DNA from: Chloranthus sessilifolius
Lineage: Eukaryota; Streptophyta; Magnoliopsida; Chloranthales; Chloranthaceae
Direction of reading: 5' to 3'
NCBI GenBank assembly: GCA_021018995.1
Contig: CM037586.1
Coordinates: forward strand, 149,028,060 to 149,092,059
DNA length: 64,000 nucleotides
Program-made: the position numbers and the translations under genes
In this document: piece by piece, positions 1 through 64,000 of the stretch
Layout of the letters: every line of letters starts with the position of its first letter
How positions within the stretch are numbered: position 1 is the stretch's first letter
The notes under the pieces: generated by a model
Seen by the model: only the letters and a program-made list of their open reading frames with translations
What the model was told of the DNA's origin: nothing
Databases searched by the model: none

Positions 1-1
1 A

Positions 2-645
2 CTCGAGCGATTCCCACAAGGAGTTGCAAAGAAGTTACAAGCTCGCGGTGCTGGACCCTATCAGATCTTGAAGCGTGCCGGTTCTAATGTTTATATTTTA
101 GATCTTCCGTCGGATTTGGGGATTAGCACGACTTTCAATGTGGAGGACCTTGTTCCATTCATGACCCTTCAACCATCCCTGCCAACCCCTTTGAGCCTTC
201 TACATCTGATGAACCAATAATTCCCCTACCCACACCACTACCCCCACCTACTTGGCAAATTCGTGAGATCATTGAAGATGTACTGGAAGATCAGATTGTG
301 CCCACCAACTAAGGAGGACTTCAGAAGTATTTGATCAAGTGGAAGAACAAGAGTGATTCAGAGAGCACGTGGATTACACAAGAGTTTCAGCAGATTTCAG
401 CAGAGCTCTATCACAACCATGGGAATGTCCGATTCCAGCCGCTTCCGATCAAAGTTCCATATATATTGTCTGTGATCGCGACCATGAAATCTCATGCCAA
501 CCAAAGTTCGAGGTCGAACTTTTTCAAAGTAGAGGGGATTGATGCGTATTTTAGATCCGCCTGTTTGAATCGTGATCGGATAAAGAAGAGATCAAAAGAG
601 AAAGTGGAGCCACGAATGAGTTTTTTTTTTAAAAAGGCCCGCTAA
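2..645 (+). pseudogene. Ty3/gypsy pol 3' end: integrase C-terminus and chromodomain-like tail
   Basis: From base 2 the frame reads the conserved integrase C-terminal block (LERFPQGVAKKLQARGAGPY, then NVYILDLPSDLGIS and FNVEDLVPF). After a frame change near 165-230 it continues in another frame with a chromodomain-like tail (IIEDVLEDQIVPTN, a TAA stop at 310-312, then KYLIKWKNKSDSESTWI). This order is the usual end of a Ty3/gypsy polyprotein of the chromovirus type, where the tail is thought to guide integration to chromatin. The element enters from the left edge, so protease, RT and the integrase core are outside the window. The frame change and the stop mark it as dead. A related but differently diverged end is found on the minus strand near 20000. 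Confidence 0.85.
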
Positions 646-649
646 AGAC

Positions 650-1290
650 CCGTTTGATCAGAAAGAAGAAAATCTAAAATTTATTAGGGTCTTTAACTTT
701 TAATCCCGTCACTTTTATGTTTAGCTTATTTTGAAGTGTCAAACGAAGTCGGATTGATGCGAAATTGGTCATATTTGAATCGAAGTGGCTTTCCAACGAG
801 CTAAAAAATGTGTAATTTCGACAAGTATTGAAGAAGTTATGGTAAGTTTTCGGAGGCTGCACATAAAGTGACGAATTTCAAGATAGGATTAGTATCTTTT
901 ATTATTTTATTTTAGAAAGTAAGAGTTGTTTCTTTTATTAGAAATAGGATTAGTTTCATTATTATTTAGGACTTTATTGTTTTAAAAGAATTAAGATATT
1001 TCTTTTATTTGAATTAGGAATTAGAGTTATTCTAGGATTTCTAATTTTATGCATTGGTTAGCCTATTTAAAAGCTTGTAAACACTTTTATTATTACTTTT
1101 TGGTTAATGAAAATTGCTTATGCAAAATTGAAAGTTTTTAACTTTCGTGAGGGTGTGATTCTCTCAAAACGGAGAGCGATTTTTCGATTCCCGCTTGCGG
1201 TTTTGTGTGAGGCCAACTCTTCTTCCATCTCTATCTTCTTTAGATCTACGGTCTGCGTAAGTAGCATAATCCTAATTATTTTATTGATCT
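650..1290 (+). repeat. LTR-like sequence of the left-edge gypsy element (approximate ends)
   Basis: The AT-rich stretch after the pol tail has the layout of a gypsy LTR: a promoter-like box (CCTATTTAAAAGCTTG near 1061), then about 30 bases on a leader starting near TTTTGGTTAATG, then a GC-richer R/U5-like part with CTCTCAAAACGGAGAG. I could not fix exact TG...CA ends, so the limits are approximate. No second copy is in the window for comparison. Confidence 0.5.
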
Positions 1291-2114
1291 CATAAAAGCC
1301 CTAAATCAATATTTTGTTTATCATTAATTTTATTAGCCTTTTATTTTCGTTTGGTATCGAGGGTACCCGCTTGCGAGTTCGTTCGACGCCCTAAAACTAT
1401 CGGAGATCTAGCCGTTCATAAGAACTCTAGTCTTCTAGATCCGCGATAGGGAACGTATACGAAAGTAACACTATTTTGGGCCGAAATTAAATCACCTAAT
1501 TGAATTTCTAGAATTTTCGTGATAATTTGTTATGAGAAATTGCTATTTTAATTGATTAAATTAATTTCAATCCTAATCTCAGCCCTTAACATTGCATTTA
1601 CTAAGTTCCCGTATCACTAAAATGTTGAAGCATAGAGATCTTGCCACCTTATGCATTACTGGGATTTCTCACACAAGGATAAAGAAATTAATCTCCTCTC
1701 TAGTATATCAAACCATACGATCTGTGGTTACCAGAACTATGCTCCGATGATATTCGGCGTCAAGTGCCTATAATTCCTTGTCTTCAACGAAGAGGTTATA
1801 TGTCTACACACAAAAAATAGTAGTATTTCAGCCCTTATCATAGAACTCTTAAAGTCTGTGTTATGTTGTTCAGACCATTGGTAAGAACAAAGCGACAATA
1901 GACTTTGTAGGCTCTTAGAATTATGGTTTTCTCTCATTTTTTTATTTATTTCCTTTTTACAGGTGTAAGAATTAATTGGAAATCCTCTACCGATTGTAGT
2001 TAAAACTGATTGCTTGTACTCACCAAAAAATGGGCCATCCTCTATAATAAAATAAGCCTCTCAAAAGAGGTAACTTTTGTACAATTAATTTTTATTGAGT
2101 CATTTTTTTACAAA
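1291..2114. other. No recognisable gene; possible decayed PBS and leader at 1353-1500
   Basis: A TGGTATCGAGGG motif near 1353 resembles the initiator-Met primer-binding site (TGGTATCAGAGC). It would be expected just after a 5' LTR, so the LTR-like sequence to its left could belong to a tandem or recombined element. The rest (about 1500-2114) shows no recognisable protein or structured repeat. It is the left flank of copia-1. Confidence 0.3.
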
Positions 2115-2326
2115 AATAAGTTTAAGGTTTGAGATGCTTTAGAGTTAAGTTGAAAGTTGATGGTATTAGGCTAAGAGTTTAGATGAGAAAGAGAAGAGAA
2201 GAAGAAGAAAAGGAGAAAGAGAATATGAAGAATACCTTAGCCTAGGGAAATGTGCCCAACAAGCTTTATATTAATAAGAGATGAGAATTACAAGTCCCTG
2301 TTATGTTGTTCACACCAATTATTACA
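2115..2326 (-). repeat. copia-1 3' LTR
   Basis: About 212 bp matching the split 5' LTR, with shared blocks such as GATGCTTTAGAGTTA and TTAGCCTAGGGAAATGTGCC, and the promoter-like AAGCTTTATATTAAT read on the minus strand. The right edge (minus-strand start TGTAAT) abuts a polypurine tract at 2327-2337 (ACTCCCCCTCC on the plus strand). The left edge is placed by homology only. Confidence 0.8.
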
Positions 2327-2337
2327 ACTCCCCCTCC
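2327..2337 (-). other. copia-1 polypurine tract
   Basis: On the minus strand GGAGGGGGAGT lies directly before the LTR start. In copia elements this is where plus-strand DNA synthesis is primed. Position and composition both fit. Confidence 0.65.
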
Positions 2338-4478
2338 AACATATATCATAATACTCTCCCTCAACCTAGAGAGAAGATATCAATCAAGCTTAGCTTGACC
2401 ATAACCATATGAAGTAAGGTAGGGCTCATATCTTTTGTAAAGGTATTGGCTAACTGCTCAGAAGATGAAACACAAGGAGTAGAGATGATTCCAGCCTGTA
2501 GAGCCTCATAGATGAAGAGGATATTAACCTAAATGTGTTCGGTTCATTCGTGAAGAATAGAGTCTGGAGCAATATGAATAGCCCCCTGATTATCACAATG
2601 GAGCAACATGAATTGTTAAACTGAGAACTTGAGCTCCATAGGTAGAGATTGCAGGCATAAAAATCTCACAAGTGCCATGGATCATCGCACAATAATGGGA
2701 CTCGTCACTAGATAGAGAAACAACTGGCTGCCTCTTGCTTTTCCATGCAATATGATTACCTCCAAGGAAGGTATAGTATCTTCAGGCAGAGCAACAGTCG
2801 ATGGGAGACCTAGCCTAGTCAGCATCACTGTAGCCACTAATAGTAGAATATCCAGCATCAGAGTAAAAACATCCATGTTCAAGAGATTACTTAAATGTAT
2901 TTTAGGATTTGATAAATAGCTTCTAGGTGAGGAGGTCGTGGGCATGCATAAATTAACTTGACCCTAACAAGTTACGATCAGGTTGGGTGTTCATCAAGTA
3001 GATGAGGCGGCTCATAAGAAGCTCTAACCTGGAAGCATTAGAGAGTAGCCCTACTTATCAGCATGAAGAGTATGGATAAAATCCGTTGGGGAACGAGCAA
3101 GTCTACAACCCAGTATGCTAGTATCTTGAACTAACTCAAGGGGATATTTCTGTTAAGTGAGAGATATGACATGAAGAGATCGAGCAACCTCAATCCAAGG
3201 AAGAATCAGAAGGAACCTATGCCCTTCACATCAAAGAGACAACTTAATTCAGCTTTTACCTAGATGATAAATGCAGGATCGTTGCTAGTGACAATAATTT
3301 CATTGATATAAACAAGAGACCAGTGCAGTGACCTCTATCCATATGTGAACAAATTCGAGAGAAACCCATAGCAAGTACCATAGAACTGATTGCAGAAGCT
3401 AGGTATGCCTAGACTACTTCAGCCCATAAATTGACTTGAGAAGGCAGCATACCTTTCCACAATACTCTCTCTGAATTTAAACACCAGGACGAGGGTCCAT
3501 GTAGATTGTTTAGTTAAGATGCTCGTGGAGAAAGTGGTTCTTAATATCAAATATCAAGCTGGTGAAAAGGCCAGTGATGGCAAGCCGCAAGAGAATTGGG
3601 ATGAGAATGATATTAAGCTTGCCAACATGGGGAAATATCTTGCTAAAGTCCAAGCCAGATGTTTGTATAAAACCCTTGGCTACAAGCCATGCTTTGTAGC
3701 ACTCAATAGTACCATCCTTATGGTGTTTAATAGTAAGCACCTACTTGCATTGAAAAATGCGCATATCAGGGGGAGATCAACAAATTCCTAAGTCGGATTT
3801 CTTTGAAGAGCCTTCATCTCTTCACTAATCCCAGTTGACCATGAAGGATGATTGAGAGTCTTGGTAACAAAGCGAGGAGTAGAGACGGAGGCGGTCATGG
3901 AAAGACAAGCTTGATATTAAAGAGATACTGCCTTATATGAATCAAATTGGGAAATAGGGTGAGAAGCGACATACTTCCTTTTAGCCATGCAAAGAGCAAT
4001 GGATAAAGAGTAGTAGTCATGAGCAATAATCTCGAAAGGAGCCATAGAAGAGTGGAGTACAAATTAACCTAAACGACTCGATGTCAAGGGAGTTGATGGC
4101 TGCCTAGCAGGAGTAAGAGAAGGGGCAGGATCTGGAGGCCTAGACCTGAATCATCGATGAACATAGATTTGAGTGGGTGGGGGTCCTACAGGTGTATGAT
4201 AAGAGGAACAGGAGGAACAAATGGTGAAGATGGAGTCTGTGATAGCGGGGCCTAGAAGAATGGCACATCCTCGAAGAAGCTGGTGTCCATAGGTGTAAAA
4301 AATCGTCGAAACTGGGGATAGCAATGATAGCCCTTAGAAGCTCTAGAGTGCCCAATGAAGACACACTGAATGAACTTAGAATCTAACTTGTGCCTTTGAA
4401 GACCAAGGTCCTGAATAAAATAGGTACATCCGAAAACTTTTGATTCGATTTCAATAAAGTATAAGCAAGCTTAAGAAT
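2338..4478 (-). pseudogene. copia-1 reverse transcriptase and RNase H remnant
   Basis: Minus-strand frames show the start of the copia RT domain at 3740-3510 (ECYKAWLVAKGFIQTSGLDF, then FDIKNHFLHEHL). Near 3300 the active-site region reads VYINEIIVTSND, where the family has Y-V-D-D, so both catalytic aspartates are replaced (N and E). RNase H-like and C-terminal pieces follow to about 2340 in shifting frames. The integrase-RT linker (VFGCTYFIQDLGLQRHKLDS, then VFIGHSRASKGYHCY) is at 4440-4300. Frameshifts and stops are numerous. Copia RT normally copies the element RNA in cytoplasmic particles; this copy cannot. Confidence 0.85.
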
Positions 4479-4650
4479 GGTCGCGGGATCCCGCGACCCC
4501 ACGAGGGTGAGCTAACCCAAAAACTCGTCCTCAGTTTGGATTGCAGGTTGCAACTCGCCTACATGAAGCCAGAGTCGCTAGTAATCGTCGGTCAGCCATA
4601 TAACGGTGAATTCGCTCCCGGGCCTTGTACACAGCGCCCAACCCGCCATA
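4479..4650 (+). pseudogene. Plastid-derived 16S rRNA 3'-domain fragment (NUPT)
   Basis: The stretch matches the 3' part of plastid/cyanobacterial-type 16S rRNA: GAGGGTGAGCTAACCC, GGATTGCAGGTTGCAACTCG, TCGCTAGTAATCG, GGTCAGCCATA, then GAATTCGCTCCCGGGCCTTG and TACACAGCGCCC, close to the 1400 region. Relative to the conserved sequence as I know it, most changes are C-to-T or G-to-A transitions, as expected of methylated nuclear DNA. It is about 170 bp, so it is not a working rRNA gene. It lies inside the copia-1 integrase region. The rRNA identity is clear; plastid rather than mitochondrial origin rests on the GGTCAGCCATA block. Confidence 0.85.
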
Positions 4651-5293
4651 CATCAACCACATACTCATTTCCAGGGATTTGATGTTGGGGGTAGTCAGGG
4701 AATGATGTCAGGATAGTCGCATGAGACAAGAGCAATCTTTAGCGGGGTCTATCCCGAAGGGCCCGGAATGCGTAAAAGAAGTGACGATGTAGAATACTAG
4801 TGGATACCGAGTTAATCAAATAGGTATCAGTATGGAGCCATATACCAAAAAGAACAAGGAACATGCATCCCACAAAGAAGAGATCGTGTAGCATCCATGA
4901 GATGCATGTATTACATTATGCAGCACCATTTTGTTTTAGAGTGTAAGGACACAAAACCTGATGCATGATTCTCATCTTTTGAGGTTAAGATCCAATGTCT
5001 TGAGATGTGTACTCCCCACCTTTATCAGAACAAAGAGCCGTAATATACTTGCTGAATTGAGTTTGGATCATAATAGAAAATTTGATGAAGGTAGAAAGAA
5101 CCTCATCACAAGATTTAAGAAGATAGACCCATGTGCATCGTGAATGATCAGACGAAAGTAACATAGTATCGAAAGCCATCAACAGACAAAACAAGCGGAT
5201 GGCCCCAAACATCACTATGAACAAGCTCAAATAAACCATCACTATGATGTAAATGTGAAAGATAAGAACTATGAGGATGTTTAGAAAGTTCAC
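4651..5293 (-). pseudogene. copia-1 integrase remnant (3' part)
   Basis: Minus-strand translation gives the copia pre-integrase/integrase junction (ELSKHPHSSYLSHLHHSD, then LFELVHSDVWGHP and GFRYYVTFV), followed by TWVYLLKSCDEVLSTFIKF, SDKGGEYTSQD and, near 4935, PYTLKQNGAA. These are standard rve-domain motifs of Ty1/copia; the D of HSDVWG and the D of SDKGGEYTS correspond to catalytic positions. Frames shift between blocks. The upper end is cut by the LINE insertion in the middle of the ELS codons. Confidence 0.87.
5281..5293. repeat. LINE target-site duplication, copy 1
   Basis: TTAGAAAGTTCAC is repeated exactly at 8826-8838. Joining the two flanks restores an uninterrupted copia reading frame (VQYDTCELSKH), which confirms the insertion. 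Confidence 0.92.
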
Positions 5294-5315
5294 TCGTCGT
5301 CATCATCATCATAAC

Positions 5316-5320
5316 CTTAT
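5316..5320. repeat. TRIM array target-site duplication, copy 1
   Basis: CTTAT directly precedes the array and is repeated at 5992-5996 directly after it. A 5-bp duplication is the normal LTR-retrotransposon integration mark. Confidence 0.88.
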
Positions 5321-5436
5321 TGTAGAATCCCATGAGCCTAACTTAACGTCACAAAACCGGCTTGTATGGTGAGGACTGCCCAGGTTATACATAGCCCAAG
5401 GCTTCCAGCCCACAAGCGATGTGGGACTATCTATCA
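5321..5436 (-). repeat. TRIM LTR 4 (TGATAGATAG subtype)
   Basis: Last LTR in minus-strand order, 116 bp, preceded by a purine tract (plus-strand CGCCTCCTCACGTG at 5437-5450). Confidence 0.85.
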
Positions 5437-5482
5437 CGCCTCCTCACGTGTAATGTGTCTCTCTACGTCGTCATGGTTACCT

Positions 5483-5494
5483 GCTCTAATACCA
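5483..5494 (-). other. TRIM primer-binding site 3
   Basis: TGGTATTAGAGC on the minus strand, directly after the LTR at 5612-5495; one mismatch to the Met-tRNA site. Confidence 0.85.
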
Positions 5495-5612
5495 TGTAGA
5501 ATTCCAACATGCTAACTCAACCTCACAAAACCGGCTTGTAAGGTGAGGTTCGCCCAAGATATAAAGAGCCCAAGAAGGGCCAGCCCACGGCTGATTTGGT
5601 ACAAATCCAACA
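5495..5612 (-). repeat. TRIM LTR 3 (TGTTGGAT subtype)
   Basis: 118 bp; starts TGTTGGATTTG and ends GAATTCTACA on the minus strand; purine tract at 5613-5626 lies just before it. Confidence 0.85.
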
Positions 5613-5685
5613 CACCCCCGCACGTGTTGGTGAGACTAAGCCAAATCACATGGACAAGAAATGGGTGATGTGGGGAGAAAGAACG

Positions 5686-5697
5686 GCTCTGATACCA
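5686..5697 (-). other. TRIM primer-binding site 2
   Basis: A perfect TGGTATCAGAGC on the minus strand, directly after LTR 2. Confidence 0.9.
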
Positions 5698-5815
5698 TGA
5701 TAAGAATCCCATGAGCCTAACTCAACCTCACAAAATTGGCTTGTACGGTGAGGATTGCCCAGGTTATATATTGCCCAAGGCTTCCAACCCATAGGCGATG
5801 AGGGACTATCTATCA
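5698..5815 (-). repeat. TRIM LTR 2 (TGATAGATAG subtype)
   Basis: 118 bp, closely matching LTR 4; purine tract at 5816-5829 (CACGTGACGGGGCA on the minus strand) precedes it. Confidence 0.85.
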
Positions 5816-5860
5816 TGCCCCGTCACGTGAACGTGTCTCTCTACATCGCCATGGTTACCT

Positions 5861-5872
5861 GCTCTGATACCA
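5861..5872 (-). other. TRIM primer-binding site 1
   Basis: A perfect TGGTATCAGAGC on the minus strand, directly after the first LTR. Confidence 0.9.
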
Positions 5873-5991
5873 TGTAGAATTCCAACGGGCCTAACTCAAC
5901 CTCACAAAACCGGCTTGTAAGGTGAGGTTTGCCCAATATATAAAGATCCCAAGAAGGGTCAGGCCACAGCCGATGTGGGACATATCCAACA
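5873..5991 (-). repeat. TRIM LTR 1 (TGTTGGAT subtype)
   Basis: 119 bp; first LTR in minus-strand order, followed on the plus strand by the CTTAT TSD at 5992-5996. Confidence 0.85.
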
Positions 5992-6239
5992 CTTATCCCA
6001 TCTATTTGGGGTCTGCTTTGCGAGTCCTATTCTCCAGTCGTTTCTATTCAACACTAGGCTCTTTGTAACTTTACAATCCTTCATGTCCATTCTCATTGCT
6101 TCCCTTCAGGTCTTCATTAGTATTCCTATTCTCTTACTTCCTTGTGCTTGTAGCGTCTAGAGCCTTCACAGATGGTCTGCTTCTGACCTCCGACAAACAT
6201 GTCCAAACCACCTTAAGCATCATTACATAATTTTTCCCT

Positions 6240-7200
6240 TTATGGATGTCGCTCTCAAATTTCTTCTTATCTACTCGTTCCTAATTTTATCCTGTCCTGT
6301 TACTCCATACATCCATCTTAACAGACACATCTCACCCCCCATGCGCTCTATCCGCATGTCTCTTTTTTATAGCCTAACATTCTACACCATATACAATGGT
6401 TGGTCTTACTGTCATCTTTTTAAAAAGACCCTTCAATCGAAAAGAAACTTTTGGGCTTCACAATACTCCTTTTCTTGCCTTCATTTCATCTAGCTTTCAT
6501 TAATCGTATTAGAGACATCCTCCTCAAACCCACCATCTAATGATAAAGTACAGCCTAGAAAACAAGAAGTGTGGCAATGTGGCACCAGATGGTTTTCTAT
6601 TCTAACTAAATCCTCCTCCAATATATCATGTTCACTAAATTTGCACTTTATATATTTGGTCTTTCTTCTCCTAATTTTCAAACCTCTTGATTTTAAGGCC
6701 TTTCTCTATAATTCTAGCTTATCATTTATTTGTTTCCTTAGTTCGGTGATTAGTACCACATCATCGCAAATAACATGCACCATAGATGTATGCATATGGT
6801 TAAACATCCATGATTAGGGCAAACAAATAAGGGCTCAAAGAAGACCCTTGATGTAGCCCAACCTTAATAGGGAACTCACTTGTCTCTCCACACGTATTTC
6901 TTACACTAGTTACTACTGCCCTTTCATCTGTCTTGGATAATCTCAATATATAAGTTTGGGATGCATTTCATTCTTAGCGTCCACCAAATTTTCTGTCTTG
7001 ACACTCTATCATAAGCCTTTTCCAAATCAATAAAAATCATATGTAAGTTTTTCCAACTCTTGCTGAACTTCTCCATAATTTGCCTCAATAGGAAAATGAC
7101 TTCCATTGTTGGTTTTCCCGTCATAAATGTAAACTAGTTCTTGAAAACATCTAACTTAGTCATTGTTCTATTCTCTCACTAAGTTTTACAATCTTGACTA
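6240..7200 (-). pseudogene. LINE reverse transcriptase remnant
   Basis: Minus-strand blocks match the RTE-clade RT: EVIFLLRQIMEKFSKSWK with LHMIFIDLEKAYDRVSRQ at 7124-6924 (the D of IDLEKAYDRV is a catalytic aspartate), GLHQGSSLSPYLFALIMD near 6870, ICDDVVLITELRKQIND near 6770 (the family has A-D-D; both aspartates are kept here), then KIRRRKTKYIKCKF and LGCTLSLDGGFEEDVSNTI at 6681-6490. Stops and frame changes separate the blocks. It would carry out target-primed reverse transcription in an intact LINE. Confidence 0.88.
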
Positions 7201-8159
7201 AAAAGTTTAATGCCTCGATAGTTAGCACAATTTTACATGTTCCCTATGTTCTTATGAAGAGGGACTAGTGCCCTTCCTCCATTTTTTAACCATTTTCTTC
7301 TTTGTTAGCATCTTATTGAACAATTTAGTCAGTCAATTGAATCTATTCTTTCTCATAAAAATCTAAACTTCTATATGTATTTTGTTTGGTCTTAATGATT
7401 TTTTTTTCATCTTTGCTAAGGCTGCTTTTACTTTAGCTTATAATACTTCATTTATCGTCCATTGTTTTGGTTCTTCTTCGTGTACTACGTCCCTCACATA
7501 TACCGTTTTCAATAAAGTTTTGAAGTATTATTGCCATCTATTCTTTATCTTATCCTCTTTTACTAAGACCCTTTGATCTTTGCCTTGAATGTGCATTATC
7601 TGGTCAAAATCTCTAGTTTTTTTGTCTCTAATCTTGGGAAGTTTGTAGCTTTCTCTCTCATTCTTTCGTTCATAGCCTAGTGTACAAATTGTCATATGCT
7701 TCATACTTAATCTTCTTTACGACTTTCTTAGATTTTGTTTTGGCTAGTTTATATCTTTCAAGATCTTCTGCATTTCTTATTTTGTTCCCATTCCTTAAAA
7801 TATTTTCCAGTAATTAACTTTTAAATTTTTGCATGCCATCACCATATATCCTTTTGTGTAGTTCTTCCTTAAGATTCTCCAAGCACCTTTTTACCAACTT
7901 GTTTAAGGTATTGTGTCATTTGTTCTGACATCTCATTTAGATCCCCTTCTCACTTCAACACTTCTCCATCATTAATTTTTCCTTTAAACAATGTTAACTT
8001 TCTCCTTATAAGTCATACCATTTTATTTTTGGGTGATCCATTGTCACCCTTTTAGTCATCTAACTCTTGATAAGAATATCCAGAATGTTGCGACATAAGG
8101 CTCTCTCCTAGGATGACCTTGCAATCCTTCCAGTTTACCCACTCTCTTCGCCTTAATAA

Positions 8160-8640
8160 AACTAGTCTATTTGTGTTCGCTTCGCTCCACTCTTGAAAGT
8201 TATTAGATGTTCTCTTTTCTTAGAAAAAGTATTTGCAATAGCCAGTTCAAAAGACACTACCAATTGAAGGATAGCTTGCCCTATCTCATTCTTATCCCCG
8301 AAACCATGTCGTCCATCTATCCTTTCATATTTGTTTTCCATCCTTCCCATGTATCCATTAATGCTTCTCTTGACCTTCACAATCTTATCCTTCAAATCTT
8401 TATCAACTACAGTGCGTACCCCACTATGTGAATTACTCTTTCCTGAATAGAAAAGCTTGAACCCATCTTTAAGTCCTCAACCCTCTCTCCTTTCAACTTA
8501 GTCTCTTGCAAGCTGGCTATATTTATCTTCCTTCTCATGGCATTTACTAACTCGGCGCGCTTCCTAGTTAAGGTATCTACATTCCATATAGCCCATATGT
8601 AGGTCTTGGACCTTCTTTGCACGCACACATTTTATGTTGA
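8160..8640 (-). pseudogene. LINE APE-type endonuclease remnant
   Basis: Minus-strand reading gives IWAIWNVDTLTRKRAELVNA and INIASLQETKLKGERVEDL (N-terminal endonuclease motifs; the E of QETK is the metal-binding glutamate), then GRHGFGDKNEIGQAILQL, LAIANTFSKKREHLITF and KRTQID. This is the exonuclease/endonuclease/phosphatase fold of RTE LINEs, which nicks target DNA. A frame break lies near 8400. The region between it and the RT (about 7200-8160) is LINE sequence with no readable frame. Confidence 0.87.
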
Positions 8641-8825
8641 TATAGGAGCCTCTATTCTTAACAATTCAGCATCGTTATTGATCGTTGCTTACATGGAAGC
8701 CCTAGCCAAACCTTACTCACTTCTCACTATAATTGAACTTTGTAGTAGCACATCGCTTACCAGGAACGCCCTAGCCAACCTTTAGCTACTTCTCACTACA
8801 ACCTAATTCTGTTGTAGCGTGTCAC

Positions 8826-8838
8826 TTAGAAAGTTCAC
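8826..8838. repeat. LINE target-site duplication, copy 2
   Basis: TTAGAAAGTTCAC, identical to 5281-5293. Confidence 0.92.
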
Positions 8839-9375
8839 ACGTATCGTATTGAACTTTATTTTCACCATAATTGCTTTTAACCAGAAGAAATAACAAATAT
8901 AGGTTACGAATATTCGTATGTCTCGAACGGGCATGCAATAAAGCTAATGTATCTCTCATAAATAAATTCTAGCAGGACAAAGGTAAGTGTGACTAGGGAC
9001 AGAAGCAAAGGCAGAGCTGGCTACGCATCGCCAAAGAGGTACAGACCACCCCGCTCATGCCCTCTACCAAAAGTCTCTCTCATAGTCAACTCTTGAAACA
9101 CACATTGAGATGAAAAGGTGATTATAGAACATTTCAATGATTTTGTAAGGGAAATGGCAGATAATAAATTAGTACTAAGCTTCGGAACATGTGAAACACA
9201 AGAAAGGGAAAGATTAGCTGATAGGGGAACACTGCACATACTACTAATTGGAGTGCATATATTATCAGCTAAGTGTATCTACCGATTAGTATCACAAGGT
9301 GCATGAAAAGAAAATCATTGATGATCGCTAAATGTGACCATAAGCGCCTAAGTCAATGACCCAGGGAGAAATTTG
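8839..9375 (-). pseudogene. copia-1 protease and GAG-pre-integrase remnant
   Basis: Minus-strand blocks are WVIDLGAYGHI near 9360, where the protease active site is normally D-S-G-A, so the serine is lost; LSCVSHVPKLSTNLLSAI; VFQELTMRETFGRGHERGGL; and NKVQYDTCE running into the LINE junction. This is the usual copia protease to zinc-containing pre-integrase order. Several stops lie between 9240 and 9340. The upstream end is cut by copia-2. Confidence 0.85.
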
Positions 9376-9606
9376 TGCAAAAAGAAGGAAAGGATAAACT
9401 GTTAGAATGGTTAGAGCTTGTGTGATTAGGGTTTAAAAGAGAAAGAAGGTAGATAGGTTTAGGTTCAGGGTCAGTGAAGAAAGAGAGATTTAGGTTGAAT
9501 ACATAGAGAGGAAATGCTCCTTGCCAGCTTTTATATTAATGAGCAAAAAATATTGCACACACTCCCTCTATTTATGTTACAACACTTTATAACTAAATGG
9601 AAGACA
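9376..9606 (-). repeat. copia-2 3' LTR
   Basis: About 230 bp, aligned to the 5' LTR by GAGAAAGAAGGTAGATAGGT and ATAGAGAGGAAATGCTCC. The minus-strand start TGTC directly follows the polypurine tract. Confidence 0.83.
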
Positions 9607-9615
9607 GCCCCCTCA
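9607..9615 (-). other. copia-2 polypurine tract
   Basis: GAGGGGGC-like purine run on the minus strand just before the LTR start. Confidence 0.6.
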
Positions 9616-12600
9616 AGTTGGATTATAGACATCATGCATTCCCAGCTTGACCATAATATCCTGAAGTACAGAAGATCCAATAGGCTTGATAAATATATTT
9701 GCAAGTTGTTGGGAAGAAGAAACATCAATAAGTTCTAATGTTTGATCCCAAAAATCCCTTACAAAATGAATATCCACTTCTATATGTTTTGTCCTCTTAT
9801 GCAGGACATAGTCAGAAGTAATTTTTCTGCCGGTTCATTATCACAATGAAGTGGCATAGGCCGCCTACTGACAGGAAAGCCAAGCTCGGTGATAAAAAGG
9901 CTGAAGCCATAACATGTCAGACACTCCATGAACAATAACATTAGCACAATATTCAGCTTCGGCATTGGAGCGAGAAACGACATGTTCTTAATCTTCCAAG
10001 CAACAATATTGCCTCCAAGGAAGGCACAATATCCTAAGGTAGATCAATGATTGGTAATAGCACCAATCCAGTCAACATCCATATATCCAGAAATATGGTG
10101 ATGACTATGTGAGTGAACAACTCCACGGCATGGGTTGGCTTTGATATACATAAGAAATTCGATGAACAACGACCATATGCGGAGTATGTGGAGTATGCAT
10201 AAATGGACTAACAGGTTGACAACAAATGTCATATCTGTCCGAGTAAGAGTAGGAAATCCAGTGATCGACAAGGCACTGGTACTCATGGGGATCGGCTAGT
10301 AACTACCTCTTTTTCATGTAGGAAAAGTTTAGGATCGATAAACGATGAGGCTGGCTTACAACCGAGCATATTAGTATCACTCAGAAGATCTAATGCATAC
10401 TTCCTTTGAGAAAAAAAAGATCCCCTTTTTCTAAATGAGCAATCTCCGACCCCAAAAAATACTCCAATGTACCCAAATCATTCACCTCAAACTTCGACCA
10501 AGTTCACTCTTCACGTGGGAAATTGAAGAACAATCATCCCCAATGAGAATAATATCAACAGCATAAACTACCAATATGGTGTGACCCACTAGACTAGAAT
10601 GAACAAAAACAAAGTGCTCAAAATGACATCTTTGGAATGCCAACTCAAGGATCACACTAAAGCGGTGAAAACAAGTGAGGGTGATTGCTTCAACTCATAA
10701 ATCGACTTGTGAAGTCGACTAAGTTTTCCTGACTTCCTCTGAAGAATAAAGCTAGAAGGTATACTTCTTCAGTGAAGTGGCTATCTTGATTTCCCTAGAA
10801 GCTGATGTAGAGGCTAGTTCTGATTTGCAGTAATGAACAGGAGAACCCAAACTGAGGTGAGCTTACCAAAGCAAAAGTAGCATCATAATCAAGACCATAG
10901 GTCTGGATAAATCCCAAAGGGTGAGCTTCTGTGATTAGCTTATAGTCTGTAGGCATTCTGGGTGGAAGGATATTTTAGGATTTTCGGCCTGCATTCATAA
11001 AGGAGGAACCAAAGGAAGCATCTAGTTTAGTAGGGGATGATATAACCATCATATAGGATGAGTACGGGCAACTAAATGGGCTATTTATTGGGCAATCATA
11101 CTATCTATATTCTGCTTCACAGTACCCAATCTACATCTAACTTCTTTCTACGCTTGAGGGAGAGGTATCATATTACGTGTATGATTTTGTTGGAGAGTAT
11201 CCATCTCGTCTATCATTGTTGTATTCCAAGCATGGTTAGCGAGGGCGGTATGAACAAAATGAGAAATAGTAACTAAATCAATCGGAGTCTGAAATTCCTT
11301 TTATGACGAAGATAGAGGCCAATAAGATGCATATTTGGCAATTGGATAGGAAGTAACACTCGTGTATCCTCTTTCGAAGAGTAATAGGAAAATCAAGATC
11401 AGAAGCAATGTGTGTAGAAACATAAAAAATAAAAGCAAAAGAATGCGGACAAGGAGCTAATGAAGGAGAACTAGCACTTACTGGAGGCACCTGCGCATAG
11501 TGGAATAATTAGTCCATGCAATCGTTGATGCTAGTAAGATAGTCGTTGCACTGTTGAACGAATGAAGAGGACGCAATAGCAACATGCATGGGTACAGGAG
11601 TAACAAGGAGCAAGAGTCATACAATCATGAGAAAAATAAGCAACATCTTCAAAGAAGGATACATCCGTAAATTTTAAATATTGATAATTACAAGGATCAT
11701 AGCACCTATACCCTTTAGAGTAGCCAGAATAACCAATAAAAGCACATTTGATGGCTTTACCATCCAGTTTACGATGATGAGGACTAAGATTGTGAACTAA
11801 ACAAATACATCAAAATATGTGTGGTTTAACAGGACACATTGTTCTCTGAGGATGCAAGGTCTAATAAGAAATGCCATCATCCACGAGTGAGAGTTTTATT
11901 ATTTAAGAGGCATGTAGTAAGAAGAACTAGACACTAGTAGGACTTTGGCACATGCATACCTCATAACAAAGAGTGTGTCACACTGATAAGGTGTCAAAGC
12001 TTATGCTCTGCAACACCATTTTGTTGGGTGTAAGGACACGACAACTAATGAGAATATACCATGTGATCGAAGGTACTTGTCAAAGGCATGAGATGTAAAC
12101 TCTCCACCATTTTCAACACGGAGAATTTTATAGAACTGCCATATTGAGTGCTAACCATGAAGTGGAACTCCTGGAACTTCAGAAAAATTTGATCTTTAGA
12201 TTTCAAAAGTTAAACTCCCCAAGTATGATCATCAATAAGTACAACATAATATTTAAAATCATCTAGAGATTTAATAGAAGGGCCCCAAACATCCAAATGA
12301 ATTAGCTTAAAAGGAACATTATATCGATGCAGATGAGAGGGGTAAGAGCTTCTAACATGTCTAGTCAACTCACATATATCCCTTTAAAATGTAATAATTG
12401 TGTACAGAGATTTGGAAGTAAAAATGAAATCACATAAAGGTTTAAAACCAATATGGCCCAAATCGGGCATGTCGTGAAACTAAAGTATAACAATTAGCAA
12501 CAACTAAAGATAAAGAATCAAACAAAAACACTAGATTGGGATTTGTTTGTAATAGTAGCTAAAGCTGCAAGACTATATACTAGGGCATCAAAATATTATA

Positions 12601-12744
12601 GGCTTCCTCTCTTTGTGCCTCTACCAACAATCCTCCTTGTAGTCAGCTCTTGCAAGCTATAATGAGTAAATAACAAAGCAATCATTTAATTGCTAGGCAA
12701 TATGAGTAACAGAAAGAAGATATTAGAGAATTGAGAAACGTGTA
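9616..12744 (-). pseudogene. copia-2 integrase, reverse transcriptase and RNase H remnant
   Basis: Reading the minus strand downward: FQELTTRRIVGRGTKRG near 12640 (pre-integrase), LIHLDVWGPS and YTQQNGVAEHK (integrase) near 12300-12000, then VKCAFIGYSGYSKGYRCY near 11740, RT with HTILVVYAVDIILIGDD near 10570 (family Y-V-D-D; the first aspartate is changed), SQRKYALDLLSDTNMLGCKP near 10370, TLTRTDMTFVVNLLVHLC and DVDWIGAITNHRSTLGYC at 10240-10040, and RNase H and C-terminal pieces to 9620. Many stops and shifts are present. All domains needed for transposition were once there. Confidence 0.87.
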
Positions 12745-14266
12745 GGCCTCGTTCATGTGTTTCCTAGTTTTTCCCAGAAAAGCTCAGATTCTTGGACACT
12801 CAGATTCCTGGCAGATTCTTAGCAAACTCAGATTCCTGACTTTTCTCATATGTGTTCTTAAGTTACTCAGATTCCTGACTTTTCTTATAAAAGATGAAAA
12901 TCCTTTTTTTTTAAGTTCCTCTCAGAAAATCCTCAGAATCGATTCAATAGGTGGTTATGCTATGATCGTAGAGACATTATCTAATCATCGGTTTATGTGC
13001 CGCAATCGGATTTATCTCAAAATTTACGGGCAACCAATCGAGATGGGGCTGAACATATTTGACGGAGTCTTTTTCCGAATCTGATTTAATGGCCATTACT
13101 TTTAAGTTTTTAAGTTCATCTAAGAAAAGCTCAGAATTGGAAGAATTGTTAGTTGTGTTCAGACCGTAGATACATTATCAAGTCATCGGTATATGAGGTG
13201 AATTCGAATTTGGTCAAAATTTTACGGGTTGTCTATCCATGCGAGTTTCAACATATTGGGTGATACTTTTTTTGTAATATTGGGCGGTGCTTTTTACGGA
13301 TGACCGACCCATGTGAAATAGTACTTATTTAATGGATTATTAGCCATTACAAAATTTTAGCCATGTGCATGATTGCACTGAGCCCAGAGTTCCCGACATG
13401 GCTGCCAAATGATTGACGACATTGCTACTATGTTGTTAAAAACTTAAAATTATAAAAATTGACCATAAAAATTATATCAATCGTCAAACATCTCATTAAA
13501 GCTTCGAATGGTAGTTTCCTCAAATGTGATGGCGTTGGTGAATGGGACGATTAATTTAAGGGGGTGTTTGTAAACCTCTGAAACGTGTTGATGAGACAAT
13601 TATCTGAGGGGTGTTTATAAACCTTTGGTTTATGGGATGATTATCTAAGCGGGTGATTATCGTCTGGGGCCTAACACAATACATATAGGCCGATAAGTAT
13701 CGGATATGGCAGATTTTTAAACCCTACTTATACACATAGGTGTGTATGATGATAGTGCCTATAACAACAGTCTCCACTAAATGTTTATAGAATAAATATT
13801 AAATTTTAAATAATGCACAAAAGCATGTATAGTTCTACTGGTTAGTTGATGGGCATCATTACTTGAGGTCGTGAGATCAAACACGTTGGTTTACTTAAGT
13901 TATTTTAACTTTACATATCTTTAATATACAAAACAAGCAAACTTAGCACAGCACGTGAGAAAAGCAAACTTAGCACGTGAGAAGGGAGGCGTTGGTTGGT
14001 TGGCGCGGTGTTGGTTGGTTAGTGCCTTAAGAGAAAGGATCATGTGGATAGATAGAGGGAGAGTATACTCCTTCAGCCCAGATTCTGACCATTATCTGAG
14101 CAAAATGCTCCGACTACTATATGTCACTTTCAACAGAAAATAGGTAGAAAACACACAAATCGAGAGTAACTTGCGAACAGAGGAAAAACGGAGAAAGTGG
14201 GATATTTGGGTCCTTTTCTGAGTAAACTCTCGGATTCTGACCTTATCTGCACTCCTGAACGAGCCC
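12745..14266 (+). mobile_element. Harbinger-like non-autonomous element, copy 1
   Basis: The ends are short inverted repeats (GGCCTCGTTC at the left, GAACGAGCCC at the right) around about 1.5 kb without a recognisable transposase. The first several hundred bases match copy 2 at 47836-49563 in the opposite orientation, with shared blocks such as AAAGCTCAGATTCTTGGACA. Copy 2 has a clean TAA duplication, which points to PIF/Harbinger (target TWA). Here the flanks are GTA and ATA, a decayed version. It sits between protease and pre-integrase of copia-2. Confidence 0.78.
13820..13885 (+). repeat. Possible tRNA-derived SINE-like head
   Basis: TCTACTGGTTAGTTGATGGG followed 30-35 bases later by GAGGTCGTGAGATCAAACAC resembles box A/box B spacing and the GGTCGTGAGTTCGAAT-type box B of plant SINE heads. 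Both boxes are imperfect, so this is tentative. Confidence 0.25.
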
Positions 14267-15470
14267 ATAGAGTATGAGCCAGAGAGAGAAGGGATAAGAT
14301 AACAAAATAGTCCCTACACCCACGATAGAAGTAAAGGATCCATCAGTAAGTCAAAACTGAGCTAAGGTACTAGGTGGAGAATATGTAGGGAGACCCTATA
14401 ACTCACCTGTCATGGGGTCAATAGCACCAGAATCAATGACCCAATGAGATGAATAGGATGAGATGGAAGCAACAAATACAAAAGTATTTGAAGGCTCAGA
14501 TACAACAGTAGATACATGAGTCCTCAACTCAATTCAAACCATCTCTAAGATATCAACTCCTACAAATCTAATCTGATCAAGGAGGCTCTGAAGAAGTTCT
14601 TGTAGTGGTGTGAGCCGATGATCGCGCGAAATCAGGATATCCGTGTAACTTATAACAGTGATCACAATCATGTCCCACCTTTCCATAGTGAGAGCAAGCA
14701 ATAGACGATTGTCCACGGCCGCGACCTCCACGACATCGGTCAGAACCTCTACTATGACTAAATGAAGATTGAGAATCAGTAATGAATGCAACACTCTCTG
14801 AAGGAGTTGTTGTAGTTGGAGTTACAATGGAACAACGCTGCTTGTCCGAGAATGAGATTCCATAAACAGTGCTGAGTGAAGGTCAAGCCGTAATAATCTA
14901 TGTCTGTGGTTGCTCATACTCAGAAAGTAGTCCCCTCAGAAACATAGATCTGCTGATGCTCATGTCATCGAGCAAGAGTAGCAGCAACCTCCGCACCAAA
15001 CTAGGAAATAGGCTCATGGTGACTGAGCTCCTCCCACATTCTCTGTAACATGCTGAAGTACTCCCTCTTATATCTATCGCCCTTTCTACATTCGGCTATA
15101 CCACGCACATGCTGATAAATCTGTGTCATGTTTAATAAGGGCAAAAGTCTCTTCAAGTTTGCTCCATAATTTTATAGCTGAGTCATAGAACATAAACATT
15201 CTTGAAATATTTTGATCCATGGAGTTAAGTAACCATCTAAGAGTGATGGCATTATCCGCCTCCCATTCATCTATATGAGGGGATCCAGGCCTAGGTTTAG
15301 GAATTAGCCTTGTGAGAATTCCCATCTTCTTTCTACCTTTGTACATATAAGGTATTGCCCTTTTGCATTTGAGATAACTAGTGGAGTTTAATTTGATGGT
15401 CGTTATGCTAGGGGGTAAGTTGTCTGAACTCATTGAAATATACTTGTCCCCCATATTATGGATGCTCAAT
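14267..15470 (-). pseudogene. copia-2 gag, zinc knuckle and protease remnant
   Basis: The minus strand begins with a copia gag (PSITTIKLNSTSYLKC, then NAITLRWLLNSMDQNISRMF and KLWSKLEETFALIKHD) at 15469-15086. A zinc knuckle of the copia form (ACSHYGKVGHDCDHCYKLHG) lies near 14700-14630, with a tyrosine where the second cysteine is expected. The protease active site HWVIDSGAIDPMTG near 14440 keeps D-S-G-A, and a stop follows. Gag would form the particle and bind RNA. Frames change between the blocks, so it is not translatable as one protein. Confidence 0.85.
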
Positions 15471-16136
15471 CAACAACAAACACTCTAAAGTGAAGAAACA
15501 CAGTATAAGAAATAAGAAACTGTAGCAAACGAGGGGCACAAATACTCCAGTAGATGGAATAAAGGGCTTACTAATATACAGATAACAGTATTGGAAAACA
15601 AGAGCATAAAAAGGATAGGAATAAATATATGTGAAGATTGTGGACCAAGAAGATGATAGAATATAGCAGAGCTAGTTGTAGATCAATTAGAGCATCAAAT
15701 GCAAGTCATGAACAATGATTGAAGTCATTGAAATCACAAATCTGATAATTTGGAACATTTACATTCAATAGATGCCTGCACCGTGAAAAATGTCTCCACT
15801 AAAAATGATAGATCTTCATATCACCATGAAATCGAGCAAGACCAGATCCAAAGTGAGAAGAAGAGAAAATCGATCCAAAAGCATAAAATAATTAGGTCCT
15901 TCGAGGCTGCACAGATGTCAGGGACCTTGAAAACCAAGAACACACAAAATATGAGGCTTTCAAAAGCCCTCTCAAATACTCATCTTAAACTACTCAGCTG
16001 CCTTTGTGGCAAGAGGAAAAAATACTCATGCAAAACCGATTCAATGGGTACCAATTTTAAATTGATTGAAGGTCAAACCATTGACATTGCTGACGTCAGC
16101 ATGACATCAACAGAGATGATGTGGCCCAACGATAAG
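15471..16136 (-). other. copia-2 5' leader
   Basis: About 660 bp between the gag start and the PBS with no coding signal. An open frame on the plus strand at 15750-16166 has no recognisable domain and runs into the LTR, so I treat it as chance. Confidence 0.6.
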
Positions 16137-16148
16137 GCTCTGATACCA
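16137..16148 (-). other. copia-2 primer-binding site
   Basis: A perfect TGGTATCAGAGC on the minus strand next to the 5' LTR; this is the initiator Met-tRNA 3' end complement used by most plant copia elements. Confidence 0.92.
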
Positions 16149-16241
16149 ATAAGTAGGAGAGAGTAACGTGTTAGATTGGTTAGGGTTTGAGTGATTAGGG
16201 TTTAAAGGAGAAAGAAGGTAGATAGGTTTATGGCTAGGGTT

Positions 16242-16276
<35 letters not shown>

Positions 16277-16393
16277 TTGGGTTGAGTATCATAGAGAGGA
16301 AATGCTCCTCACTAGCCTTTATATTAATGAGTGAAAATATTACATACACACCCGCTGTTCTATATTATACACCACATAACTAAAGTAAAGGCA
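16149..16393 (-). repeat. copia-2 5' LTR
   Basis: About 245 bp; longer than the 3' copy largely because of a (GA) run at 16242-16272. It shares the promoter-like CTTTATATTAATGAG with the 3' LTR. Confidence 0.83.
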
Positions 16394-17460
16394 ATACATC
16401 AATAACACCTCACTAACACAGAAGTCTTGTCATGGAAAGCTGACGATGTAGGACCTGAGGTCTCACAGACAGAAGTCGATTGGGTAACCTGAAGTTTCTC
16501 ATGAATATCAGCAAACTCTGTGCCAATAGAACTCTAATTTGGAGCACCCATAGATGACGCAACAGTAGTGAAGGTCACTACATCTTCGACTACTACTGCT
16601 GCGACTAGTGGTCGAGAATGTAGTGTGCTCCGGATGAAGGCAGTGTGCTCCAGATGAGGTGAAGCAGGAAATGTTAGAAGTGTACGTCAATGATTATCTG
16701 TCCACAGTAACAAAAACAATTCGAAGAGAAGGCAGTGGAGAGAGACAGAGAATCTAGGCATGGAGTTGCTCATACTTGGAACATAACCCAATGAAGAATG
16801 CATAAATCTGCTGATGCTCTAGACAACATGCAGCAAATCCGTGGACCATCACCAGGGAACATAGTGAGGGGGCTCATCCTGACTCATCTCATCGCTGCTG
16901 AAGAAGGTCCATAGTACTTTATGACGGATTGTTCATTTTGCTCGGTTCATAGATCTCACGATACAATTGACATATCCGAGTGTCATTGTTCTCATGGGCA
17001 TACATCCGTGGGAGTGTCCCATAACTGATTGGCGGTCTCATGAAACATAAACCTAGTATAGTTGTGCTCTTCCACCATGGAGTTATAGAACCATCCTAAT
17101 ATACTGCAATTATCTATTTCCGGTTGGTGGTGGCCAAAATCGGTCTTGGATGGTGCTTTAATAGTGCCTAAAAGGTAATCCATCTTCCAACTACTGCCCA
17201 AGTACAGTTTCACAAATCTAGCCCATGCTAGGAAATTATTTCCATTCAATTTCACACTAGTGATGTTATGAGTGTGACCAATATCAGAAGACCCATTACT
17301 AAAAGGCATTTTAGCTTCCATATGAATCCAGAACAACCAAATCGCAGAGAAGATTGGTAAATAGGGGGACAAAACATAAGTTCCAATCCCAAAAATTGTG
17401 GGGGACACATCCACACAGGTCACTTGGTATGGAAAAATATCCACAATCCTAACCAAAAAT
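16394..17460 (-). pseudogene. copia-1 gag remnant
   Basis: The minus strand reads SDIGHTHNITSVKLNGNNFL, AWARFVKLYLGSSWKMDYLL, then NCSILGWFYNSMVEEHNYTR and ETANQLWDT at about 17300-16990, the standard copia gag/UBN2 pattern. The N-terminal 60 residues of the longest open frame look unrelated, so the true start is probably the M at MPFSNGSS. The following part to 16394 is gag sequence with stops. Copia-2 cuts it just before the protease. Confidence 0.85.
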
Positions 17461-18371
17461 TAATCACTCAAATTTCAGCAAAAGATGAGAGATAACCCAT
17501 GATTACCGTTAAAAAATATGCCAGAAAAGTACCACAATTATAATGGTTGTACATGTGACTTGGTGAGAACCATGCGTGGAAAAGGAACAAGGCAGAAAGG
17601 AGAAAGGAGAAAGGAGAGTGTATGTTAAAAAGCGAGATAGAGAAGATAGGCCTAATAGTGATCGTTAGATCATGGTGTTCCTCATCAACAGTGCAATCAG
17701 TACTGTTGGATCTTATGGCATGAAGGTCGATAGCCTTCTTTTCTCGTAGTTCAAGGTTAAGGCCGCCGCGGATCACCTCATCTCGGCTCTCTTCAAAGGT
17801 CAATCTCATAGGAGCATTTGATGATCTAAATCTTCCATTGCCACTAAATAGAGAGGAAAACAAAGAAATCCAACCACAAAAGGGTCCAAACAGTACCCTA
17901 TCTCATAAACAAGGATAAAATAACTCAAAACAACCCAAATAAATCCCAAAGAATCACAAACGTTACCTCAAAGTGATTTGCCAAAACAAATCTTGGATGC
18001 ATTGAAGACATACATCTCTGCCAAAACGTGCAAAGTAAAAACACAACATAGATCAGAATCTGGCCGTTTGATAAAGAATAAAAATTTACCAGGTTGAAGA
18101 GGACCGAAAATTGGCTAGGCACATTGGGGGGCGGTTCACAATTAGAAGCCTTGATTATCGTGAATCTGAGAATCATGGATTTTTGGACCATAAAAAAAAC
18201 CTTCAAAAATAGAAAAGATCAATCATACATCATCGAAACTATTTGTAAAAATCACCAAAAACCTTCTAAAATCATGGCCTCATAGAAAATGTAGGTTTCG
18301 TCCGGGACCACAAATTTGACCTCACACTGACCTCAACAAATGATGATGTCGGCACATAGAGCCCTAGGTTT
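17461..18371 (-). other. copia-1 5' leader
   Basis: About 900 bp between gag and the PBS. Open frames of 60-130 codons exist on both strands but show no recognisable domain, and none is supported by position. It is long for a copia leader. Confidence 0.5.
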
Positions 18372-18383
18372 GCTTTGGTACCA
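18372..18383 (-). other. copia-1 primer-binding site (diverged)
   Basis: TGGTACCAAAGC on the minus strand beside the 5' LTR; three differences from TGGTATCAGAGC. Confidence 0.65.
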
Positions 18384-18556
18384 AAATAAGTTTGAAGAAG
18401 TTAGGTTTCAGATGCTTTAGAGTTAGGTTGATGGTATTAGGGTTAGGGTTTGGAGGAAAAAACATAAGAGAAGAGAGAAAATAGGGAGACTAGCTTAGCC
18501 TAGGGAAATGTGCCCAACTAGCTTTATATTAATGAAACAAGAATTACCAGTATACT
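18384..18556 (-). repeat. copia-1 5' LTR, larger part
   Basis: Matches 2115-2326 up to GAATTACCAGTATAC, where the gypsy element begins. The missing remainder resumes at 24599. Confidence 0.82.
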
Positions 18557-19630
18557 TGACACAGGACAACAACCCTAAGATCTGTGAATGCCCATGATAT
18601 GCTAACTTGCCGTAACTAAACTAATTAATTTGACCAATTAAATCACAAATTAAAGCGATACCTTGGGTTTCATGGGATTCCGCTTAGGTGACCATGCTCG
18701 GTTCGCATAGGGTTCAATCCGACACGCGAGATCCGTTAGGATGGCGGAAGAGGCGATCCGAGAGATAGAACTCTCGCTTCGTCTAGGTCAGGGAGTTGGA
18801 TCATAGTTCTTCGTGGAATCGGGAGTTCCTCACTAGGGCTTTGAATGGAAGCGATCAATGGCATGAGTTGAATACACTCAAGCCCAACAACAGTCGTGAA
18901 TCGACGGGTAGGGTCGGATTCGATCTAGGAGGATGAACATTGAGGGTATTCTAGATCTAGAGTTTGGGGATTAGAACGATCAATAGAAAGGGAGAAGATT
19001 GAATGTAAAAGATTAAAGAGAAAAGAAGATCAAGCAAGAGCAATGATTAAAGGAGAAGATCAAAGTAACATGGGCCTCACACCCTTGGCCTCACACCAAA
19101 CCCACATGGGGAAGAAGACTCTCTCTTCAAGCTCATCTCAAGCCAAATGCAAAGCATATTTTCATTAAATCAACAAGTGCCAAAAATAGCTTACAAAAGT
19201 ATGCTTTATAGTAACTACAAAGGGAATAATCCCTAAAATGGCATAGTACGAAATTACCCTAAGTGGTAACTTACAATTAGACACAAAAGCAATAAAATTC
19301 GGACAAAAAACAAAACACGTCACTTAAGTCACAGGGCGGAGAATTCCACGGACATCTGTCCTGGGCACCACGGACGTGAGTCACCTATCCACGGACGTTC
19401 GTGATGCCCACGAACATCCGTCGTGCATTAACAGTGCGTCCCTCTAATTCCGGACGTCCACCCAAAGCCTTCGGACGTTCGTCGCCTTATGACTTTTGGT
19501 GCCTCATGAGTTGATCTCTAGGGCCTTTCCTTGGTGGATCTTGAGGCTCCATGGTTCCTCCGTCGCTACTTCTTTCATCGATACACCTGGTACGGCTTGA
19601 AACCTAGGTCCTCTAGGCGGCGTTCCCATA
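18557..19630 (-). repeat. gypsy 3' LTR
   Basis: 1074 bp, visibly several percent different from the 5' LTR, which indicates an old insertion. It contains a cluster of CGGACGT palindromes (19343-19485). Confidence 0.87.
19343..19485. promoter_or_regulatory. Cluster of GGACGTCC-type palindromes in the gypsy 3' LTR
   Basis: Repeated ACGGACGT(C/T)CGT-like words spaced about 22-35 bp apart; the core ACGT is the contact site of plant bZIP factors. The same cluster is in the 5' LTR (24308-24450) and the solo LTR (22090-22262). The regulatory role is inference. Confidence 0.4.
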
Positions 19631-19907
19631 CCCAAAATGTTTTATCACCGATGAAACTGATTCATGGCATCGGTTGGTGTTGGCGTCCCCATCAATTATC
19701 TCGGACCCAAAAGGTTTCATCTCCGATGAAGCACGCATGTAGTACTGGTCCCAAACGGTGGAACTCTTCGCAACTAGCCCAAGCAATCGGTGTCGTATGA
19801 TCCTCACCTCAGTTGATTGTGTCGGGGTGCACGTGGTAAACCTCATCTTGACGACCTAACAACCCGGTTTGCCAACCCACTTTACTAAATATTTCTGAAG
19901 CTTCCCA
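19631..19907 (-). repeat. Threefold degenerate repeat after the gypsy open frame
   Basis: The last coding segment (ending in SSVVKPFKSG) recurs twice in decayed form downstream as SSEMKPFGSE and SSVIKHFGYG, i.e. CCGATGAA-containing units at about 19636, 19710 and 19920. This lies between the end of the open frame and the 3' LTR, where the polypurine tract is expected; no good purine tract was seen. Confidence 0.6.
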
Positions 19908-21299
19908 TCACCTCCCGGACTTGAAAGGCTTCACCACCGATGAAGTGTGATCATGATATCGGTCAGAAATCCATGAACTCAAGCGGTGAACTCTTTCATG
20001 ATTGGCCCATGCACTCTTGGAGGTCGACTTACCAACCCTCTTTATCTCATAAACCAGAAACTCTCTGCTGCGAGTGAAGGCCCCCAGATCATCCGAAATC
20101 TTCTCGATGACCTCGCTACTCATCTTGCTCGGAGAAGGAAAAGATAGGGTTTGTGGGATCAGGATTGGTGCACAAAGAAAGGACATTTGAAAAGGAGTTT
20201 TAGGAAGTGGGGTTGAGTCTAGATGAGGAACTAGGTCTTCCACATTGAGTGTTGAACTAACTCCCATACCTTGAGGTAGCTCAAGCACATAAACCTTGGG
20301 TCCATTCCTTGCCACCATCCTAAAAGATCCAGCAACGCAGGTTTGAGACTTCTTTGTGATCCTCGATGGGAATCGTTCAAGCCTAACCCGAACCAATTCA
20401 TGGCCACTTATTTGGATTTCCTTGAAGCTCACAGGCAAATCCACCCATAATTTATAATCTCCATTGCACAAATTAATTTTAAGCGTAATTTTAGCATGCA
20501 ATGCGGAATGAGACTCAAAACTTGACTCACAACAAGACTCAAAATGTGAAGTGATATGCAACTCGAGACTATGATGGGTATGTGTATCTATGGACTCGAT
20601 ACTCTCATGTGCATGCGATGCTAACGACTCACATGTAGTGGACTCTATCGACACTAGTGACTCATATGTGATCGAATCAAGTGACACTAATGGCTCATAT
20701 GGACTCGACTCAATGAACTCCAATGACTCATGGGTAAGTGACTTGATCGGCTCGTGTGTACTCGGTTCAACCAGTACCAAAGACTCAAGCACACTCGACT
20801 TTACAAACAACAAGGACTCGTGTACAACTGACTCCATAGACACTAACAAATCATGTGTAAATGACTCGGTCAAATCGTGCGTGGGTGACTTAGTTGGCTC
20901 ATGTGTGGGGGACTCTACATCACTACTCACAAGGGAAATAAAAGTCTCTTCAATGCAATCTAGACTTTCTTCGATTTCTTTTATTTCCTCTTCACTCACC
21001 ACGGTACTAGGGTCATACACATCCTCTCCCACATTCACATTTTCCGGCTCCTTAGAACGCTCTCTTTTCATTAATAAATTTTGAGCGAAAAATTTTGTAG
21101 GGCATTGATATGCAAATTGTCCAAATCCGTGACACTTGTAACATTTGTTGCAACCACTAGTTTTGGGGATGTCATTGTTCGCTCCTTTCCCGTTATCAAT
21201 TTGGGGATTCGTAGGAGTACTTTCGGGTTTCAATGGTTGAACCACGAAATTAAAGCTCGTGTAGACGCTCCTAAACTCAAACTTGCGAAAACCCCAACG
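19908..21299 (-). pseudogene. Gag C-terminus, Ser/Glu repeat domain and integrase C-terminal tail in one open frame
   Basis: About 464 codons run without a stop. First comes the Gag end (KRWGFRKFEFRSVYTSFNFV), then a zinc knuckle CYKCHGFGQFAYQC in which the usual histidine is glutamine (C-C-Q-C). An acidic linker follows, then about 150 residues of degenerate repeats with HESLEFIESS, YESLVSIEST and THEPTKSPTHDL, then RVRLERFPSRITKKSQTCV, KVYVLELPQGMGVSSTLNVE and DLVPH, which is the conserved gypsy integrase C-terminal block, and a chromodomain-like end. Protease, RT and integrase core are absent. The frame is open into the solo LTR (to 21386), but that N-terminus is chance; joining across the solo LTR continues Gag in frame to 22413-22500. 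The frame may once have been expressed as a fused Gag product. Confidence 0.8.
20560..20940 (-). repeat. Degenerate tandem repeats coding the Ser/Glu-rich domain
   Basis: Units of about 40-45 bp with recurring GACTC and ACTCATGTG words on the plus strand, which translate as (H/Y)E(S/P)L-type repeats on the minus strand. Confidence 0.7.
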
Positions 21300-21304
21300 C
21301 TTAT
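21300..21304. repeat. Solo-LTR target-site duplication, copy 1
   Basis: CTTAT, repeated at 22408-22412. Confidence 0.88.
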
Positions 21305-22407
21305 TGACGCGGGACAACGACCCTAAGATCCGTGAATTCTCATGATATGATGATTTGGCCGAAATTAAACTAATTAATTTGACCAATCAACCACAAATTA
21401 AAGCGACACCTTCGGGTTTCTCGGGATTCCGCTTAGGTGTCCATACTTTGGTTCACGTAGGGTCCAATCCGACATGCTAGATCCGTTAGGATAGCGGAAG
21501 AGACGATCCGAGAGATATAATTCTCACTTCGTCTAGGTTGGGACGTTTGATCGTAGCTCACGGTGAAATTGATAGTTCATCGTTAGGGCTTTGGAATCGA
21601 AACGGCTAACGGCTCAAATCGAGCAAGCTCGAGTCCAACAATGGTTATGGATCGAGATGTTAGGATTGGATTTGATCCATAAGGATGGACATCAAGGTTA
21701 CTCTAGATCTAGGGTTGGGAAATGGGAAAATCAATTAAAAAGGGGAAAGAGGACACCAAAGATTCAAGGAGAAAGTAGGAGATCAAATAAGAACAAAATG
21801 TAAAAGAGAAAATCAAAGTAACATAGGCATCTCACCCTTGGCCTCACCAAACCCCTCTCGGGGAAGAAGACTCACTCTTCAAGCTCCTCACAAGCCAAAA
21901 TGCAATGCATTCTCATTAATCAATCATCAAGTGCCAAAAATGGCTTACAAAAGTATGCTTTATAGTAACTATAAAGGGAATAATCCCTAAAATGGTAAAG
22001 TACGAAATTACCCTAAGTGGTAACTTACAATTAGACACAAAAGCAATAAAATTCGGACAAAAAGGACAAAACACGTCATTTAAGTCGCAGGGCGGAGATT
22101 TCCACGGACATCCGTGGACAAAAAGGACAAAACACGTCATTTAAGTCGCAGGGCGGAGATTTCCACGGACGTCCGTCGCCTATCCACGGACGTTCGTCAC
22201 ACAATAACAGTGAGGACCTCAAAATCCGGACGTCCGTCCAAAACCTACGGACGTCCATCACCTGATGCTTCTATACCTCATGGGCTGACCTCTAGGGCCT
22301 TCCCTCGGTGGTTCTTGACGCTCCTTGGCCCTTCCGTCGTTTATTCCTCCGTTGGTACAATTTGTACGGCCTGAACTCTAGGTCATTGGTGTCGACGTTC
22401 CTCGTCA
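21305..22407 (-). mobile_element. Solo LTR inside the gypsy gag
   Basis: 1103 bp of the same LTR family (TGACGCGGGACAACG at the plus-strand left end, CGTTCCTCGTCA at the right), with a perfect CTTAT TSD and no PBS or coding sequence attached. It arose by insertion of a full element and LTR-LTR recombination. It is more diverged than the host LTRs are from each other. It carries a tandem duplication of about 53 bp near 22058-22165. Confidence 0.9.
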
Positions 22408-22412
22408 CTTAT

Positions 22413-22923
22413 CCATTTTAGCGTCCAAGCACCGTAGGAGATGGCGGTGTGTGAAAGGAACATACTTCTCGATAAGTCACTCATTCATGTCCTCTCATCG
22501 TGTGACTGGCTTACATTGAGCTATCTTGCGTCGAAACTCCCTATCATTCCAATCGGTTTTAGCGTGGCCCACTAACCTCGGTTTGGCAAACTCGACCTTA
22601 CACCCATCCAACACATCATAAGAGTCAAAGTACTCTTCTATGCTAGACAACCATTCCACGAAGGTGTTAGGGTTCGCCATACCCTTGAAATCCGGGACTT
22701 CTACTTGACTAGACCTTAGAGATTTTCTATCAAGATCATGTTCGGGTTCACAATGATAGGAGTGTCCCCTAAGTCTAATCTCATCACGACTTTCGGGACT
22801 TCGCCTAGGATTTGGAGTGTAACGGTTTCTTTGTTTGGCTAGTTTCCTCTCACTCATCACGATCATCATGGCTTGGATGCTCCTAAGAACATTGGTAATC
22901 TCACTCGTACCCATGGTGATCAT
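22413..22923 (-). pseudogene. gypsy Gag N-terminal part
   Basis: Minus strand from ATG at 22923 or 22914: MGTSEITNVLRSIQAMMIVM, then VEVPDFKGMANPNTFVEWLS, SIEEYFDSYDVLDGCKVEFA, KPRLVGHAKTDW, a retrotransposon gag domain. After a TGA near 22495 the frame LIEKYVPFTHRHLLRCLDAK resumes and, across the solo LTR, continues as MDKRWGFRKFEF. So apart from the solo LTR only one or two stops break this gag. It would form the capsid. Confidence 0.83.
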
Positions 22924-23521
22924 GACAAACTAAACACAGGTTCTACAACAAATAAACAACTATGACCCACAAGTGAATGAGTAATTTTATCAAACACAAG
23001 ATGTGCATACAAATGAACACACAAATATGACCACAAAACAAGTGAGTATTTTTAACAAACACAAGATGTGTATATAAAAGAACACACAAATGTGACTACA
23101 CAAACGACATCAAAATGACATACACATGTGAACCAAAATGAATAAGGACTTTTGTCAAACACTAGACGTGCATACTACGAACACACAAATGAAATAAAGT
23201 ACAAAATTCAATATGTCATGCAAATATGAACCAACAATAAAAGAGGAGTTTTAACAAACACATGACGTGCACACAAACGAGGACACAAATGACATCGAAA
23301 TGGCATACACATGTGATCCAAAATGAATAAGGATTTTTATCGAGCACAAGACATGCACACTTGATGAACATAAATGAACTTAATTTACTGAAGTTAAAAT
23401 GACACACAAACATGAAACACAAATGAGTGAGAAATTTTATCAAATACACGATGTGCACACAAATGAACACACAAATGAAATAAAATCAAGCGAAAGCCAT
23501 ATGCCCTAACCTAGAACCTAA
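22924..23521 (-). repeat. gypsy 5' leader with degenerate tandem repeats
   Basis: The leader is made of about five diverged units near 110-120 bp, each with AAACACAAGATGTGCATAC-like and GAACACACAAATG-like blocks. No coding sequence is evident. Confidence 0.65.
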
Positions 23522-23533
23522 GCTTTGATACCA
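23522..23533 (-). other. gypsy primer-binding site
   Basis: TGGTATCAAAGC on the minus strand, four bases from the 5' LTR end; one mismatch to the Met-tRNA site. Confidence 0.85.
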
Positions 23534-23537
23534 AAAC

Positions 23538-24598
23538 TGACATCGGACAACGACCCTAAGATCCGTGAATGACCATGATATGTTAATTTGCCGAAATTAA
23601 ACTAATTAATTTGACCAATTAAATCACAAATTAAAGCGATACCTTGGGTTTCGCGGGATTCCGCTTAGGTGACCATGCTCGGTTCGCGTAGGGTCCAATC
23701 CGACGCGAGAGATTCGTTAGGATGGCGGAAGAGGCGATCCGAGAGATAGAACTCTTGCTTCGCCTAGGTCGGGGCGTTGGATCGTAGTTCTTCGTGGAAT
23801 CGAGAGTTCCTTGCTAGGGCTTTGAAAGGAAGCAATCAATAGCACGAGTTGAATATGCTCAAGCCCAACAACGGCCGTGGATCGACGGGTACGGTCGGAT
23901 TCAATCCACGAGGATGAACGTTGAGGGTATTCTAGATCTAAGGTTTGGGGATTAAAACGATCAATAGAAAAGGAGAAGATTGAATGCAAAAAATTAAAGT
24001 GAAAAGAAGATCAAGCAAGAGCAAGGATTAAAAGAGAAGATCAAAGTAACCTTGGCCTCACACCAAACCCACATGGGGAAGAAGACTCTCTTCAAGCTCA
24101 TCTTAAGCTAAATGCAAAACATATTTTCATTAAATCAAGAAGTGCCAAAAATGTCTTACAAAAGTATGCTTTATAGTAACTAAAAAGGGAATAATCCCTA
24201 AAATGGCAAAGTACGAAATTATCCTAAGTGGTAACTTACAATTAGACATAAAAGCAATAAAATCAGGATAAAAAGGACAAAATACGTCCCTTAAGTCGCA
24301 GGGCGGAGATTTCCACGGACGTCTGTTCTGGGCACCACGGACGTCCGTCTCCTATCCATGGAAGTTCGTGATGCCCACGAACGTCCGTCGTGCATTAATA
24401 GTGCGACCCTCTAATTTCGGACATTCGTCCAAAGCCTTCGGACGTCCGTCGCCTGATGACTTTTTGAGCCTCTTAGGCTGATCTCTAGGGCCTTTCCTCG
24501 GTAGATCTTGAAGCTTCATGGTTCCTCTGCCGCTTCTTCTTTCATCAATACACCTGGTAGAGCTTGAAACCTAGGTCCTCTAGGCGGCGTCCCCATCA
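23538..24598 (-). repeat. gypsy 5' LTR
   Basis: 1061 bp; begins TGACATCGGACAACG and ends CGTCCCCATCA on the plus strand. Palindrome cluster at 24308-24450. Confidence 0.88.
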
Positions 24599-24634
24599 AT
24601 ACCCCTATTATGGTGTTGCACACCAAACATTACA
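24599..24634 (-). repeat. copia-1 5' LTR, remaining part
   Basis: TTATGGTGTTGCACACCAAACATTACA-like end (split here into TTATGGTGTTGC and CCAAACATTACA) corresponds to TTATGTTGTTC and CCAATTATTACA of the 3' LTR, and completes the LTR interrupted at 18556. Confidence 0.78.
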
Positions 24635-26010
24635 ACTCACACTCCCTATAGTATATGTCACAATAGATCACATGGAAAATAACCCATAATATCCATAAGA
24701 AAAAAAATGAAATAGATGCATTAAAAAAAAGGTCCGCATCTCATGGGTGAAAGGCTTAGGTGAAGAAATCTTGAAAAGCAAAACATCTCCCCACCTAGAC
24801 TTGAATGGTCCCTCTCACTTTGTATTGGCGATGATTATGAAAATATTAGCACATTTTATTCTTTCATCCTCCATAATCCACAATTCTAGCTTCCTCTTTT
24901 TTCTTTTCTTTTGATCGGCAATCCACAAGACTAGCTTACATATAAAAACATATTCCTAAATCATTAGTCTTATGTGTAACTACAGACGTTACTAAAAGTG
25001 TGTCACATTTTTCAATACATTAAGTTGTAATTGTCAAAAGGTGTAACATATATTTTAAAATGTCTCTAGCTATGTTAATACATGTTGAAGCGTCAGTGCA
25101 TGTAAAGATGTCTAATTTCTGGAAAATCAGTGTCAGTGTAACACTGAAAATAGAATAAAAACGAATGGATAAGAACAGATATCCATATCATTTGTTTAGT
25201 TTCTTATTTGTTTGTTTTTAATTTTATATACCATGCTTACAAATGGTTTGATCTTATTTTCTTATCAAAGCATGGGTTTTGAATTTTGATTCATTAGTTG
25301 TTCATTATACATTTTATAGTTTCTATGTGAAGTCAGTCTCTGTCTGATATGATTCATCAGTTGGAACAACTGTTCATTTTTTCTTTTCAATCTTATGGAG
25401 TTCTCTTTTTGTCTTTGCCTTGATATATTCCACTCATATATTCAATGAAATTTGAATGAATCTTCACATCTACCATTCAAATTTGGTTATTTAATAAGGT
25501 GTGATAAATCAATTTTCTCCTTCATTTACTGTCAAAGCTTGTTATCCCTCATGTCTTTACTATGTAACCTGAAGACAGGGATGTGTGTCAATGTCAGACT
25601 GGGCTGCAAGGTGTCAGATGATAATTGCAGGATAAAAGATGTGCCGACTTATCCATGTAATTATATGAAAATGTTGAAAAATACAATATTATAAATATGT
25701 TAATTTATACATGGAAACTAAACGATAAACTAGGCAACTATTGCCTTAGCATTTTGGTGAGAAGAGAGATTATGGGATGCTTCATTGTAGGGTTATTGTA
25801 CTGTATAGGAGGCATTGAGCAGGGTCTACATTGCCCTTGACTGGGTTACAGATGTGACAGTTTGGATTGGGGGCTGTTTGCAATGAAGGCCTCCACAATG
25901 GAAATTTATGCATCATACAGAATTGGGGGAGAGTGGATATAGCTCTTTTCTCATTTAATGAATGACGACAAGGTAAATGCATATACACAATAAAAAGAGA
26001 AAAATACTCT

Positions 26011-26014
<4 letters not shown>
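24635..26014. other. No recognisable gene
   Basis: AT-rich DNA without a supported coding region. A weak likeness of 24635-24680 to the sequence beside the copia-1 3' LTR was noted but is too short to use. Confidence 0.5.

Positions 26015-26077
<63 letters not shown>
26015..26077. repeat. (AT)n microsatellite
   Basis: Uninterrupted AT repeat of about 63 bp; the YIYIYI open frames across it are artefacts. Confidence 0.97.
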
Positions 26078-26081
<4 letters not shown>

Positions 26082-26109
26082 CACACCTGTGATTCAAAGC
26101 CCCAACCCC

Positions 26110-26284
26110 TCCCCAGCCCCCGTGCCTGCCCACCGTTGCAATCTGCAACATCAATGGAAATGATGCTTCCAGTGGTTATATCAGTCTTCGGAACTTAAGT
26201 TGTGAAGGTGATACTTCCATTGGCATTAGGTGTGCACCTAGGAAGGGTCCTTTTCCTTGGAGACATGCACTGCTAACAGTGAAA
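26110..26284 (+). other. Exon-like open segment, unidentified
   Basis: One frame reads NINGNDASSGYISLRNLSCE, then GDTSIGIRCAPRKGPFPWRH, ALLTVKILI, then a stop. The composition is protein-like and lacks the low-complexity bias of its surroundings, but I recognise no family. It could be a decayed exon or element fragment. Confidence 0.2.
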
Positions 26285-26560
26285 ATTTTAATTTAGGTGA
26301 TTCTAGTGTTATATCTTGTCATATTTTGAGGGGTGCCAATGAGTTTGCAGACTGGCCAAAGAAGGAATTCTTTTAGGGTCTTCTTTGTTGGAGATATTTC
26401 CTTTCGTCGTATGTTTATTTTTTGTTTTGTTTTTTATTTTTTTGACATGATTCTTGTTGATTGAAAATAAAGAGTATTTATGCGGGCTTTGGCCTTGGAT
26501 AATGACTTGATGAGAAAATTTTCATTTTGATTAGAGAATATGTAGTGTTAGGTGTTTTAG
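26285..26560. other. No recognisable gene
   Basis: AT-rich stretch with short homopolymer-like runs; nothing further seen. Confidence 0.5.
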
Positions 26561-26569
26561 TCATCGTCG

Positions 26570-26604
<35 letters not shown>

Positions 26605-27150
26605 GTCATCATCATCAGTCTTCCATTTATATGTGTTCAGCTTTGAGAGTCCATTCATTTTTTGTTCAGCCCTAAGCTCATTGTAATTTGACAATTCTTT
26701 ATGTCACTTCTCACTGCTTCCCTCCAAGTCATCGATGGTCTTCCCCCTCCTACTATTGTGCTCGTAACATCTCAATCCTTCATACAGCATTTGGTTTTGA
26801 CCACCGACGGACATGTACAAAGTGCAAACATCATTTTGTAATTTTTTCCTTTACAGGTGTCACTCGAAAACTTCCTTTTATGCACTCGATCGTAATTTTA
26901 TCCTTTATTGTTACTTCACTCATCCATCTTACCATACACGTCTCAGCCCCATGCACTCTTCTCATCACTTTTTTTTTTCACCCTATAGTATGACAGGTCT
27001 TACCGCTATATTATAAAAATGTCTCATTGAAATGGACTCTTGGATCGCAAAATACCCTCCTCAGTTGCCTCCATTTCATCCAACCTTGATCCTATCTAAG
27101 ATTCCCTCCTCAAATCCCCTATCTGATGGTAAAGTAGAACTTAAATATCG
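26561..27150 (-). mobile_element. 5'-truncated RTE LINE, second copy
   Basis: The 3' tail is an almost pure (TCA)n run on the plus strand at 26561-26617, i.e. (TGA)n on the minus strand, followed by sequence collinear with 6000-6560 of the first LINE (for example CACTCGATCGTAATTTTATCC against CTCGTTCCTAATTTTATCC). The homology stops near 27150, so most of the element is missing, as is common after incomplete target-primed reverse transcription. Confidence 0.82.
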
Positions 27151-29038
27151 TAAGTCATTACTTATTGCAGCAAATCAGTTATTATACCAATATCCTGTAT
27201 TTTCTCATGAATGAAGTGACAATCAACCTTAGTGTTCACATTATATTATGGAAAAGGACATTGGTGACTATCTCCACGAAAAGGTAGAATTGAAACCTTT
27301 TCTCACATAATTGGTAATGCCCTGAGCTTCACAGCTTCACTTTAAGCAAATGGCACATAGCCTCAGCTGCCAGGTTTGACATACAGTGCACTGTTCCTCA
27401 TTACACCATGACACAGGAATCTCCCAAGACTATCCAATAGCCAAGGGTTGGCTGTATTGTGCCAGGGTATCCTGCCCATATGGGAAACTATAAAGAAGAA
27501 GCAAGCACAGATTGCCTTACCTTACTGAATCATAAATCAGCCGAATGTCACTAAATTCAGATTAGAGGAGTTTATGGCCTATGAAGTGCTTTCTGATCCA
27601 TGGACTGAAAAGTAAGAAATGCCTATCCCCAACACAATAATGCAGCTATCATTTGAGTTTCAGTGCATAAAGACTGAAATGGTTCAAACAATTTCTTGCC
27701 CTTCGGATGTTAAAATAGAATATTTTTATAGGTGAGAATTGAGCTAAACAACAAGGCGTTTAAAATATATGTATTTTAGCAAGAAGATATCACATTACCA
27801 TATTTTTTCAGGTTCAAGGCTACCAATGGATACACGCATACAGAGAAAAGCAAGATAAGAGTGAACTTAAGACCGAGATTCTCAAAAATTAGGGAATATG
27901 AAAAATTTTATATGTTGCCCAAAAGGAACATAATCCAGAATCTTTAAATGTTGTGGGACTACAAAATTTTTGTTGCTGAACAGGATAAATGCCAAGTGCC
28001 ACGAAAAAAACCATCAGTGGGTAGACTCTAGAACGAGAATAAATCTACAAAATATTGGAAGAAGGCCTCCAATATGTAACAATAAAAGCTGTTCTGCTGT
28101 GTTAACTTTCTAATAATGATCCAAATCACTGAACATATTTCAAAGTTTTTAAGTACGGGAATAATTTTTGTCAGGACTGGAACAAATCATCGATTAATTT
28201 TGAGTTAATGTTGGATGGTATTCAGGGTCCCTTGAAACCTATGGAAATCGCGGTTTTGATGGGTAGAAGGTGCTTCATATAATTCTAAACTCTATGAATT
28301 CGACGAAAATGCTTACAGTAGTCGAGTCAAAGCTGAATGAAGAAAATAAAGATGGTCATGGTTGGAAGATAAGGCCAAGTTATTTGAGGATGGTGTTGGG
28401 CATTCTCATCTCAATGCGAAGGTGAACATAGACACAATCTCCAAAGTTCAGGTTCATTCCTCAACTTACAAACCAAAAGCAGTAGTTATTTGAGCCGCCG
28501 GAATTAAAAAGCAATGTTTCAGAAAACAGCTGAAGATAGTGTGTTTCAAAAAAATAAGCAACAATTTTATTCCAAAAATGAAAAAAATTACATCCAAAGA
28601 AATCAGCAGATCGTAATGTCTCTATATCAGAGCTTCAGCATTGCTATCACCCCGTATCTGAGGACAAATAAACACAGCTGCCAAAACAAAAAATTGAATA
28701 AAATTAAAATACAATGGATAAAGAGAAATCATGAAATCCTTCTGGTATGAGAAGGTTCCATATCATCTGCTCTTATGAGACATTTGATAGGGATTAGGAG
28801 GGAAGAGAAAGAATGAAATTTTTCATATTTTCATAGGTACGCTAGGCTTGATCCTGCAACCTTGAGGTTGCATTATTGATAACCTTCCATTGTGCTATGG
28901 GCTCAAGACTTTATAAGATCCCCTTGGGCGAAAAGGAGGTGCAACACGAAAACTTCCAAAGAGATCACCCATCGTAGTACTATTTTATGTCTGTGTTGTA
29001 GCAAATTGCTCACTTAACAAGTCCATCTCCGCTAGCTG
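27151..29038. other. No recognisable gene
   Basis: About 1.9 kb without supported coding sequence; an open frame at 28514-28750 is lysine/asparagine-rich and without a known domain. Confidence 0.5.
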
Positions 29039-29056
29039 CATATATATATATATAGC

Positions 29057-29122
<66 letters not shown>
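29039..29122. repeat. (AT)n microsatellite with AGCTGC interruption
   Basis: Two AT runs separated by AGCTGC. Confidence 0.95.

Positions 29123-29151
<29 letters not shown>
29123..29151. repeat. (TAGT)7 microsatellite
   Basis: Seven tandem TAGT units directly after the AT run. Confidence 0.95.
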
Positions 29152-30009
29152 GTGTTCATTGACACTTAGAACCATTTTTTTATAATTTTGAGTTATAGGC
29201 ATTTTCTTATGCTTCCCGATCGGACAAATTTGTATATGGTGCACGGGTCAATCTCTCACTGCCAAACGTTGGGAGAATAGGCATTTAGAGCGGATATGAC
29301 TGATAGTAAATTTTAAATCCTTTTTGGTAGGGTGAGATTGACCAGTGCAGTTCGTGGCTCACTGCACCCAATACCAACTCCTTATAGAATCAGCCAACTC
29401 CTTCTAGAATCGGGTGGATGGAGGCATTGAAGAGTAGTTTTATTTAAGTTTCATATGAACGAATTTGAATCCTTGATATTGGACAAAAATTGAGGAGGAT
29501 ACATCAATTCTAGTAGCCCATGTGATCTTCAGGCCGTTTGGAAACAACACATAAGTATTTGTTTTACCTTTTTAGCAAAAATAAATAACTAATTTTTCCT
29601 AATTACTCAAAAGTTGTTTCTAAAAATAAAGTTAAAAGCCAAAAAGGAAAATCTTTTGAATTTTAAAAAAATAAATCACCTCTCTAACCATCACACCACA
29701 ATCGTATCACCACCTCTCCTTCACGACGCTAATTCCTCCATCACCAACTTTGTGCTCTTTTTAATAAAAATAATTTATCCATCTCTGAAAAGAAAAAAAT
29801 TTATCAAACTTTAAATTCGGGTCAAACTTTGATAAGATATAACTTGACTGTAGGATTTTTTTATTTAGTTTTGTTTAAAATTTGACTTTAGAGTCAAATA
29901 TTAACTTCCTACCAAAGTATGATAACTTCAAACTGACTCTGGGTAATCGATTTCATTGACAGTGTACGATCAGGTTTCTTATGACTTTTGATCAATGTAA
30001 CCTAGTAGT
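29152..30009. other. No recognisable gene; weak inverted repeat
   Basis: GGGTCAATCTCTCACTGCC near 29247 and, inverted, GGTGAGATTGACCAGTGCA near 29329 form a weak inverted pair that may be a decayed MITE. The rest is AT-rich and unrecognised. Confidence 0.35.
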
Positions 30010-30018
30010 GGGTTGTAA
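30010..30018. repeat. Outer MULE-C target-site duplication, left
   Basis: GGGTTGTAA, matched with two changes by GGGTAGCAA at 50944-50952. Confidence 0.7.
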
Positions 30019-30316
30019 GGGAAAATTTTCTAATCCACCCTTTCCGATACACCTTTTCCGCTAGAGATCTTATAGTTTCATCTTCATCCAAAGTGTTTAG
30101 CATTTAGCCGAGCAGTTCTAGCTAGCACAAAAAGTCTTAAATACCCCTTCTTACACTTTTTATTATTCTACATAGGTTAAAATTTGAAAATTTTGTACTT
30201 TTTTATATTTACACGATGTGAAGCAGTATCTATGTTGTCTAATTTGAAGGCCATAATATAAAGATTGATGGTGCCAAAATTGACACGAAAAAATGTAATA
30301 TCGTCTCTTTAAAAAA
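30019..30316 (+). repeat. MULE-C left inverted arm, outer part
   Basis: Pairs with the reverse complement of about 50640-50943. It ends in TCTCTTTAAAAAA, the MULE-A target. Confidence 0.78.
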
Positions 30317-30410
30317 AGAAAAATTTACCTGATCGATCCTGTCAGATACACTTTTTACGTCAGAGGCCCTATAGTTTCACCTTTACCCAAACAGACCAGC
30401 TCCAAGCCTA
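30317..30410 (+). repeat. MULE-A left TIR
   Basis: Matches the inverted right end at 38840-38932 and both TIRs of MULE-B. Confidence 0.88.
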
Positions 30411-30820
30411 GCCGACCCTAAGGAGAGTAAAAAGTTCAAATTACCCTCTTCTATGACTTTCTTTAACCCACAAAGCATCCTCAACTTCCTCATTTTAATC
30501 TGCTAAAAAGTTAGAGGTGGGTCAGGTGACAACGTCTTCTTCCTTAGCCTGATTTGCTCCGATCTGCTATTTCGAAGAAGAAAACAAAGGCTTGAAAAAA
30601 GAAGTCCCTGCATTTCTCTATTGTGACAAGAAGACCCTGCAGTTTGCCGTTGCAATGCGAGGTATCCTACTTAAATCCCATTTTCAGTTTAGTAGGGTCT
30701 CTTAATGGTGCAGTATAAGAAATAATTTAAGTTTATTGGTCCCCATTTTCAGTTTATTAGGATCTCTTAATCGTGCAGTATAAGAAAGACTTTATTTCCT
30801 TGAATCATTTTTTGAAAAGT

Positions 30821-31068
30821 TTATATCGATTGTACATATAATCGTTATAAACTCTATATACAGTCGATATCGATTGTATAAACAGTCGATATCGACTCTA
30901 TATTCAATCGATAATGATTGTATACAAAGTCGGTATCGACTGTTTATACAATCGATATCGACTATATATAGAATCGATAACGATTATATTTACAATCGAT
31001 ATCGATTGAATATAGAACCGATATCGACTGTTTATACAATCGATATCGACTGTATATAGAGTCGATAT
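30821..31068. repeat. 22-bp palindrome array a1 (upstream of MURA)
   Basis: About eleven tandem units of 22 bp. Each is a 14-bp palindrome of the form ARTCGATATCGAYT plus an 8-bp AT-rich spacer such as GTTTATAC or ATATATAG. It lies directly before the transposase start and is the array closest to the left TIR. Confidence 0.93.
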
Positions 31069-31140
31069 GTGCTAACAATCATCTTCTCTCTTTTGTGTCA
31101 TCAGTCTTATGATCCCTTCCTTCTCATTCTTAAACAGACG

Positions 31141-33895
31141 ATGACGGAGGTGGAGATTTCTCTTCTTTGTCACTATGATGGCTTTCTTGTAAGCGATGAT
31201 AGCTTGTATGAAGGTGGCCGGCGGAGGGTTATTAATATTTCCACTGATATTTCTTATAAACAATTCATTAGGCGAATGTCTGCTGTAAGTTTTGCGAGGG
31301 CAAATGAAATAGTTTTCATAAAGTTCAATATGAAGATAGTGAATACCCATGTGGTTATCGATATTTTGGACTCTAATAATTTGGCCACCCTATTTACGTT
31401 TTATAAATCCGAGATGGACGTCATAAAAGTATTCATCATTAAGGAACCGTCATCCTTCCAAGTCGAAACTGAATAAGTAGATCTTGGCGAGACTGATTTT
31501 GTGAGTAACCATTCATTTCAGTCATGTAAGTTTGAGGAGGATGAAACTATATACGATACCGTCCCGTTAGGTGATGACAACGATATTACGGCGAACATGA
31601 CTGCCAGGAAAGTAACTTTTGATTTAAACGATAATCCGATTAAATCATATGATGACCCACTAAAATATATGTATGGGTCACAACAATGTAGTCAATGGTT
31701 AGACTACACTTTAGAAAGGGTGGTGGATACCGATGATTACAGTCATATATTTTTCGGTGGATGGACAACTTGGTTGACTCACGAATTATGCTCTACCATG
31801 TCATTGATGGGGATTACCAGAGAAGCTCAACCCCATGTCCATACACATGAGCACCCCTTCGGTGAAGGGCCTAGTCAATCACGCTAGAACCCCTTCGGTG
31901 AAAGATCTAGTCAATCACATCAGAACCCCTTGGGTGAAGGATCTAGTCAACCACCTGAGAACACCGCTAGTGAATGGCGTAATCATTCTCAACCCACTAA
32001 TAAAGATACCTTAGAAGAAGATTATGAAAGCGAACTGGATGAGTTTATAAAAGAGGATCCGAAAATTTTTGTGAGAGACATTGATAATCCCCTAGTAGAC
32101 GGAGATCACGAAGTGTCAGAAACATCGGGTGACTCCTCTAATGAAGAGGTGGAAACTGAATATTGAAATTAAATGTTTAAAGTTAGAGAGATCTTCAGAG
32201 ACAAATAAACATTTCAAAGAGCATTGAAAGAGCACGCGGTGGAGAAAAACTTCCAAATTCGGCATTTGAAAACCACTAGTTATCGAGTAACAGCTGGATG
32301 CTATGAACTCGATTGTTCGTGGCGAATACATGCGTCTAAATTTACTGGGCTCGACTCTTTCCAAATCAAGACATTCAATAGTACTCACACATGGAGGCCG
32401 CTAAGATCAGACTGCACGATCACCGTAATGCAACATTCTCCTTCGTAGCCAACTATGTACGGGAGAAACTTATGAAGGGATTCGACTACACACTGGCGTC
32501 GATAATGTTTGAGATTGTAAAAGCTTATAATGTGTAAATCTCATATGCAAAGGCTTGGAGGGAGAAAAAACTTGCCCTTAATGATATTAGAGGCAGTTAG
32601 GAAAGATAATGTGTGTATCTACCGACCTACGTGAAGGAGATAGAGATGGTAGATCCTAATGTACAAACATCCTTTCAACTTACGCTTGACGGTAAGTTTC
32701 AAAGATTTTTTTAGAGTTTTGGCCCGTGCATCGGAAGCTATCGCAATACACTTCGTCGCATATTGCTTGTAGATGGCACACACCTACTAGGATGTTTCGA
32801 AGGGATCCTATTTATCGCCTCAGCGCAAGACGGTAATGGCTATATATTATCGTTAGCATTTGTCGTCGTCGAATTAGAAGAAGAATATACGTAGATGTGG
32901 TTTCTTGAACGGATAGGTGCGTTCGTGATCGATGGGTTTATCAAAGATTTCATTTTTATCATGGATAGGTCGAGGGGGGGTTTAATAAAAGCGGTGAAAC
33001 ATATCTTCCCTAACGTATACCACAACTATTGCATGCAGCATGACACAAAATTTGACATACAAGTATCCCAAGAACAATGTGAAGGGTCTATGGTGGAGCG
33101 CTGCGCGTGCATATTCAGTAGAGAGATTTGATTATTTTATGAATAAAATGAAGAAAGATCCTGTTGATCCTCGGGCCGTAGAGTATATTTTAAAAATAGA
33201 CCCGAAGCATTGGGCATGCGCATATATGAAAGGCAGTACGATTCCCTGACTACGAATAATGTTGAAAGCTTGAACAGCGTACTAAAGATAGCTCGAGAGA
33301 GACCAATTATCGACTTAATCAAAGCTACTAGAGAGAAAGTCGCCGATCATTTTCAAAAGCGCTGACAGATATCTGAGAAATGGACCACCCTCCTCTGCTC
33401 GAAAGCAGACGAGCACATAAGAAGGTGTTATAATGAGCCAGTAGAAAGAGAGCTCAACCATACAGGCGCGATCAATTCCAAGTCAACTCCCGAAATTTCA
33501 TTCATCACGTCGACTTGGAATACAAGACGTGTACTTGCCGCCGTTGGTACATTCATGGCTTGCCTTGCTCCCATGTCGTAACAATCATCAATCGGAGAAG
33601 TTACGATTACCATAAATTCTGTGAGAAATAATTTTTCATCGCTTGCTTTAGACAAACATATAACGAACAATGGCTTCCCACCATCGATAAAAGCCAATGG
33701 GAGTTCCAAACAGAGTAACTCCCTGAAAATATGAAGTAAGACCACCCTATAATTGTCGAAAGCAAGTTAGTCATCCGAGGAAGAGAAGGATACGGTCTAA
33801 GGGTGAGGTTAGGGCCCTACAGTGTGGTAGGTGCAGTGAGTATGGTCACAATCGCAGGAGTTGCACAGCAGTGGGACCAATGGGTTGATAGTGTA
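31141..33895 (+). pseudogene. MULE-A MURA-type transposase
   Basis: From ATG at 31141 the first block (MTEVEISLLCHYDGFLVSDD) is the N-terminal domain common in plant MULE transposases, ending at a TAA near 31474. Next comes an acidic linker with repeats of PFGEGPSQ, then the MuDR DNA-binding domain (ALKEHAVEKNFQIRHLKTTS, GCYELDCSWRIHASKF) near 32225-32400. The catalytic DDE region has VDGTHLLGCFEGILFIAS near 32765 (first D) and FIMDRSRGG near 32955 (second D), followed by PNVYHNYCMQH. The end has a SWIM finger (CTCRRWYIHGLPCSHV near 33525) and a C-terminal zinc knuckle CGRCSEYGHNRRSC. Several stops (31474, 31885, 32164, 32890) and a frameshift in a G run near 32977 inactivate it, although both visible catalytic aspartates remain. 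Confidence 0.9.
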
Positions 33896-34034
33896 TATTT
33901 TTAATAGTGATAGATGGAATGTAAATGAGACAATGTGTATATTTGCTCAGAAGCTTAGAATTCTGATATTTTATTTCGTAATAGTTGTAATTTTAGAGTG
34001 TATACTTGCCCAGAAATATGGATCATAGAATGTA

Positions 34035-34312
34035 CAGATGCATCGTTGGCGACTCTATATAGAGTAGTTGACGATTGGCCAGACAGTCGATGACGATTCT
34101 GTGTAAAGTCGCCATCGACTTTATATAGAGTTGCCATCGACTGTCTATAAAGTCGATATGAATTCATTGTACAGTCGCTATCGACTATTTATATAGTCGA
34201 TGGGAACTCTATTTAAAGTCGATAGCAACTCTATCAAAAGTCGTTATTGACTATTTATATAGTCGATAAATAGTCGATGGCGACTCTACATAGAGTCGAT
34301 AAAGACTGCTAC
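34035..34312. repeat. 22-bp palindrome array a2 (between convergent genes)
   Basis: About twelve units between the 3' ends of MURA and the ULP gene; more CpG-decayed than a1 (TCGCCATCGA, TCGATGGGAA variants), the 22-bp register is mostly kept. Confidence 0.88.
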
Positions 34313-35349
34313 TTCTGTAATATAACCACTGCTACTTAAAAATATTTCATTTATATTAAAAATATTTCATTTATATTTTAAAATGTTTCATTTATAATAT
34401 AAACACTGCTATTTTTGCGCCTCCTCCTTTGAGTCGTCCTGCTCTAATTTCCCTCCTCCATCACTTGTGTATTTAGTCAGTGTATGGTCAATTTCTGTCC
34501 TGATCCTATCCATATTTGATTGCGCGAAGTCAAATTTCTTTCTTGACATGAAGTACTCTACATACTTCAGCACAAACACCCCACAATCACTCGAATTAGT
34601 CTGTTGGGAAAGGCCTTTGTACCGGCAGTCACTAGATGACCAAAAATAGGTCTTCACGTTCAGTGCAGTGGAGTCTCCGTACGAATATAAAATAGCGGGA
34701 AGGTATTGGGTCTATTTCGAAATAGAGGAATATCAGATATGCTAAGCTAACAATGATAAAAGATATGCTAAGCAAAATATCTTACCAGTGTTTGTAATTG
34801 GTTCAGATATCTTTTCTTAGATGGCCTATTAAAAATAGGATCGACGACCAATATCGACCGTTCGACTACCTTCACGATCGCAAGTGCCCAGTGTAATGGT
34901 TGTTGTGAATGAATTGGGATAAATATCTATAAAAAAGTAATATAATCTCAAAGGGTATGATAGAAAAAATTATAAAGATGCTCGAAGCATACTATGCTGC
35001 GTTCGTGAGCCCACAGATTTCGAAACTGATTAAAGAAAAAATGTTGCAGCAGCTTCTTGCCTTGGTTCTCCTTGAGTTTATGGGCAGCCCACCGTTCAAC
35101 TTGAATCTCGAACGATTCTTCGTACAATTTTTCAGTGAGAAGGAACTTGTTGAAATCGTTCAGTTCACTGCCCATGTAGGTCAGAGCGGTAGGGCATATA
35201 AGGAAGCATTTATCCTTTCGATCAGGATGAATATTGTCATCAATTACTTTTAAGTGTCTCAGGTAGGCGCCCATAATTTGAAACCAATGCAGTTACAGTT
35301 AAATAAGCAACATTCAAAAGAGTTGTCTCTTGTCCTTCAATGTATAAAG

Positions 35350-35635
35350 TGGATGACTCGAAATAAAGTCAGTATCGACTCTACAATGAATTAATATCGA
35401 TTCTACATACAGTCATTATTGATTATATAAATAATCAGTGTCGACTCTACAATAAATCGATATCGATTCTATATACAATCATTACCGACTACATAACTAA
35501 GCATTATCGACTCTACAATGAATCGATATCGATTCTACATAGTCGTTACCTACTATATAAATAATTGTCATCGACTCTACAATGAATCGATATCGATTTG
35601 TTATAGAGTCGATAACGACTCTATTTTGAGTCATC
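35350..35635. repeat. 22-bp palindrome array a3 (ULP intron)
   Basis: About twelve units with ATCGATATCGATTCTA-like sequence, between exons at about 35770-35660 and 35274. Confidence 0.88.
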
Positions 35636-36344
35636 GACGTCTTTATATTGTCTATTTGGTGCCTACAGTAGGGTTATTTTACTTATAAAATTATCCAAGT
35701 ACCGCGTGCCCACCAAACATTTGAAAGATTGTACCACCAGTGTATAATTACCGACAGTGCTTACGTAGTATTTGCATAAATAAAAGCCAACGTAACTAAT
35801 TTTCGTAAAGTGAAAGATTCAGGCTTCTTCCTGGGAAGAATTACTTACTCGTCCTCAGACTCAAGCTTGTTCCACATGTCTAGCATATATTTCTGCTCCG
35901 CTGTCAATTCAGCAGTAGCATCATCAGCCATAAGTCCAGGATCAGCAGTAGCATCAGCCACCGGTCCAGGGTCAGTCGTAGGTCCTTCAATGGCCTTCTC
36001 CGTTACAGACTTTTTCACCATCGCTCCCCTTCGCTGTGTCTTAGGTTTGACGGTAGTTGATTTTACGGGTTTCCCTTGCCTAGGTCTTAAGCGAGGGTCA
36101 ATTTATTGATGAGGCAATTGGGAAGAGGTTTACTCTTCACCAGCTGGACTCTTATTGAGTTGAGACTTAGGCTGCTTGTCAGCAGCTGCCGTCACCTCAT
36201 CCATGGGAGGATCCTCATGCATTGGAGCTGATGATTCCTTATCGAAGGTTCTGTCACACACCTTCGATATCAGCTCCGAAATAGCGACATCCTGAACATC
36301 GAAATAATGGTACAATATAAGAAACAATTTTTGGTCCCTATTTT

Positions 36345-36540
36345 AAAAAGTCGATATCGATTGTAAATATAATCATTATCGACTTTATACACAGTCGATA
36401 ACAATTGTAAACATAATTGTTATCGACTCTATATACAATTAATATCGATTGTAAAGATAATCGTTATCGACTCTATATACAGTCGATAACGATTGTATAC
36501 AAAGTCGATATCGATTGTAATTACAATCGTTATCGATTTA
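36345..36540. repeat. 22-bp palindrome array a4 (ULP intron)
   Basis: About nine units within an intron bounded by GTATGTG at the donor and TTCAG at the acceptor (minus strand). Confidence 0.9.
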
Positions 36541-37202
36541 TGTTAGCTATCCAGAACATATAAAAACTACGTATTAACACATACCTTAGGTCTCGCCTCT
36601 AATAAATTTTCAAGAAGTTCTTTTAGATTTTCCTGGCCCTTTCTAACCAACATATTATAGTGAATCATCTTCTGCAACTCCGCATCCCTTGAATGGAGCC
36701 GCTCATTCAAGGAGTTGCATAGTTTCTCTACGGAGGCACAACGTGTCGCGAGGACCACATTCTCTCTCTCCAAATGGCTCACTCTTTGGGTGAGCTTCAA
36801 GTTCTCCAGTGCCAAACCGTCGATCATCCTCAATAACGACTCATTGGAGGTCAGTGCAGCTGGGCACTCCTTCGTAGCCCCCCTAGTTCTCGGCCGCTCT
36901 ACATCTACGTAGACGAGGCCCTCTTTCGAGGAAAATTCTTTGTCCAACGTCGATTGGACGTTACATTCTTCCTCGTCAATATTCTCGATCGGAATATAAT
37001 TTCTCTTTTTCGGCAGCAACTCTTCCACAGCTTTCTTGACCGGTTCATGAACCTCTTTCGTCTTCCCCCAACGACCGTTCGTCCTCGTAGATATTTTTTT
37101 AAAACGGGTATCTCTAATTCAAAGCTAATAGGCACGAGGGGAGCGCAAATCTTTTAAAAGAAAAGGAAACATAGCAAATAATAGACTAAATTGATAATAT
37201 AT

Positions 37203-37392
37203 TTCATCTACAAAGTATCGACTATTTAATAAGTCGTTATCGATTCTGTAATGAATCGTTATCGACTATTTAATTAAGTCATTATCGATTCGGTAATGAA
37301 TCATTATCGATTCTGTAATGAATCACTATCGATTATTTAATAAGCCGTTATCGATTTTGTAATGAATCGATATCAATTCTAGAATGAATTGG
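37203..37392. repeat. 22-bp palindrome array a5 (ULP intron)
   Basis: About eight to nine units, many with the variant centre TTAT or TTAA, between exon 1 and exon 2. Confidence 0.87.
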
Positions 37393-38361
37393 TAAGTCAT
37401 TTTTTTCAATCGGCATCGGATCTCTCTACTCCTTAACTTTATAAATTTAAATTATTTAATTGACATCATACCTTGTTGTTCAACATCTGTCCGCGAGTGT
37501 AACCTTTAATCCTTGATTGCGCCTTGTCCAACTATTTCACCAATCGTGAGAATGAGTCCTTAAGGCCTGTCTGGGAAGGCGAGATATCTGGCAGCATCTC
37601 ATAAGTCTACCATTGAAGTACACATATGCATCCATATGTGTTGTACGTCTTAAGGAATTTATCTATCTTGGCTATCCATCTCGGCAGTCTTTCTATTCGC
37701 TGCGCCCTTCATTATGTACTCCATCAAGTCATGGTATACGTGGAGACCCCACGGAGTTTGGTTAAAGTTTTCGACATCATCGATGAGATCGATGTGGTCT
37801 TCCGCCAGTTGATGGTGGGACCCGGGAAAAAGAAATATATACAACACATATAGAAGGGACAACTTTATAAAGTCGTCATCACTTTTCACTCTCCAAATTA
37901 CATTATCTATATGAGACCGAAGAATTTTTCCATGAGGCATTCCACGAAAATATTTGTATCGAATGGTTTGTTCTTCCGATAATTTAACGAGTAAACTTTT
38001 CGGGACCAACTACGGCAAGGCCCAATATCAATGCAATGTCCAACTTATGAAGATAGACATCAGTCTTCCCAATTCGAAAGTAGTTTTTTCAATCCAAAAA
38101 GTCAACATCGCATCGACCACATCTCTAAGAAATCACACACCCTTAGGCATTTGAAATATTTCACCGAAAATTAAAGCTTTCAACAACTCCTTTCGAGTTG
38201 GGTTAGCGGTATCGTAGATATTCGAAATGGCAATGGAGGAACACTTGGTAATAGGTCGGTGTGCAACCATCTTGACAACTTGTTAAAATGAACTGTAATA
38301 AAAAAGGAAAGACTGAATCCCATACTACACGGATTATTAAATGTTAAATGAACTGTAATAT

Positions 38362-38575
38362 ATAAAATTGATATTAATTGCATATACAATCGATATCGAT
38401 TGTATATATAGTCGCTATCGACTATACATACAATCGATATCAATCGAATATATAATCGATAATGACTAAAAATACAATCGATATCGACTCTATATGTAAT
38501 CGATATCGACTCTATATGTAATCAATAACAACTATAAATACAATCGATATCGATTGTTTATAGAGTAATCTTAAA
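38362..38575. repeat. 22-bp palindrome array a6 (upstream of the ULP gene)
   Basis: About ten units between the ULP start codon and the right TIR; the mirror position of a1. Confidence 0.9.
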
Positions 38576-38839
38576 GAATTATGACAAAATGTACACCGAC
38601 GAAAGAAGAAGAAAAAACTCTACAGCAATGGAAGAAAATTTTATTTCTAACTTACAGATTTGGTATCTTGAAGATTGAAGAAAGGAACGCAAGCGACAAC
38701 GAAGCGACACCGTCTCTCCACGGACTTCGAACGAGAAAGTAAAAAGTAAAAAAAGGTAAACAGTGAAGAGTTGAAATTCAAGGACGGCTATTTATTACAC
38801 TGGGGGTAATTTCGACATTTCCTAAAGGCGGGCGACGGC

Positions 38840-38932
38840 TCGATGCGCAGCGGGTTGGTTTGGGTAAAGGTGAAACTATAGAGCCTTTGACGTAAAAGGT
38901 GTATCTGATAGGGTCAATCAGGTAAATTTCCC
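38840..38932 (-). repeat. MULE-A right TIR
   Basis: Reverse complement of the left TIR; ends GGTAAATTTCCC before the TTTAAAAAA TSD. Confidence 0.88.
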
Positions 38933-38941
38933 TTTAAAAAA

Positions 38942-39652
38942 ATACCTATGAAACAGCATTTATGCTATCTTATTTGAAGGCCATAATATAAAGATCGATA
39001 GTGCCAAAGTTTGACACCAAAAAAGGTGATATCGCCTCTTTAAAAAAAAATTGCTTAATTGAAGAATCGATATCGCCTCATTAAACAGTCGATATTGATT
39101 GTTTATTGGGTCATGTCGGCTCTTTATTAGAGATAGAAACGCTCTAGCCGCCGGACCAAAATGCACGCAAAGCGTTGGAATTTGTGGGCTTTTGAGAAAG
39201 GACGCACGATAGTGGTTGTCAATCCGCCAGTCAATCCTGCAACGTATTGGAATCTGGAACGGTTTATGCACGTGTCAGCTTAGCGAGACACGTGGATTTT
39301 GTGTGTGTGTGGGGGGGGGGGGGAGTTTATGCACCTCTTTTGGAAGTTGGAACCTTTGGCACAACAATATTTATTTTTTAAAATCACGACTTCTCTATAT
39401 ACCATGTACCGGAATTTTTTTATACATTTGATGGTGTAATTTTAAAAAAAAAAACAAGAAAAAAATCAGTTGTTTAAAGAATCTATATTGACTGATTAAA
39501 TAGTCGATATCGACTCGTTAAAAAGTCGGGCCTGACTCTTTACACAATCGGTATCACCTGCTTACACAGTCGATATTGATTGTTTAAAAATAAAATATAT
39601 ATTTGTATACAAAAAAGGTAGAAATCAGCCTTTCACATATGCTATAGTACGG
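38942..39652. other. MULE-C interior between the two inserted MULEs
   Basis: It contains the second subunit of the MULE-C left arm (38950-39060), short palindrome arrays at 39063-39118 and 39478-39588 in the same 22-bp register, a GT/G run at 39301-39324, and 39120-39480 that I cannot assign. No coding signal. Confidence 0.65.
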
Positions 39653-39661
39653 AAGATTGAA
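39653..39661. repeat. MULE-B target-site duplication, left
   Basis: AAGATTGAA, repeated exactly at 50110-50118. Confidence 0.92.
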
Positions 39662-39755
39662 GGGAAATTTACCTGATTGACCCTGTCAGATACACCTTTT
39701 ACGTCAGAGATCCTATATTTTCACCTTTATCCAAACCAACCAGCTCGAAGCCGAG
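39662..39755 (+). repeat. MULE-B left TIR
   Basis: Begins GGGAAATTTACCTGATTG; matches MULE-A TIRs and the inverted right end. Confidence 0.88.
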
Positions 39756-40094
39756 TCGATCCTAAGGAGAACAAAAAGTCCAACTTACCCCATTCTCTGA
39801 CTTTCTTTAACCCACGAATGTATCCCCTTCTTCCTCATTTTAATCTGCTAGAGTTAGTAAGAAGTTAGAGGTGGTGAAGGTGACGACGTCTTCTGCCTCA
39901 GATCTGCTACTTGGAAGAAGAAAACAGAGGCTTGAGAGAAGAAGCTCCTGCATTTTGCCACTGAGAGTTGAAGATCCTGTAATTTGCTATTCTGACGCAA
40001 AGTATGTTAAGATCTAGTGTAAACCCCATCAAAAGTTTCTTAGAAATACAATGGTGAAGTATAAGAAATATAATTTTATTTTTAGAAATTAATT

Positions 40095-40200
40095 TTACTG
40101 GGTAAATATATCGAAACAGTCAATAAAGACTTTATACAGAATCGTTATCAACTGTTTAAATGGCCGATAACGATTGTTTATACAATCGATAATGATTTTG
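40095..40200. repeat. 22-bp palindrome array b1 (upstream of MURA)
   Basis: About four decayed units in the position of a1, which is more than twice as long. Confidence 0.8.
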
Positions 40201-40272
40201 TATCAGTTGTTTTGCTAATAATTTGTCATTCCTCTTTTTTGTCATCCGTCTTATGACCCCTTCCTTCTCCTT

Positions 40273-43047
40273 CTTAAACAGGCGATATCTTGTGTGAAAA
40301 TTTCTCTTCTCACTTTGATGGCCATATTGTAAATGATGATGGTTTGTATGAAGGTGGCCGACGGAGGGCTATTACAATTTCGACGAGTATTTCTTATGAA
40401 CGATTAATAAGGCGAATTTCTGTTGTCAGTTTTGCAAGGGCAGATGAAATAATTTTCATAAAATTCTCTATGAAGATAGTGAATACCCCTTTGCTTGTTG
40501 ACATTTTAGATTCGAATGATTTGGCCTCCTTGTTTTCATTTTATAAATCCGGGTTGGACATTATAAAGGTATTCATCATTAAAGAACCGTCATCCTTCTG
40601 AGTCGAAGCTGAACAAGTACCTCTTGGTGGAACTGATTTTGTGAGTAACCATTCTTTCCAGCCATGTAAGTTTGAGGAGGAAAGACCTACATATGATACC
40701 GTTCAGTTAGGCGCTGACGGTGATTTTGCGACAAGCATATCGACCATGAAAGCAACTATTGATTTAAACGATATTCCGGTTGAATCATATGATGACCCAC
40801 TACAAAATATGCATGGGTCACAACATTGTAGTCAAGAGTTAGACTACACGTCTTTAAGAGTGAGAGATGAAGATGATTTTCGTCATCTCTTCCCCGGCGG
40901 ATTCACAACTTGGCTGACTCACAAATTATGTTCTACTATGTCATCAATGAAGATTACCGAAGGAGCTCTACCCCATGTCCATACACATGAGCACCCCTTC
41001 GGTGAAGGGCCTAGTCAACTATGTCAGAACCCGTTCGGTGAAGGGCCCAGTCAACCATGTCATGACCCATTCCGTGAAAGGCCTAGTCAACCACATCAGA
41101 ACCCCTTCGATGAAGAAGGATCTAGTCAACCACCTCAAAACATTACTAGTGAAGAGAACATCGAAGATTATGATGACGAACCGGATGGGTTTATAAAAGA
41201 GGGTCCAAAAATTTTTGTGAGAGGCATTGATAATCCTTTACTAGATGGAGCTTACGAAGTGTCATAGACATCGGACAAGTCTTTCAATCAAGAGGTGGAA
41301 ATTGAATACCGAAATTGGGCGTTTGAAGTTGGAGAGACATTAGAGAGATCTTCAAAGACAAACAAATATTTCAAAAAGTATTGAAAGAGCATGCGGTGGA
41401 GAAAAACTTTCAAATTTGGCCTTTGAAAATTGCTAGTTATCAAGTGACAGTCGGATGCTACGAACTCAATTGTTCATGGCGAATACATGTGTCTAAATTG
41501 ACTGGGTTCGACACTTTCAAAATTAAGACATTCAATGGTACTCACACATGCGGGGCCGCTAAGATCGGACCGTACGGTTACCATAATATAATAATCTCCT
41601 TCGTAGCCAATTATGTATGGGAGAAACTTATGGAAGGATTCGACTACACACCGGTGTCGATAATGTTTGATATTACAAAAACTTATAATGTATAAATCTC
41701 ATATGCTAAGGCTTTGAGAGGAAAAAACTTGTCCTTAATGATATTATAGGCAGTTGGAAAGGATAATTTGTGAATCTACTGGCCTACGTGAAGATGGAGA
41801 GGGTAGATCTTAATGTACAAACATCCTTTCAACTTACGCTTGACGGTAAGTTTCAAAGATATTTTTGGAGTTTTGGCCCGAGCTTCGAAAGCTACCGCAA
41901 TACACTTCGTCGCACATTGCTGTAGATGGCACACACCTACGCGGACATTTTGAAGGGATCCTACTCATCGCCTCGGTGCTAGACGGTAATGGTCATATAT
42001 TACCATTAATATTTGCCATCATCGAGTTAGAAGAAGAGGATATATGGATGTGGTTTCTTAAACGGGTCGGTACGTTCGTGAACGGTGGGTTAGTGAAGAT
42101 TTTATTTTTATCACGGGTAGGTCGAAGGGTTTAATAAAGGCGATAAAATACGTTTTCCCTAACGCATACCACAACTACTGCATGCGACATATGACACAAA
42201 ATTTGGCACACAAGTATCTCAAGAACAATGTGAACTGTCTATAGTGATGTGTCGTGCGTGCATATTTAGTGGAGAGATTTGATTATTTTATTAACAAAAT
42301 AAAGAAAGATTCTGCTTATCCTCAGGCTGTAGAGTATATTTTAAAAATAGACCCGAAGCATTGGACACGCGCTTATATGAAAGGAAGGTAGTACGATTCC
42401 CTGATTACAAATAATGTTGAAAGCTTGAACAACGTACTAAAGATAGCTTGAGAGAGACCAATTATTGACTTAATCAGAACTACTAGAGAGAAAGTCGTCG
42501 ATCATTTTTAAAAGCGTCGACAGATATTTGAGCAATAGACCTTCCTCCTTTGCCCAAAAGCAGACAAGCACATGAAGAAGGTGTTGTAATGGGCCGGTAG
42601 AAAGAGAGCTCAACCATATGAGCACGATCAATTCCAAGTCAATTCCGAAAATTTCATTCATCACGTCGATTTGGAATACAAGATGTGTACTTGCCGTCGT
42701 TGGCACATACATGGCTTGCCTTGCTCACATATCGTGGCTGTCATCAATCGGAGAAATTACGATTACCATAACTTCTGTGATAAGTGATTTTTCACTGCTT
42801 GTTTTAGACAAACATACGAAGAACAATGGCTTCCCACCCTCGATAAAAGCCAATGAGAATTCCAAGCTGAGCAACTGCCTGAAAATATGAAAGTTATACC
42901 ATCCTATAATTATTGAAAGCAAGCTGGTCGGCCGAGAAAGAGAAGGATACGATCTAAGGGTGAGGTTAGGGCCCTACAGTGTAGCAGGTGCAATGAGTAT
43001 GATCCCAATCGCAAGAGTTGCACCGCAGTGGGACCAATGGGTTGATA
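40273..43047 (+). pseudogene. MULE-B MURA-type transposase
   Basis: Homologous along its length to the MULE-A transposase, but the ATG is replaced (the frame opens with GATATCTTGTGTG). The N-terminal domain reads FDGHIVNDDGLYEGGRRRAI; a four-unit PFGEGPSQ-type repeat lies near 40990-41130; the DNA-binding domain is at 41380-41600 (CYELNCSWRIHVSKL). The DDE region has VDGTHLRGHFEGILLIAS (first D kept), but the second aspartate has become glycine (FITGRSKG instead of FIMDRSRG near 42115). The SWIM finger (CTCRRWHIHGLPCSHI) is kept; the C-terminal knuckle is CSRCNEYDPNRKSC, with proline in place of histidine. Stops and shifts are frequent. Confidence 0.89.
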
Positions 43048-43371
43048 CAGTACGTACCTCCTTCACATAGTAAATCAACCTCTAATCCTAGCGTTCCATT
43101 AAAAGTTTCGTGTCTATGAGTTTGCTAACTTGCATTTTCAATTTAGGAGTTTTATAAGTTATATTTTTCTATCTGTTAATAAATGAGATTTTTTTCACGC
43201 ACAGGGGCTAGAGATAGATCACCATTCAGAAATAGTACAAGAAGCCGGCTATATCGTACATACTTCAACACAAACACCCCACAGTCCATTAGTTATAAAT
43301 TAGTAGAACTTTCAGCATCTTCTCATAACTTTCAGTACATAGAACTTTCAGCATTTTCTCATAACAGACAA

Positions 43372-43470
43372 TCGATATCGACTGTTAATATGGTCGATAT
43401 CGACTTTATAAGAAATCAATATCGATCAGACAAGAGTGATACCGATCAGATATAATCATTATCAACTATC
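43372..43470. repeat. 22-bp palindrome array b2 (between convergent genes)
   Basis: About four units, matching the position of a2. Confidence 0.82.
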
Positions 43471-44032
43471 CAGACAAATGGATATAGTTGTACCTACTTG
43501 AGATTACAAATTTTCAAAAGCAGTCGAATGTTACAATACTCATATATTTTTGTACAAAAATTAAAATTTTTATTTACAAATTTCCATGAATGTTCGGCTT
43601 ACAACTAAATACAATTATAACTTATGAAAAAAATTAGGGTGGCGCATCAGTAGTAGGTTCTACATCGGTATCTTGCTCGGCTTCTCCATCAACAATGAAT
43701 TTGGTAAGGGCCTGGCCAATTTCTGCCCTGATCTGACTCATATTGTCTTAAGTGAAGTCGAATTTCTTTTCCGTCATAAAGTACTCTAATTACTTCAACA
43801 CAACCACCCTAAAGTCCCACCCATTGCTCTGTCGGGGTACAGATTTGGTCCGGCAATCAGAACTTGACCAAGGATACTTCTCAGCACTCAATGCAGTGGA
43901 ATCTCCGTATAAATGTAAAAGTGCGGGAAGGTAATAGATCTATTTTGAAAAGTACAATGTCAGATAAGATAAGCAGCAAAGATAAGCAAACAATAAAATT
44001 TTTAGTATAACTTTTAGTATTTTCTCATAACA

Positions 44033-44300
44033 GACAGTCGATATCGACTTTATAAGCAGTCGAAATCTACTGTTAGTACTGTCGTTAACGACTGCCTATA
44101 GAATCATTAACAATTGCTTATACAATCGTTAACGACTACTGATACAGTCGATATCGATTATATAAGCAGCCGTTAACGATTGTATAATCAATCGTTAACA
44201 ACTGCTTATACAATCAGCATCAATTGTATCAGCAGTCATTAACGACTTAAGTAGTCGTTATCAATTGTCTGTACAGTCGATATTGACTGTCAATATGGGT
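44033..44300. repeat. 22-bp palindrome array b3 (ULP intron)
   Basis: About twelve units, many with centre TTAA; MULE-A has no array at the equivalent intron near 34690-34785, so this array was gained in B or lost in A. Confidence 0.88.
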
Positions 44301-44885
44301 CTGTTTTGAAAAGTGTAATGTCAGCTAAGATAAGCAAGCAGTGAAAATTTATAGATTCTTATCAGGAGCTTCAATTGAACGGGATACTTCTCCTTAGAGG
44401 ACCTATCCAAAATAGGGTTAACGACCATTACCGATCATTTGACAACCTTAACGATCGCAAGCGCCCAATATAATAAGTCGTGGCAATGGATTGGGACAAA
44501 TATCTGAAATGAATAATATAATATTAGAGGATACAATTTGAAAATTATAAAAACTGTTGGCAGCGATCATAATGTACCGTGGTACATTGGTGAGCCCAGA
44601 GCTCCCTCAACCGATTGAAGAAGTTTTGGAGCACCTTCTTACCTGGGTTCGTCTCTTCCTTAAGGGCAGACCACTGTTCGATTTGCATGCTCAGCGCTTC
44701 GTCGTTAAGTTTTTCAGATTCAATAAATATTTTGAAATCATTATAGTCTATGGCCATCCATATAGGTCAAACCGGTGGGACTCATAAGGAAGAATTTATC
44801 CTTTACCTAAGGATGAGCAGTGTCATCAATGACTTCCAGAAGTCTTAGGTAGGCTCCCAATATCTAAAAGAATTTTTTTTTTTGA

Positions 44886-45070
44886 ATAATCGACTATACA
44901 GAGAACCGTTATCACTTCTATATACAGTCAGTATCGACTATTAAGACGATCGTTACTGATTGTTAATACAATCGTCATCGACTGTTAAGACGATCGTTAC
45001 TGATTGTTAATACAGTCGTCATCGACTGTTAAGGAAATCGTTAGCGATTGTTTAGACAATCGTTATCGAC
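44886..45070. repeat. 22-bp palindrome array b4 (ULP intron)
   Basis: About eight units; includes an exact local duplication of two units (GACGATCGTTACTGATTGTT repeated near 44950 and 44990). Confidence 0.88.
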
Positions 45071-45712
45071 TATAAAGGATTACTTACAATATTGTCTAAG
45101 TGTCCCTCGCCTTTCAAACATTTGAAAGTATCTATCCGGAGTGTATAATCACCCATGGTGCTTACGTAGGTGCCGCATATGAAATAATGGCCAAAGTTTA
45201 AATTCAAAACGAAATTAACTACTAACTAACTATCATCAGAAAAATGGACAAATTACGAAAATAAGTAACTTACTCGACATCCTCAACGGGAGTTATCCAT
45301 ATGGCATTCATGAACTTCTGCTCAGCTGTCAGCTCAACTGTAAAAGAGGGCATCATCTCCGTTGCAAGTTTTTTATCGGTTACTTTCTTCCGGTCTTAGG
45401 CTTCGAGACAACAAGTTTTAATTTAGTCCTAGGCCTCAAGCGAGCGTCGAATGATTGCTCGGGTTGCTCATCACCAGTTGAACCACTCTTATCGGCATGA
45501 GCCTGGGATTGGTTGTCAGCTACTACCACCTCCTCTTGCGTGTCTTGCGTGGGAGGAGATGGTCCCATATCTGATGGTCCCTTGTCTGCTGGACTCATAT
45601 GTTCTAGTCCCATATCAGCAGTGAGAGGCACATCCGATAACAACTTCGAAACAGCATCATCCTGAACATCGAAAGAAATCAAATAAATAACTAACCAGAT
45701 ATGAAACCCTAA

Positions 45713-45945
45713 ACACAATCGATATGACCTCTAAAAATAATCTATATCGACTCTAAAACCAATCGACATCGACTCTACAAAAAATCGATATCGACTCTAC
45801 ACACAATCGGAATCGACTCCAAATCCACTCGTTATCGATTGTGGATAAAATCGTTATCGATTGTACATGAAATCCAGATCGATTGTGGATACAATTGTTA
45901 TCGATTGTATGCACAATCGTTATCGACTCAATAAACAATCAGAAT
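45713..45945. repeat. 22-bp palindrome array b5 (ULP intron)
   Basis: About ten units inside an intron with donor CTAAG|GTATGG and acceptor TTCAG; orthologous to a4. Confidence 0.9.
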
Positions 45946-46659
45946 AATTCGTAGCAGACTACATTACGACCCATACCTTAGGTGTCACCTCCAAGATCGT
46001 TTGAAGGAGTTCAATAATTTTTCCTTGCTCCTTTCAGATCACCTTATTGAAGTGACTAATCGTTTGCAGCTCTACATCCCTTGAAGTAAGTCGGTCATCA
46101 AAGGAGGTGCTTTGTGTCTGGAGGAGCTTATTCTCTTCCACCAACTGCTTATTCTCTTTCACCAACCGCTTTACTAACTCTGCCAAACGGCTCACTTTCT
46201 GGTTGAGTTTCAAGTTCTCCAATTCTATACCGTCAATCCTCCTCAACAACACTTCATTAGAGGAGGTTGGTGTACTGTCGCTCGTCTTTGTGGCGTCCCT
46301 TCTCGGCCGGTCTAATTAGACGGAGACCTCTTCTGACGACGAGTCTTCGTCCGACGTTATTTCATCCTCAAACTCTTTCTCGTCAACTTCTTTGATCGAA
46401 ATGTAATTTCTTTTTTTCTTGGGCCGGAAATCAAATTTCACAGCTTTCTTGACCTCTTCAACACTCTCTTTCCTCTTCCCCCCAATCTTCGCCCCAACAG
46501 CCTTTCGATCCCGCTAATAATCCCTTATAAGGGGTATCTCTAACTCAAAGGAAACGGGTTCGAGGGGAGCGTAAATCTATTACAACAAAGGATTGGTTGT
46601 AAAAAAATAGTAATATTATAGAAAGTCGAATGTAGAAAACTAAACTATTACTGCAATAT

Positions 46660-46925
46660 ATCGACATCTTAACGAGTCGATACCGATTCATTTACAGTCG
46701 ATAACGATTGTGTAGAAAATCGATAACGATTGCCTAATAAGTCGATGCCAACTATGTAGTAAGTCGATAACGACTACGTACGCAGTCGTTAACGACTGCG
46801 TAGGAAGTCGATACCGACTTCGTAGGCAGTCGATAACGACTTTGTAGGAAGTCGATAGCGATTGCTTTGGAAGTCGATGATAACTACGTAGGAAGTCGAT
46901 ATCAACTGGTTACGAAGTCAAAATC
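46660..46925. repeat. 22-bp palindrome array b6 (ULP intron)
   Basis: About twelve units; spacers here are GTAGGA-rich instead of AT-rich, while the palindrome half-sites stay the same. Orthologous to a5. Confidence 0.9.
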
Positions 46926-48405
46926 TTCCAATTTACTCTTTAAAGTTCTTACCTTCACAAATTTGAAGTATTTAAATCGACATCATACCTTGCTATCCAG
47001 CATCTTCGCAAGAGTGTAGCCTTTCGTCCTCGTTTACGGCTTTTCCACCTACTTCAACAATCGTGGGAAAGAGTTTTTCATGGGCGTTCTTTGAGGTAAA
47101 ATGTCAGGCAGCATCTCATAGGTCCACCATTAAAGTACACACATACAGCCATAAACATTATACGGCTTAAGGGCTTTATAGTTATCGGCACTCTTTCTAT
47201 TTGCCACGCCCTTCTCTATATACTCCAGCAAATCATTGAACACGTAGAGACCCCACGGAATTTGTTTGAAGTTCTCGACGGCATCGACGAGTTCAACGTA
47301 GTCTTCCGATAGTTGATAGTGGGACCCGAGAAAAAGAAATATACACAGAACAAATAGAAGAGCCAACTTTACGAAGTCGTCATCACTTTTCGCTAGCCTC
47401 AATCCATTTTCTATATAAGACCGAATAATTTTTCAGGTTGGCAATCCACGAAAATATTTATATCAAATGGTTTTCTTTTCAGGTGGTTTAACGGAAGGGG
47501 TATACTGTTGGGGTTCAACCACCGCAAGGCCCAATATTAAGACAATATCCATCTTCCGAAAATAGAAATCTCTCTTCCCGATTCGGAAGTGGTTCTTCTC
47601 AACCTAAAAACTCAACATGGCATCGACGACTTCTCCAACAAAGCTAACACCCTTTGGTATTTGGAATATTTTATCGAAAACTGATGCTATGAGCAACTCC
47701 TGCTGTAGGCTTGCCTCCTCGTAGACCTTTGAAATGTCAGTAGGCAAACATTTGACAACAGCCCACTGTATAACCATCTTTACGGCTTCTGTAAATGAAC
47801 TGTAATAAAATTGAAAAGCATGACTCAGATACTAAGGCCTCGTTCGGGAGCCAGATTTAACTCAGATTCTGAGTTTAAACTCAGAAAGTTCTCAGAATGT
47901 GTTGGTTTCCGATTGATTCCGGCGTTCCGGCGTTCGAGAGTTTTTTTTGGGAACTGAGAATCCGAGTAGTTTCCGAGTGAAAGCGACACTTAGTCGTCCG
48001 ACCAAATCGCTCGAAAAAGCTCAGAATCTGAGCTCAGATTATAGGCGGGCGTTGTATACATGAGATAAATGATACATCAGATCCCAACTCACCATAGGCT
48101 TAAAAACAAAAAAACAAAAAAAAAAAACAAAAAAAAAAAAAAAAAAAAAAAATTACAGAAAAGACCATTTGGAGAAGATGACTGTGAGTTGAGAACAACT
48201 CACCATCGCCGATACACATTTTTTTCTCAACAGACGGCCACCGAACCGATACCAGACGATGCCTGGCACCGAGGGCCATTAGCCGGGTTGTTGGACCGTC
48301 ACTTTTGTGACGATTAATCCGTTAAGATCTGTTATCACCGACCGTCGAAAGGCGTTGTTCATGTTCTTGTGCGGAGGAGAAAGAGTTTTAGCCCACGCTG
48401 CTGTT

Positions 48406-48408
<3 letters not shown>

Positions 48409-48450
<42 letters not shown>

Positions 48451-48521
48451 TGTGGGTTACTGCCAGATGTGGGTTACTACCTTATATATCCCAGATGTGG
48501 ATTACTGCTAGATGTGTGTTG

Positions 48522-48595
<74 letters not shown>

Positions 48596-48679
48596 GTATG
48601 TTTAAATCCATTATATAAGGCAACCGACTGACGCTTGTATTTTTTATTATTTTTTTTGAGAGAAAACTGGCGCAGTTGT

Positions 48680-48758
<79 letters not shown>
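48409..48758. repeat. Three long (AT)n microsatellites
   Basis: AT runs at 48409-48446, 48524-48591 and 48683-48758, separated by short repeats of AGATGTGGGTTACTG-like and other sequence. YIYIYI open frames here are artefacts. Confidence 0.96.
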
Positions 48759-48761
<3 letters not shown>

Positions 48762-48769
48762 CACTTTTA

Positions 48770-49155
48770 AATCCACCCACCAAATCTTTGAGTTCACCCA
48801 CGTGGAAACACATCGACTGCATTGAATCAGATGATGGAGATTGTTTATCGTCCCAATATTTTACGCGATCGATCTTTAGATCATGGGTGTACCATCAGAC
48901 GGTTGATTTTTTATTTCATATGGTACACACCCATAAAAGTACCTTAAAATCAATTTTAAGTGTGCACGTAATGTTAAGGTCACTTTTTTGAGATGCGTCC
49001 TGTGTGAAATAAAACATTGGCCGTCTGATGGTACGCCATTAATCTCAAGATCTATAGTGTGAAAGATTGGGAGGATAAATGATTTCCATCATTCAATTCA
49101 ATTCAGTCAATGTGTTTCAACGTGGGTATTTTAGAGTTTTGGTTGGTGTAAACAG
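48770..49155. mobile_element. Foldback MITE, family M copy 1
   Basis: Inverted arms with GATGATGGAGATTG (left) and GATTTCCATCATTC (right), and TACCATCAGACGG on the left against CCGTCTGATGGTAC on the right. The same family occurs near 51002, 58779 and 62325. It lies inside the Harbinger-like element. Confidence 0.72.
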
Positions 49156-49589
49156 AGGTACCCAATGCCTTATTTCATTTATTCTCGTAAAAAAATACAT
49201 TTTAAAAGTAATGACTATTAAATCAGATTCGAAAAAAAAACTCCGTCAAATATGCTCAGTCTCATCTCGATTGATTGCCCGTAAATTTTGAAAGAAATCC
49301 GAGTACGACATACAAACCGATGATTAGATCACGTTTCTACGGTCATAGCATAACCACCGATTGAATCGTTTCTGAAGATTTTCTGAGAGGAACTTAAAAA
49401 CAAAAGATTCTTAGTTTTATAAGAATCTGTCAGAAATCTGAATAACTTAAGAACGCATATAGGGAAAATCAGGAATCTGAGTCTACTAAGAATCTGTCAG
49501 GAATCTGAGTGTCCAAGAATCTAAGCTTTTCTGGGAAAAATCAGGAAACACCTGAACGAGGCCTAAAAGAAATTGTTTATAATCAGCTA

Positions 49590-49742
49590 GTTAACAATCG
49601 TCATCGATTGTTAAGGCAATCGATACCGATTGTTAAAGCGGTCGATAACGATTTCTTACACAATCGATATCGATCGTATTAACAATCGGTATCGATTGCC
49701 TACACAATCGATGACGATTGTGTAGGAAATCGTTATCGCTCC
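49590..49742. repeat. 22-bp palindrome array b7 (right subterminal)
   Basis: About seven units in exact 22-bp register, in the position of a6, now separated from the ULP start by the Harbinger-like element. Confidence 0.9.
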
Positions 49743-50009
49743 GTTATTTTAGTGTAAAAAAGAAAATTAATTCAAAACATAGGTCGTCGAAAGGAGAATA
49801 AAAAATACTACATCAATGAAAGATAATTTAATTTCTAACTTACAGATTTGATAGCTTGAAGATTCAAAAACAGAGCGCTAGCGACTATGAATCGGCACCG
49901 CCTCTCCACCGACTTCGAACGAAAAAGTAAAAAAGGTAAACAGTAATTAGTTTAATAAGGGAAGACTATTTATTACCTTGGGGGAAATTTTGGCATTTCC
50001 TAAAGGCAG

Positions 50010-50109
50010 GCGACGGCTAGGCGCACAGCGGGTCGTTTGGGTATAAGTGAAAATATAGGGTCTCTGACGTAAAAGGTGTATCTGACAAGGTCGGTCAGGT
50101 TAATTTTCC
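50010..50109 (-). repeat. MULE-B right TIR
   Basis: Inverted match to 39662-39755, ending GGTTAATTTTCC before the AAGATTGAA TSD. Confidence 0.87.
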
Positions 50110-50118
50110 AAGATTGAA

Positions 50119-50943
50119 AGGCGTCAAACGCCATCCCTCATTTATTTCACTACCCATGCCTCTCTATCTTGGATTCTGTGATGCACATAATGGACCCTGC
50201 TGAAAGAGTGGAGTCAGGGGACTAGAGTAAGATTTGGTCGTTTATTTTATAATTTTAATTTGCGAGAATTTGTCTTGCGTCGAAATTCGAGCCTCTAAAA
50301 CGTTTGAAAGATTAGATACGCAAGATTGTTGGTGTAAGATTTTTTTTTTTTAAGTCCCGACTATGTAAACAGGCAATACCGACTATTTAGAGAGTCGGGC
50401 CCGACTCTTTAACGAGCCGATATCGATCGTTTAAACAGTTGATCCTGACTCTTTAACAAGTCGATATCGACTATTTAATGAGTCGATATCGATTCTTTAA
50501 ACAATTAACATTTTTTTTAAAAGAGCCGATATCACATTTTTTTGTGTCAATCTTTGGCACCATCGATCTTTGTATTATGACCTTCAAATCAGACGGAATA
50601 AATGCTACTTCACATCGCGTAAACAGACTATTTTTTATATTTTCTTTAAAGAGGCGATATCGTCCTTTTTTTTGTGTCAATCTTTAATACCATCGATCTT
50701 TATATTATAGCCTTTAAATCAGACAACATAGATGCTGCTTTACATCGCGTAAATATGAAACGGTACAAATTTTTAAAATTTTAAACTATATAAAACGATA
50801 AGAAGTGTAAGAAAGGGTATTTAAGACTTTTTGTGCTAGTTACAACTGGATCGACTTAGAGCTGGTCGACTTGGTTAAAGGTGAAAATATAGGGCTTATG
50901 GCGGAAAAGGTATATCTGATAGGATCTATCTGGTAAATTTCCC
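50119..50943 (-). repeat. MULE-C right portion and inverted arm
   Basis: 50119-50345 is unassigned interior; 50350-50545 is a 22-bp palindrome array; 50520-50943 is the right inverted arm with two subunits (TTTGTGTCAATCTTTGGCACC and TTTGTGTCAATCTTTAATACC, each shortened here as read) mirroring the left arm. Confidence 0.75.
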
Positions 50944-51001
50944 GGGTAGCAACTATTGTAGGGTTAATTTATAATTTAGCTGTATGTTATCAAGTTTTTT
51001 C

Positions 51002-51215
51002 AGGCTGGTGTTATTACCACACCACTTTATGTTACAACCAACAACTTAAACAAAAGAAAAATTTATTGGCTATTTTCAATCAGACAATGGAGATCGTCTT
51101 TTGTCCCAATTTTCTACACAAATGATCTTGAGATTATAGGTCTACCATCATACGGTTAGATGTTGATTTTGCGTGGCACACATCCCAAAAGTGAATGTGA
51201 TCGTAGTGTACCATC
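51002..51215. mobile_element. Foldback MITE family M, truncated copy 2
   Basis: GGCTGGTGTTATTACCACAC matches the left end of the copy at 58779 (GGCTGGTGCTATTGTCACAC). The right arm is missing. Confidence 0.6.
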
Positions 51216-51492
51216 AAACCAAATTTCGATTGCCTGCTCAGTTTTATTTCTGCTATATTTTTTTTTTAATAATGAAAATATAATTTTATTCATTAAAGAA
51301 AAAAAGAGAAGAAAATAGGATAATACGATCATATGTTGCTCCAAAAAGTTACACACAATGCTAGATCATGTGTCACGTGGCACAAAGGTACCTAATCAGT
51401 TGCACTTCGACTGTTTTCAGTTCTTCTCTTTCTTCTCGTCACTTGTAATTTTAGTCAACGATTCCATGAGTTTGTAGTGTATTTTTCTCTTT

Positions 51493-52086
51493 GAGCAATG
51501 GTTAGGTCCAACTAAGTTGAACCGGATTTCAAGCTCCCTTAGATAGTGGAGAATCTTGACTCTTATGGTTTTAACTATGGGAGCCATTATGCACACACTT
51601 TTTAAGTGACTGCACCGAGGTTAAAGAAAAACTTTGTATTTTAGGGACATATGACATGTGAAAATGCAATCTAGGCTATCTGATATAAAGTTCATGATCT
51701 ATAGATCCTTAGTAGATAAGATTGATGCAAAACACGATATTTATCATATGATTTATTGTTGTCAACCGTTAAATCAAATAATAGCCTTTGACTATATTTA
51801 ATTACATGACAAAGATTATATTTCATGCCAATCTTATCCACTAAGGATCTATAGATCATGAACTTCAAATCAAACGGCCCATATTGTATTTTCACATGTC
51901 ACATGTCCCTAAAATACATAATCTTTTTTTTAACCTCGGTGCAATCACTTAAAAAGTGAGTGCAAGTAATGACTCTCTTTTACTTTTTATCGGATGACAA
52001 ATAGTCAAGATTCTCTTATTTCCAATGACTACAAATGTGTTTGAACTCGAAATCCGATTCAATCTGATTGGGCCTGACCATTCCTG
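51493..52086. mobile_element. Foldback MITE, about 0.6 kb
   Basis: Long inverted arms: GAGAATCTTGACT, ACTTTTTAAGTGA, TTTTAGGGACAT and TCATGATCTATAGATCCTTA occur on the left and inverted on the right; the outer ends GCAATGGTTAGGTCC and GGGCCTGACCATTCC also pair. The centre is about 51740-51780. No coding sequence and no clear TSD. Confidence 0.75.
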
Positions 52087-52800
52087 TTTTGGTCAATGGT
52101 CAGGTCCAACTACTTGCACTAATTATAGAAACCTTAGATGCAAGGGGTCAATGAGGGTGCCCACTTATATAGAAGTTAAAGTTAAGATTAAATTGCATCC
52201 AACCGTCCAAATCAATATAACACCAGCTTTTCTCAAGAACCTTTTCACATTTTTGGCTCAACTACACCCCACCCTCCATTAATCTTCTTCCCTTAGCAAC
52301 GATTACCAAACATTGCTATACACCTGTTATTGCCCAATTGCAGTGGCAAACCCTACACTATTAAAAGCTTCCTATACTGTATGAAGCTCTAAACCAAATA
52401 TTTAAAGAAGAAAATTTTTGAGAAGCATTTTCTTTCTTGTAGCTGGAGATAGACGTGAGGTGATAGATTATAGAGAGAGAGAGCCCATTCTCCCTCCGCT
52501 CTCTCGCCTTAATTCACCTCAGGTGAGCCAGAAAAGGATTTGGAAGGGTTGAAGTGACACTTAAATGGAAATGAAGTAGGGACAAAGATTCTAAGGTTTT
52601 AAAGACGGTGGATTCAAAATAACCTAATTTGAAGGATTAGGTATAAGACAAACCAGAGGGGTGTATGGGTTAATAAAAGAGATGAATTTCAAACAAAAAG
52701 GGGATCAAAATATTCGACAAGACCTCCTATCAATAATAATAATATTCAACAAGACTTCCCTTCCCAAGTCACATACAGGGTGCAAACACCCTGCTGCAAC
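52087..52800. other. No recognisable gene
   Basis: A short GA tract near 52473 and a duplicated CAACAAGACTTCC-like word; otherwise nothing seen. Confidence 0.5.
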
Positions 52801-52805
52801 TAATA
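52801..52805. repeat. Solo-LTR target-site duplication, left
   Basis: TAATA, repeated exactly at 56503-56507. Confidence 0.87.
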
Positions 52806-55800
52806 TGTCACGACCCAGAATTCTAGTCGATCTCAAGGGCCTAGAATTCTGTGTTATGACACCGCACGCTTGTCAAGGCGATAAGCGGACATACATATCT
52901 TATTAGATTTTATATAAAATTGGACTCTTAAAAATTGTGAACCAAAATTTTTTCTCATATAAAAAAATTCTCTTCAATAAGCTTACATTGAAATTTGAGT
53001 CCATTAAACAAACTGACCAAAATAGAGGTTCGATAAACTACTGAAAGATCTTTTTAAACAATTAATATATACCTGACGTCGTCTAGCAGATCATCGGGTC
53101 ATCACCCTTATAATCTGTATCATTTCCAATATATCAAATCCATCAGGCAGTATAGTCCATATCTTCACCTGCAGCTATTAGTTTTTGGTGGGGTGAATTT
53201 ACTCAGTCACGTAAACTCAATGGGTTGCACAATCGATCCACCACAATCTACCCAGGTGATCGTGAGTGCAACCTTATAAGTGAAAGTGAAACCTTTATAA
53301 TTATACATATAACCAATAAACAGAAAAATCTCATAAACTTTCCATCTCAAATAAGCTGAAAGAACATAACAGATTTCAATGTATATGATGCTTCTAATAC
53401 TTATACTTTTCTTACTTGTCTTATCAACTTAACTTACGTGGCATATTGAAAATCTTATTATTACTCCATACGCCTACACAACGTACTTCGTATCTTACTT
53501 ATCTTATTTAAACGATTTGTGCCAGGATCGCTGCTCGAGCCTATCACACGAGGTCCACGTGTAGATTATCACCTAACCTCCATATCATAACATAGACCAC
53601 CATCCAGCCCGATGAGGTTGTGCGCATAGTAACCACAATGTCTCCTTAGTTCGAGACAAAGCTATCATAATGTCCTTAAGACCCGTCTTGGCTGCAAACG
53701 TTGAATCTTGCGGTGGCACGCAAGACATGGCACGTGTAGAAACTTAATTTTTGTTTAGCTGGCCTTCACAGCGTATCTTAACATATCATAATATTATTCG
53801 GTTATAGGCTTAGGTCTCCGCCCCAATTTCATATTTGCGTAGGCTTAAGTCCACACTTTCTTAATATCTCGTATCTTAACATATTCATATTTCATCTTTT
53901 CTTAACTTAATTAGATGAATCACAGTGCGATAGGCTTCACAAATCACGTTTTCCAAAGGACGGGTTCCGTAGTAATTTGGATGTACTTCGTGTGGCATCC
54001 CATACTACCATAGAGGGTTGCATCCGTACATGGATGCCTACATTCTAAGTTCTACGTGACCGTGAAAGAAATTTCATCGTGACGAAGGCTTATAAGTCAT
54101 GTGTCATATCTTATTCATTTTTCTTAACATATATATACCCTAACATACTTCTAACTAATAAATGTCATACAAGCAAATGAAACATATAATAAGAAAGCAT
54201 CTAACCATAAGGAAAACTAATATTACGTGTAAATCGAACGCCTCGCTCATCATTAAGAGAGAGAAGAAGGCGACCTACAATAATGATACGTGCGTATTAT
54301 AATACGTATCACAAAGTGATGTTAGACTAGTCTCATCATATAGATCTTGTCGATCTGATGAAAACCGACTGGTCATTTGTGAAATTTGGCTAAGGATTGA
54401 CTCTCGTGTGATTCACACAAATTTTGACCATTGGATCCTTATTACACCGTTGTTATGGTATATATAATCGAATTTAGATCGATATAAACCTATAGATATA
54501 AGCAGGGTATATGCTATTTGAATCTCTCAATGTTTCAACTTTTGATTTGGTCCTTTAGACCCTTATTTAGAAAGTCATCGATTTGGGTCAAGATTATGTT
54601 AAACACGATTATCGATGTGTGTTCGTTTTAATTATAATTTAACCATCGATTTAACAGATGGCCAAATAATCTATTTTTATTTTTATGGCTTCAACTCATG
54701 GGTATATGGTTCGTTTAATTTAATGGGTCAAACTGGACCCTTTGACCAAAGTATGTGCAAATTTTCAAAACAAGTGCAGAAAATATTCTAAGTGTAAAAT
54801 CAATATATTCACAGGTTTTTGGAGTACTAAAATTTGTAAAAATAAGGGCAAGCATATCAATGTGAGCCATTAGATATATAAAGCATATAATTTTCTAGGC
54901 AGTCTATGGTTTGATCTAAGTTAAAAACTGGTCAGATCATTAAGATTGGAACGGTCAAACGAGGACCTCCACATTGAGTGCACAATAAATCAAAACAGGG
55001 CAGCAACCCATTCTTGACATGGGATCTATTTTTCCGGCACACTTGGGTGCCATGTGGAAGGGAATAGTGCACTATAGTTCTCGGCCGATGGGTTCAACCA
55101 TAGAGTCAACCCTTTGACCATAACCGTTTTGTGAATCCACACAAAACCTAAAAAATTTTAGTTTTCCTAAATCATCATATAATCATCACATTAAAAAAAA
55201 GTGTAAATGTGTAAACTTTGATGTATAGAAAGGCACCCACATTATACGAGCTTTTGAACGGTTGGATGGGCACACAAAATCCAGCTTTAGCATCAACCGT
55301 CATTCGATGATCGTCCGCGGTGGTGCACCTGGTGTTGTCGCAGGTAAAGCCTCGATGTAGGCGGCGATGATGATAGTGTATGGTGGCTGGAAAAAGGGAT
55401 CCGTGTGGCTGCTTTGGTCGGCGCTCATACTGATACCACGTAACGATAAGGTTTTAAGCAAAGGCAAGTCCATAGAACCAGGGAGGTTGATGCCGTAATC
55501 GATTGACTTCAATAATCTCAACGATCCGCATTTGAAGTGTGTAAAGCGTTTGTGATTATCAAAATAAAAAAATAAAAATAAAGTGTTGGATAGGTAAGCA
55601 CAATGGTAAACATACTAATAAAAAAAATTAGATTTCTAATGACTTCCTTGGTGGTTGCGAGATGAAGAAGAAGATAGGTGGCTGAGCTTCAATAGTGTGG
55701 GTCTGCGTGAGGGTCTCCTAGGGTAGGCGAAGATGAGAGAGCGAGAGGTAGAGAGAGAACATTAATTTAGGCATGGGCAGCTGGGTTGCTTGAGTTAACG

Positions 55801-56502
55801 GGAGAGAGGGAGAGGGAGACGATACAGAGAGAGAGACATTTGAGAGGTCTTTGGTTGTTGGGTTAATGAGTTAATGAAGAGGGAGAGAAGAAGGGTCGGA
55901 TGCTAGCTGCTCAAGTTGCAGAGAGAAAAGAGATAGAGAGACCTAGGTCTCTTGTTTTATATAGAGATAAGGGAAGCAAGTGGGGAGCCCAATTGGGTAA
56001 GTTAAACAATTAAAAAAATCCTCTTGGACTCTACTATTTTACCGGAGTAAGGATTAAAAAAAGAAAGTCCTCTTGGACTCCACTATTTTACAAGGAGTAA
56101 GGATTAAAAAAGGAAAGTCCTATTGGACTCTAATATTTTACTAAGAATAAATTAGTGAAATTCGAGTGCCAGGTTGCACCCAATTCAAATTTTATTGCTA
56201 GATATATATATTTTTTTTGTAAGTGAAATAGTTGGGTGTTGAGTTGTCAACACCAATCCCCATGCTCCCTCCATCTTACACCTCCACTGAGTGTATACAT
56301 CTAGTACCACACACCACAAATACCTCACATTTATTAAAAGCATTTTATTATATTCCAACATAGATGCTTATGTATTTCTATATTTATATATATATAATGA
56401 AGGGCTTGAGTTAGTAATAGGGTGTGGAGCTTGCACACTGTTTTTGGTGGCCCCCACATCTAAGGCCACAAGATTTGGGTTTTAAAAACCTGGGTCATAA
56501 CA
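52806..56502 (+). mobile_element. 3.7-kb solo LTR
   Basis: The ends TGTCACGACCCAG and CTGGGTCATAACA are inverted versions of each other, as usual for gypsy LTRs, and the flanks carry a perfect 5-bp TSD. The 3697 bp contain no polyprotein remnant, PBS or internal TG/CA boundary, so I read it as a single very long LTR left by LTR-LTR recombination. A promoter-like TTTTATATAGAG at 55954 suggests plus orientation. A purine-rich stretch precedes it (55730-55935), and a threefold repeat of CTCTTGGACTC(T/C)ACTATTTTAC follows at about 56020-56150. Confidence 0.8.
55954..55966 (+). promoter_or_regulatory. Putative LTR promoter TATA box
   Basis: TTTTATATAGAGA, about 540 bp from the LTR 3' end; the only good TATA box in the right part of this LTR. 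Function is inferred. Confidence 0.35.
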
Positions 56503-56539
56503 TAATAGCTGCGCCAAAGTAACCTCTAAAACAGAGTGC

Positions 56540-57615
56540 ACCCATGCATGATTCAAAATTTCGGCCAATATATGAAATTATCGGTCAAAATTTATCGATT
56601 TCAGTTTAGACCAAAACGATAACTTCAAATTATTGACACTTTATGTGGGGAGCTATATTTTCAGCTAAAATTTTGCTATTATCAGTTAAATACTTGCTAA
56701 ACTCTTAATATTATGGGCTAAATGATAAACTTTTGCAAAACTATCGGTAAACTGTTCTTATATTATCAGCTAAACTCTTGCAAAACAGTCAAAACTTTGC
56801 TATGTTATCGGCTAAACTCTTGCTAATCATGGGATAAACTCTAAATTCTTGCTATTATCAGCTAAACCCTTGCACTTTCATTTATTTATATATATATATA
56901 TATATATGAGACCGAAATTTTCAGGGTGCTAAAATTTCAGTCAAATTTTCAATTTCAGTTAGCCGAAACCGACATTTTGATCTTTTGCCCCATATGGGGT
57001 TGCAACTTTCCTACTTCACAAACGGGGAATCCCAAAAGGTGCAAGGGCCAAGGGAAAAGCCGAGTCTTTCATGTCTTTACTGATCTCTAAATTCCTAATT
57101 TTTTTTTTTCTTTGATAACCTTGGTGAGCACCTAACTAATCCTAGGGGCATGTGCACACCCGAAGTTAGCACATACCGGGTTAGCACGGGATATGAATCT
57201 CATGGGTGGCTTCAAGGGAAGGATTCGTACGCAGGCAAGGATCAAAATGTCAATTTCGGGACTGCTGAAACAAAAATTTTGACTGAAATTTTTGTATTTC
57301 AGCCGAAATTTCGGCAAAATATCAGCACCATAAAAATTTCAGTCCCAAATATATTTCTTTCTTTCTTTTTTGTAAAAAAATGAAAATGCAAGAGTTTAGC
57401 CGATAATATAAGAATAGTTTACTGAGAGTTTTGCAAAAGTTAAGCGTTTAGCACTTTAACCCATAATATTAAGAGTTTAGCAAGTATTTAACCGATAATA
57501 GCAAGATTTTAGCCTACAATATAGCTCTTCATATAAAGTGCCGATAACTTGAAATTATCATTTTGGTCTCCACCCAACCTGGTAGATTTTAGGGGCCGAA
57601 GTTTTGAACCATGTA
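56540..57615. mobile_element. Foldback element with AAATTTCGG and GCTAAACTCTTGC motifs
   Basis: Left arm 56540-56990 and right arm 57255-57615 pair in inverted orientation over about 350 bp, including GACACTTTATGTGGGGAGCT against AGCTCTTCATATAAAGTGCC. Inside each arm TAAACTCTTGC or GCAAGAGTTTA recurs several times with TTATC(A/G)GC between. The loop (57000-57250) holds unrelated GC-richer sequence. No protein is recognisable. Confidence 0.72.
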
Positions 57616-57745
57616 CTCAAGTCTGTCGCTTAACTCCTCAACTTATTAAGTCGAGTTTTGAACTTATTTACCCAAAAGAAATGTGCGTACAATGAGTTAC
57701 CACTTTAAAGACTTGAATGGCTCAAAAAATGTATCGATGTTTTAA

Positions 57746-58050
57746 TGAGTACGAGCTCCCATCAAACTAACTAATGATGGGGCTCTCCCGAGGATAATTA
57801 GTACCGGAGAGTTCTCTCTCTCTCTTAAACTCACCAAATCAAACATAATTTTCTCTCTCAAGACGGCTGTCCAATTTATCAAACGGTCATCCAGTATTTG
57901 ACTTTCACTCACTGTGTCAGACGGTCAACCAATATACATTTGTCCATTTTATAAGGGTAATTTGGTGTTTTCGGTAGAAAGAACTCTCCACCACTAATTA
58001 TTTTCAGAAGAGCCCTCCAACGCTAATTAGTTTGATGGAGGACTTTGCAT
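57746..58050. mobile_element. Small foldback MITE
   Basis: CCATCAAACTAACTAATG and GGCTCTCCCGAGGATAATTA at the left are mirrored by AGAGCCCTCCAACGCTAATT and AGTTTGATGGAGG at the right. Two internal short repeats with CAGACGGTC or AACGGTC lie between. Confidence 0.65.
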
Positions 58051-58778
58051 ATGGCATAGCTCCCTGGTAGCTCCTGTCACAGGAGAGTTCACTTGCTTTA
58101 ATTGGTTCTCATTCTATTTTCTAATTTTCTGCAAATGAGGATTTACCTGTTCTAGCAACAACCTCCCTGCTCTTTATTAATTTCCTATCAGAGCAAATAA
58201 AATCTACTCTGACAAAGAGTGAGTAGAGAGGAGGATAGAATTGCTGAACAGGTAAATCATGCATAAATTTTTGCTATGCACAAAGTTATTAAGGATAAGG
58301 GATACCTGTTAAAACAGGTATCAGAAAGTTAACAAAGAGGATAGGAACCTACTAAATCAGATGAAATCTCTATTATGACAAGGGCTAATAAAGAGCTATG
58401 CCATACATAATCTTACTAAATAAAAAATCAAAAAATGTACTGTGTTGCCTAAAAGTAGGGTGGTCACACTCTACACACCATTTGTTCTTAGTAAGAGATG
58501 TTTATCCAATAATCATATAAAACGCAGGAGAGTTTTCACAAAAAAGGCCATAGTAAGATAATAAAAACATAACTTCTTTTTCTCTATGCTTCTATGTCAA
58601 CTTGATCGAAACTATTCCACAATTAATTAGAAAAGTGCCTTCAACCCTTTTTTTTCTCGTTTTTTTAAAATAAAAAAGTGTCTTCATCCCTAATAAGGAA
58701 AAAGTGCTTTTTAGAACGCTTTAATCTGGAATGTTAATTAGATATGAACTACGGTAGATGTTTGAAAAACAAAAAGGC
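58051..58778. other. No recognisable gene
   Basis: AT-rich DNA; CTCCTGTCACAGGAGAG near 58071 is a small hairpin. Nothing else seen. Confidence 0.5.
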
Positions 58779-59178
58779 TGGTGCTATTGTCACACAACCT
58801 TATATTAAAGCCACCTCACTCGGTCAAAACAAAAATATTGACTATTTTGAATTTTATGATGAAAATTATTTTTCATCCTAATCTTCCACATAATAAATCT
58901 TAAGATTATAAGCCTACCTTCATATTGATTACACATAACATACATCTCAAAAAATGAATATAATCATAACGTATTAGCAAATGTAATTTATATTTACTTT
59001 TTGAGATATGTATAATGTGAAATCAATATTTGAGCGTTTAATAATAGGCTCATAATTTTAAAATCTATTGTGTGAAAGATTAGAATGAAAAATATTTTTT
59101 ATTATAAAATTTATAGCAGCCAATAAATTTTCATATTGCTTAAGGCTGCTGCAACATAAAGTGTTGTGAAAGTAAGAC
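58779..59178. mobile_element. Foldback MITE, family M copy 3
   Basis: Complete copy with ends GGCTGGTGCTATTGTCACAC and, inverted, CGCTGGTCTTACTTTCACAA; internal pairs include TTTTTCATCCTAATCTTCCA and its inverse near 59080. Confidence 0.75.
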
Positions 59179-59505
59179 CAGCGAATATAAAATAAAATGA
59201 CGGGCTCAAAACTTCACAAGTATAAGACGTTGGACTTATCTCTCTATCGGAGATAGTGATGGCCACAAAAGAAAAAAAATTATAAAAAAAAAGGGTGGAT
59301 GCTCCAATTCATGGTCGTGAAAAAATTGAGTACGAAAAGATTCCCCATTTTCCTATCACTTTATAACGATGATGCACGAAGCGTCCTAAATGTTGGGCCC
59401 ACCTTGATTTGCACCCCTCCACTTTTTGGCTGGTGAGTGATGAACGATGCCAATTAACTTTCGTTTGCAGCGCGCCACTTTGTGTCAAACTTTTTGTGAT
59501 TCGGA
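59179..59505. other. No recognisable gene
   Basis: Mixed sequence without a supported feature. Confidence 0.45.
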
Positions 59506-59715
59506 ATAGTCCTACATAAAATTTTGACCTTACACCAAGAATCAAAATTTCAGTCGAAATGATGAAAATTTTGGTCGAAATTATCGATTTCCCTCCCCAC
59601 CGAAACAATAATTTGGACCGAAATTTTGGTCTAAAATTGTATGGAACCCAAAATTTCAGCCAAATTTTTTATTTTCGACCGAAATTTTATCCAATATTTT
59701 GATCCTTGGCGAAAC
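59506..59715. repeat. Fragment rich in GACCGAAATTT palindromes
   Basis: Repeats of GTCGAAAT, GACCGAAATTTTGGTC and GACCGAAATTTTATCC resemble the outer sequence of the foldback at 56540-57615, so this is probably a piece of a related element. Confidence 0.5.
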
Positions 59716-59721
59716 ACAACA

Positions 59722-60058
59722 TGTCATGATGCATTTTGGGTGAGGACTTAAGCTCATGCCAAAAACAAAATCAGGGCGGGGACCTAAACCCAAAATCGAA
59801 TAATATTATGACATGTGGGTCTTGGTCGTCATAAAATGGTATCAAAGTGCACGGCTCTTCTATAAGGTGAAAGGCTGTAATAGTCTCACATTGGATAGAG
59901 AAAAGTCTTGACCACCCTAAGCTATATGTGATTGCGGGCACTACATTTCATGACACATTTTAGGTGGGGACTTAAGCTCATTCCAGAAACAAAATCGGGG
60001 CGGGGATCTAAACCCAGAACCGAATAACATTATGGCATGTGGGTCTAGGTCGTCTCAA
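59722..60058 (+). mobile_element. Second TRIM-like element
   Basis: Two direct repeats of about 113 bp (59722-59834 and 59946-60058) share GGACTTAAGCTCAT, AACAAAATC(A/G)GGGCGGGGA and ATGTGGGTCT. A tRNA-Met PBS-like TGGTATCAAAGT at 59837-59848 follows the first repeat. The short interior has no coding sequence. This fits a TRIM of about 340 bp. No TSD was found. Confidence 0.68.
59837..59848 (+). other. TRIM-like primer-binding site
   Basis: TGGTATCAAAGT, two bases after the first repeat; close to the Met-tRNA site. Confidence 0.65.
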
Positions 60059-60124
60059 GCGAGGAGAGGGGGAAGGAACCTATCTTTTGTGGATTAACTA
60101 CAACATATCTCATATGGCAAAAGG

Positions 60125-60835
60125 GGAAAATGCGCTCGGGCGTAGAGATATCTCTGCGCCTTTTTATATGTGCGCGACACGTAGCATCTTTTCTGTAAAG
60201 TGATGGGTGGCATGGGGCCCACGTTGCTAACTATGGTTAAACTTTTGAAATATTTTAAAACTTATATTCCATTTCAGTCGTCATTCTTGACTTTTTAAAA
60301 GTCTCTTTTCTCTCTTATCTGCCTTTTTATAAGAAAGCGTCGAACTTATTTTTTCAAGTATATTTTACTCATAAAATATAAGCACTCGGTAGCGAAGTGT
60401 CGGCACCCCGGTAGAGAAGTGCCAACACCCCGATATCGAGGTGTTGAAACCCTGGTATCGGGGTGCCAATGCCTCATTTTATGGGCGCTGACGCCTCTAT
60501 ATTAAGGTGTCGACACTTCATTTAAAAAAAAAAAAGTGTCTAGGCCAACGCTTTGCTGCCAGGCACTCACATTTTTTAAGTAGAATATACTTAAAAAAAT
60601 AAGTGTGACACTTTCTTAGAAAAAGGGAGATAAGAGAGAGAAAAGAAAGAGACTTTTAAAAAGCCAAGAATGACGACTGAAATGGTATATAACTTTTAAA
60701 ATATTTTAAAAGTTTAACCTTAGTAAAGTAGGCCCCATGTCACTCATCACTTCATAAAAGGTGTTATGTGTCGCGCCCATATCAATAGGCGTAGAGATAC
60801 CTCTATGCCTGGGCAAATATCCCCGACCCTCATCT
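60125..60835. mobile_element. Foldback element with internal 22-bp palindrome array
   Basis: Inverted ends GGGGAAAATGCGCTCGGGCG and GGGGATATTTGCCCAGGCAT (the latter on the minus strand) extend inward through TCGTCATTCTTGACTTTTTA and its inverse, about 230 bp per arm. The GGGGA(A/T)A start is reminiscent of Mutator ends, but no 9-bp TSD was clear. The centre holds the array described separately. Confidence 0.75.
60381..60534. repeat. 22-bp near-palindrome array, seven units
   Basis: Units begin at about 60381, 60403, 60425, 60447, 60469, 60491 and 60513, i.e. every 22 bp. The best unit is ACACCCCGATATCGAGGTGT plus TG; the flanking half-sites CACCCCG and CGGGGTG pair. The last unit decays into an A run. 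Confidence 0.85.
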
Positions 60836-61145
60836 CATATTATCAACTATTTAATCTCATAGTATTTCCAATGCAAGATAGACCATGGTATTTTTGGAAT
60901 CTTTCACACCACTAATATTGATGATATAATGAATCTCATTGGCTTAAGTTTAAGTATATGTCAAATTATTTGTATTTTTTATAATGTGATACAGTATAGA
61001 CAACTTGGATGTGATTTATATATCATAAAGAGTAAGATAGTTTAGGAGTAGCACCAAAGAGTAAATCTCACACAACAAAACATTTACATTGAGTGACACG
61101 AGGGAATAAATCTTACACAGCAACACTCGCCTTATTAATGTAATG
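60836..61145. other. No recognisable gene
   Basis: Contains a short duplicated word (GAGTAAATCTCACACA and GAATAAATCTTACACA near 61060 and 61102); otherwise nothing seen. Confidence 0.5.
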
Positions 61146-61153
61146 GAGGAAGC
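61146..61153. repeat. hAT-like target-site duplication, left
   Basis: GAGGAAGC, matched by AAGGAAGC at 61994-62001 (one change). Confidence 0.7.
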
Positions 61154-61377
61154 CAGCGGCGGAGTTACATTGTCCAATGGGGGGTCCCGGGATCCCCCAT
61201 CGCTGATTTTTTTTTTTAAGTCTTTTAAGATGAGTCTCTTTAGCTGCGAGATCTTTTACCAAGGACTCCCCAAATCCCAAACTTCTTAAAATACCTCAAA
61301 GACTTACCGATTCGTTCGCAAGATAATGAGACTCTCAAATTCTCTATCTCGATTCCCAAACCCAGCCGGACTCCCAT

Positions 61378-61432
<55 letters not shown>

Positions 61433-61621
61433 TCCCAAACCCAATTGGACTTCCATTCTCCCAAATTCCCTCTCTCGGTTCCCAAACCCAACTGGACTCT
61501 CATTCTCCCAAAGTCCCTCTCTCAGCTCCCAAACCTTGACTCCCAATTCCCAAATTCTCTCTCTCTCTCTCCCTCTCTCTCTCTCTCTATTCTCAAACCC
61601 AACTGGCCATCCAATCTCTTT

Positions 61622-61659
<38 letters not shown>

Positions 61660-61993
61660 AAATAGTCTCTCTCCCCCCACTCCCAACACCAACAATCTCT
61701 CTGTCTTCTCTCTCTCCTCTCTCTCTCTCACACACATAGAGCAGTCTCTTTTCCCCCACTCCCAACACCAACAGTCTATGTCTTCTTTCTCTCTCTCTCT
61801 CTCACACACAAATCTTAGGCTCTTAGCCCATCCCTTTCTCTCATATCTCATTCACTCTCCAGTCGTCAACACCAAGGGCTCAGATTGTCATCGATTTTTC
61901 GTCGAAGTGAAAGGTAACGCGAGTGTGACAAAATTATTACCATCTTACGATTATAAGGGATCTCCCATTAGAAAATTCATGGCTCCGCCACTG
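61154..61993. mobile_element. hAT-like non-autonomous element with CT-rich core
   Basis: Terminal repeats CAGCGGCGGAGTTACAT and, inverted, CAGTGGCGGAGCCATGA are of the hAT type, and the 8-bp flanks nearly match. The 840-bp interior is mostly (CT)n tracts and tandem units: about 50-bp units with GGTTCCCAAACCCAA at 61430-61540 and two units with CCCACTCCCAACACCAACA at 61675-61775. Open frames of 80-230 codons across it are low-complexity artefacts. Confidence 0.75.
61385..61429. repeat. (CT)n microsatellite
   Basis: Pure CT run of about 45 bp inside the hAT-like element. Confidence 0.95.
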
Positions 61994-62205
61994 AAGGAAG
62001 CAAACGTGGAGTGCAAAATCCAAACATCAAGCCAAATAAAGGATGGAGGACACCAACTGCGCTATCACTCTATTGGTGAGTTGGAGGAAGCAAACGTGGA
62101 GTGTAGAACCCAAAACATCAAGCCAAATAAATGAGGGAGGACACCAATTGCGCTACCACTCTATTGGTGAGTAGAAGTGCTACCACTCTATGGGTGAGTA
62201 GAAGT
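61994..62205. repeat. Tandem duplication of about 88 bp
   Basis: GGAAGCAAACGTGGAGTG at 61996 and 62087 starts two units that both end in CTCTATTGGTGAGT; a third, short partial unit (GTGCTACCACTCTATGGGTG) follows. The hAT-like element inserted at the left edge of this array. Confidence 0.82.
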
Positions 62206-62324
62206 AAATGTTGGTGGTGGGGATTGGGCCTTATTGAGGATAATTCTTCATTATTCCACACGGTAGCTCCATTCATGCCTACCGAATCACCAAGGGAGCC
62301 TATGCTAAAAAATCACTAACTTCT

Positions 62325-62615
62325 TTGTATCAAATGATGGAGATCAATTTTCATCCCAATCCTCCACACAATGGATCTTTAGACCATTGGTATACCATTA
62401 GACAGTTTTTGTTTTCATGTGGTTAGATCCCAAAAAGAAGCTCTAAAATCGCATTTGAACGTAAAGTGTACCATGTGCTTTTTTAGTCACTTTTTTGAGA
62501 TATGTGCCACATTAAATAAAAAATTGATCCTTTGATGATATGCTTGTGGTCTCAAGATCCATTGTGTGGATGACTGGGATGACAATCGATCTCCATTGTC
62601 ATATTCAAAGCACTC
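62325..62615. mobile_element. Foldback MITE, family M copy 4
   Basis: AAATGATGGAGATCAATTTT at the left and GATCTCCATTGTCATATTC at the right pair, as do TGGATCTTTAGACC and its inverse near 62550; related to the copies at 48770 and 58779. Confidence 0.7.
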
Positions 62616-62639
62616 AATTTTTTTCAGATTCAAAGCACT

Positions 62640-62911
62640 CAATTTTTTTCAGTTTAGGCACGAATAACAAAATCTTCCAATATAAGATTTCAAGATAATG
62701 AAAATATTCAACCAAATATTTGACCAGCCCTATTAAGGTAATAAATCAGCCAAATATATCTTAGGATTTGAATTTCCCCCCAAATAAACGAGATCCCAAC
62801 TGAAATCTTGTATATTCTGTAATCGCTATGCACTGAATACAATACTTGTAGATTGGAGTAAGGAAAAAAACCAATCCAGCATTTCACTGCAACTCTAATT
62901 TATTTTCTACA
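62640..62911 (+). repeat. copia-type LTR 3' end remnant
   Basis: TCTTGTATATTCTGTAATCG and TGAATACAATACTTG, then TTTTCTACA directly before a PBS-like site, have the layout of a copia LTR R/U5 end. The left limit is uncertain and no internal region follows. Confidence 0.45.
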
Positions 62912-62923
62912 TGGTACCAGATG
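62912..62923 (+). other. Decayed primer-binding site
   Basis: TGGTACCAGATG, two differences from TGGTATCAGAGC, in the expected position after the LTR remnant. Confidence 0.45.
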
Positions 62924-63037
62924 TCTAAACGATCCTACCAATTGTTACCTCATTAGTTGGTTCATATGGGTTCATGGTTCGTAATTCGCATTTCACTTTA
63001 TCTTAGTAAACCCGATTCGCTAAGGGTGGGATGAGTT

Positions 63038-63041
<4 letters not shown>

Positions 63042-63087
<46 letters not shown>
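63042..63087. repeat. (AT)n microsatellite
   Basis: About 46 bp of AT repeat followed by a short GA run. Confidence 0.96.
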
Positions 63088-63091
<4 letters not shown>

Positions 63092-63104
63092 GAGAGAGAG
63101 AGAA

Positions 63105-63440
63105 AAAGAGAAGTGGTTCCGTCCTCCAATAGAGGTCGGTGAGCCTCATGTGGCACTCATACCACTATTGGAATGCCACATCGACCACAGGTGTATTGTT
63201 TAGATCATCTTTGAAAATAATAAATTGAAAACTCATATTTACCATGTATTTCTTTAACAATAAAATTTGGGCCGCTGAAGCAAGTCCAAGTTTGACTTGT
63301 GCTTTAATTTTTTTTTTTAAATTGATCTAAAGAACACACCCATATTCTACGTCGCACCAAAAATGTATTTTGAAGGCCACGTGTAACTTGAAGGACGATC
63401 TCCGTCTTCCATTGGAGGACCTAACCAGCTCCCATATATA
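63105..63440. mobile_element. Foldback MITE-like sequence
   Basis: CCGTCCTCCAATAGAGG at the left and CCATTGGAGGACCTAAC at the right pair, as do GTTTAGATCATCTTTGA and TTGATCTAAAGAACAC inside. Decayed; boundaries approximate. Confidence 0.5.
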
Positions 63441-63524
63441 TATATATATATGAATTTGATTATTAATTTTTTTATTTTAAATATACATTATATGAAAAAT
63501 ATGTGAATATTATACATCAACTTC

Positions 63525-63600
63525 AAAATGGCATGAGAGTAATCCATATCGCTCTGTAACAAAGTGATCAGGGTTTGAATCCCTATGAGTGCTGCTCTTT
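63525..63600 (+). repeat. Possible tRNA-like SINE head
   Basis: GGGTTTGAATCCC near 63572 is a good box B; TGGCATGAGAG about 45 bases upstream is a weak box A. It is not a folding tRNA as far as I can see. Confidence 0.25.
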
Positions 63601-63717
63601 CCCCTGTTTGGTAAAAAAATATGAAGCGTGTAGGCCACTTCGCCCATTCTTAGGCGGAGCAACCCGACCTGCAAACGGGTTGGCTGTTTGCAAGGTTACC
63701 TAGCGAATTAGGTAACC

Positions 63718-63819
63718 CCGATCCTACCTTCTCCTTTTCCTCTTCTTTCCAGCCCTCTTCTCTCTCTCTCATACACACTTAACAATCCTACCTTCTCCTT
63801 TTCCTCTTCTTCTCTCCAG

Positions 63820-63880
<61 letters not shown>

Positions 63881-63890
63881 CACACTTAAC
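63718..63890. repeat. Tandem duplication with (CT)n expansion
   Basis: Two units starting ATCCTACCTTCTCC (63721, 63785), each ending CTCTCATACACACTTAACA; the second has an expanded CT run at 63825-63877. Confidence 0.88.
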
Positions 63891-64000
63891 AGCGTCTGCC
63901 CAGGATGAGTCAGATATCACATTGTTCCGCTGGTGACTCTTGAGACTCTAATCTCAGCCCTACCAACCAATGTGTCACCTGGCAAACTACCCAACACAAG

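Follow-up and report, generated by a model that had tools for sequence, protein, structure and literature searches.

According to excerpts of PMC5735166, VANC proteins contain DUF1985 and bind to densely packed motif arrays, which lie in introns and upstream regions. In the literature surveyed, partly in extract form, VANC work is on Arabidopsis. TIR degeneration and VANC-related genes commonly co-occur in VANDALs, with a causal link not tested according to an excerpt of PMC10398659, and some VANDAL-clade elements do have TIRs (PMC6446971, in part). MULEs that carry Ulp1 include Kaonashi/KIU and are also found in melon, rice and grapevine according to passages of PMC13317346, which cites Sasaki 2022 (EMBO J e110070) for motif-specific anti-silencing by KIU-carrying VANDALs.

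The window (the whole 64,000-nucleotide stretch of Chloranthus sessilifolius DNA that was analysed) contains two MULEs, A and B, both nested in an older, array-bearing relative, C (Table 1). No gene of its own was found in the 1842 bp of C. Its inverted arms are alignable over 491 columns (77%), and its flanks, GGGTTGTAA and GGGTAGCAA, match at 7 of 9 positions by eye.

Table 1. Elements, genes, introns and arrays, with positions counted from the first letter of the window.
Feature	Positions	Strand	Remarks
MULE A	30318..38931		11-bp exact target-site duplication CTTTAAAAAAA at 30307-30317 / 38932-38942
MULE A TIRs			81 bp, 89% identity
MULE B	39662..50109		9-bp exact target-site duplication AAGATTGAA at 39653-39661 / 50110-50118
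MULE B TIRs			75 bp, 88% identity
Unrelated insertion inside MULE B	about 47835-49590
Older outer element C	30020..50943		30020-30317 + 38943-39661 + 50119-50943, 1842 bp
Decayed MURA transposase region of A	31160..33890	+	82% DNA identity to B over aligned block
Decayed MURA transposase region of B	40300..43047	+	DBD_Tnp_Mut 33.3 bits, MULE 34.5 bits, both above cut-off
Decayed DUF1985 - coiled coil - Ulp1 gene of A	34409..38327	-	Peptidase_C48 above cut-off, DUF1985 below
Decayed DUF1985 - coiled coil - Ulp1 gene of B	43681..47834	-	homologous to that of A
Intron of A DUF1985 gene with array a5	37151..37471	-	donor AAG/GTATGATGTC common to B; inferred from sequence
Intron of A DUF1985 gene with array a4	36292..36584	-	donor CCTAAG/GTATG, acceptor TTTCGATGTTCAG, both common to B; inferred from sequence
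Array a1	30818..31073		12 units; upstream of A MURA
Array a2	34041..34307		14 units, with three 11-bp steps; between the MURA and DUF1985 genes of A
Array a3	35367..35642		13 units; gap of A DUF1985 gene
Array a4	36349..36538		9 units; intron of A DUF1985 gene
Array a5	37210..37378		8 units; intron of A DUF1985 gene
Array a6	38366..38555		9 units; 5' of A DUF1985 gene
Array c1	39065..39100		2 units; outer element C
Array c2	39480..39581		5 units; outer element C
Array b1	40118..40197		4 units; upstream of B MURA
Array b2	43370..43467		4 units; between the MURA and DUF1985 genes of B
Array b3	44036..44288		12 units; gap within Ulp1 part of B
Array b4	44904..45071		8 units; gap of B DUF1985 gene
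Array b5	45717..45928		10 units; intron of B DUF1985 gene
Array b6	46675..46929		12 units; intron of B DUF1985 gene
Array b7	49596..49741		7 units; 5' of B DUF1985 gene, beyond insertion
Array c3	50371..50494		6 units; outer element C

A sequence-only reading had counted at least 16 arrays of a 22-bp unit here, with an estimated total of well over 100 units. A seed-and-extend search agreed, finding 135 units of ARTCGWTAWCGAYT in 16 arrays of 2–14 units each; the three arrays reported for the outer element were all recovered, although c1 has only 2 units by the present criterion. Exact ARTCGWTAWCGAYT sites (n = 37) all lie within 30862–50494, with 0 in the rest of the 64 kb, and 112 of the 114 sites found in the 64 kb at ≤2 mismatches fall in the 30–50 kb bins. 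The 22-bp repeat is real: neighbouring units are 22 bp apart in 111 of 119 steps (11 bp in 3, other lengths in 5), and lag 22 has the highest autocorrelation of 30821–50545 (0.3206; lags 5–59, mean 0.270, sd 0.012), with lags 44, 11 and 33 next. In the remainder of the window, lag 22 is absent among the best 8 lags.

Information content per position was computed from sites selected without using that position. The half-sites hold 0.79–1.68 bits, which bears out their reported conservation, and the central TA 1.08–1.31 bits. The claim that the spacers change freely stands in part: the core has persisted where spacers have been replaced, but four spacer positions are conserved (T15, 0.56 bits; T17, 0.40; A18, 0.94; A20, 0.34) and there is a second dyad axis. 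The two axes of the unit are exactly 11 bp apart, with a symmetry at each of 0.96 for the units of the window and 0.99 for 490 units from 8 other loci. As had been noticed, many CpGs survive in these decayed elements (of the 270 in the motif, 193 are intact, 54 read TG/CA and 23 something else), but the units were selected by a CpG-containing motif and are biased towards intact CpGs, so their survival is no evidence of low methylation. We dropped this sign also because CpGs decay faster between the transposases of A and B, with transitions at 62/148 CpG sites versus 83/386 non-CpG C and 99/465 non-CpG G; methylation-like decay has therefore occurred.

In both A and B, the MURA and DUF1985/Ulp1 genes are convergent. 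Three frames of the A MURA region gave no match in Pfam. The DUF1985 matches of A (E 1e-6, 29.2 bits) and B (E 4.5e-5, 23.9 bits) are below the Pfam cut-off of 35.1 bits, and both pieces align with loci above it; Peptidase_C48 (Ulp1) of A is above its cut-off (E 7e-10). When the read-through DUF1985-Ulp1 gene of A was compared with a protein database, 0 of 7990 scored candidates reached E ≤ 0.001. A search of the DUF1985 piece against PDB returned a single match, to a calcium transporter (E 0.019), which was taken as chance.

The arrays occupy non-coding parts of the elements. Among A, B and 8 other copies, 0/66 arrays and 0/512 sites overlap coding matches. An array lies between the DUF1985 and coiled-coil matches in 9/9 cases, between the coiled-coil match and the N-part of Ulp1 in 9/9, and between the two Ulp1 parts in 3/9. 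The intron borders around a4 and a5 are conserved between A and B.

The search of the source genome that had been proposed was run, and the spacing is fixed genome-wide: in 2.17 Gb there are 8194 motif-1 pairs spaced 22 bp apart, against 69 at 21 bp and 46 at 23 bp, with 0 at each spacing for the reversed pattern used as control. The tie to the DUF1985 gene runs both ways. From motif to gene, DUF1985 and Ulp1 homologues were found in 8/8 array clusters examined (of at least 9); TIR homology is present in 8/8 other array loci, and MURA matches lie within 10 kb at 6/8. Motif-1 arrays occur in 0/8 arbitrary 10-kb loci, one of which (L024) has a lone site. A 22-bp repeat in another control locus (L028) was rejected as part of a 65-bp duplication in an LTR-type element. 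From gene to motif, 150 of 4046 first-look DUF1985 candidates were scored, and 4/4 copies chosen by rank have 10–13 sites in the downstream 450 bp, with 39/40 steps of 22 bp; these four are close copies of the exon of A (about 81–86%) and thus not independent. Some DUF1985 copies in this genome have open frames.

Other DUF1985 lineages carry other palindromes. Motif 2, GAAGCN6GCTTC in 21–22-bp steps, occurs in a sister DUF1985 clade (L033, L039, L040 and L042; support 0.970) from which the motif-1 loci are separated at 0.856, in a tree built on 42–116 residues per locus. Genome-wide, motif 2 forms 1193 pairs (control, 1), and a third palindrome, found at L035/L044, forms 652 (control, 0). While motifs 1 and 2 thus lie in separate clades, 6/10 sampled DUF1985 loci have no array within ±1 kb, and three of these (L034, L037 and L041) none in about 1.9 kb beyond it either. 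L037 adjoins L035 in the tree but is without its palindrome, which argues against a strict gene–motif link in that lineage.

We conclude that the arrays are probably cis-acting targets of VANC-type, sequence-specific anti-silencing by the element's own DUF1985 protein. The product of the second gene (DUF1985 - coiled coil - Ulp1 peptidase) would recognise the dyad ARTCGWTAWCGAYT, probably in dimeric form, and sit on dyads every 22 bp in non-coding parts of the element and of gene-less relatives. As dyad axes recur every 11 bp, the sites would lie on roughly one face of the helix. Motif sequence, density and helical periodicity reportedly all matter in the system of the Sasaki 2022 abstract; if so, a 22-bp register would be expected. 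Dense, cooperative occupancy would then remove or exclude silencing marks from the family's own copies, and the Ulp1 domain may act on SUMO locally. Tandem duplication would multiply and homogenise the sites, selection would preserve both the dyad and its register, and the protein would diverge in step with its palindrome. Tentatively, and with less confidence, we extend this to DUF1985/Ulp1 proteins of TIR-bearing MULEs in general. These may be homodimeric, helically phased array binders with lineage-own 14–16-bp palindromes, on a lattice of ~21–22 bp (dyads every 11 bp) set by conserved architecture. At least three parallel target codes might then coexist in one genome, each family lifting only its own silencing, with the Ulp1 deSUMOylase brought to the site.

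Of the options in the sequence-only reading, protein-binding sites fit best, but the best candidate binder is the element's own DUF1985/Ulp1 protein, ahead of MURA and of a host protein. It is unlikely that the arrays are internal sites of the MURA transposase that aid synapsis, self-regulation or the choice of target. In favour of this, the elements themselves encode MURA, which has a DNA-binding domain, and C, into which A and B each inserted, bears arrays too. However, the arrays are placed hundreds of bp inward from the TIRs and within introns of the DUF1985 gene, and array type varies between DUF1985 clades, which makes the DUF1985/Ulp1 protein the likelier binder, with the reservation that the clades come from the DUF1985 tree alone and MURA could be a binder too. 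We find it quite improbable that a host transcription factor or boundary/enhancer protein, exploited by the elements, is what binds. A host dimer would be well served by palindromic dyads that contain CpGs and lie in introns as well as upstream of the two genes, yet the 8 arbitrary 10-kb loci hold no motif-1 arrays, and a single host protein would not explain arrays whose palindromes differ between related elements.

Spacers are homogenised within arrays (0.557 versus a permutation mean of 0.443 and maximum of 0.470 in 1000 permutations), so tandem duplication does occur. That the arrays are no more than a neutral satellite spreading within the elements by this process, as had also been suggested, is nevertheless very unlikely: spacing is fixed genome-wide, the 8 arbitrary loci are without motif-1 arrays, coding matches are without arrays, and between A and B array cores keep a similarity of 0.65–0.78 while spacers fall below the 0.435 background in 5/7 pairings. 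The arrays also show 5 indel-like steps versus 732 mismatches (0.7%), compared with 5.0–6.5% gaps per substitution in two non-coding A–B blocks, a low rate that is no more than suggestive, as the unit finder itself prefers 22-bp steps. Least probable of all, a role as RNA, with self-complementary transcript hairpins feeding or blocking small-RNA pathways, would fit the folding of a1 (z -16.6) and b6 (z -8.9) relative to shuffles, but such folding follows from the palindromes, pairing outside the core is not retained throughout (spacer self-complementarity 0.25–0.67 per array versus 0.61–0.79 for the core), and a hairpin does not need a strict 22-bp register.

Anti-silencing by the element's own DUF1985 protein, the reading we prefer, bears on how a transposon may lift its own silencing without harm to its host, and on how a DNA-binding protein may change its target while the layout of its sites stays fixed. 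With thousands of natural replicates (the 8194 pairs), at least three palindromes and open-frame DUF1985 copies, protein–target coevolution is directly testable in this genome.

Among the titles and abstracts found in the literature searches, none dealt with palindromic arrays of 22-bp units in MULEs, and we do not claim their absence from print. Ordinary tandem satellites also have tandem units homogenised within arrays, but the present arrays have at most 14 units in the window, recur at the same kinds of place inside a gene-bearing transposon and keep their core while the spacer changes. The closest described system is VANC of Arabidopsis VANDAL21 and VANDAL6 (Hosaka 2017, PMC5735166; Sasaki 2023, PMC10398659), to judge from excerpts of both papers. 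Common to both are a MURA-bearing MULE with a DUF1985-bearing second gene and dense short motifs whose tandem arrays occupy non-coding parts, both introns and the region upstream of the transposase; the motifs are homogenised within arrays and vary among related families. Ulp1-carrying MULEs likewise have an Ulp1 C48 domain in the second gene, linked to VANC-like function in eudicots (PMC13317346, in part). The locus shows neither the absent or degenerate TIRs of VANDALs proper nor a non-palindromic, one-orientation motif of the VANC21 type. The VANC21 motif YAGTATTAY is non-palindromic and in a single orientation (PMC5735166), whereas the present dyads are symmetric at 0.96–0.99; nor are the VANC6 motifs AGTTGTCC/AGTTGTAC palindromes (PMC5735166, PMC10398659), in contrast to the 14–16-bp palindromes seen here, whose dyads recur at 11-bp intervals in a strict 22-bp register. 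TIRs are described in these excerpts as absent or degenerate in VANDALs, where degeneration commonly accompanies VANC-related genes (PMC10398659), and Arabidopsis Ulp1-carrying MULEs are called non-TIR (PMC13317346); the present arrangement is found in MULEs that keep TIRs of 75–81 bp. Binding and hypomethylation were demonstrated for Arabidopsis VANC, according to the same extracts (PMC5735166, PMC10398659), whereas the present system is known from its sequence. VANC-type anti-silencing is thus already known from Arabidopsis VANDALs, and what differs here is the palindromes, the strict 22-bp register and the retained TIRs.

The sequence-only reading had described arrays of a 22-bp unit, a 14-bp palindromic core ARTCG(A/T)TA(A/T)CGAYT (motif 1) plus an 8-bp spacer, in three related MULEs (A, B and the outer element C). 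We found the arrays as described: exact motif 1 occurs 37 times in the window, all within 30862–50494, and seed-and-extend yielded 135 units in 16 arrays, with steps of 22 bp in 111 of 119 cases, 11 bp in three and other lengths in five. A lag of 22 bp ranks top in the autocorrelation of the array region and is absent from the top lags shown for the window remainder. The claim that conservation falls on the palindrome rather than the spacer held in part: when each scored position was excluded from unit selection, the half-sites and central TA were conserved, but so, more weakly, were spacer positions T15, T17, A18 and A20. Each unit has two dyad axes 11 bp apart, at the core and spacer centres, and these recur in 490 units at eight loci elsewhere in the genome.

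Both A and B are nested in the older element C, whose flanks match at 7/9 positions by eye; without A and B, C measures 1842 bp, and its inverted arms align over 491 columns (77%). Terminal inverted repeats (TIRs) are 81 bp in A and 75 bp in B. The MURA transposase is coded on the + strand in both; in A it was assigned by DNA homology to B, and the three A frames submitted to Pfam matched nothing. The second gene, on the − strand and convergent with MURA, comprises DUF1985, a coiled coil and an Ulp1 peptidase. DUF1985 scores below the Pfam cut-off in both elements, Ulp1 is above it in A, and both elements have interrupted reading frames. The arrays occupy sequence upstream of MURA, the stretch separating the two genes, the 5' side of the DUF1985 gene and gaps within that gene, two of which we infer to be introns because A and B have splice-like borders in common there.

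Elements and other repeats in the window
Feature	Position	Observation
Element A	30318–38931	exact 11-bp target-site duplication
Element B	39662–50109	exact 9-bp target-site duplication
36-bp tandem repeats, MURA N-terminal frame of A and B	31853–31962; 40993–41132	encode NPFGEGPSQ-like repeats
Insertion separating B DUF1985 gene from its 5' array	47835–49590	long TA runs; inverted repeat pair 48796–48938/48985–49127; part matches 12743–13105 inverted (87% identity)
~1.07-kb repeat, three direct copies	18556–24596	76–89% identity; nearby, copia-type gag frame 16992–17459 and Tf2-like SH3 frame 19908–21386
Inverted repeat	51623–51930	arms 143 bp, loop 22 bp, 79% complementary

Across the source genome (2.17 Gb, 32 contigs), motif-1 cores form 8194 pairs at the 22-bp spacing; spacings of 21 and 23 bp give 69 and 46 pairs, and the reversed-pattern control gave zero in each search. 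We sampled eight of the nine array clusters among the matches listed; all eight carried DUF1985 and Ulp1 homologues of A as well as TIR homology, and six had MURA matches within the fetched 10 kb. Eight arbitrary 10-kb loci contained no motif-1 array, only a single isolated site in one (L024). Queried with the A DUF1985 exon, the genome returned the exon itself and 149 matches at 78–89% identity (150 scored of 5004 candidates). Within 450 bp downstream of those ranked 10, 20, 30 and 40, arrays of 10–13 sites were present in 4/4, with 39/40 steps of 22 bp; being close copies, these loci are not independent. In A, B and the eight sampled copies, 0/66 arrays overlapped coding matches and 0/512 motif sites lay inside them.

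Spacers within an array resemble each other (0.557) above expectation (permutation mean 0.443, maximum 0.470; 1000 permutations). Between A and B, spacer similarity is under the all-array background (0.435) in five of seven array pairings and over it in a1/b1 (0.636) and a4/b5 (0.552); core similarity is 0.65–0.78 across pairings. We conclude that the arrays are homogenised by tandem duplication and that something keeps the core.

A different element was met through an arbitrary control locus, L025 (with L032 and L033, G000:C2:29994001–30016000). Its Ulp1-like (E 0.0024) and DUF1985-like (E 0.029) frames are below cut-off and its FAR1-like sign is weak (E 0.11); its DUF1985 is 38% identical to that of A over 60 residues (E 2e-10). 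Its arrays repeat a second palindrome, GAAGCN6GCTTC (motif 2), about every 22 bp (57 occurrences; 20 mononucleotide shuffles averaged 5.85 and reached at most 9). Ten loci were then drawn from those listed in a genome search for DUF1985 (150 scored of 4046 candidates), their flanks unread at selection. Motif 2 occurred in three (L039, L040, L042; steps mostly 21–22 bp), which cluster with L033 in the DUF1985 tree (support 0.970). A third palindrome, TGGTGATCGATCACCA, occurred in one, just downstream of the DUF1985 exon (L035:2266–2408, continuing in L044:1–310, G000:C28), with 17 cores at steps of mostly 19–23 bp (shuffle mean 0.09, maximum 3; 200 shuffles). The other six had no array within ±1 kb, three of them also none in ~1.9 kb more, and motif-1 arrays were found in 0/10. 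Motif-1 loci separate from the others at support 0.856 in this tree, built on 42–116 residues per locus. In the whole genome, motif 2 forms 1193 pairs (control 1) and TGGTGATCGATCACCA forms 652 at 21 bp (control 0). The third motif is absent from the stretch examined at L037, the tree neighbour of L035, which counts against a strict gene–motif link in that lineage. Palindromes TCAATCGATTGA, 22 bp apart in an LTR-type element (L028:9092–9277) as part of a 65-bp duplication, are probably unrelated.

Dyads in fixed register, confined to non-coding sequence, tied to one element gene and differing with that gene's lineage, point to the arrays as a putative target of the DUF1985-gene product. That product may bind the dyads, may dimerise and may act in anti-silencing, in which Ulp1 could have a role. 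The abstract of Sasaki 2022 reportedly names DUF1985, DUF287, Ulp1 and helical periodicity. VANC, the anti-silencing protein of Arabidopsis VANDAL MULEs, carries DUF1985, binds motifs that are densely arrayed in introns and upstream regions, and strips methylation (PMC5735166); Ulp1-carrying VANDALs are said to act likewise in a review citing Sasaki 2022 (PMC13317346). Given these precedents, the kind of system is already known and the Chloranthus arrays are a variant of it. They are set apart by their palindromic unit, by a strict 22-bp register in which a dyad recurs every 11 bp, and by the TIRs that their elements retain, although some VANDAL-clade elements do have TIRs (PMC6446971).
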